Below are positions 1 to 37,709 of a DNA stretch of 37,709 nucleotides, in pieces (position 1 is the first letter of the stretch; every line of letters begins with the position of its first letter). The notes under the pieces are model-generated. The model was not told the origin of the DNA, did no database searches, and saw only the letters and a list, made by a program, of their open reading frames with translations. The DNA comes from a virus. The translations under genes were made by a program, and so were the position numbers. Location: positions 1 through 37,709 of the IMG/VR virus record IMGVR_UViG_3300042889_000966; one strand, written 5' to 3'.

Positions 1-3000
1 CGGATGATAGTATCAATACTGTTTTCACTGACTATCGGATTGCCATCTTCGTCATAGTCAATATTGTCGTAATCGCCACTGTCAAATGGTGTACCTAAAG
101 TAGTACTAATATAATCTACTTGTATTGGATATACTGTAGCCCAAGTACTACCAATTTTAACATTGCCATTCCTTAGGCTAGCGGCTGCGACGTTACCAAC
201 GATAAAGTCTGATGATGAACTAATAGTACCTTGTATCTTAACACTGGACCAAACTCTTGTTACTGTGATAGCGGCATCTGGCACAGCAGTTTCAACCGAT
301 ACTATTCCACCTACTGTAGATGATATTGGTTTGATAGCAAGATTAGACCAATAAGATAATATTACATTTGCATTGGCAACAAATACATTACTAAACTGTG
401 ATACGTTGTCTATCTTAATTTGGTTTGTGGCGTTAAATGTGAACTCATCGTTTTTAAGGAAATATCCAGTCAGTGAACTAGTTATATTACCTTGTGTAAC
501 TCCATTTGACATGGTATTACCATATACTGTGACATTAGCATATATACCAGCACCTTGATATTGACTGATAGTTTGACCAATATTGGCTGTGATAACATTA
601 CTAAAGTTTAGGATAATATCTGCTTCTGGTTGAGTAATCACTTCACCAACAGCGGTACTTATAGCAGTATTGAATGTAATATTAGCACGGATCTCACCAC
701 TGAATCCTGGTTGCTGATTAAAATCTAATCCCTGTATTTTAACACCAGGATATTCTATGCCATAGATCAATTGATTTAGATCTTTGGCCGGCATCGTATT
801 AGTTGGATCGTAGTAGGCCATGATACGATCATTTGCATTACTGAAATTATTTGCTGAATATTTGGTATAGTCACTAGTAACAAATGTTGAACTAGTTGTT
901 ATATTCGATATGACCCTATACCCTTGCCCATTGTAACTTACGATAGTATTGGCAGAGAAGAAAGTATTAGCGGCCCATTGATCAACAGTGGTGCCATATG
1001 AGATACGATCAAATTTTAGTGTGGTATCAAATGTTCTCAGTTGATTATTACGCAAGACAGCATAAGCAGTTGCTTCTGTATCAGCACTGCCATTTATGGT
1101 CACTGTTGGTGTTAGATAATATCCATTACCAGGAGTCACTACTGTGATGCTGGTTATAGTTCCAGTGTCCCCATCGATCTCTGCTGTGGCTGTAGCCTGT
1201 ACATTTGCACCACCGCCGGTTATAGTTATAGTTGGTTCTACAACGTATCCGCTACCTGGATTTGTAATGATGATTTCGTCAACATAGAAATTCCTATTCT
1301 TATACCACTGTGTATAATCTTGATTGATTAATCCTCTATTAGATGTTAGATAACCAGTAGCCCACAGTTGTTGATCTTTTTCAATGAATGTACCATCTGG
1401 ACTGCGGAATATTTTCGTATCAGTATCATAGTATGGTGCTAGATCAAAGTCAGTGACACTGCCTTCAAAATTATCGTTACCATCATAGTTGGTCAGATAT
1501 TCACGTATCTTGGTTATGTAAGGTTTTACCTCATTGATATAATTTTCATAATAGGTGATATTATCTTTGATGTAGTTAGCTGGTTGTGTCAGCGCTCTAA
1601 GATTATGTGTTACGCTGACGAAACTAGTTTTAAATAGCCAATCAACATATTTTTGTTCACTGAGTAAATAGTTCATCATTACAAAGAACAAGTTATTGTA
1701 TGTACCTTGTAGTTCATTAATGAAGATGTCGTTTTTTAATCCTTCTAATATGTAGCGTATTTCAATATTCGGACTCTGATCAAATCTACTAGAATCAAAT
1801 CCTTGATTTCCAAGTCCGATACCATTGTCAGCGAAATTACTAAGGCTTGTTTTTAGCTGTATAGTACCATTCTCAATACCAACTACACTGAAACTACCAT
1901 CACCTAATACTGTCAGCAGATTGAATCCGCCGCCTGTGCTGCTATTGACCTTTACCAAGACTTCATCACCTACTGCCACTGGTAATTTAAGAGCATCTGG
2001 TAGTGTTTCAACTACATATTCGATAACTTCATTACTACTAAATCCTTCAGCATACCAATCTACATATTCCCAATAGAGACTAGACTTATAACTCTGTACT
2101 CTAACGATATCCCAAGTGTCATCTGATTGTAGCTCATGTAAGGTCCAAAGATTATCTTGTTCTGTGTTTTGTTCTACTAGCACGCGATATCCAGCGGATA
2201 AAGATGCTGTATCGATATAGTCTAGATCAGCTTCAGTGGCAATAGCCAGATCATATTCACCTAATTTTAAACTAGGTTGTACTTCTTCTGCACTTAAAGT
2301 TGTTAGATCATATTGTCTGGCTATAGGTTTAGTAATCAATATATCATTGACATATTCGATTAGATCACTCATGGCTCTTAGGCGATCATTGAACATGCTC
2401 TGTCTTGGGCGGACGCTGATACCGTACTGATCTGCCAGGCTCAATCTTGGATCTGGTACTATGCGACCAAGTGTGTCAATACCTGACAGGCTGTCTATCA
2501 TTTTACTGCTGATCTTTTCAGGTATAAGGCTGACTGGATTTGATTTCTGTATTAATTCATATTCACTGTGAATGACATTAGTATTTTTTAACATGTCATA
2601 ATCTAGATGCAGGATTGTATTTTGTGCAGATAGATAGTTGCCTACATTATAAAGTATGATAGCATCTTTTTTGATAATAGCGGCATAGGCAATACCTTGT
2701 CCCTTAGGATCATTAATATAGTTAGCAACTGACTGTATAGGTAATGTACGTGTAGGATCATTTCCAGTTAAACTAGTCTTGTTAGTTACCCAGAAATAGT
2801 ATGTGCTACCAATGATATTGGTGTTGGGATCAACACGGACTATCTCAACATATTGACTGTTATCTGCATATTTAGGACGACCATCGAATCCTGCTTCGAT
2901 ATATTGACTTGGTAACACCGACGATTCTACCCATTCACAAACTTCTATAATACTGCCAGGAAATAACCTACCCCAATTGATGCTGCGATATGTAAGACTG

Positions 3001-6000
3001 CCCTGTTCATAATCAATGAAACGCACTTGGCTGAGATTCCACCAAACTTGATTGACCTGTTCAGCGCCCCAATAATAATTACTATTAGCATTGGTGCCAC
3101 GATTGTACACAGCTGGATCATATTCTGTTTTGTAAGTTATTTCCTGATCAGCTAGACCTAAAATCTTACCTTTAGCTGGATCTATAAATTCTAAATTAGT
3201 TAAAATTGTGTTGGTCTGATTGCTGTATAAGAAAATTCTGTTCACACTATCAACATCAACTTTATCCTCTTGATAACGTATGAGATTCCAACCGCGAGTC
3301 ATAGCTGGATTAGCGAATATGTAAATGCTACCTGCATTATCTTTAGTTAATGGGTTACCGTCAATATCAATGGTATCATCACTAGGTGCGCTAACTATAA
3401 TATTAGTTCCAATAATATCTATAGCAGCTCCAAATCTATCCCCGATATTAAGTTCATCATCGAGATTATCAGGATCTAAATTAGGGACTCGTAATTGTTG
3501 TGCAAAACTATAACGTCCTGGGGCTTCTACTTCATCGCGTGGATCATCATACAGTTCGTAAATGTAAACGCTACCACTGCCTGATACGCTGTCAAAGAAT
3601 CTGGTGCTGTCTACATCTAGTGTGGTAGTAGCTATCGCTACATTTGATGTAGTTACCACGTCAAATCTAGCATAAGATCTAGTGGTACCACGTTCACTGC
3701 CAATAACCAACATATAGGCATTTTGTGCTAGTACAACCTTGTTGCCAAAATATTCACCAGGAGTATTATAAGGATTAACAATAATCTGCATGAATGCAAA
3801 TATTTTCATGTCTAGAGCCGCATACACACCGGCGCTACCTAAGCTATTAGTGCCGGTCAACACACGCAATAGATTCTTAGCCACAGTCTTGTTAGTATTT
3901 AATCTTAGGGTATTATTTTCGTTTACTGCGCTTATGCCTAAGAGTTCAGCATCATTGATATCTTTGATTAGACTATCTAAGCTGGCCATCGGATAAGCAG
4001 TAGAAACAGTACCGCTATATCCACTGCTAGCGTTAGCATACAGAGTAACTACATTACCTGGACCGTAATTAAACACATTAGCAGTCAATTGCCCACTAAG
4101 TCTGATATTGCCACCTACTGTGATAAACTTAGATCCTACAACTGTGTTACTACTACTTGGAGTGGTATTTGCCAACACTACCACATTAGCATAATATCCA
4201 CTGCCAAGATTTTGACTGATAATCTGACCAACGTTAGCAACTATATTACTGCTTAATGCCAAGATGTTGGCACTAACATATAATGATGCAATATTTGCAA
4301 TAGTTGATGCTGTGTTGGCATCAAATGTCGTGGGCATCAAGCGACCTTGTACTGTGATTTCAAAGTTATCTAATCTTAAAGTATCACCAGGTGTAAATAT
4401 TGGATTTACTGTGTAGCCATTGTTAGTACCATACAATCTGCCCCTGTTATGGAATTTCCACACAGCACCGGTATTATAATTGGTGCCGGCATTATAGTAT
4501 GGTGCACCGACATAGATCGCACAGTTATTACTACAGATAGTTAGATCCGTGCCAAATGCCGCGTTAGCTTGTATGGCATCTGTGCCACCTTCGAGGCTGT
4601 CTACGCCTATCAGTTGTTCTAATAGATTGAACTGATTGGTTTCAATATAGATTGTCTTACCAAGTGCAGGAGGATTTATAAATCGTATGGTATTTGATCC
4701 TGGACCTCCTGGTATAGTATAATTAGTTACTTCTACATTATCTATTGTTACTCTGCGTACTGTAGTTTCAATCGTACCAGTCGTAGTATAATCTAGTAAG
4801 CCAGTAGATTCAAAGGCTTCTATAACTCTATCATAAACATATACAGCACCTGCTGCCTGTATCCATGAATTACCTACAAATACATTTGCACTAGGTGCAC
4901 CTACACCAAGCTGAGCCCCATCAAGACTGCTGTCCATACTATACCCAAAATTACTACCACTTGGTCCCTGGATAGTGTTTGATAACGCATAGTAAGGTTG
5001 TTGTTTGATAGCATAAACATCTTGTGTGAGATTATTAGTAAATGTAATTAGTGTTCCACTCACAGTATAATCTAAATTAGGTATGAAAACTCTATTACTA
5101 TTTGTTACTAGCAGTGATTCGGCTATGCCTGTGATTTCTGGAACAAAACTTGTAGTAATAGTGCTGGTATTTGAAAATGTAAATAACAGATTTGCATAGA
5201 GGCCAGAATTAAAGTCATTTACATATATATTCGCTGAAATATTTCCTTCTGTAAAACCAGTTAGCGTGGAAACTACAATATTTGCAGCCCATTGCGAATC
5301 TAAGAATGTATTACCTGTAAATGACAATACCGTAGCGGTAGCCCCATTATCTGGATTACTTATAGTTGCAAGATTAGCTATACTAATATTTCCGCTTAAT
5401 CTGATTATGTTACGATTATTAACAGCAATGATTTGTTCTTGAGTAGATAGATATTTGTTTAATCCATAGACATATACTCTATCATTTCCCGGAGCACCTA
5501 CATATAACCAAGTACCATTTTCATCAAATGATATGCTTGACCCAAATCTATCACCTGCACCACTTATAGCATTGCCAGACCATATGATGCTAGGTTTACT
5601 GAAATCTGTAGTTCCAGCAACACGATTATAAACATAAACTAAACCTATATTAGCATAACTACCAGGAGCTCCAATTGCAACCTTGCCTATGGCTTGATCA
5701 ACGCTGTGACCAAATTCTCTATTAGTTACTGCTGCATTACCGGCTGTTGGAACTAAGGTAAAACCGTTAACAAATAACCCAGCATAGTTCTTATCAAAGG
5801 TATTTACACGACCAGTGATTTCTTCCACACCACCACTATAGTACGGTAAAGAATTTGCGTAAGGACTACCTACTGCCGCCAGCAATCCGTCATAGCTTAA
5901 TTTTACACTGGTCCCAAACCCATCATTAGCCTTATAATCACCACTGGATTTGATCAGTGTCTGATCATATGACCATGGTTCAGTTTTCTCATATACCTTC

Positions 6001-9000
6001 CATCCGCCACTAGGAGTATCATATGGTTGACCTTGTATGCTATCTGTAGCTGCATCTTCATCGATCCAGATTTTTTCTCCTACACGCCATCTGTTCAGAG
6101 GATTAGTTAGTCCATAGACTCTAGAATCTTCCATGTAAGTAAATCTTAGGCTATTAAGGACGAATAATATTCCATTGCCTGTTAATGTATTAAGATCATC
6201 AAGATTTTCTGCCGCTCCTTGATATCTCACCGTAACCCTATTCAGATCAAGGACTGCATAGACTTGATAAAAACCATTGAAATTATTATTGAATCCGCGG
6301 ATCAAGAATATATCATTTTGTGCTAGACCATGTGGAGTAGTCATGGTCCAAGTAATAAATCCATCAAGGGCATTACTTAAATTAGTAGTGGAATTATTTG
6401 TTTCACTAACTCTATATACGTTCCATTTGCCTGAGAAATCTTTCGCGCACCAGATAGTATATCCAGCACCTATATCAGCTAGTTGATCATTTAATTCAGT
6501 GTAATTAGCTATATCATAGATGGTAGTTGACACATCTTCAAGATGCACATATCCAGCGGTCAGTATATCATTGTCATAATCGCTGTAATTATCTCTGTTT
6601 AGTGCTATGTTCCCATTAAAATCATCTGTTGACTTATATAGCTGAGATTTATTGAATACTGTTAACCCATCGCCAAGATTGCTATCACCAACGTCAACGA
6701 ATTCTGCTACAGCAGGATTTACAGAGAATATCTGTTCATCTAAAGATATTTCTATATATGGATTAGAATCTACTGCGCCATATTCACCTATGCGCACCGC
6801 CCATTCTTCATACAGGCTGATGTTTCCTGACAGATTATTAAATCTAGCTTTTGTCAGTGCATCAACAGCATTGGTTGACCCTTTTTGCCTGATATAACCT
6901 TTATAGAATTCAATTTGTGTAGTATCACTGACTCCAAGATCGGCTAGATACTGTCTTGGTTTAAATCCAATTAAACCGTGGCTATATGCCAGTTGATCAT
7001 TGTCTCGCAAGGTTCCATAACTGTCATAAAAACTTTTGCTACCTACTGCTAATGTTGAAAAATTATTCAATAGACCAGTTTGTATTTCTGAAGATGATAG
7101 TTGTTTCCAAAATGCATAAAGGAATTCAGTAGAAGCGGCGACATTGCTAAGGGCTACATAATATTGATCTTTAAATTCAACTAGTTCACCTTTGAGATAA
7201 TCTTTGCCTGCTATCCATGGTTGTACTGTTTTATTATTATAAATAAATCCTGGAGCATAAAGGCTACCGTCCCAAAGATCAGTTTTTTGTCCAATTAATT
7301 TTAATCGATACTGTCTGTTGCCCAGCTCTGGTTTATAGATGACATCATTGAATACTGTGGTATTGTCAAATGTTAACACATGTTCAAATTGTACCAGATC
7401 TAGTTTGACCAATGCCAACACATTATCATCTGCTAGTGTTACTTTAAAACCAGCGGCATTGCGTAATACCTGATATCCTGTTTTTTTAACCAAATTAAAG
7501 TTTTGATCAACGATCTTACTACCATGTTGGCTATCAGAGACTTCGTCTACGATATTACCAACTGTGACTAAATTGATAGAATTAGTCACTGGACTCATGA
7601 CCAATAAAGTACCAGCCTTCCATCCTTGCTGTGACCAGAATAAAAATTCTTTTACTGATAATTTAAAGTTTCTAGTCTCACCTAGATCACCGTCTCTGTC
7701 ATTAAAAGTGAATCCCTGTGATATAAGATATCTTTCATAACTGATTAAGAAATCTACAACCTGTTGTGTTGTTTTAAATTCATAACCATATGGGACAGTT
7801 AATTTAATTTTTCTATAATCGTTGAACACAGTGCCTGAGCTATTTAACACTGTGATCTTGTAGCCATTATTATTAACCACACTAGGTATGATAGTGAAAT
7901 AAGGACTGTTTAAATCGTACCCCCTAACAGTAAAGCCGTTGGTGGTTTTTTCTACGATCACTGCACTATATGTTACTGTATCCACAGGAGTTGATTTATA
8001 CAACACTACATCATAGTTTTCTTCAGGTAGTATGATGCTGGCATTTGTGCTAGTGGGACTGCTTTGTTCTGCAAGTATTTGTAGATATTTCTTATCGCTG
8101 TACCCAGCCATCTTATAGGCTAGTTTTACATTATAGTTTTGCAGCATATTAGTGATCTTAGTGCTAGGGTTAATCCCTAGATTCCTAAGATAATCTGCAA
8201 TCCAATTTAAATAGCCAGCACTTCTAATCACAGTACCTGAACTATTATCACCATTATAGGTTATATCAGTTTGTCTTACATGATGATTTCCATCTGTGAG
8301 ATATTGGCCTAATACAGAATTATATTGTATCCTATAGGTATCAATAAATTGCCCAAAATATAAACCTGGTTTGGCCAACGCTACTGCCTGCTGAACTGCG
8401 TATGGATACTCGCTGCTAGTACGCCATGCCCACTCTACTGGACCTAGTTGGCCCACTGCCCAAGCAGTAGCGGCATTTTTTCCAACAGCTGCTTTGGCAA
8501 TTACCTGTGCTGGACTTAATAAATATCCATTGTCATCAACAGGGATTACTTGACTTAATCCAGGACGGCGATATTTTGGATCTATACCTACACCATATCC
8601 TAGATTCTCCGTGGCTCTTTGTCCATCGCGTATGCGGCCAGCTTCTAGATCATCCCATAGTAATTTATTACCGCCTGTATAAGGTCCAGGACCATAAAAA
8701 TCTTCCCACCAATTTGGTCGAGTTGAGAAACCTAACATTTCCCATGGACGTGTATGTGGATAGATGGTATCATAGAAATATAGATAAACTGCACGCCAAC
8801 TACCCACCATGGATTCGCTATCAAGGCGATCAGTAAACCTTGAATAGTTCCAGGTGAATTGTTCGCTGCTTTCAAATATGTTATTTTCAGAAAAATCTGC
8901 TATCCTGTTATTTCCAACCCAAGTTAAGAAATTCTTGCTTAGAATATTCCACAGTTCAGTATAACTATATCCGTTATCTCGGAATTTTCCAGGAAGCACG

Positions 9001-12000
9001 CTGAATATATCCTGATAAGTGCCACTGTCTGGTAATTTAATATTATTATAGATGCGTTTTTCTAATTCTAATAAGAAATTGTCGCGATAGTCATTAAATG
9101 CCGGAGTGATACTGCCATCATGGCCACGTATGACATTGATAGTGGATCTATAGGTATCGTCTGCCACGATTTCTGGTTTGAATTTTGGATATGTTCCTAG
9201 TTTGCTGGGTGTTTCTGGAATATAGGAGCCATCAGTGTTAGTATATTCCACTAAGGTTATTATGTCATCAACAGCTAACGTAATCACAGTATCATTAATT
9301 GTAATCGCAGGTCGGAGCGTGTCAAACGTATAGTCTATACCTAATATCAACTGCACATTATTTAAATAGACTAACACTGCTGTATTAGTTAAAGTCACAG
9401 ATGAAAAAACCGTAGTGATTTCATAACTGAGTACAAATGGATCAAATACTGTATAGGTTATGGTATTTTTAAGTGTACCATATGGTACCATGTCGCTATA
9501 AAACCATGGCATTGTTGGTGTTTTATTGAGATTAATCTGTGTTATGATTAAATCAACGCTGGCTATAGGATCAGTTGGATCTATGCCAGGTAGGCTAGCT
9601 GCAAGTTCAAGGAATTTGTTTTTAAATTTGGTATATTCACGCTGTGCTAGTTTCACCGAATCTATGAAATTGGCCTGCTGATCTAACAAGAACAGTTGTG
9701 CATAAGGTAATGGTGCACTGTGTTGTAGGATAGTACCACCTTGAGATTTAATTTCAAGATCGCGAAGATTACACGCACCCAACACATCACCGACAATGTT
9801 GGTGCTATTCCTGCTGAGTTCTACAACGTGATTTCTAATTTGTCCTAAAGTTAAATCTGTAATGTCAACATTCTGTGCATTGAGATCTAAATTTAATGGA
9901 ATTGCATAATGTCCCAAAGTGCTGATTTCTGTACTGTAGATTTCTACATCAACAGTATCGCCTACAGCCAATGTCGTCAACAGTGTTAGTTTATCGTCAG
10001 TGCTTAATGTCCACTTATCTTGTTTAAGAAATGTTTTGTTTTGATAAACTTTAACATAAGGAATAGTATTTGTTGTACCATGAACATTTTGTGCATTTGG
10101 GGTAATGTCTAAAACAAATGGACTATTAGTTCCATCATATTCAAACGTTATTAATTGATACTGGCGACTAGGTTCTATAACTGTGCGCCAGGTATTTTTA
10201 GCAACAGTAGTTGTTCTATCATTGATAGATTGTAGAAATCCTATGCTGATATTTTCATTGATAGTCTCTTGATCAACAACATATTCAAATGTATCAGTAT
10301 TAAAGTAATTAGAGAACAGGATATCGCCTTGACTTTGGAAACTCCTATAGCTCAATGTAAACCCTAATACCGCATCATCTGCACCTGATGTATTTCTTTG
10401 ATATCCAAAAACTCTAGTGCCGACAAATGTACTGCGAGGATAATAATTAATATCAGATAAACTCACACCATTACTGTCGTAAACATCAAATAATGGATCT
10501 TGTTGTAGTGCAGTTTTTTGTTGGCTTTCTAACCAATTAACTCCGTTGTACCACCAAGCACTACCTTTATATTCTCCTAATTTGACAACCACAGAATCCC
10601 ACTCAGCTGCATCACCATCGTCTGCTATGGTTAATTTAATACGTTTGGCTCCTGTTGGTCTACCCAGCGTATCAACTTCAAACTGCACGAGATTTAACAC
10701 ATATATTTTATCTCTTACCAACGGATCTTCATCTTCAGCAAACAGCACACGCATACCATTAAATAGGGTGACTCCAAACGCACCTTCACCTATAAAATTA
10801 ACCGTGTCGGCTGTACCAACCAAGACACCATCATAGTAAACCTCTGCTGGATTGGGTGCAGGTTGCGGAACATAAGTTATTGTGCCACCATCATCTACTA
10901 ATTGTCCTTCGAGTTGATTAAAAGCATCTGTGATATTAGTGTCTAATATATCAATATATCGTTTACCAATGCGACCATGATTGAATAATTGCAGATCATC
11001 TTCAAACTGCACGATAGGTCGCTGGGCACGCAGTCTCTGATCTAGTATTAGCACATCATTATTATATTCTGCGGTAGCTTTGATCACATCCACATGATAC
11101 CAACAATTATTGCGAGACCAAGCATTTAGGTCTAATGCATCTCGTTTGATAGTGATATAGTCAGGAAATACTGTTTCAGCAAATGCATCATAAACAGTAG
11201 TTCCACTTGTTATTCCGTTACCTGTGACTGTCATACCTTTAGTGATAGCATCTACAGAATTCAGCGTGGTGATTTTAATCGCCCCCAGCGCTGTTTCCTT
11301 GTTAGTTTCGATGGTAAAACTTCCTACTGTGATCACGGTACCACCAGGAATTATAGCATTAGTTGCGAGGCTTAATACTATCTGTTGTACGGGGTAATTA
11401 GTCGCTAGTTCATCATTAAATGGTTCGGGCTTTACTAATAGATCAATATCAACTAATCTAATACTATTACCAACGTTTTCTACGATGTAGGTATTACCCT
11501 GATATGCCGCAGGAGTAACATCAGTATCAAATTGTATTTTTAATCCACTGGTAAATTCTACACCATTGGGACTAGTATAATTAAGTTCACCTAATATATC
11601 ATCTTCAACATCAATATTAAAACCGCTTGGATCGACTATTTTAATCTTGGTATAGATATCACTTCTCAAACTGTCTTGGATCACAAGATTATTTGCCGTA
11701 GCAGTAATCAACGGCATGCGTTCAAAGAATCCTGTAAATTCTTTATAGAATTCTTGATTAGCGTTAACTAATCCATATCGGATATATACTTTTTGATCTA
11801 TGGCAACAGCAATAAATGGATAGGCATTTATTAAATAGTCACTGCCAGTTGGAATAAGCTGTATCTTCCAGACGCCATATCTTAATGCGTCAGGAACCAC
11901 ACTACCTTTATCATAGGTTATAGATACACTGTCTTCTTCACCAGCCACTGTCCAGGCTTCTTCACCAAAATTAGTTAACAGATTTTGATCAACAAAAATC

Positions 12001-12875
12001 ACTGTTTTGCCATCTAGTGATCCCGTAAGACCTGCGTATTGTGGATAGTCAGTGACAAAATCCCCTAGCAATCTATTTTGTATATTAGAAAATGCTAAGG
12101 GCACTGCATAATCCACTGATGCTACTAGCGTCATAGCTAGATATCTATCCTGTGCATTTTTCTGAGGTACATTGAATATAATATTACCACTGGTAGCACC
12201 ATTATTTGTTACACCTAGGACATCTCTACTGCTGATAGTTGGAGACACGTTTAGTAAGCCATCGATACCAAGTTCACTTTGTATGTAAAATCTTGAGGAT
12301 TGATTAACGGTGAAAATATACGTACCTCCACGTGCTAGTATTAAGGTATTATTAGTTACTCCATCACTTGTAAAATCATAACTATTCGTATCATCATTAC
12401 GTGTCACTATGAAAGTCTTGACCAGTTCAACGCCGGAGGTATTGACCTGTACGCTAGCTGGACCATTTGGTAGCCAATAGTATTGTCCAAAATTTACAAA
12501 TTTATCATAACTAATTTTAGGATCAAAGCTGTAGTATTCGCTAGAAAATAGGCGGCTGTGATCATTGACAAATCCACCATAATATTTTATCTTGTCAAGA
12601 AAATCGATATAGCTGGCAAAGAATGTGGTATTACCATCTAAATCTTTTATTATCGTAGCAGGTTCTAGTTGATAATTTTGTCTCTGATCAGAATCTTCTG
12701 TGATATAACTATCAGCTTGGGCGAAAGTTGGTGCAAATTTACGTCCTATATAACCGTAGAGATTTTTCAGTGATGGTTCAGAAATTAACTGATCTAGTGT
12801 AGCACTTAGGAACTTTTCATTAACCTCAGTCCTAAAGACTCCCGGTAGTAAATTTATACTTTTTCTTGCGGCCAT
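1..12875 (-). CDS. Giant phage structural protein, baseplate/tail-fibre type, partial
   Basis: The minus-strand frame starting at ATG 12875 reads open through at least 4291 codons and leaves the window at its left edge, so the C-terminus is missing. A purine-rich AGAGAAGAG lies just upstream, 32 bases after the gp6 stop. The N-terminus (about residues 8-50) carries LPGVFRTEVNEKF and later GYIGRK, which I associate with giant virion proteins next to gp6 in marine T4-like phages. Residues about 2305-3168 contain seven FG-GAP-like segments (for example GDRFGSSISF followed by VGAPG), suggesting a beta-propeller. Residues about 3869-3930 carry GSGY/GNGY repeats with P-T-(I/V)-T-I/V-x-G cores. Its place after gp6, where T4 has gp7, suggests a baseplate or fibre role; this is inference. 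No enzyme motif was recognised. Confidence 0.85.
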   Translation of the reverse strand, partial: MAARKSINLLPGVFRTEVNEKFLSATLDQLISEPSLKNLYGYIGRKFAPTFAQADSYITEDSDQRQNYQLEPATIIKDLDGNTTFFASYIDFLDKIKYYGGFVNDHSRLFSSEYYSFDPKISYDKFVNFGQYYWLPNGPASVQVNTSGVELVKTFIVTRNDDTNSYDFTSDGVTNNTLILARGGTYIFTVNQSSRFYIQSELGIDGLLNVSPTISSRDVLGVTNNGATSGNIIFNVPQKNAQDRYLAMTLVASVDYAVPLAFSNIQNRLLGDFVTDYPQYAGLTGSLDGKTVIFVDQNLLTNFGEEAWTVAGEEDSVSITYDKGSVVPDALRYGVWKIQLIPTGSDYLINAYPFIAVAIDQKVYIRYGLVNANQEFYKEFTGFFERMPLITATANNLVIQDSLRSDIYTKIKIVDPSGFNIDVEDDILGELNYTSPNGVEFTSGLKIQFDTDVTPAAYQGNTYIVENVGNSIRLVDIDLLVKPEPFNDELATNYPVQQIVLSLATNAIIPGGTVITVGSFTIETNKETALGAIKITTLNSVDAITKGMTVTGNGITSGTTVYDAFAETVFPDYITIKRDALDLNAWSRNNCWYHVDVIKATAEYNNDVLILDQRLRAQRPIVQFEDDLQLFNHGRIGKRYIDILDTNITDAFNQLEGQLVDDGGTITYVPQPAPNPAEVYYDGVLVGTADTVNFIGEGAFGVTLFNGMRVLFAEDEDPLVRDKIYVLNLVQFEVDTLGRPTGAKRIKLTIADDGDAAEWDSVVVKLGEYKGSAWWYNGVNWLESQQKTALQQDPLFDVYDSNGVSLSDINYYPRSTFVGTRVFGYQRNTSGADDAVLGFTLSYRSFQSQGDILFSNYFNTDTFEYVVDQETINENISIGFLQSINDRTTTVAKNTWRTVIEPSRQYQLITFEYDGTNSPFVLDITPNAQNVHGTTNTIPYVKVYQNKTFLKQDKWTLSTDDKLTLLTTLAVGDTVDVEIYSTEISTLGHYAIPLNLDLNAQNVDITDLTLGQIRNHVVELSRNSTNIVGDVLGACNLRDLEIKSQGGTILQHSAPLPYAQLFLLDQQANFIDSVKLAQREYTKFKNKFLELAASLPGIDPTDPIASVDLIITQINLNKTPTMPWFYSDMVPYGTLKNTITYTVFDPFVLSYEITTVFSSVTLTNTAVLVYLNNVQLILGIDYTFDTLRPAITINDTVITLAVDDIITLVEYTNTDGSYIPETPSKLGTYPKFKPEIVADDTYRSTINVIRGHDGSITPAFNDYRDNFLLELEKRIYNNIKLPDSGTYQDIFSVLPGKFRDNGYSYTELWNILSKNFLTWVGNNRIADFSENNIFESSEQFTWNYSRFTDRLDSESMVGSWRAVYLYFYDTIYPHTRPWEMLGFSTRPNWWEDFYGPGPYTGGNKLLWDDLEAGRIRDGQRATENLGYGVGIDPKYRRPGLSQVIPVDDNGYLLSPAQVIAKAAVGKNAATAWAVGQLGPVEWAWRTSSEYPYAVQQAVALAKPGLYFGQFIDTYRIQYNSVLGQYLTDGNHHVRQTDITYNGDNSSGTVIRSAGYLNWIADYLRNLGINPSTKITNMLQNYNVKLAYKMAGYSDKKYLQILAEQSSPTSTNASIILPEENYDVVLYKSTPVDTVTYSAVIVEKTTNGFTVRGYDLNSPYFTIIPSVVNNNGYKITVLNSSGTVFNDYRKIKLTVPYGYEFKTTQQVVDFLISYERYLISQGFTFNDRDGDLGETRNFKLSVKEFLFWSQQGWKAGTLLVMSPVTNSINLVTVGNIVDEVSDSQHGSKIVDQNFNLVKKTGYQVLRNAAGFKVTLADDNVLALVKLDLVQFEHVLTFDNTTVFNDVIYKPELGNRQYRLKLIGQKTDLWDGSLYAPGFIYNNKTVQPWIAGKDYLKGELVEFKDQYYVALSNVAASTEFLYAFWKQLSSSEIQTGLLNNFSTLAVGSKSFYDSYGTLRDNDQLAYSHGLIGFKPRQYLADLGVSDTTQIEFYKGYIRQKGSTNAVDALTKARFNNLSGNISLYEEWAVRIGEYGAVDSNPYIEISLDEQIFSVNPAVAEFVDVGDSNLGDGLTVFNKSQLYKSTDDFNGNIALNRDNYSDYDNDILTAGYVHLEDVSTTIYDIANYTELNDQLADIGAGYTIWCAKDFSGKWNVYRVSETNNSTTNLSNALDGFITWTMTTPHGLAQNDIFLIRGFNNNFNGFYQVYAVLDLNRVTVRYQGAAENLDDLNTLTGNGILFVLNSLRFTYMEDSRVYGLTNPLNRWRVGEKIWIDEDAATDSIQGQPYDTPSGGWKVYEKTEPWSYDQTLIKSSGDYKANDGFGTSVKLSYDGLLAAVGSPYANSLPYYSGGVEEITGRVNTFDKNYAGLFVNGFTLVPTAGNAAVTNREFGHSVDQAIGKVAIGAPGSYANIGLVYVYNRVAGTTDFSKPSIIWSGNAISGAGDRFGSSISFDENGTWLYVGAPGNDRVYVYGLNKYLSTQEQIIAVNNRNIIRLSGNISIANLATISNPDNGATATVLSFTGNTFLDSQWAANIVVSTLTGFTEGNISANIYVNDFNSGLYANLLFTFSNTSTITTSFVPEITGIAESLLVTNSNRVFIPNLDYTVSGTLITFTNNLTQDVYAIKQQPYYALSNTIQGPSGSNFGYSMDSSLDGAQLGVGAPSANVFVGNSWIQAAGAVYVYDRVIEAFESTGLLDYTTTGTIETTVRRVTIDNVEVTNYTIPGGPGSNTIRFINPPALGKTIYIETNQFNLLEQLIGVDSLEGGTDAIQANAAFGTDLTICSNNCAIYVGAPYYNAGTNYNTGAVWKFHNRGRLYGTNNGYTVNPIFTPGDTLRLDNFEITVQGRLMPTTFDANTASTIANIASLYVSANILALSSNIVANVGQIISQNLGSGYYANVVVLANTTPSSSNTVVGSKFITVGGNIRLSGQLTANVFNYGPGNVVTLYANASSGYSGTVSTAYPMASLDSLIKDINDAELLGISAVNENNTLRLNTNKTVAKNLLRVLTGTNSLGSAGVYAALDMKIFAFMQIIVNPYNTPGEYFGNKVVLAQNAYMLVIGSERGTTRSYARFDVVTTSNVAIATTTLDVDSTRFFDSVSGSGSVYIYELYDDPRDEVEAPGRYSFAQQLRVPNLDPDNLDDELNIGDRFGAAIDIIGTNIIVSAPSDDTIDIDGNPLTKDNAGSIYIFANPAMTRGWNLIRYQEDKVDVDSVNRIFLYSNQTNTILTNLEFIDPAKGKILGLADQEITYKTEYDPAVYNRGTNANSNYYWGAEQVNQVWWNLSQVRFIDYEQGSLTYRSINWGRLFPGSIIEVCEWVESSVLPSQYIEAGFDGRPKYADNSQYVEIVRVDPNTNIIGSTYYFWVTNKTSLTGNDPTRTLPIQSVANYINDPKGQGIAYAAIIKKDAIILYNVGNYLSAQNTILHLDYDMLKNTNVIHSEYELIQKSNPVSLIPEKISSKMIDSLSGIDTLGRIVPDPRLSLADQYGISVRPRQSMFNDRLRAMSDLIEYVNDILITKPIARQYDLTTLSAEEVQPSLKLGEYDLAIATEADLDYIDTASLSAGYRVLVEQNTEQDNLWTLHELQSDDTWDIVRVQSYKSSLYWEYVDWYAEGFSSNEVIEYVVETLPDALKLPVAVGDEVLVKVNSSTGGGFNLLTVLGDGSFSVVGIENGTIQLKTSLSNFADNGIGLGNQGFDSSRFDQSPNIEIRYILEGLKNDIFINELQGTYNNLFFVMMNYLLSEQKYVDWLFKTSFVSVTHNLRALTQPANYIKDNITYYENYINEVKPYITKIREYLTNYDGNDNFEGSVTDFDLAPYYDTDTKIFRSPDGTFIEKDQQLWATGYLTSNRGLINQDYTQWYKNRNFYVDEIIITNPGSGYVVEPTITITGGGANVQATATAEIDGDTGTITSITVVTPGNGYYLTPTVTINGSADTEATAYAVLRNNQLRTFDTTLKFDRISYGTTVDQWAANTFFSANTIVSYNGQGYRVISNITTSSTFVTSDYTKYSANNFSNANDRIMAYYDPTNTMPAKDLNQLIYGIEYPGVKIQGLDFNQQPGFSGEIRANITFNTAISTAVGEVITQPEADIILNFSNVITANIGQTISQYQGAGIYANVTVYGNTMSNGVTQGNITSSLTGYFLKNDEFTFNATNQIKIDNVSQFSNVFVANANVILSYWSNLAIKPISSTVGGIVSVETAVPDAAITVTRVWSSVKIQGTISSSSDFIVGNVAAASLRNGNVKIGSTWATVYPIQVDYISTTLGTPFDSGDYDNIDYDEDGNPIVSENSIDTII
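537..610 (-). repeat. Second copy of an internal GQ-ISQ-G-G-YAN repeat in the giant gene
   Basis: The encoded segment (ITANIGQTISQYQGAGIYAN) closely matches the one at about 4185-4260 (IVANVGQIISQNLGSGYYAN). Both the spacing and the following V-V-x-N-T stretch are conserved. This points to duplication of a beta-rich module inside the structural protein; the two copies lie about 1200 residues apart. Confidence 0.6.
4185..4260 (-). repeat. First copy of the internal GQ-ISQ-G-G-YAN repeat
   Basis: This encodes a segment with the core ANVGQIISQNLGSGYYAN, near residue 2880 of the giant protein and inside the FG-GAP region. A diverged second copy is encoded near 537-610. The DNA copies have drifted, so the similarity is clearest in the protein. 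Confidence 0.6.
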
Positions 12876-12907
12876 TATGATCTCTTCTCTTGAATATTAT
12901 TCATCAC

Positions 12908-15900
12908 TTACGCTATTACTGTTTGGTTTAACTGTGCGGCAGTAATAGCACTAATAATCTGTACATTATCAACTGTTGCGGCGCTGACGATGATCTCGTT
13001 ATATTCTGCGTTGATTTGCAATAAACTACCAAATGTTTCGCTAGCACTGATTGGCACAATAGTCACTGATGCGATATTAGGTGCTAGAACGCTGTGTAGA
13101 TACGCCGACAATTCACTGAAGTAAAAAGTTTCTCCAAAGTCCCAATTAGCTATGTCAAAATATCTGTTAATCGCAGCTATAACTGATGTTTTGATATCGT
13201 TATCACTGACTATCACGCTGGAATTTTTAACTACCTTAAATGTAGCTCTTAATGCTGGTTCTGCCTTGGCCCCAAATATAGGTTTGAATTTAGCTGGATT
13301 ATAAATTATGGTATCACTGATACCTTTATATTTTTCTAAATTGTTAAAATCTACTCCTAATAATTCAGGAGTTGGTGCTAATGGTTGTAGGACCGTATTA
13401 GTGGTATCCTGGATCCATGCAAGATAGTCTGTAGCATAGGTTTTGGTTAAAATATATAGATCAACTATATTGTTTGGGCTTGGGTCAATACGGCGATTAT
13501 TAGGACTGCTGTGTCTATATTGGAAATATAGATCCTGTCGTCCAATCTTAGCTGAATAATTAGTAACCACATTCAGCGTATAAGTTGCTCCGCTTACAGT
13601 CAATTGGTAAAAAGTATCAGTCGGAATAATATAGAACAGTTGACCATCCTGATATAATGTTGCAGCTGTCTGTGCGGCAACTAATGTGTTATAGATACTA
13701 ACCACTTGACTATTGCTGACTGGAGTCAGTATGACGAAGTTATCATAGCCAAATGTATTTTGGAAATAAACATATTTGTTCTGTGTGTTAACAGTAGGAT
13801 TAACTAATAATTCAAACAATTCAGGATTATCAGGAATTCCATCATCATTGCTGTCAGGGAAAGTTACTAATATCTTGTTAGGATTAGCATAACCGTCTAC
13901 TTCAACTATGTTATTATAAATGTGCCATATGTAATCTAATGCTAACGAATTAGTATCATCAGGATTAGTATTAACTTTTAAAACTTTTACCTGATCTTTG
14001 ATCGTGAATCCCGTTCTTGGATCAAAGATCTTCACGCGATTATCAAAGTAAAAATTTGTCTCTTGTAGGCTTTCAAATATGTATTCAAGTTTTCGATAAT
14101 AGACTGTATAGGTACGACCTACAGTTTGAAAACGTATCAGCCAACTGCTGTCAAGACTACTAGCACTAGTATTACCAGCATTACCTAAACTGAAATCTCC
14201 TGTGTTTAGATTTTCTGGAAGTATGATAGTCCATGCTGATTGAACGACATCATAACGCAGGCCAAAGTCTTTATAGGCCTGTATATAATCTACTATGTCT
14301 GTGTTCACAGCGGCTGAAAATTCATTGTTGAATACAGGAAATACACGCACAGCCTGTGCATCAGTTGGTACTACTTGATTAAGGGTTATTGGCCCACTAC
14401 CGTTGTCTAAATTGCCTTCACCGCCATTAGTACCATCTGCAAGTACCTGCACGATCTGTGCATAGATAAAATACTTGTCTCCACTACCGCTAGGAGTTCC
14501 TGATTGAATGGTATTTCGTGCATCAAAATAATAACCTGTATTAGCTGAGAATTTTAAGATAGAACCTTGTTTAATATAACTTTTATTATCAGCTACGAAT
14601 TGCCCAACTTGTAAGATATTATCCGTGCTGTCTACAAAATATCCAGTGAGACCAGCTTCATCTAGTGATTTATTCCAGAAGGTATTGGGTATATTAACAG
14701 CATTATAGCTAGAATAGAAAAACTGTTGCATTTCCTTAGTTGATGTCAGAGGTTTTACTTGATTATTAATTACCTTATAGATATCATTTACTGTGTTAAA
14801 ACTAAAGTTAAATGAACTTATAGGATCATCACGATATAGTATACCATCTTGACAGAATATATTAGTTGAACTATATTTGCCTGTGGTATCGATAACGTCT
14901 AGATAACGGCTCACGCCACTGCTGGTGCGGTTCACTGCTTTGACTTTTAATATGCTGCTGAATAGTGTATAAGGTAAGATATTGTAGTCTTCACCCGTGA
15001 CCATACGATCCTGCGTGTAATATTGCTGTGGTGCTTTTTGTCGTACGTCATCTATTGTTTCACGTGTAGTAGCATTAGTTACTGTGTATTGTAGACTAGC
15101 ACGGATGTTGATAGTTTCTATACGTCCACCGCGGCTGACGTAATTTATTGGGATGGTGATTCCACGCAATTCGTCTGGAGATATCTTATAGCTCAATCCG
15201 TTACTGACTCTATAAAATAGTTTAAATCTACCCTGCGGAATGTTAGCAAACGCACCATCACCAAAGATAATATCTATCTGGTCACCTGCACGTGTGTTAA
15301 CCTGATAGATATTTTTATTTACTGTTTTATTATAGATAATATTAGTAGCGCCAACACTAGGCACAGCGGTCCATTGGGTGCTGTAGTTACCATTTTGATC
15401 TAAGCTGAATAACCAAATATCCGTGTTGTTGATATTGTCAACATTTAGACTATACACACGATTAGGTAAGCTTTCTTGGAAATTTATATCTATGCTCTGT
15501 AAACCACCTTGTTTGAAAAACAAGAAATATCCTGTGTTATTACTGCTGTTGCCAAGATTATCCGTCCTAAACAGTAGGTTAAAACTGCTGTTTGGTCTTG
15601 GTGTGTTTTCGTATATGTATGCTTGCCCTGCTGATGTTGGACTAACGATCTCAAATGACACTTGGCTTCCTTCGATGGTTGCGCTAAAAGCAAATGTGGC
15701 TGTGAGATTAGGAATTAAGTTGATCTGATATTCTTCTGTTAAGATATTATTAACCAGCTGGCTGTTGCTGGGTTTTCCCACTGCCTGATTGCTGTTTAAG
15801 CTAGCATTGACTACAGCTATAAATTGTTCAGCCCAGTTATCATTAGCGGAATCTGCCCAGTTGATCACTAGTCCAGATAGATTTAGTCCATTGCTGTCAA

Positions 15901-16288
15901 AAACTGTTTCGGTGGTACTGACACTGTCTACTTTTAATAGCCCGCTGGCTGCAATATTACGTTTAGGATTATAGCTGATTAAGCGTGCTAGTTTAAGTAC
16001 ACTGTCACGACGTTGTGCTGTGTCAATGAAGTTTTCACGTGCATTTAAGTCGCCGCGGAAAGCTAGGCTCTGTCCTAAGAAAGCGATCAGATCAATTAGG
16101 GCGATAAATTCACTGGACTCAATGAAATCGTTGAAGTCTTCAGGATAATATAAACGCAGATAATCAACCATTGATTTACGAAGTGTTTCGTAGTCATAGC
16201 TTTGGAAATCTGCATTACGGAATGTTTGATATAGTTTAGTCCAGTCTTCAGCAACTAGTAAACTGCTTTGTCTTGTGGTAATCGCCAT
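12908..16288 (-). CDS. gp6: Baseplate wedge protein, T4 gp6-like
   Basis: This 1126-residue protein should form the wedge backbone that dimerises around the baseplate and links gp25 and gp53 to the outer parts. The N-terminal 120 residues are the most recognisable: a helix-rich stretch with LRLYYPEDFNDFIESSEF and FRGDLNARENFIDTA, followed by LISYNPKR, the layout seen in gp6 of marine T4-like phages. The rest is beta-rich. It is far longer than T4 gp6 (about 660 residues), as is common in aquatic relatives. The start is ATG 16288 with AGGAAAA a few bases upstream. That ribosome binding site lies in the 3' arm of a perfect 10-bp hairpin whose loop carries a late promoter box, so expression may depend on which promoter made the message. 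Confidence 0.88.
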   Translation of the reverse strand: MAITTRQSSLLVAEDWTKLYQTFRNADFQSYDYETLRKSMVDYLRLYYPEDFNDFIESSEFIALIDLIAFLGQSLAFRGDLNARENFIDTAQRRDSVLKLARLISYNPKRNIAASGLLKVDSVSTTETVFDSNGLNLSGLVINWADSANDNWAEQFIAVVNASLNSNQAVGKPSNSQLVNNILTEEYQINLIPNLTATFAFSATIEGSQVSFEIVSPTSAGQAYIYENTPRPNSSFNLLFRTDNLGNSSNNTGYFLFFKQGGLQSIDINFQESLPNRVYSLNVDNINNTDIWLFSLDQNGNYSTQWTAVPSVGATNIIYNKTVNKNIYQVNTRAGDQIDIIFGDGAFANIPQGRFKLFYRVSNGLSYKISPDELRGITIPINYVSRGGRIETINIRASLQYTVTNATTRETIDDVRQKAPQQYYTQDRMVTGEDYNILPYTLFSSILKVKAVNRTSSGVSRYLDVIDTTGKYSSTNIFCQDGILYRDDPISSFNFSFNTVNDIYKVINNQVKPLTSTKEMQQFFYSSYNAVNIPNTFWNKSLDEAGLTGYFVDSTDNILQVGQFVADNKSYIKQGSILKFSANTGYYFDARNTIQSGTPSGSGDKYFIYAQIVQVLADGTNGGEGNLDNGSGPITLNQVVPTDAQAVRVFPVFNNEFSAAVNTDIVDYIQAYKDFGLRYDVVQSAWTIILPENLNTGDFSLGNAGNTSASSLDSSWLIRFQTVGRTYTVYYRKLEYIFESLQETNFYFDNRVKIFDPRTGFTIKDQVKVLKVNTNPDDTNSLALDYIWHIYNNIVEVDGYANPNKILVTFPDSNDDGIPDNPELFELLVNPTVNTQNKYVYFQNTFGYDNFVILTPVSNSQVVSIYNTLVAAQTAATLYQDGQLFYIIPTDTFYQLTVSGATYTLNVVTNYSAKIGRQDLYFQYRHSSPNNRRIDPSPNNIVDLYILTKTYATDYLAWIQDTTNTVLQPLAPTPELLGVDFNNLEKYKGISDTIIYNPAKFKPIFGAKAEPALRATFKVVKNSSVIVSDNDIKTSVIAAINRYFDIANWDFGETFYFSELSAYLHSVLAPNIASVTIVPISASETFGSLLQINAEYNEIIVSAATVDNVQIISAITAAQLNQTVIA

Positions 16289-16291
16289 CGA

Positions 16292-16327
16292 TATTTTCCT
16301 GTTATAATACTATTTATCAGGAAAATA
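16292..16327 (-). promoter_or_regulatory. Hairpin hiding the gp6 ribosome binding site
   Basis: On the minus strand TATTTTCCTG (16327-16318) is perfectly complementary to CAGGAAAATA (16301-16292), with a 16-base loop. The 3' arm contains the gp6 Shine-Dalgarno AGGA. Read-through messages from upstream genes would fold and block gp6 translation. A message starting inside the loop would lack the 5' arm. Confidence 0.65.
16311..16318 (-). promoter_or_regulatory. Late promoter box upstream of gp6 (GATAAATA)
   Basis: GATAAATA differs from the T4 late consensus TATAAATA at one base. By T4 spacing (box at about -13 to -6) transcription would begin near 16305, inside the hairpin loop, 17 bases before the gp6 ATG. 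A gp55-like sigma factor is encoded at 23132-24016. Confidence 0.55.
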
Positions 16328-16341
16328 AAGTGTGTAGTTAA

Positions 16342-16719
16342 TTAGGCTGCTGTTAGAGTATTGTTTTGATTATCAAACTGTAGATTGAGCAAATTAGTCT
16401 GATTTGTTTGAACATAGCGTAGTTGTAGTTCTACTTGTATGCCTTGTGAATATTCAGTTACTACTACGTTATCTATGCTTAGGCGAGGGTCTGAGCTGGC
16501 GATATTATTAATATCAGTGACTATGACGCTTTTTAGATCTTCTGTAAGAGGCTCATGGACCACGTTCCATATGATAGTGCCAAAATTAGGATTCATCAGC
16601 TTCTCACCCTTGCGGATATAGAAATGATTGATTAGATCTTGTTTTACCAACTCAAAATCCGTTAGGCGATACTTGCGACTGCGCCCGATAGTACTAAATC
16701 CACGATACATGATAGCCAT
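16342..16719 (-). CDS. gp25: Baseplate wedge protein, gp25/gpW family
   Basis: This 125-residue protein is close to the length of T4 gp25 (132 residues). Family features are visible: an N-terminal DFELVKQDLINHFYIRKGE, then NPNFGTIIWNVVHEP, then a helix ending in a DPR segment and a beta-hairpin. gp25 joins the inner wedge to gp6 and gp53 and helps start sheath assembly; the fold is historically called lysozyme-like but is structural. The start ATG 16719 follows the gp5 stop by 8 bases, with AGGA about 11 bases upstream. An ATG three codons inside (16710) is a possible alternative start. The gp5 - gp25 - gp6 order supports the assignment. Confidence 0.9.
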   Translation of the reverse strand: MAIMYRGFSTIGRSRKYRLTDFELVKQDLINHFYIRKGEKLMNPNFGTIIWNVVHEPLTEDLKSVIVTDINNIASSDPRLSIDNVVVTEYSQGIQVELQLRYVQTNQTNLLNLQFDNQNNTLTAA

Positions 16720-16727
16720 ATAGATAT

Positions 16728-18722
16728 TTATCCTGCTTTAACTGCGGCTACTTGCGGTGCTAGTACGCTGACTGCAAACTTACCTTTTTGGAAGTATGTG
16801 TCGCCGGTTGTGCCATTGGCATCTGCACCGCCGCCACCTTTACGCCATGTATTTGCACCGCCTGCACCTAATAGATGACTAGCCGCTAACATTCCGCCAA
16901 CGTCTTCTGGTGGCATATCTGCTGTAATTGCACCATTGGAAACCATGCGGGTATAATTAGTCTGTGTATAGGTTAACATAGCCGATTCTTGCACACTGCC
17001 GTTGCTGAGCCAAGCACTTCGATCAGTGATTCCGTCTTTACCTGTCCATGAGTTAGGATTACTTAGTTGTGCATTACTGGTCACTGACGATTTTACATAA
17101 CCTTGATCAATCAGTGCCTGATATCCAAATTGATATTTGCCTACGTAGCCTAGTTGATTAGTTGTATCATAATTTCCACCACTTTCACTCTTACCAATCT
17201 GTGCTAGATACGCGGTCATCTGATCTTTGCTTAGATTACCCACAGTACCAGTAGGGTCTGGTTGATTACGTAGATCTTTTGTTCCAGCTGGTGATTTAAC
17301 TTCGGAGCCTGCTAGATTTTTAGTTGCATCAACATTGCCTGTGTAAGTTGCTTGTGGCTCAATACCTGAACTAGAATTTTCAGGGTTAAAGAATGCAAGA
17401 GTTACACCACGATCAAATGGTTCGTGTGTTGGTGCTACCGTGACAATAGTGTTTAAATCTGTGTTAGCAATAACAAAACCTTTTATTTGACCTACCCCCA
17501 CAGTACCACCACTGTTGTTTAGTATTTGGCTAGCTTCAAGAGCATAAGTTGATCCTACTTTAAGACTCATACTGGCGCCTGTTTCTACATTAAAACGACT
17601 TCCAGTTTTAAATTCAGCATTACCACTGGCCTCAACTCCTAGGCTACCTGTTAATAGTGTTGTGCGGACAGATTCTGCTTGTATCTTATTACCAGCTTTT
17701 AAATTAATATTATTTGCGGCATTGATGTTAATATTTTTGTCACTGTGTAGATTGATATCGCTTTCGCTACGGACACTGAATGCACCTTGACTGTAGACGT
17801 TAACTCTACCGTCACTGGTTAATTCAATCCAGCTAGTGCCGTCGGCATGTGCAATATATAAAGTATTAGCACTATCATGCATGAGGATCTGATGTCCACC
17901 AGCTGTGCGTAATCTCACCAGCTTATCCTGTCCTAAGGTAGCACCGTCATCCATGACAAATGTATGACCACCTTTGCGTCCAGTAACTTTAAAATATTCT
18001 GGTGGTAGTTTATCTGAATTTAATTTAGTTATGTAATTTAAATCATCTGCTGGATCGTTTAATGGTCTTCCTGGTGTGCTGATACCAAATACCGCGCTAG
18101 GAGTTTCTCGCTGACTAGTGCTACCAATCGCTCCACGTATAGGATCTCGATCTAGTCCTTGCACCTTTAATATTTCAGCCTGTATCTTGTGGATTGGTTT
18201 TGGTAAGTTGTAAAAAACAGGATTGGTAATATTTGCTTTTTCATTTTCATTGAACTCAACCACAGGAGTCGGTACACCCTTACTACCTATAGCATTGGCA
18301 CTTCCGGCCATGGCTGGTATCATGTGATGGCTAAGATTTGGATTAACACAGGCCACCCAATATCCTCGCAATGGGTCACCTGCTATGAATAATGCTATGA
18401 CCTGCACGCCTATATCTGGTGGGATCATCCACATGCCATAGCTATGGCTGACACTTTCAAATGCGTTGGCAGTATCAGAGATTTTATCATTCGTGGTGTA
18501 TCCCATATATGGGCTAGCATAGCTGACTGTACGCCAGTTCAACTGATCTTTTTCATCACCACCAAGATCTGGTATGTAGATCTGTAACCGACCACTGCGT
18601 GTGGGATCTAGATTATTTTTAACTATGCCGATATAAGGATAGGGATCAACGCGAGCTCCGCCTGCTTCTTCCCTACGTAGACTTTTTATTACCTTAGTAC
18701 CTGCTCTTTGATCTATTGCCAT
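16728..18722 (-). CDS. gp5: Baseplate central spike protein, gp5-like, with C-terminal lytic domain
   Basis: This 664-residue protein should sit at the tip of the tail tube and open the cell envelope. Residues about 27-150 look like the gp5 OB-fold (IGIVKNNLDPTRSGRLQIYI, later PPDIGVQVIALF). Residues about 250-400 are a beta-helix-like repeat region starting GGHTFVMDDG and continuing with short polar strands such as DINLHSDKNINI. Residues about 505-650 resemble a lysozyme/transglycosylase domain: GKSESGGNYD with Glu513 as the likely catalytic acid, then GYVGKYQFG. In T4 the lysozyme lies between the OB-fold and the helix; here it is C-terminal. The start ATG 18722 has AAGGAA about 7 bases upstream. 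Confidence 0.85.
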   Translation of the reverse strand: MAIDQRAGTKVIKSLRREEAGGARVDPYPYIGIVKNNLDPTRSGRLQIYIPDLGGDEKDQLNWRTVSYASPYMGYTTNDKISDTANAFESVSHSYGMWMIPPDIGVQVIALFIAGDPLRGYWVACVNPNLSHHMIPAMAGSANAIGSKGVPTPVVEFNENEKANITNPVFYNLPKPIHKIQAEILKVQGLDRDPIRGAIGSTSQRETPSAVFGISTPGRPLNDPADDLNYITKLNSDKLPPEYFKVTGRKGGHTFVMDDGATLGQDKLVRLRTAGGHQILMHDSANTLYIAHADGTSWIELTSDGRVNVYSQGAFSVRSESDINLHSDKNININAANNINLKAGNKIQAESVRTTLLTGSLGVEASGNAEFKTGSRFNVETGASMSLKVGSTYALEASQILNNSGGTVGVGQIKGFVIANTDLNTIVTVAPTHEPFDRGVTLAFFNPENSSSGIEPQATYTGNVDATKNLAGSEVKSPAGTKDLRNQPDPTGTVGNLSKDQMTAYLAQIGKSESGGNYDTTNQLGYVGKYQFGYQALIDQGYVKSSVTSNAQLSNPNSWTGKDGITDRSAWLSNGSVQESAMLTYTQTNYTRMVSNGAITADMPPEDVGGMLAASHLLGAGGANTWRKGGGGADANGTTGDTYFQKGKFAVSVLAPQVAAVKAG

Positions 18723-18732
18723 TGATTATTCC

Positions 18733-21700
18733 TTATTCGTATTTGCCGGATTTAGCCTGTTCTAAATTAGATTTTGCTGCCGAAACTTCAGCTTGTCGGC
18801 GTGCGCGAGCAACATCTAGATTTGTTTGTTGTTCTGCATTAAGATTTTGGAATTCAGGATCAGTTCTAACTTTATTTTCAAATCTGGCTAGTTCCTTTTC
18901 AGCAAATGTAACATTATTTTGAGCTCTTTCTACAGAGGCTTGAGTATAATTACCGTCAAATGTTCTTGTTATTGGGTTCCCACTGACATTGTCAATTTGA
19001 GTAATTTGTATAGTTTGTTTGTTGTCAACCGCAGTAACAGCTCTGTTAAATTGGTCAGTGCCAGGTTCCGCCGGTATTACTAACCCTTTATATTTGTAAT
19101 TACCACTCGCTGGATCTTGGGTAACACCATCTGGTAATCGGACTGGCGGAGATGTGTTTTCAGCTGGGCCCGGTGGAACTGATTGGGGTTCAGTCGTAAC
19201 ACTGATTGGTTCTTCTGCGGCTAGGGCACGTGTTTCAGCTAGTTCTTGTTCTTCTTTGGTCCTAAGAGATGGATCTGCGCCATCAGGTCCAACCTGTGAC
19301 TGTGCTGGCTGTGCTGCCCCTTCCGCTTCCAAAGTTGTACTATTTGCCGTGCTTGCTATATCAGGATTTGACGTACCAAAGTCTGGGCCTAAATTATAGT
19401 TGTCTAATATTGCCCTTTGTCCAGGAACTGCGTTTCCCCTTTCACCGCTTTTCGGTGTTTCCTGTAAAGGTAATCTGATAAGATTTAACATCTGTGTAAA
19501 CTGTCCATTACGGAATTCGTTTTCGACACGCATTACTCTATACAGTCCAGAGAACAAACTGGTCTGTGTGGGACCTAGGATATCTTTATTTTTGAACTGC
19601 ATCATACCACTGTCTTCATCTATATCAACTGGGGTCCTGAATGTGAGATTAACATAGACTTCCCCACCATCCATCTTGAGACTGCCATCTGGAGTTAGGC
19701 GCGGGTCGGCATTTACCAGATGTTCTTTAAATTCTGCAAGTTCTCTGGGGGTCCAAAATATATCATCTTGTTTAATAAAACTTGGATCTCCTATTATCTT
19801 AAGGTGAACATGTAACATATCTGCTTGACTTAGTGTCAGCAGGCTAGCTTCAAGATCGGACACAGCTATCTGTGTGGGAGTGATCGCGCCCCCACCGGTA
19901 ATCGTCCTAGTATCTGCCACCTGTGGTTTCATGACCATGGGCATGATGGCATTTGGGTCTTGCACACTACCTATCTGAACACCTTTAGGATTTCCATCTT
20001 GTTCTGCTAGACTAGGATCGGGCGGTTGTGCAAGTTTTGCCGCAGCGGACCTGTATGTGGTTAGGGCAGTATAATAAAGGGCATTAAATTGTATGTCTAG
20101 ATCTAAGATATCATTATTTTTTCCACTATAGATATATTCGTAGGATTTAACCGGTGGTTTTTGTCGTCCAGCAACGCCTCCTGGGCCAAGAGGAATTTTT
20201 AAATTGCGCACTTCATATTTTTGAATATTATATGTGATTTCTCTGGAGAATATCTTCCTAATCCTATCAAATGGTCCCAATTTTATCTCTGGCACTACTT
20301 TAAACCATTTCAATGGTGAGTTTTTCTTCTCTGCCAGCTTGTCAATATAATCCTGTTTATCTACAAAGTCCTCTGGTATGACTATCTGTTCAGTCACGTA
20401 TTCGCTGTTGCGTATAACCCAAGATATGACCTGATCTATATAAGTACCTGGATTGATAGTGAATAATCTACTATCTAGGCTGTATGAGCTGTGATCACTT
20501 CCAATATCACCTTTTCTTGTATTGTTATCCTTGGTCAACCCAGAACCGCTGTTGATGATTACCATCCCTGCGTTTTTGGGTGTTGAAAAAGAGCCCTCTA
20601 CAAACTTTTTCAGCGCAATGTCTGGATCAATATTGAAAAAATATTTGTCTGCATATTCTATCTTACCATCTATGACCAAGGCCTTTTGATGATTATTCAG
20701 AGCAGTACCAAAACTAGTAGCAAATAAACCAAGTTGTCTCCTGGTTTGTGTGCTGAGCAGGCTCTGATTTATATTACTAAGCGGTTGGAACACACCATCA
20801 GGAGTTGTTATACCTTTTTCTCTCTGACCTGTCGTATTCGTGGTATCACCTTGGACTACATCGCTTTGGAAAAATTGTGCTACCGTCTTGGCTTCAACCT
20901 CAACAATATTTGGAACACTTAAAGTTGTAAGATCAAAAGCACTGTGGTTGTATGGTGTACCCATTATCGAATATTCGGCACCTCTGTTGGTAATTTTGAC
21001 ATCCAACTTGAGTATTCTTATGGGTATGCGCTTGGTAGTGTCGGGGATTACACCAGTTATCTGTCCTGAGTCGTCCATACCAAAAAAGTCAATCTGCAGC
21101 AGATAAGGCATGTCCAGATAGTTGGAAACCTCTAAACTATTGGCGAGATTAATGATACGATCTATTAGAGTGAATCCATAAGGTTCGATCAGGGTAAAAT
21201 TGTATTTTATAGCATTAGTGCTCCTTGATTCTGCATTCAACCCTACCACTGTGTCTAATTTAAATCCATCAAAATAAAAATCTTCTTTGAAATATGGACT
21301 GCGGATGAACTGCGTAGGGCCTGGAATATTATTGTATCTACCAGCACTGGCTATCAATACTCTATTTGGTTTATATTCCCCTTTTTCTTGTATAAGATTA
21401 TATTCGATTTCTGTCAATAGGGACAAGCTCAGTCCATAGGTATAGCTGGCATAACTGTGTAGGACATTAGGCAATACTTCGTTTATATTTACTTGATCTG
21501 GATATATCCTGGGCGCGGTGGTCTCTATTGTGGGAGTAGTTAAAATTATTGGATTCGGTGGTAAGGTAAAATCCAGCTCCATTGGTGGTTCGACCTTGCC
21601 TTTAAGCGAGGTTGGAAAGTTTTGTATACCATTGTTTTCAAGAAAGTTAACTCCGCGGGTGGATAATGCACTGGAGCCACCAGCAATCACGGCAGGTGAG

Positions 21701-21756
21701 GTAGTATTTTCAATATCTCGCTGTGCAGTATCTTGAGTTTCTGGTTGTGTTGCCAT
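18733..21756 (-). CDS. Putative baseplate hub protein
   Basis: This 1007-residue structural protein lies between a gp53-like and a gp5-like gene, where a gp27-type hub or its functional equivalent would fit. I do not recognise a named family with certainty. Visible segments are a low-complexity N-terminus; YASYTYGLSLSLLTEIEYN near residue 105; IEPYGFTLIDRIINLAN followed by MPYLLQIDFFG near residues 190-230; a middle region with many aromatic strand-like stretches; and a Pro/Ser/Glu-rich linker from about 790. The last 60 residues form a charged helix likely to be a coiled coil. Residues 35-51 carry GVNFLENNGIQNFPTSL, echoed in the neighbouring tube protein. No clear Shine-Dalgarno precedes ATG 21756, which follows the gp53 stop by 3 bases. 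Confidence 0.6.
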   Translation of the reverse strand: MATQPETQDTAQRDIENTTSPAVIAGGSSALSTRGVNFLENNGIQNFPTSLKGKVEPPMELDFTLPPNPIILTTPTIETTAPRIYPDQVNINEVLPNVLHSYASYTYGLSLSLLTEIEYNLIQEKGEYKPNRVLIASAGRYNNIPGPTQFIRSPYFKEDFYFDGFKLDTVVGLNAESRSTNAIKYNFTLIEPYGFTLIDRIINLANSLEVSNYLDMPYLLQIDFFGMDDSGQITGVIPDTTKRIPIRILKLDVKITNRGAEYSIMGTPYNHSAFDLTTLSVPNIVEVEAKTVAQFFQSDVVQGDTTNTTGQREKGITTPDGVFQPLSNINQSLLSTQTRRQLGLFATSFGTALNNHQKALVIDGKIEYADKYFFNIDPDIALKKFVEGSFSTPKNAGMVIINSGSGLTKDNNTRKGDIGSDHSSYSLDSRLFTINPGTYIDQVISWVIRNSEYVTEQIVIPEDFVDKQDYIDKLAEKKNSPLKWFKVVPEIKLGPFDRIRKIFSREITYNIQKYEVRNLKIPLGPGGVAGRQKPPVKSYEYIYSGKNNDILDLDIQFNALYYTALTTYRSAAAKLAQPPDPSLAEQDGNPKGVQIGSVQDPNAIMPMVMKPQVADTRTITGGGAITPTQIAVSDLEASLLTLSQADMLHVHLKIIGDPSFIKQDDIFWTPRELAEFKEHLVNADPRLTPDGSLKMDGGEVYVNLTFRTPVDIDEDSGMMQFKNKDILGPTQTSLFSGLYRVMRVENEFRNGQFTQMLNLIRLPLQETPKSGERGNAVPGQRAILDNYNLGPDFGTSNPDIASTANSTTLEAEGAAQPAQSQVGPDGADPSLRTKEEQELAETRALAAEEPISVTTEPQSVPPGPAENTSPPVRLPDGVTQDPASGNYKYKGLVIPAEPGTDQFNRAVTAVDNKQTIQITQIDNVSGNPITRTFDGNYTQASVERAQNNVTFAEKELARFENKVRTDPEFQNLNAEQQTNLDVARARRQAEVSAAKSNLEQAKSGKYE

Positions 21757-21759
21757 TGC

Positions 21760-22062
21760 TTATAAACCCAACGCGGCGGTTAGGGTGTCCTTGTTTGGGA
21801 TAAAGATTGTGGCACCTGGAAGAAAATCATAGACGGGATCCTGTAGGACATTGGGATTGCGCACCGAGAACACCCACCAAAGTGCAGTATCACCATACAG
21901 GTCAAATGCTAACAGATCAGGGCGATGTTCATAGATATTGTCTATGCGATAAGCTGTATCACTGGGATCGTATGGAATCACGGGTATGTTTGCCACATCT
22001 AAGAAAAAAGCAAAGGTTTCAGTGTTGGCGTATGGGCTGGTCTTGCTGTAGTTCACTGCCAT
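21760..22062 (-). CDS. gp53: Baseplate wedge protein, gp53-like, short form
   Basis: This 100-residue protein contains RPDLLAFDLYGDTALWWVF and RNPNVLQDPVYDFLPGATIFIP, the pattern of the N-terminal part of gp53-type wedge proteins in marine T4-like phages; the last part is LysM-like. T4 gp53 is about twice as long, so only the core is present. gp53 bridges wedges during baseplate assembly. The ATG overlaps the preceding stop by one base (TAATG), and a strong GGAGGA lies inside the end of the upstream gene, suggesting translational coupling. Confidence 0.8.
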   Translation of the reverse strand: MAVNYSKTSPYANTETFAFFLDVANIPVIPYDPSDTAYRIDNIYEHRPDLLAFDLYGDTALWWVFSVRNPNVLQDPVYDFLPGATIFIPNKDTLTAALGL

Positions 22063-23060
22063 TATAGAAATCCTCCATAACCTGTCTTCTTATCACCGAT
22101 AAGTTTGCCCTGTGCGAAATCATTGAGATTAAATCTATCGTGTAGATTTCTCCTGCTGTACACAGGTCGTAAGGTCACTGACACTGAGCTGGCTGTGGGC
22201 ACACGTGTGGTTGATACTATGCTGCTAAATTTCTGTGTAGTGGCTGTTGGTCCTTTGTTGCTTCTCAGCAAACTAGGTGTATTTTCAATGCCTTTGTTAT
22301 CAAGGAAACTGACTCCACCGTTGGGATTATCAGGAGCTGTTACTGTTACGTCTTCCAATGTAGTCTGCGTGATAGGCACCTGTAGATAGTCTACATCATT
22401 GGACAGAGTATGGGTAAAATTGGTGATCACGCAGGGCACATGTGGGAAATAGTGGCTGCCATAACCATCTAAGAACAAGATAGGAGGTGGGTTACCTACA
22501 TTAGTACCTTGGCCAAAGAACATTTTAGTTGATGCTCTAAGGAAATATATAGCTGCCATCAGATATTGGCCTTCTTCTACGCTCTGTACCGTGAATTCAC
22601 CAGTAACAGTGATGTCATTCACATCTGAGTTGTTGTAGAAGTGCGCGGAATAATTACTATGTGTAAGCACGGCAGTTGAATAGTTGGCCACATGACTGAC
22701 TGTGATGCTAGGCGTATATGGCCAGATGACTCCATTTGTTTCAACCAAGGGAGCCATGATAGAATTTTGGGTGGATGTGTCTTTATAAAATATGGTAGCA
22801 CTATCAGCTAAACTTAATCTAACACGCCAATCATCTTCACCAGCCGCACTAGCGCCGCCACCAGCACCACCAGCAAACCCTATGTTAGTTAAGGCCTTAG
22901 CGAATCCACCTTTACCACCTATGTTCAACCCTGATATGGCCCTGCGTGCATTTGCAGGATTTAATAGGTCAAATGCAGTGCCACTGCTCTTAGGTACCGT
23001 AAGACCTTGGGCGCCACTGGAAATGGATTTAGCTATGCTGGAAAAATCTGGTAAGGCCAT
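22062..23060 (-). CDS. Baseplate tail-tube cap or initiator protein (gp48/gp54-like)
   Basis: This 332-residue protein is the first gene of the leftward operon. Its length is close to T4 gp54 (about 320) and gp48 (about 364). The central part has tail-tube-like features: a strand pair DWRVRLSLADSATIFYK, then NGVIWPYTPSITVSHVANY, then PPPILFLDGYGSHYFPHVPC. The N-terminus is Gly/Ala-rich. Residues about 247-262 carry GVSFLDNKGIENTPSL, similar to a motif in the hub protein two genes downstream. I cannot choose between gp48 and gp54. A TATAAATA box (23093-23086) on the same strand lies 25 bases before ATG 23060, with AGAGG as the ribosome binding site. Confidence 0.75.
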   Translation of the reverse strand: MALPDFSSIAKSISSGAQGLTVPKSSGTAFDLLNPANARRAISGLNIGGKGGFAKALTNIGFAGGAGGGASAAGEDDWRVRLSLADSATIFYKDTSTQNSIMAPLVETNGVIWPYTPSITVSHVANYSTAVLTHSNYSAHFYNNSDVNDITVTGEFTVQSVEEGQYLMAAIYFLRASTKMFFGQGTNVGNPPPILFLDGYGSHYFPHVPCVITNFTHTLSNDVDYLQVPITQTTLEDVTVTAPDNPNGGVSFLDNKGIENTPSLLRSNKGPTATTQKFSSIVSTTRVPTASSVSVTLRPVYSRRNLHDRFNLNDFAQGKLIGDKKTGYGGFL

Positions 23061-23062
23061 AA

Positions 23063-23070
23063 TATAAATA
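23063..23070 (+). promoter_or_regulatory. Late promoter box TATAAATA (rightward)
   Basis: This is a perfect match to the T4 late promoter consensus, pointing toward the gp55-like gene at 23132. It lies 16 bases to the left of a leftward TATAAATA box, so the two start sites overlap. With the adjacent base the two boxes form a 9-bp inverted repeat (23063-23071 and 23085-23093). Confidence 0.55.
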
Positions 23071-23074
23071 CCTC

Positions 23075-23104
23075 TTGCTTTTATGTATTTATAGGTTGTA
23101 TAAT
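23075..23104 (+). promoter_or_regulatory. Possible sigma-70-type promoter for the gp55-like gene
   Basis: A perfect -10 TATAAT (23099-23104) is preceded at 18 bases by TTGCTT (23075-23080), a partial -35. This would let the sigma factor be made before late transcription begins. The -35 is weak, so the call rests mainly on the -10. Confidence 0.4.
23086..23093 (-). promoter_or_regulatory. Late promoter box TATAAATA (leftward, baseplate operon)
   Basis: This is a perfect T4-type late box on the minus strand. Predicted transcription starts near 23080, giving a leader of about 20 bases before ATG 23060 that includes AGAGG. It is the likely main late promoter of the baseplate operon. Confidence 0.65.
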
Positions 23105-23131
23105 AGTAGTAGTTTAAAAGGAAACGTAAAC

Positions 23132-24016
23132 ATGGCTAGAAAGGTAAATTATCTAAACAATAAAGATATTCTTAAAGAAATCGCAAAAAGTAAGCTAACT
23201 TACTGTAGTTTCGTCAGCGACGAAGTAAAAAGTTATGATGCAATCATCTATGGCGTTGACAAGATCACTAAGAAGGCTGTGCAAGAAGCACGTAAAGCTC
23301 GTGCAGAACGGCTAGCTAAAGAAGCACAAGAAGCAGAACTATTATTAGGTAATAAACGTAAATTAGATGAATTCCTAATCCCAACTAAAGATATTCCCGT
23401 AACAGATGTGGTGTTCCGTGTCATGACCTGGGAACACGTACCAATCGACGATGTTAAACAGAAAAAAGCCGATGCCAAAGCACAAGAAGAATATGATTCC
23501 GATGAAGATAATTTTGAAACTGAGTATGACGAACCCATGGTAGTCAAGGGCGCGACCAAGTATACCAAGGTTAACTTTCCGCCATTCCAACACTATTGTG
23601 TAACTGAAGAATTAACTCCTGTGTGTGTGGGCAAAAGCCATTGGAAAGGTGATTTAGAAAAAGGTAAATTTAGCAAAGATCACGGTACGATGACTGCTAA
23701 ACTGGCCCACATGTTTATTAAACTATGTGAACGCTACGCTACTCGTAGTAACTGGCGTGGGTATACCTACAACGATGAGATGCGTAGCCAAGCATTATTA
23801 CAATTATCACAGATCGGTCTACAGTTTGATGAAGCAAAAAGTCAAAATCCATTTGCCTACTATACTGCGGCTATTACCAACAGCTTCACTCGTGTACTTA
23901 ATATAGAAAAACGTAACCAAAATATCCGTGATGATATTTTAGAGATGAATAATTATTCACCAAGCTACACACGTCAAGGCGACTGGGGTGCTGGTGGCGG
24001 ACACTACGAAGAATAA
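23132..24016 (+). CDS. gp55: Late transcription sigma factor, gp55-like
   Basis: This 294-residue protein starts at ATG 23132, which has AAAAGGAAAC just upstream; reading further 5' gives a non-ATG start with no ribosome site. The C-terminal 120 residues match the gp55 pattern: LAHMFIKLCERYATRSNWRG, then MRSQALLQLSQIGLQFDEAK, NPFAYYTAAITNSFTRVLN and RNQNIRDDILE. gp55 is the small sigma factor that directs host RNA polymerase to TATAAATA late promoters, and such boxes occur in this window. T4 gp55 is about 185 residues. Here an N-terminal extension of about 170 residues is Lys/Glu-rich, with an acidic patch near DSDEDNFETEYDE. Such an extension may contact the polymerase or a clamp; this is inference. 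Confidence 0.8.
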   Translation: MARKVNYLNNKDILKEIAKSKLTYCSFVSDEVKSYDAIIYGVDKITKKAVQEARKARAERLAKEAQEAELLLGNKRKLDEFLIPTKDIPVTDVVFRVMTWEHVPIDDVKQKKADAKAQEEYDSDEDNFETEYDEPMVVKGATKYTKVNFPPFQHYCVTEELTPVCVGKSHWKGDLEKGKFSKDHGTMTAKLAHMFIKLCERYATRSNWRGYTYNDEMRSQALLQLSQIGLQFDEAKSQNPFAYYTAAITNSFTRVLNIEKRNQNIRDDILEMNNYSPSYTRQGDWGAGGGHYEE

Positions 24017-24031
24017 TTGGCAATATAAGAT

Positions 24032-24060
24032 TTGCACTTTACTCTTAACTTGCGTATAAT
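24032..24060 (+). promoter_or_regulatory. Sigma-70-type promoter of gp47, predicted leaderless
   Basis: TTGCAC (24032-24037), a 17-base spacer and a perfect TATAAT (24055-24060) lie directly before the gp47 ATG at 24067. The usual start point, 7 bases past the -10, is the A of the ATG. No Shine-Dalgarno is present, fitting a leaderless message. Confidence 0.55.
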
Positions 24061-24066
24061 ATAACT

Positions 24067-25083
24067 ATGGCTAATCTATTCAAGAAAGCAGCTGTTCTGA
24101 CTGACATCCATTTTGGATTAAAGTCTAACAGTAGTACACACAACGACGATTGTCTTAACTTTGTTAAATGGTTTATAGAAACCGCCAAGGCCGAGGGCTG
24201 TGATACCTGTTTTATGACAGGTGACTGGCATAACAATCGAGCGGCAATCAACATAGTCACACTGAATTATAGCCTCACTGCCCTAGAATTATTGGGCAAG
24301 GCTTTTGATCGTGTGTTCTTTATTCCGGGCAATCACGATTTATACTATAGAGATAAACGTGATATCCAATCAGCAGAGTGGGCTAGACATATTCCTAACA
24401 TTGAGATCATCAATGACTTTTATAAAGAAGGTGATGTGTCTATCGTTCCTTGGCTAGTCGGCGATGATCATAAGAAACTAGGTAAGATTTCAGCCAAGTA
24501 TATGTTTGGGCATTTGGAATTACCACACTTCTATATGAATGCCATGGTTGCTATGCCAGACACTGGTGAGATCAAAGAAGGCGCATTCAACGGTGTAGAA
24601 AAGGTATTCACTGGACACTTCCATAAACGTCAGACACGTGGCAATATTACCTATATGGGTAATTGTTTCCCGCATAATTATGCCGATGCTGGTGATGATG
24701 ATCGTGGTATGATGATCATTGAATGGGGACAGGAGCCTGTGTTCCGTACTTGGCCAGGACAGCCTAGATATCGTGTTTATAATTTAAGTGATGTACTTAA
24801 AACACCAGAAGCATTGCTATTACCAAGCATGCATTGTCGTGTTAATCTAGACATCGACATCAGTTACGAAGAAGCAACATTTATCAAAGAAACATTTGTT
24901 GGCACATATCAACTACGTGAATTAACATTATTACCAGTTAAGAATGCTGACATTGGCACAGATATCATGCTGGGCAATATTAAATTTGAAAGTATTGACA
25001 GCATTGTTACTAGTCAATTGACTAACATTGCCAGTGAACACTACGATCCAAATTTACTATTAGATATCTATAGGCATCTATAA
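24067..25083 (+). CDS. gp47: Recombination endonuclease subunit gp47 (Mre11-like)
   Basis: This 338-residue protein is almost the same length as T4 gp47 (339). Metallophosphoesterase motifs are in order: DIHFG (Asp13, His15), GDWHNN (from Gly52), GNHD (88-91), FGHLELP (from about 148) and GHFHKR (His184, His186). With gp46 it forms the nuclease/ATPase that resects DNA ends for recombination-dependent replication and helps degrade host DNA. It ends TAATG, overlapping the next gene by one base. In T4 genes 47 and 46 are almost adjacent; here four other genes lie between them. A promoter with no room for a leader precedes it. Confidence 0.93.
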   Translation: MANLFKKAAVLTDIHFGLKSNSSTHNDDCLNFVKWFIETAKAEGCDTCFMTGDWHNNRAAINIVTLNYSLTALELLGKAFDRVFFIPGNHDLYYRDKRDIQSAEWARHIPNIEIINDFYKEGDVSIVPWLVGDDHKKLGKISAKYMFGHLELPHFYMNAMVAMPDTGEIKEGAFNGVEKVFTGHFHKRQTRGNITYMGNCFPHNYADAGDDDRGMMIIEWGQEPVFRTWPGQPRYRVYNLSDVLKTPEALLLPSMHCRVNLDIDISYEEATFIKETFVGTYQLRELTLLPVKNADIGTDIMLGNIKFESIDSIVTSQLTNIASEHYDPNLLLDIYRHL

Positions 25084-25775
25084 TGCCGTTTTTATTTGTT
25101 GACTACGATCAAGGAGCTGGTGGAGAATATTTAAGTTACATTTTAAGTCAATCTCCGCAATGCCAATCTATTGACTATTTTAAAACTAGTACTGGCAGAT
25201 ACAAAGTCAGCGATATATTTGCACAAGAGTTTTTAAAACCTCACCCATGCCCTACTCTAAAGAAAGCACATAATACTCTATACGAAATAGTACCTACCCA
25301 TCGACAAACTTACTTAGGTGCAAGACTATTAAAAAATGTGAACAGTTTACGTATTAGTAATCCAACAAATGAATTGTGGGACTATATCAAACAACAACAA
25401 CTTTATAAAGTATTGTTAACAAGAGAGTCAACCATGCCTATGTTTATTGGTTTAGTTAAGATACTAAATCAAACTGCCTCTAATACGAATTTTTTAAATG
25501 AAATAGATCATAAAATGGATAATTTGTCCTTATTTTTAATTTCCAAAGGTATAAATCCTAGTAAGGAAAATAGAGATCAGAATATTAAAGAATTGTATAC
25601 ACAAGAAGAAGAGCCAGATTTTAATTATAACTTAGTGATTCCGTATGAAAAACTAATCAATGATCCGCAATGGGTTAAAGATGCTATTCAGACTGTATTT
25701 AAAATTGATGTAAATATTGATTTATTACAAGTATATAAGACTGATTTTGAAAATGCACAATATACCCCGTCTTGA
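25083..25775 (+). CDS. Putative sulfotransferase-like P-loop protein
   Basis: This 230-residue protein overlaps the gp47 stop by one base (TAATG), so it is probably translationally coupled. The N-terminus FLFVDYDQGAGGEYLSYIL resembles a strand, phosphate loop and helix of the sulfotransferase type. Near the end, VIPYEKLINDPQWVKDAIQT resembles the V-x-Y-E-x-L-x-x-D-P segment common in sulfotransferases. The middle is not recognisable, and a canonical PAPS-binding Arg/Ser motif is not obvious. If the family is right it would transfer sulfate from PAPS or bind a related nucleotide; the substrate is unknown. It is AT-richer than gp47. It could also be a diverged kinase-like protein. Confidence 0.45.
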   Translation: MPFLFVDYDQGAGGEYLSYILSQSPQCQSIDYFKTSTGRYKVSDIFAQEFLKPHPCPTLKKAHNTLYEIVPTHRQTYLGARLLKNVNSLRISNPTNELWDYIKQQQLYKVLLTRESTMPMFIGLVKILNQTASNTNFLNEIDHKMDNLSLFLISKGINPSKENRDQNIKELYTQEEEPDFNYNLVIPYEKLINDPQWVKDAIQTVFKIDVNIDLLQVYKTDFENAQYTPS

Positions 25776-26577
25776 TTTTATGATTGCCTACAGTTGTAAC
25801 CTAGCATGTAAAGGTTGCATAAGTCTGAGCGACTTTGATCGTGACGGAGTTGTATCTATAGAAGATATAGCTACATGGTGTGAGGAATGGCATACAATAC
25901 TGTCTCCAGAAGTTATTACATTATTTGGAGGAGAGCCCACCTTACACCCTAAACTACCAGAAATTTGTAAAATTGTGAGAGACCGCTGGCCTAATGCAAC
26001 AATACGTTTAATTACTAACGGATATTTATTGGATAATTTTTCCAGCAACATATGGTTTAATTATAGTCCATTTGAAATACAAGTTAGTATACATCGTTTA
26101 GATCACGAACATCTTATAAATGCAAAAATAAAAAATATTTTATTGCTATATAAAGACTGGCATGTAACTAAACACACCAACAACCACAAACAATTAGAAT
26201 GGTCTAGACCCGGATTCAAGATATATAAAAGTAAATTTGGCGAATTTATTGCTCCGTACCAGTTACAAAATGGTAGACCAATTGCCGCCCTGGGCGATCC
26301 TTATAGCGCACATGCCATCTGTGGATCTCCGGATACGCCTGTGCTGTATAAAAACAAACTATACAAATGTCCAGCAGTAGCCAATGTCATAGACTATACC
26401 AAAGAAAATTGGTTAGGATATCAACCTATGGCTAGCACTGATGATCTGACTACTTTTATAAGTTTAATTAATAAACCCGAATCAGTTTGTGCGCAATGTC
26501 CAGATCAAACTAAAGCAATAGTATTTAATCATCAGAATAAGGATACAGTCGTTGTCAGACAAAAAAATCTTAATTAG
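25753..26577 (+). CDS. Radical SAM protein
   Basis: This 274-residue protein starts at ATG 25753, inside the end of the previous gene (23-base overlap). Cys15, Cys19 and Cys22 in CNLACKGC form the CX3CX2C site for the 4Fe-4S cluster that cleaves S-adenosylmethionine. GGEPTLHP (from Gly59) is the SAM-binding GGE motif, and LITNGYLL is the usual next strand. The C-terminal third has further cysteines (CGSPDTP, YKCPAV, CAQCPDQ) that could bind an auxiliary cluster, as in SPASM or twitch proteins. The reaction and substrate cannot be read from the sequence. It is one of four radical SAM genes within about 9 kb. Confidence 0.85.
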   Translation: MHNIPRLDFMIAYSCNLACKGCISLSDFDRDGVVSIEDIATWCEEWHTILSPEVITLFGGEPTLHPKLPEICKIVRDRWPNATIRLITNGYLLDNFSSNIWFNYSPFEIQVSIHRLDHEHLINAKIKNILLLYKDWHVTKHTNNHKQLEWSRPGFKIYKSKFGEFIAPYQLQNGRPIAALGDPYSAHAICGSPDTPVLYKNKLYKCPAVANVIDYTKENWLGYQPMASTDDLTTFISLINKPESVCAQCPDQTKAIVFNHQNKDTVVVRQKNLN

Positions 26578-27226
26578 CGGATGTGGGATTTCGTGGAGCG
26601 GCCAAGAGCGCAAAACTTGGGTTAACATCTTTAAGGTAGCAGGATTGGATATCACTGATGTTGGTGGCCCTGCTGTTAGTAATCAGTGGATTTTAAATCG
26701 TGCCATCGAATATGTGCTATCTAATACCATAGATATTGTTATAATCCAGCTAACTTCTTTAGGTAAATTAGATGTAGAAATAAATCAATCAAGGTATGAT
26801 GAGCTTGTGTCTAATGATACTCTAAGAAATTTTACCATCGATGGAATTTGGCCTAGTAGTTGTAGTTTAGAGCATCAATCTAAACAGTTATGGGCGGAAT
26901 GGTTATACAGTCCTAGATTAGAATTACAGGATATACAAGTTAAATTAGAATTACTAAAATTTTATTGCCAAACAAAAGATATTACATTGTTAGTTCTGGA
27001 GGGATATGAAATATTGCCCGAACAAACCAATATTATATACAACGACTATATAGAATCTGATAATTACAAATTTCATGATCACACAGATAATAATGCAGTT
27101 CCGTGTTTAGAATATCAATTTACATTGGCTAAGAATATTTGCAGTCTTTTATCGTTGGATGTACTCGATAAGATTGAAAAAATTGAACAACAATACCGAC
27201 ATAAAAGGTCAACCAATGATTCTTAG
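26552..27226 (+). CDS. Hypothetical protein, possibly SGNH hydrolase-like
   Basis: This 224-residue protein probably starts at TTG 26552, which has AAGGAT about 8 bases upstream and overlaps the previous gene by 26 bases. The N-terminus KKILISGCGISWSG looks like the first strand and Ser-containing turn of SGNH/GDSL-type folds. A central strand DIVIIQLTSLGK and a late FHDHTDN segment could supply the other sites, but the full block set is not clear. If it is a hydrolase, it could act on an ester or sugar. It lies within the AT-rich cassette between gp47 and gp46. Function is otherwise unknown. Confidence 0.5.
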   Translation: MSDKKILISGCGISWSGQERKTWVNIFKVAGLDITDVGGPAVSNQWILNRAIEYVLSNTIDIVIIQLTSLGKLDVEINQSRYDELVSNDTLRNFTIDGIWPSSCSLEHQSKQLWAEWLYSPRLELQDIQVKLELLKFYCQTKDITLLVLEGYEILPEQTNIIYNDYIESDNYKFHDHTDNNAVPCLEYQFTLAKNICSLLSLDVLDKIEKIEQQYRHKRSTNDS

Positions 27227-27246
27227 TCAAATATAAAGTTAAAGTT

Positions 27247-28020
27247 ATGTCAAATTCAATAGCACTATTGGGATTACCCGGCTTATATCAAAACTGGCTT
27301 ATGTCAGCATTGGATAAAGATTCTCAATTAACGGTAATTGCAGAACGTAACTTTAAATATCAGGGTTCAAATTTTGACTGGTATTATTATCAACAAGATT
27401 TAAAATCAGAATCTTATAATCATGTTATAAATTTATATGTTGAAGAAGAAAATTTTATTTGGTTCTTGTATAATTTTTTAGAAAAGACCTGCGAAATAGG
27501 TATAATGGTTGACGATTTACTTAATTCCTTGTATACTAAAGGTGTAGGTACTATCGCATTTGATCAGTTAGTAAAACATTTTACAAGTAGTTACAATATC
27601 ACTAGTGAATCTTCTGAAGACTACTGTAAAAATGCTGCCATCGAATATTTTTATTTTTTGCTAATAGAAAAAAATGCAGAATTTAAAATTATCGCCGCAC
27701 GTACCAATGATCAGTATATTAATATTGAATATGACGATTTTAATGATGTTGACGTATTGGTAGATAAATTAAAGCGGTTACCAGTATTTAATCTAAAACA
27801 TTTTTTAAAATGCTACAAGAAATTAAATGAAACAAATATGCGATTTTTAAAGCACAAGGAAGAATTTAAAAATAAAACTGAAAATTTTGATATCTTGGAA
27901 ACTGCGTATCTAGGATACCTAATAACATCGCAATCTGGCGAACAACTAGATTGGTTTAATAGTAATTTGCGAAATACCAAGATCAACGAATACTTAAAAG
28001 GCGCAAATAAAATTGTTTAA
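27247..28020 (+). CDS. Hypothetical protein, possible diverged sulfotransferase-like fold
   Basis: This 257-residue protein starts at ATG 27247 without an obvious Shine-Dalgarno. The N-terminus IALLGLPGLYQNWLMSAL resembles a strand, loop and helix similar in layout to the protein at 25083-25775, and INIEYDDFNDVDVLVDKLKR resembles the late Y-(E/D)-D segment. The middle is rich in aromatic residues and not recognised. The DNA is very AT-rich: hand counts of two sample 60-base lines gave 17-25% G+C, against 37% in a line of gp46 just downstream. It overlaps the gp46 start by 8 bases. Confidence 0.5.
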   Translation: MSNSIALLGLPGLYQNWLMSALDKDSQLTVIAERNFKYQGSNFDWYYYQQDLKSESYNHVINLYVEEENFIWFLYNFLEKTCEIGIMVDDLLNSLYTKGVGTIAFDQLVKHFTSSYNITSESSEDYCKNAAIEYFYFLLIEKNAEFKIIAARTNDQYINIEYDDFNDVDVLVDKLKRLPVFNLKHFLKCYKKLNETNMRFLKHKEEFKNKTENFDILETAYLGYLITSQSGEQLDWFNSNLRNTKINEYLKGANKIV

Positions 28021-29785
28021 AATAAAATATCTAACCGTTAAGAACTTCATGAGCGTGGGTAATTCGACTCAGGCTGTTAATTTTGATCGCAAGGACTTGA
28101 CCTTAGTTCTAGGTGAAAATATTGACCTAGGCGGTGATGATACAGGTGCACGTAATGGTACAGGTAAAACTACAATTATTAATGCTCTGAGCTATGCCTT
28201 ATATGGAACAGCACTGACTAACATACGTAAAGATAATTTAGTTAATAAGACTAACACTAAAGCCATGCTGGTCACTATCGACTTTGAAGTCAATGGTGTT
28301 GACTATAAGATTGAACGTGGACGTAAACCCAATGTATTAAAATTCTACATAGGTGAACAGGAACAAGAAGCCAAAGACGACAACAGTCAGGGCGACAGTC
28401 GTGAAACACAACAAGAAATTGAACGTTTATTGGGCATGAGGCATGAGATGTTCAAGCACGTGGTGGCTCTGAATACATACACAGAACCATTTCTAGCATT
28501 AAAGCCAAATGATCAGCGTGCTATAATCGAGCAACTGTTGGGTATTACTTTATTGAGTGAGAAAGCAGAACTACTCAAAGAGCAAAGTAAGGCTACAAAG
28601 GACGCCATACAACAGGAAGAAGCCAACATCAAGGCAGTGTCTGATGCCAATAAGCGTATTGAAGAACAAATTGAAGCTACACAGCGTAGACAAATGCTTT
28701 GGTTAACTAAACGCAAGGATGATGTTGCTAAATTACAGACAGCGTTAGATGAATTACTTAAATTAGATATCGATGCAGAGATTTTCGCACACAAAGAATT
28801 ATCGGTATACAATCAAAAGCGTAAAGATATTACAGATTTAGACAAAGCCATAGCACGTAGTGAGCAGGATCTATCTCGTGAAGTCAAGGGCATTGCTAAC
28901 TTAACTGGTGACATCGCTATCTTGCGTGAACATAAATGTAATACCTGTGGACAAGATTTACATGATAATAAACATGAAGAGTTACTAGCCGTTAAAGAAA
29001 GCAAACTTAAAGATGCAGAAACACAGCAAGGAGTCCATGCTGGAGATTTAGAAGCATTGATCTTAGTCAAACAAGGATTAGGTGAGCTTGGATCTATGCC
29101 TAAGACATTCTATGACAATGAAAGTCTTGCCGTTCAACATCGTAGCAGTATCGCCAGCATACAAGAACAGATCACCAGCAAGACCGTAGAAGAAGATCCC
29201 TACACTGAACAGATCGCAGATATGAAGGCCACTGCACTTGCTGAGATTGATTATACTAAGATGAATGAACTTAGTCGTGTTAAAGATCATCAAGAATTCC
29301 TATACAAACTATTAACAAATAAAGATTCTTATATCCGTAAGAGAATCATCGATCAAAATCTGAGCTACTTGAACGCCAGACTGAGCCAATATCTTGACCG
29401 TATTGGCTTACCCCATACCGTGGTGTTTATGAATGACCTGAGTGTAAACATCACTGAACTAGGACGTGAACTAGACTTTGATAATTTGTCAAGAGGTGAG
29501 CGCAATAGACTTATACTTTCACTGTCATGGAGCTTCCGTGATGTGTGGGAAAGTTTATATCAACCTATTAACTTGTTATTCATTGATGAATTGATTGATT
29601 CGGGCATGGATGCGTCGGGTGTAGAGAATGCCATGGCTATTCTTAAGAAGATGAGCCGTGATGCACACAAATCAATTTGGTTAGTATCACATAGAGATGA
29701 GCTAGGTGGTCGTGTAAATAATGTATTAACCGTTGTCAAAGAAAACGGCTTTACTAGTTACAATACCGATGTTGAGATTATCTAA
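28013..29785 (+). CDS. gp46: Recombination endonuclease subunit gp46 (Rad50-like ATPase)
   Basis: This 590-residue SMC/Rad50-type ATPase is close to T4 gp46 (560). The P-loop is GARNGTGKTT at residues 45-54. A long heptad-like coiled coil follows, with the zinc hook CNTC (Cys309, Cys312) at its turn. The ABC signature LSRGER lies near residue 492, Walker B LLFIDELID near 523, the D-loop SGMD just after, and the His switch in LVSHRDE. It partners with gp47 in DNA end processing. The start is TTG 28013 with AAAAGG about 11 bases upstream; an in-frame stop lies at 27995, so no longer N-terminus is possible. It ends TAATG, overlapping the next gene. Confidence 0.93.
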   Translation: MFKIKYLTVKNFMSVGNSTQAVNFDRKDLTLVLGENIDLGGDDTGARNGTGKTTIINALSYALYGTALTNIRKDNLVNKTNTKAMLVTIDFEVNGVDYKIERGRKPNVLKFYIGEQEQEAKDDNSQGDSRETQQEIERLLGMRHEMFKHVVALNTYTEPFLALKPNDQRAIIEQLLGITLLSEKAELLKEQSKATKDAIQQEEANIKAVSDANKRIEEQIEATQRRQMLWLTKRKDDVAKLQTALDELLKLDIDAEIFAHKELSVYNQKRKDITDLDKAIARSEQDLSREVKGIANLTGDIAILREHKCNTCGQDLHDNKHEELLAVKESKLKDAETQQGVHAGDLEALILVKQGLGELGSMPKTFYDNESLAVQHRSSIASIQEQITSKTVEEDPYTEQIADMKATALAEIDYTKMNELSRVKDHQEFLYKLLTNKDSYIRKRIIDQNLSYLNARLSQYLDRIGLPHTVVFMNDLSVNITELGRELDFDNLSRGERNRLILSLSWSFRDVWESLYQPINLLFIDELIDSGMDASGVENAMAILKKMSRDAHKSIWLVSHRDELGGRVNNVLTVVKENGFTSYNTDVEII

Positions 29786-30894
29786 TGTTTGACTATTCTG
29801 TTATTGATGAATATCAAATTGAAATTACAACCAATTGTAACGCAGCTTGCCCGCAGTGTCCTCGCAACATCAATGGTGGTAAGGTTAATCCGCATTTACC
29901 TGTAGTTTATTTAGATCGGCAGACTATTGATCATGCTTTTCCTGTAGAACTAGTTAGTAGATTACGACAAGTATTTTTTTGTGGCAGTTATGGTGATCCC
30001 ATTGCACACCCTGACTTCTTAGACATACTTAGAGATTTCCGTAATAAGAGTCCTACTGTATGGTTGTATTTACATACCAATGGTGGTATACGCAGTCCCG
30101 AGTGGTGGGCAGAATTAGCTATTATACTAAACGGATATGGTAAAATAGATTTTGGTATCGATGGATTAGAAGATACCAATCATTTATATAGACGCAATGT
30201 CGGTTGGAATAAAGTTATGGCTAATACCCGTGCATTTATATCGGCAGGTGGGAAGGCACAGTGGAACTATATTGTATTTCGTCACAATGAGCATCAAGTC
30301 GAGCAAGCTAAACAGTTAAGTCGAGATATGGGATTTGAATCGTTCTTGCCTCGTAACACAGGTAGATTTTTTAATCACGCCCTAGTAGAAGAAATGACTG
30401 TGTGGCCTGCACCCGGATATACATTAGAACCACCAGTTAATCCACAATATAAAAATCGTTCAATGATTAGGTTGACAGAACTTAAGAACGAGTACAATAA
30501 TATAAAAGACTACTTTGATTCTACAGAAATACGTTGTGATGCATTGTTAGGAAAGAAAGTAGCAATAACAGGTGAAGGACTGGTCATGCCGTGTAACTTC
30601 TTTACACATAATCTATATGATAAGAGATTTCATGACGCAGATACCTTACCCGGACACAATGAATTAAGTAATGTAAATGGTAAAAATCAAATACAAGAAT
30701 TAATTAAACAATATGGTCGCAACAATTTAGATATACACTTTAATTCATTGCAAGATATATTTGCTAATGGATTTTGGCAACATATCGTTGATAGTTGGAG
30801 CAAAGATTTAGACAATGGTAGGATATTTGAGTGCGCCATGACTTGTGGTAGTAAATTATCCAAGGTATGGGATCAAGGGGGCAGTATAAGATGA
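29785..30894 (+). CDS. Radical SAM protein, twitch/SPASM type
   Basis: This 369-residue protein is coupled to gp46 by a one-base overlap (TAATG). CNAACPQC (Cys18, Cys22, Cys25) is the CX3CX2C cluster site. FCGSYGDPIAHPD takes the place of the GGEP SAM-binding motif, followed by LHTNGG and IDGLEDTNHLYR. The C-terminal part has conserved cysteines (IRCDALLG, GLVMPCNFF, FECAMTCGS) that probably hold an auxiliary iron-sulfur cluster. Phage proteins of this kind are common in aquatic T4-like genomes, but their substrate is not known to me. It resembles the protein at 31475-32365 along most of its length, implying a duplication. Confidence 0.87.
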   Translation: MFDYSVIDEYQIEITTNCNAACPQCPRNINGGKVNPHLPVVYLDRQTIDHAFPVELVSRLRQVFFCGSYGDPIAHPDFLDILRDFRNKSPTVWLYLHTNGGIRSPEWWAELAIILNGYGKIDFGIDGLEDTNHLYRRNVGWNKVMANTRAFISAGGKAQWNYIVFRHNEHQVEQAKQLSRDMGFESFLPRNTGRFFNHALVEEMTVWPAPGYTLEPPVNPQYKNRSMIRLTELKNEYNNIKDYFDSTEIRCDALLGKKVAITGEGLVMPCNFFTHNLYDKRFHDADTLPGHNELSNVNGKNQIQELIKQYGRNNLDIHFNSLQDIFANGFWQHIVDSWSKDLDNGRIFECAMTCGSKLSKVWDQGGSIR

Positions 30895-31475
30895 AAATGC
30901 TAGTAACAGGTGGTAATCGTGGACTAGGATTAACTTTGGTTAATCATTTTTCTGCAGATTCTATAAGTCGTGTAGATGGATTAGATATTACTAAAGATAC
31001 CAAAGCAATAGCAGAAAAATCATTAGACTATGATGTGTTTATTAACAATGCTTTTGATGGACCACCGCAAGAAGAATGGGCTAACTTTGGACAAGTACAG
31101 GTATTACATGATGTCTATACGGCATGGAAAACTAATAACAAAAAAGGATATATAATTAACATTGGCAGTGTTGGTGAGCGCACTATTATTGCTCCAGAAC
31201 CTAGTTTTGAAACCTATCGTGTTGCTAAAGCCGCACTAAAACATGCTAGCCTACAGTCAAGCCGAGCATTCAAGGATAATTTAGTACAGTTTAAAACTAC
31301 ATTGTTGACCTTAGATCGTCTAGATACAGAACTTACAAGAAGTCGTGCCAGCTGGACTGGCAACGGAGTCGATTGTAATAATGTTTGCGATCAAATCGCA
31401 ATGATTTTGTCTTTAAATTCTAATTCTTGTATTGAAGAAATAGTGACCTCTGTTAATTTTAACTTTAGTAATTAA
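30891..31475 (+). CDS. Short-chain dehydrogenase/reductase
   Basis: This 194-residue protein starts at ATG 30891, which overlaps the previous stop (ATGA) and has AAGGGGG about 9 bases upstream; an in-frame ATG at 30867 lacks such a site. TGGNRGLG is the Rossmann TGxxxGxG nucleotide site, FINNAF is the NNA motif, INIGSV supplies the catalytic Ser, and YRVAK is the YxxxK pair. All core SDR motifs are present, so it is probably an active NAD(P)-dependent oxidoreductase of sugars or other alcohols. At 194 residues it is shorter than the usual 250, lacking much of the C-terminal substrate region. It sits between two related radical SAM genes. Confidence 0.85.
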   Translation: MKMLVTGGNRGLGLTLVNHFSADSISRVDGLDITKDTKAIAEKSLDYDVFINNAFDGPPQEEWANFGQVQVLHDVYTAWKTNNKKGYIINIGSVGERTIIAPEPSFETYRVAKAALKHASLQSSRAFKDNLVQFKTTLLTLDRLDTELTRSRASWTGNGVDCNNVCDQIAMILSLNSNSCIEEIVTSVNFNFSN

Positions 31476-32365
31476 TGTTAAAACTAAATGATCAAAAAAT
31501 TCAAGTTCTACATTTAGAGCCCACTGATGCCTGTAATGCTGCGTGCCCGCAGTGTTTACGAGAAACAGATATAACGTTTGATAAAAATGATCTACATCAT
31601 CTAACTGTAGAACAAATTAAGTCTATCGTTGATGTGGATACTATTAAAAATTTAAATAAGATGTTTATGTGTGGTACCTATGGTGATCCCGCGGCGGGTA
31701 AACATACATTAGAAATTTATAGATATTTTCGTAGTATAAATCCCACAATAACATTAGGTATGAATACCAATGGCGGGCTGCGTAATACAAGTTGGTGGCA
31801 AGAACTAGCTGACCTATTAAATCAACCTAGAGATTATGTAGTGTTTAGTATTGATGGGCTCGAAGATACTAATCATATCTACAGAGTAAATGTTAAATGG
31901 ACTAAAGTTTTAGAAAATACCCAAGCATTTATTCGTGCCGGTGGAATTGCACATTGGGAAATGTTGGTATTTGAACACAATCAACATCAGATTGACTTAG
32001 CACAACAGACAGCAAAAGATATGGGATTTAAATGGTTTCGTGCTAAAGTTAGTAAAAGATTTAAAACACACCCTATAGAATTTTTAAAGCCACCGGTAGC
32101 ATGGAAGGACCCAAATGTAAATGAAGGAGAGATTGACTGTCAGGCGATTAAAGAATCTAGTCTTTATATATCAGCCAAGGGTATAATATATCCTTGTTGC
32201 TGGTTGGGTCCAAGTGAGAATTCTATCGATAAGTTTGATAGTATACAAAAATCTTGGGCTAGTACTGCGCCAAATAATATTTGTGTAGCAACCTGCACTA
32301 AAAATGTTTTTGGAACTAGTTTCACTAATCAATGGCAAAGAGAAGTAGAATTTCAATTTGCATAG
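31475..32365 (+). CDS. Radical SAM protein, twitch/SPASM type, paralogue
   Basis: This 296-residue protein begins at ATG 31475, one base inside the SDR stop (TAATG). The cluster site is CNAACPQC (Cys20, Cys24, Cys27). MCGTYGDPAAG, MNTNGG and IDGLEDTNHIYRVN closely match the protein at 29785-30894. The C-terminus has IDCQAIK, GIIYPCCW and CVATC, candidates for an auxiliary cluster. It is about 70 residues shorter than its paralogue, mainly in the C-terminal half. The pair flanking an SDR suggests they act on the same or successive substrates; this is inference. Confidence 0.87.
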   Translation: MLKLNDQKIQVLHLEPTDACNAACPQCLRETDITFDKNDLHHLTVEQIKSIVDVDTIKNLNKMFMCGTYGDPAAGKHTLEIYRYFRSINPTITLGMNTNGGLRNTSWWQELADLLNQPRDYVVFSIDGLEDTNHIYRVNVKWTKVLENTQAFIRAGGIAHWEMLVFEHNQHQIDLAQQTAKDMGFKWFRAKVSKRFKTHPIEFLKPPVAWKDPNVNEGEIDCQAIKESSLYISAKGIIYPCCWLGPSENSIDKFDSIQKSWASTAPNNICVATCTKNVFGTSFTNQWQREVEFQFA

Positions 32366-32410
32366 TAGATAAAATAAATTAAACTATATAAGATATAGAA
32401 GGAGAAAAAC

Positions 32411-32608
32411 ATGGCAGGTGGAGCAACAGCAAGAGTACATCCAGGTAAAAGGAAAGCTAACCCAATGTTAACACGTAATGGTAAAACCAGACTGGGCCCA
32501 TTGAATGTCGCACAATTAACAGCGATGTTAGATAAAACACAACGTAAGAAAGATAAAGCAAAACTCTCTAGAGAAATCGCTAGGAAACAAGCAAGATTAG
32601 CAGTATAA
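32411..32608 (+). CDS. Small basic protein of unknown function
   Basis: This 65-residue protein has AGAAGGAG 6 bases before ATG 32411. It is strongly basic (for example KTQRKKDKAKLSREIARKQ), with an N-terminal half rich in Gly, Arg and Pro and a C-terminal charged helix. The composition suggests nucleic-acid binding or packing of a virion or host component, but no family is recognised. It is followed 22 bases later by another small helical protein with a similar ribosome site. Confidence 0.65.
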   Translation: MAGGATARVHPGKRKANPMLTRNGKTRLGPLNVAQLTAMLDKTQRKKDKAKLSREIARKQARLAV

Positions 32609-32629
32609 TTTTAAAAAGGAAAAGTAAAC

Positions 32630-32815
32630 ATGGCAATTCATGATGATATTTTAGCAGCAGTTGAACTATACAAAGCAGAATCAGAAAAATTTGAAGGCAA
32701 GGGAGTTAAAGCTTCAGCGGCACGTGCTCGTGGCGCATTAGGTGATCTAGCTAAATTAGCAAAAGCCAGACGTGCAGAAATCCAAGAGAAGAAAAACGCA
32801 CTAGGTTCTAAATAA
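32630..32815 (+). CDS. Small Ala/Lys-rich helical protein
   Basis: This 61-residue protein has AAAGGAAAAG 6-8 bases before ATG 32630, almost the same leader as the gp55-like gene. The sequence is helical and rich in Ala, Lys and Glu (KASAARARGALGDLAKLAKA), somewhat histone H1-like in composition. No family is recognised. The strong ribosome site suggests high expression. Confidence 0.65.
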   Translation: MAIHDDILAAVELYKAESEKFEGKGVKASAARARGALGDLAKLAKARRAEIQEKKNALGSK

Positions 32816-32823
32816 ATATCTCT

Positions 32824-33258
32824 ATGTCATATGATTATCCTTGGACTTATCTCGGTAAAACTTTTGAGTCTGAGGATATCGCTGACAACTATGGTTTTAT
32901 CTACAGAATAACAAATACCACAAATGGCTTTGATTATATAGGCCGCAAATATTTTACTACCATCAAAAAGAGACCACCTCTAAAAGGCAAGAAAAACAAG
33001 CGCAGGGAAACAGTTGAGACTGATTGGAAAGACTATTGGGGTTCATCTGCTAGACTAGTTGAAGATATGGCTAGGCTAGGAAAAGACAAGTTTACACGTG
33101 AGATCATACATTTATGTAAGAGCCGCGGTGAAACAAACTACATGGAAGCGTACTATCAATTTAAAGAAGGCGTGCTGTTGAAAGAAAACAACTACAACGG
33201 TATCATACAAATTAAACTTGGTAAGAATTCCGTTAAAGACATAAAATTTACAAAATAG
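32824..33258 (+). CDS. GIY-YIG-like nuclease (putative)
   Basis: In this 144-residue protein GFIY at residues 24-27 and YIGRK at 38-42 match the two-strand GIY-YIG core, with Arg41 as the usual basic residue and Glu103 or Glu108 (GETNYMEAYY) as the likely metal-binding acid. A basic insert (PPLKGKKNKRRE) follows the core. YWGSSARL resembles a segment of Seg-type phage homing nucleases. It could be a homing endonuclease or a junction- or lesion-cutting enzyme; no DNA-binding C-terminal domain is visible. The start ATG 32824 comes 8 bases after the previous stop with no clear Shine-Dalgarno. Confidence 0.6.
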   Translation: MSYDYPWTYLGKTFESEDIADNYGFIYRITNTTNGFDYIGRKYFTTIKKRPPLKGKKNKRRETVETDWKDYWGSSARLVEDMARLGKDKFTREIIHLCKSRGETNYMEAYYQFKEGVLLKENNYNGIIQIKLGKNSVKDIKFTK

Positions 33259-33267
33259 GAAATAACG

Positions 33268-34650
33268 TTGAATGAATATGTTGTAATCGCAGCGATACCG
33301 TATGTTGATACTCCAACAGCCCCAATGGCAGCCCCTGCGGTATTAAAAGCATGTTTAGAAAAGAATAATATATCTTCTATTGCATTAGATCTCAATATAG
33401 AAGTGTTAGTTAAAACTAAAAATCATCCGTTGACAAAACAATTGGAGGATTTTTATTATCATGAAATTATTCATGATGAAGCCGTTGAATATATTAGTCA
33501 AATATTACATTACTGTGCTAATAGGATACTAACTAATAATCCTACTATAATAGGACTTAGCTTATTAACCTATGAATGCCAAACTTTTACTGTTTGGCTA
33601 TGTGTACTATTGCGTGAATTAGCACCCAACTGTAAAATTATTATAGGTGGACCGGGAACAAAATATGAAATAAGTTCCGATGATTCTATCTTTAAAGAGA
33701 AATTAAAAAGTGAAAATCTAATAGATGCTTATATCACTGGAGATGGTGATCAAAGTTTTGTAGAGTATATAAAAGGCAATTTATCCTATCCGGGAATTAA
33801 TTCTGAAATATGGGATCAAAAAATAGTTTTAGATGAGTTACCCATACCCGACTATTCAGATTATAATTTTTTCTGGTATAGCCGTCCATTTATACCGATT
33901 GTTGATGCAAAAGGATGTGTTAGACGTTGTGAATTTTGTGATGTGATTGAATTTTGGAATAAGTTCAGATATCGATCAGCTAATAGCCTTTTTTTAGAAA
34001 TGTTAGAACAACACAAAAAATATAAAATTAAAAATTTTGATTTTAGAAGTAGTATTAGCAACGGAAATCTTAAAGAGTTTACTCAATTAATAGAGTTGAT
34101 AGTAGACTATAATAAAGATAAATGTAGACCAGAACAATTTTCATGGAATGCCTCATTTATTATCAGACCTGCAAAACACCACCCAGAAAGTTTATGGGAG
34201 AATATAAGTGCATCTAATGGTACACTAGCATTGGGAGTAGAGAGTGTAATACCTACAGTCAGATCAGAATTAGGTAAAAATTTTTCAAATGAAGATATTG
34301 ATTATCATCTTGAAATGGCTAAAAAATATAATGTCAAACTAAACATTATGATTATCACGGGATATACCACAGAAACACTAGAAGATTATGAGTATACAAA
34401 GCAGTGGTTTAAAGATAGAAAACAATATGCAATAAATCCAGTGGCTAGACTATTTTTAAATAAATTAGTAATATTACCTAATACTGCATTAAATAAAAAA
34501 AGTAAAGAATTGGGTATTATTAATATAGAAAGTGGCTCACAATGGGTCAATGTCAAATCTAAGATCAGCCTAGAGCAACGAAATCAGTATCACAGTGAAC
34601 TTGTTAAATTATGTCAAGAGGAATGCGGTTTTAATTTTGATGCTTACTAA
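33268..34650 (+). CDS. Radical SAM protein with cobalamin-binding-like N-terminal domain
   Basis: This 460-residue protein starts at TTG 33268, with AGGAA about 7 bases upstream. The N-terminal 170 residues look like a B12-binding Rossmann domain (VVIAAIPYVDTPTAPMA, IIGLSLLTYE, IIIGGPG, YITGDGDQ), but no DxHxxG cobalamin-ligand motif is seen. The core has CVRRCEFC (Cys217, Cys221, Cys224) and later LALGVES and LNIMIITGYTTET, typical of the B12-type radical SAM group. Such enzymes methylate or rearrange unactivated carbons in lipids, peptides or nucleotides. The substrate here is unknown. The gene is AT-rich, like the other cassette members. Confidence 0.85.
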   Translation: MNEYVVIAAIPYVDTPTAPMAAPAVLKACLEKNNISSIALDLNIEVLVKTKNHPLTKQLEDFYYHEIIHDEAVEYISQILHYCANRILTNNPTIIGLSLLTYECQTFTVWLCVLLRELAPNCKIIIGGPGTKYEISSDDSIFKEKLKSENLIDAYITGDGDQSFVEYIKGNLSYPGINSEIWDQKIVLDELPIPDYSDYNFFWYSRPFIPIVDAKGCVRRCEFCDVIEFWNKFRYRSANSLFLEMLEQHKKYKIKNFDFRSSISNGNLKEFTQLIELIVDYNKDKCRPEQFSWNASFIIRPAKHHPESLWENISASNGTLALGVESVIPTVRSELGKNFSNEDIDYHLEMAKKYNVKLNIMIITGYTTETLEDYEYTKQWFKDRKQYAINPVARLFLNKLVILPNTALNKKSKELGIINIESGSQWVNVKSKISLEQRNQYHSELVKLCQEECGFNFDAY

Positions 34651-35029
34651 TATTAAATTATTATTAGAAATTGGTTCAGACAGTACTAGAATAATCGTAT
34701 CTGACAGACATAAAAATGTTTTACAAACAATATACAATGTACAAGAAGTATTAATAGAAAATAAAATTGAATTCCCAAACACACTTACACTAGCAATAGA
34801 CAATCCCACAGGCACATTTATAAAATTAAAAGATTTGTGGCTAGGAGGTATAAAATTACCTAAAAATGTTTTATACCAAATTGGCAACTTTACTGATACT
34901 AAATCAAACTCAACTTACACAACGTATTGGACAACTTCTGGCACAGCAACTATTAATTTTCACAGCAACGACTTTATTCAATATCATTTAATATACGGTA
35001 ACAAATTAAGAGCCCTTTTGCAGACATAG
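34640..35029 (+). CDS. Hypothetical beta-rich protein
   Basis: This 129-residue protein has its ATG at 34640, overlapping the radical SAM stop by 11 bases. It is predicted to be mostly strands, with IKLLLEIGSDSTRIIVSDR at the start, LWLGGIKLPKNVLY in the middle and a Ser/Thr/Asn-rich C-terminal half. The pattern is compatible with a small beta-sandwich such as a binding module, but no family is recognised. It is the last protein gene before the structured RNA candidate. Confidence 0.6.
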   Translation: MLTNIKLLLEIGSDSTRIIVSDRHKNVLQTIYNVQEVLIENKIEFPNTLTLAIDNPTGTFIKLKDLWLGGIKLPKNVLYQIGNFTDTKSNSTYTTYWTTSGTATINFHSNDFIQYHLIYGNKLRALLQT

Positions 35030-35455
35030 TTCTGTGTCATGAGGAGATCGTGCTACGTTTAAGTACCGCACGTGGAACGCTTAGATAAGACTAAGCACAT
35101 GACGGCCAGGCAATATCAATTTAGGTGTAAAAACCAAAAGATTCGGGCTCCGAAACAAACCGACCCGAGAGCAATCTATAGTTAGCTAACTATGGCTATA
35201 GATGCTACCGCCAGATGAATCTAGAGTAGGGAGTACAGGCTGACCGCTTCCGTGTATGTGATTACAATCTCTTTTAGTTAGTACGCGAGAAGGACTCAGA
35301 TAAAGTCTTCGTTGTAATTTGCCTGTTGTAGGTAAATTACGACTGAAAGATCTAGATAAAGCATGAAGAACTAATAATAAATCAAAGTTATTAGAGTAGA
35401 AAGAAAAGCATGAGCGCAAGCGAAATGCAGATGTCGTAGACATCTTAAAACGGTG
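35030..35455 (+). ncRNA. Candidate large structured RNA
   Basis: About 425 bases contain no credible gene but many helices. They are: a junction closed by 35036-35041/35098-35103 enclosing hairpins 35049-35056/35063-35072 and 35079-35084/35091-35096; 35143-35147/35164-35168; 35170-35181/35196-35206 (11 bp with one bulge); a long-range helix 35219-35225/35351-35357 enclosing 35234-35239/35250-35256, 35268-35271/35287-35290, 35291-35296/35304-35309 and 35314-35323/35331-35340 (10 bp); then 35371-35377/35388-35394, a GCAA tetraloop hairpin at 35408-35428, and 35429-35435/35439-35445. G-U pairs and the GNRA loop favour the plus strand. I do not recognise the family; GOLLD- or ROOL-like phage RNAs are possible comparisons. 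The promoter and 3' end are not defined. Confidence 0.55.
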
Positions 35456-35460
35456 TCAAC

Positions 35461-35492
35461 AAAAAAGCGTAAGCAAATGAATACTTACGCTT
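35461..35492 (-). terminator. Rho-independent terminator of the small membrane protein gene
   Basis: A perfect 9-bp stem AAGCGTAAG/CTTACGCTT (35484-35492 with 35465-35473) is followed on the minus strand by six T residues (35466-35461). It lies about 28 bases after the stop of the leftward gene ending at 35520. On the plus strand the stem is not followed by a T tract, so the terminator works mainly leftward. Confidence 0.85.
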
Positions 35493-35519
35493 GTCTATAA
35501 CCAAAAAGAACTTATACGA

Positions 35520-35753
35520 CTATTTGTTCTTCCAAATTGAATACAGTACCCATACTGCCACTAGACCAACAACACCTTCACCGCCTAATGCTTTGACGAT
35601 TCCAGTAACGTTACCAATAACGTCAACTGCTGGTAGGAATGGGATGGCTGCTCCCTTGAGTAATACTTCTAACACGATAAGCAATGCAATAACGCTGACT
35701 GCTGTATCTGACAAGGCACCCGCCCATTTCTTAATTGTAGCTAAGATTTCCAT
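35520..35753 (-). CDS. Small membrane protein with two transmembrane segments
   Basis: In this 77-residue protein, residues about 16-38 (AVSVIALLIVLEVLLKG and on) and about 59-74 (GVVGLVAVWVLYSIW) are strongly hydrophobic, joined by a segment with VDVIGNVTGIVKALGG. The N-terminus has a short amphipathic helix and the C-terminus is basic. Small proteins of this look recur in marine phage genomes. A holin or inner-membrane role is possible but unproven. The start ATG 35753 has a strong AAAGGAG upstream, and its own terminator follows, so it may be an independently and highly expressed unit. Confidence 0.75.
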   Translation of the reverse strand: MEILATIKKWAGALSDTAVSVIALLIVLEVLLKGAAIPFLPAVDVIGNVTGIVKALGGEGVVGLVAVWVLYSIWKNK

Positions 35754-35801
35754 TATCTGGAGTCTCCTTTAAAACCAACACTGCTTTCGCAATGGGTAAT
35801 C

Positions 35802-35809
35802 TATTTAGA
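35802..35809 (-). promoter_or_regulatory. Possible late promoter box (TCTAAATA)
   Basis: This 7-of-8 match to TATAAATA on the minus strand lies 48 bases before the start of the small membrane protein gene, in the gap after the gp26-like reading frames. The location is right for a separate late transcript, but a single degenerate box is weak evidence. Confidence 0.35.
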
Positions 35810-35868
35810 GTCGTAGGAAAACTTTAATATGATAGGTTAATGGTTGTAACTTTGAGATAACTATCTTC

Positions 35869-36102
35869 CTAAAAGAAAGGTAGTTTGGTTTTTTCTGTGG
35901 TTTCTATATTATCTTTGATGATCTTATTGATTAGTTCACGATCATTAAAACTCAACTGCATAGCATCTTCGTAAGATATACTACCTCGCATGTACCAGGC
36001 CATTCTCAGCGCATCATCTCTATAGGCTCTTACCTCTTTTTCGTAGCCTTCGATCAAGGCCGCGACTGCGTCGTTATCTAGTGTTAAGAGCCTTATGCGA
36101 AA
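35869..36102 (-). CDS. -1 frame extension of the gp26-like gene
   Basis: This open frame continues in the -1 phase from the end of the gp26-like gene to a stop at 35869, encoding about 77 residues: FRIRLLTLDNDAVAALIEGY, then MAWYMRG, SYEDAMQLSFNDRELINKII and a KLPFF terminus. There is no ATG or GTG at its start. The first usable codon, TTG 36057, has no Shine-Dalgarno and would discard residues that look coding. Expression by frameshift at T-TTT-TTC (36105-36099) is the simpler reading, giving a fusion of roughly 360 residues. The short helical tail resembles the downstream frames of phage tail-assembly chaperones. It might correspond to a separate small gp51-type assembly factor if initiation at TTG does occur. 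Confidence 0.65.
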   Translation of the reverse strand, partial: FRIRLLTLDNDAVAALIEGYEKEVRAYRDDALRMAWYMRGSISYEDAMQLSFNDRELINKIIKDNIETTEKTKLPFF

Positions 36103-36953
36103 AAACTCGCGTAGTCAAAGGTGATGTTCACTGGGAATTCTTTCTTGCACTCCTCAGTCAAGCAGGTAACATCAACTGGTTTGATAGCGGCTTGTTCACT
36201 TAGCTCAGCTAGGTAACCCTGTACTTTCTTGATGATCCTATTGTCTGCATTGTTGTAGAACTCTGTGATATGATCAGGATCGGTGACTAAATCACCCGAC
36301 TCTGTTTCGACCGATTTGGTGCTGTTGGCTAATAGGGCGATATTCAATTCTATGACTTTGGCTATGTGTAGATCAAATTTTGCCTTGGCTTCTTCAGGAT
36401 TGTCCTCTAAACCTGCCAGACTTCGCATGATCTGTTGTTCCTCAAACGCGATCATATTGGTCTTGTTCATGCTGAAATACGGTTGTGGATGCACACGTAT
36501 CTTGAGCCCATCCACGCTTAATGGTATGGTATAATCTGGTGGTGTGATGCTGATCAAAGACTTGCCCAGATCGATAGCATATTCGTTAGATTGGGTGCAG
36601 TGTGGGCACTTGGCACTAAAGTCCATCTGATTACCATAGCTGGCGATACGTATGGCTATAAGTGCTGCATCAACATCTATGCTGGGCATTTTCCATGCAT
36701 CTTTGACAGCAGGGCAACAGCTATGTATGACATCAACTACCCCTTGACCATTGAGTAGAGCATCTGGCGTTTTCAGCGTGATCTCGTCTTTGGTGGTCAT
36801 GCTCATCACACCAATTTCACCATTGGGTGGTAGATCCAATGAGCCCTTGGGCCAGTATTGTCCACCGCTGGGTAGTTTAAAATAGATGCTGGGCTGGCGG
36901 AAATGCTTGGCTAGGGGATTAGTTGATGCGACTGCGGTTGTAGTTTGATCCAT
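36093..36953 (-). CDS. gp26: Baseplate hub assembly protein, gp26-like
   Basis: This 286-residue protein has IYFKLPSGGQYWPKGS near the N-terminus, then MTTKDEITLKTPDALLNGQG, a pattern I associate with gp26-type baseplate proteins of T4-like phages. Two cysteine pairs (Cys116/Cys119 in CPHC and Cys264/Cys269 in CLTEEC) could bind one zinc. The start ATG 36953 has AGGA about 9 bases upstream and a late-type box (AATAAATA at 37002-36995) before it. The last codons read AGT TTT TTC GCA TAA, a slippery heptamer just before the stop, with a second frame open beyond. Hub assembly factors act before tube polymerisation and need not be in the mature virion. Confidence 0.75.
   Translation of the reverse strand: MDQTTTAVASTNPLAKHFRQPSIYFKLPSGGQYWPKGSLDLPPNGEIGVMSMTTKDEITLKTPDALLNGQGVVDVIHSCCPAVKDAWKMPSIDVDAALIAIRIASYGNQMDFSAKCPHCTQSNEYAIDLGKSLISITPPDYTIPLSVDGLKIRVHPQPYFSMNKTNMIAFEEQQIMRSLAGLEDNPEEAKAKFDLHIAKVIELNIALLANSTKSVETESGDLVTDPDHITEFYNNADNRIIKKVQGYLAELSEQAAIKPVDVTCLTEECKKEFPVNITFDYASFFA
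36099..36105 (-). other. Slippery heptamer T-TTT-TTC for -1 frameshifting
   Basis: This is a perfect X-XXY-YYZ heptamer in register with the gp26-like frame, one sense codon before its stop. The -1 frame is open for 77 codons. Short hairpins downstream (CGAC/GTCG at 36074-36065; GCCTT/AAGGC near 36059-36045) could assist, although they begin about 25-40 bases away. Confidence 0.6.
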
Positions 36954-36965
36954 GGTTTGAAATCC

Positions 36966-36973
36966 TATAAATA
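36966..36973 (+). promoter_or_regulatory. Late promoter box TATAAATA (rightward)
   Basis: This perfect T4-type late box points at the structural gene beginning at 37030. It lies to the left of an opposing box at 36995-37002, so the two transcripts would overlap at their 5' ends. Confidence 0.6.
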
Positions 36974-36994
36974 ATAGAGTAGTACCGTATACTA

Positions 36995-37002
36995 TATTTA
37001 TT
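36995..37002 (-). promoter_or_regulatory. Late promoter box AATAAATA (leftward, gp26-like gene)
   Basis: This 7-of-8 match to the late consensus on the minus strand has a predicted start near 36989, giving a leader of about 36 bases with AGGA before ATG 36953. Confidence 0.5.
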
Positions 37003-37029
37003 GTATGAATTTTTCAGGTTTAAAAATAT

Positions 37030-37709
37030 ATGGCTGATAATATAGACGCCCAAGCTCTAATAGATCGATTAAGTGAAGTTGAAGACCAATTTGGCCTAGT
37101 TAATGGTTCACTAGTCTCATTTCTCCGATCAGTTAAAAAAAACACAGCAGATTTTGATAAAGAAATTAAAAAACTCAACAAAGGTATCGAACGAGGTACC
37201 AAAGGGTTTCAAGATCAACTGTATGTCTTGCAACAACTAAATGACGCTATTGAAGAATTATCAGATCAGACACAGGATTCGGCAACAAAAGATAAGATTG
37301 TACAATTACAAAAACAACGTGCGGCGCTTCTTGAACAGGCTGCCTATCGAAATGCTGTAGAACAACTTGAATATTTTGGTGATGAATTAGGTAAGGCAAC
37401 GATCGCCGGCACAGGTAAATTTGTTCGTGGACTACAGGATGGAGCTTCTTCTACCCAGCTGACCAGCACGGTGTTAAATGCAGGCATTGACATCGCCGGT
37501 GCCGCGGCTACAGGACTAGGTAAAACTCTCCAAGCAGTAGGACCCGCAATGGCCGCCCTTGGTCCATTAGGGGTAGTTGCAGGTTCAGTTACTAGTGCTC
37601 TTGGGTATTTGGCTCAATCTGCTGGTGAAGCTGGTAGTAAGCTGGCCAAATTCGCAATAGAAATATTCGCTAAAGAACTTGAAAAAACAGTCAAGTCATT
37701 CCATGATCT
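37030..37709 (+). CDS. Structural protein, possibly tape-measure or hub, partial
   Basis: The frame from ATG 37030 is open for 226 codons to the right edge, so the C-terminus is missing. Residues about 1-115 are charged and helical with heptad character (FDKEIKKLNKGIERGTKGF, VQLQKQRAALLEQAAY), probably a coiled coil. Residues about 145-205 are Gly/Ala-rich and hydrophobic (GPAMAALGPLGVVAGSVTSA). Coiled coil followed by hydrophobic helices is typical of phage tape-measure or internal virion proteins, but the family cannot be fixed from this fragment. A perfect TATAAATA box lies 57 bases upstream and a CAGG ribosome site about 12 bases before the ATG. Confidence 0.6.
   Translation, partial: MADNIDAQALIDRLSEVEDQFGLVNGSLVSFLRSVKKNTADFDKEIKKLNKGIERGTKGFQDQLYVLQQLNDAIEELSDQTQDSATKDKIVQLQKQRAALLEQAAYRNAVEQLEYFGDELGKATIAGTGKFVRGLQDGASSTQLTSTVLNAGIDIAGAAATGLGKTLQAVGPAMAALGPLGVVAGSVTSALGYLAQSAGEAGSKLAKFAIEIFAKELEKTVKSFHD

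Follow-up and report, generated by a model that had tools for sequence, protein, structure and literature searches.

What lies between the recombination genes of a T4-like phage and the baseplate hub gene that converges on them? The question is raised by a 37,709-base viral record from IMG/VR (hereafter the window), in which one stretch is free of genes and rich in potential helices. Comparison with relatives identifies this stretch as a structured non-coding RNA, encoded on the plus strand and predicted to adopt one conserved pseudoknotted fold. It is set among the following genes.

24067–25083: gp47-like gene, listed with the gp46-like gene
28013–29785, plus strand: gp46-like recombination nuclease gene, upstream of the RNA
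32824–33258, plus strand: SegE-like GIY-YIG nuclease gene (Pfam PF19835), the usual upstream neighbour of the RNA
34595–35029, plus strand: upstream ORF of unassigned function, its stop codon within the RNA 5′ end; absent from most relatives
35011–35447, plus strand: whole RNA, ~435 nt, delimited by conservation and structure, with full-length nhmmer matches
35869–36057: small companion gene of the hub gene
36093–36953, minus strand: baseplate hub gene (phrog_150), convergent with the RNA

The limits 35011 and 35447 are bounds of conservation and structure; the ends set by transcription and processing were not determined. At its 5′ end the RNA shares 18 nt with the 3′ end of the ORF at 34595–35029. 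A protein-coding reading of the stretch was rejected because overlapping ORFs change frame and place between relatives, with many non-triplet indels.

Beyond the RNA, an inverted repeat at 35464–35492 (AAGCGTAAG...CTTACGCTT) is followed by a T run on the minus strand and is likely the terminator of a minus-strand gene for a 77-aa membrane protein.

Homologues occupy one genomic slot

Homologues were gathered by two independent fetches, through the convergent baseplate-hub protein and through a 16-base core motif. The first homologues showed 68–92% nucleotide identity, and nucleotide-profile scans enlarged the set to ~110 and then ~170 IMG/VR loci, including contigs of 189–353 kb. Every locus retrieved by the hub-gene search with sufficient flank carries the RNA. 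In cellular genomes (84,980 species), 45 matches to the short motif alone were found, none with full-profile support.

The ~170 loci share one slot, in which the gp46/47 operon, a nuclease gene and the RNA face the baseplate-hub gene. The order gp55, gp47, gp46, nuclease gene, RNA is constant in all loci with a match, gp46 lying upstream on the same strand in 120. A SegE GIY-YIG gene precedes the RNA on the same strand in 145 loci and is replaced there by a PDDEXK gene in 12; on the 3′ side, a gp26-like gene is found on the opposite strand in 144 loci and the hub gene, likewise opposite, in 136 of the 136 loci with a match. Some relatives have acquired inserted genes, homing endonucleases among them, on either side of the RNA. 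The nuclease gene on the 5′ side and the insertions vary while the RNA is kept, which argues against a role bound to one adjacent gene.

Inspection by eye showed extra HNH-like and GIY-YIG-like ORFs adjoining the RNA downstream in locus L023, on both sides in L162 and upstream in L080, as if the RNA were a homing target.

A conserved fold on the plus strand

On its own, the sequence of the region folds much more stably than its shuffled versions (z = −3.9 for the plus strand, −4.0 for the minus strand); choosing the strand by folding energy was rejected, as the two fold equally well. Alignment of 38 distinct homologues supports 92 named pairs in 19 helix segments, with 98.2% of cells holding standard pairs against 87.7% in shuffled controls and 31–43% paired when partners were slid by 1–3 columns. 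Both sides change in 46 of the 92 pairs, and the covariation score reaches 0.326 versus 0.129 after shuffling. Significance was assessed on 49 sequences with a self-written, R-scape-like, tree-based null, under which 21 column pairs were significant: 17 Watson–Crick pairs and four identities that are not base pairs. G-U cells exceed A-C cells by 296 to 11, which assigns the RNA to the plus strand. The elements of the predicted fold are as follows.

35012–35106, plus strand: 5′ domain with helices P1–P5, 96–100% paired, with both-side changes
35012-14/35104-06, plus strand: P1
35021-23/35032-34, plus strand: P2
35036-41/35098-103, plus strand: P3
35049-53/35068-72, plus strand: P4
35079-84/35091-96, plus strand: P5
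35124-26/35133-35, plus strand: P6, in segment 35124–35206 with P7–P9
35143-47/35164-68 and 35151-52/35161-62, plus strand: P7
35170-72/35204-06, plus strand: P8
35176-84/35193-201, plus strand: P9, 9-bp stem
35185–35192 with 35275–35282, plus strand: 8-bp pseudoknot between the P9 loop (GCUAACUA) and UAGUUAGU
35208–35272, plus strand: most conserved core, with motif GAGTAGGGNGTACMGGNNGACCGCYTCC and helices P10x, P11 and P12
35223-26/35269-72, plus strand: P10x
35229-33/35247-51 and 35238-39/35244-45, plus strand: P11
35253-56/35263-66, plus strand: P12
35313–35341, plus strand: P14, 12-bp hairpin between the twin words described below, 99.8% paired
35408–35428, plus strand: P16, with a GNRA-like tetraloop, from the comparative helix alignment
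35429–35445, plus strand: P17, terminal hairpin AGAUGUC-GUA-GACAUCU, invariant in the main clade

The pseudoknot is 97.6–100% paired; among sequences that span distant clades, six of its seven pairs vary at both positions. P17 has another sequence in distant members, with pairing kept; no U-tract follows it, so it is not an ordinary intrinsic terminator.

A preliminary description, made from this one sequence, had placed an ORF-poor, multi-helix candidate phage RNA at 35030–35455. The region is real, far above chance by folding z and by covariation on homologues, and conservation, covariation, strand bias and fixed synteny all speak for a large phage RNA; the exact bounds did not hold, P1 beginning at 35012 and the last hairpin ending at 35445. 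Two long stems, of 11 and 10 bp, had been proposed; a stem of 12 bp (35313–35341) and one of 9 bp (35176–35201) are present. The long-range helix is present, and the GNRA tetraloop is GCAA at 35416–35419. Transcription from the plus strand had been favoured on account of G-U pairs, a preference upheld by the 296:11 ratio, covariation and synteny. Lack of covariation, lack of conservation or a conserved protein across the region would have refuted the proposal; each was tested and none was met.

Two variants bear on the periphery of the fold: an insertion of ~120 nt in or near the P12 tip (L162:1632-2196) and, in L021-like members, an extra segment of ~45 nt 3′ of the 5′ domain. The core accommodates such additions at its periphery.

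Polynucleobacter-1 is one end of a larger RNA

The window has no match in Rfam 15, and a permissive search of 34900–35800 (E up to 10) returned chance-level matches only. A different result came from the sister clade. Polynucleobacter-1 (RF01718) was a table entry in 2010, from Burkholderiales of fresh water and estuary (PMC2864571); it is a 141-nt motif with no 3′ part in its model, whereas the RNA of the window measures ~435 nt. It occupies the same genomic slot and strand as the 5′ domain of the window RNA. At the same locus, L025 has RF01718 (89.5 bits; gathering cutoff 37 bits) in place of the window-type 5′ domain, while L127 and L134 exceed the cutoff and match the core strongly too. 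When 70 viral loci were picked by the RF01718 signature alone, 63 had the window-type 3′ domain immediately following it in the same orientation. RF01718 scored 84–118 bits in 20 of 20 sister loci tested, and R1, a covariance model of metagenomic members built without the RF01718 clade, matched the core at full length in most tested loci of that clade. Together these matches identify RF01718, at the level of sequence, as the 5′ domain that this larger RNA has in the sister clade. The window itself gives no RF01718 match in 34900–35800 up to E 10, its 5′ domain being too diverged for that model. Of the whole family, only the 141-nt sister-clade 5′ domain was previously described, and an orphan Rfam motif thus becomes the end of a large phage RNA in a conserved slot.

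Comparison with other RNA families was made with cmscan. GOLLD, ROOL and OLE had no match in the window, in 15 + 20 relatives or in jumbo-phage loci, and models of RNase P RNA, tmRNA and group I/II introns had none in the window or its relatives. The Rfam search suggested in the preliminary description has thus left the window unmatched and its sister clade named as RF01718; it agrees with the view taken there that the RNA is not RNase P RNA, tmRNA or a group I intron. A new or diverged member of the ornate phage RNAs had also been thought plausible: a large phage RNA it is, and GOLLD or ROOL, by the Rfam models, it is not. GOLLD and ROOL are large pseudoknotted phage RNAs of unknown function without a known protein partner (PMC12286853), and the present RNA resembles them in all these respects. 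It differs in being shorter, in lacking any sequence or model match, in the absence of a tRNA gene from the window, in its fixed recombination/baseplate locus, in its multiple copies in jumbo phages and in its twin words. OLE is a large structured bacterial RNA that forms a homo-oligomer (PMC12286853); the phage RNA is likewise large and structured, yet it has no match to the OLE model, OLE is bacterial, and an oligomer can at most be supposed, none having been shown. We conclude that the phage RNA is a family of its own.

Multiple copies in cultured jumbo phages

The RNA extends to laboratory-grown, RaK2-like giants that infect E. coli, Salmonella and related bacteria. R1 finds the core in Klebsiella phage RaK2 (30 bits, E 8e-4) and detects 8 of 20 jumbo copies. 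Conversely, model R2, built from jumbo copies only, finds the window RNA in its exact place (35193–35280, plus strand; E 0.002 in 360 kb) and 21 further loci at the correct place, with E ~1e-6 for L021 and L023. The core fold P10x–P11–P12 is therefore common to the window family and the jumbo copies, by reciprocal detection, and the jumbo copies alone show covariation in the R2 alignment. DNA comparison starting from RaK2 yielded 40 phage records with the RNA, including GAP32, CBB, BF, SNUABM phages, XbC2, XaC1, Munch, 7t3, 121Q, PBECO4, Sharanji and K64-1. The sites are mostly unannotated or carry short hypothetical ORFs, and no Rfam family matched in the jumbo loci examined. Copy 3 of GAP32 sits between gp46/EndoVII and the hub gene, the slot of the window; BF_3, Munch_3 and XbC2_3 adjoin hub matches, making four checked genomes, and RaK2 has no copy at the hub slot. 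Judged by hub protein, the nearest cultured phages are PA5oct, Phosso and Atu_ph07; none of them showed homology by profile, R1 or R2. We found no report of the RNA in jumbo phages, a search confined to open PubMed Central papers and weak evidence of novelty; it seems that a central element of phage biology has gone unnoticed until now.

Five copies are present in GAP32, BF, XbC2, CBB, Munch, fENko, XaC1, Kaldavass and Hallingskeid, four in 121Q and PBECO4, and three in RaK2; large contigs of the metagenomic clade mostly have a single copy. All copies within a jumbo genome lie on the same strand, which is uninformative because these phages code mostly on one strand: a passage on CBB gives 34 of 554 ORFs on the other strand (PMC5259590). 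The gaps between copies vary less than random in eight genomes (P 0.0001–0.005), less clearly in XaC1 and the 121Q group (P ~0.02) and not significantly in RaK2; the genomes are related, and they have their even spacing in common as a single inherited pattern. Most jumbo copies are preceded by an extended −10 element (TGNTATAAT) and a −35-like TGAAAC or TGGGACA, putative promoters that are strong and sigma-70-like. The promoter passages of the CBB paper describe a class TGAAACG/TATA that for the most part precedes a region with many DNA-synthesis genes, and those passages do not mention the RNA (PMC5259590). In the clade of the window, neither a conserved promoter nor a U-tract terminator was seen, so that independence from mRNA is only inferred there.

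Three minor observations accompany these genomes. RaK2 gp520 (L347:1173-1826; record 6672-7325, minus) is annotated as a hypothetical protein on the strand opposite the RNA and is probably a spurious ORF. Phosso and PA5oct have ORF-free gaps in the gp46/hub region (L224:8229-9244, 1.0 kb, and L223:7528-8192, 0.66 kb); neither R1, R2 nor Rfam matches them, and they may hold RNAs that are unrelated or have diverged very far. Contig G025 (353 kb) gives two R1 matches, at 105248–105416 and 248581–248732, the second unconfirmed.

Twin words matched within the molecule

The four identities among the significant column pairs (35293/35349, 35298/35354, 35302/35358 and 35304/35360) are each exactly 56 positions apart and join two copies of the word NAYYYRGAUNAW flanking hairpin P14.

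35293–35305, plus strand: twin word 1, GACUCAGAUAAAG, in or near a hairpin loop
35349–35361, plus strand: twin word 2, GAUCUAGAUAAAG

The last three identity positions are the same in both copies in 49 of 49 sequences and variable between phages. At least 13 distinct words are represented in 151 loci, paired copies agreeing at 6 or 7 of 7 letters; this reading took the best-matching pair and kept those with at least 6 matches, and is favourable by construction, which the 49-sequence test is not. No third site covaries comparably with the words. Such identity covariation is an evolutionary signature overlooked by analyses confined to base pairs.

Jumbo paralogues extend the pattern. Of 47 copies, 43 have matching six-letter words according to the script and 44 on inspection by eye, the other three differing by one letter; when word 2 was shuffled among copies of the same genome, the mean was 36.6 matches and 43 was never reached. 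The script mis-anchored GAP32_4 (CGUCAG/CGUCAG by eye), and its word-2 anchor presupposes YKUCA. The anchors were adjusted after the sequences had been seen, making this more a description than a blind test. In Munch, copy 4 has CGUCAG twice, copies 1, 3 and 5 have CGUCAA twice, and copy 2 has UGUCA twice. The coupling looks intramolecular, a reading of aligned words that is supported rather than proven; independent word changes among paralogues are few and come from three related genomes.

Proposed role and alternatives

The role that we consider probable, in the absence of transcript data, is that of a stand-alone, trans-acting large structural RNA that is made early to middle in infection, is abundant and scaffolds a particle. 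Its synthesis would precede that of the late genes; in the clade of the window it would probably arise by read-through and processing of the upstream operon transcript. The RNA would then accumulate to high levels, the largest genomes having more copies of it in the manner of rRNA operons, and would serve as scaffold of an RNA–protein or RNA-only particle. The twin words may provide two equivalent, mutually matching sites per molecule, for instance symmetric particle contacts. Timing and the role of the words are inferred; abundance and the particle are inferred by analogy, not from data.

Two matching sites whose sequence changes could also belong to a sponge or decoy that titrates one regulator or RNA target of host or phage. 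We regard this as unlikely: different words per paralogue, matched within each molecule, argue against one fixed partner per genome as sole cause, a shared partner does not require such matching, and no complement to the words was found inside the RNA, nor any enriched in its flanks.

Several relatives have upstream stop codons that abut or overlap P1 and a hub-side gene whose stop abuts P17, as would suit a cis-acting 3′ untranslated element that protects, ends or insulates the convergent transcripts of the gp46 operon and the hub gene. A pseudoknotted fold of 430 nt is unnecessary for such a role, however; the RNA is retained as its neighbours change, and the jumbo copies other than those on the hub side have their own promoters and lie between co-directional unrelated genes. 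A cis element is accordingly given little credence. A comparably slim chance is left to a replication-origin transcript. ColE1 pre-primer RNA II is of this kind, and if each copy were an origin, the even spacing of jumbo copies would be explained. Recombination genes lie near the ancestral slot, and the promoter class described in the CBB passages is linked to DNA synthesis genes (PMC5259590). Against this, the GC skew curve of GAP32 passes all five copies without an inflection, although in this genome skew tracks the strand of the genes, and large metagenomic-clade contigs mostly have one copy. A diverged ribozyme or intron-like element, suggested by size, pseudoknot, GNRA loop and nearby homing endonuclease genes, is very improbable, since the Rfam models of group I and group II introns, RNase P and other ribozymes give no match, the RNA lies between genes and splits none, and we know of no catalytic core that its most conserved residues match.

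The trans-acting structural RNA that we prefer can be taken further, as a speculation that we hold only tentatively and think rather doubtful: the RNA may act as a core machine across a broad group of T4-like and jumbo phages, encoded in the latter by four to five evenly spaced units resembling rRNA operons and forming its particle through matched identical sites. If true, particle assembly would rest on an element of a new kind: two sites of identical sequence that have to match each other within one molecule. RaK2-like cultured giants, one of them, the 121Q-like phage Sharanji, listed with the E. coli host K12 MG1655, have several unannotated copies behind predicted strong promoters, and the role of ornate phage RNAs becomes testable in a laboratory host.

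Other features of the window

Several radical-SAM-like ORFs (e.g. 31475–32365 and 33268–34650) lie at 25717–34650, between gp47/gp46 and the RNA, a load unusual for a phage. At the opposite end, an ORF of at least 4291 aa on the minus strand (3–12875) continues past the window edge and probably encodes a giant virion or fibre protein.
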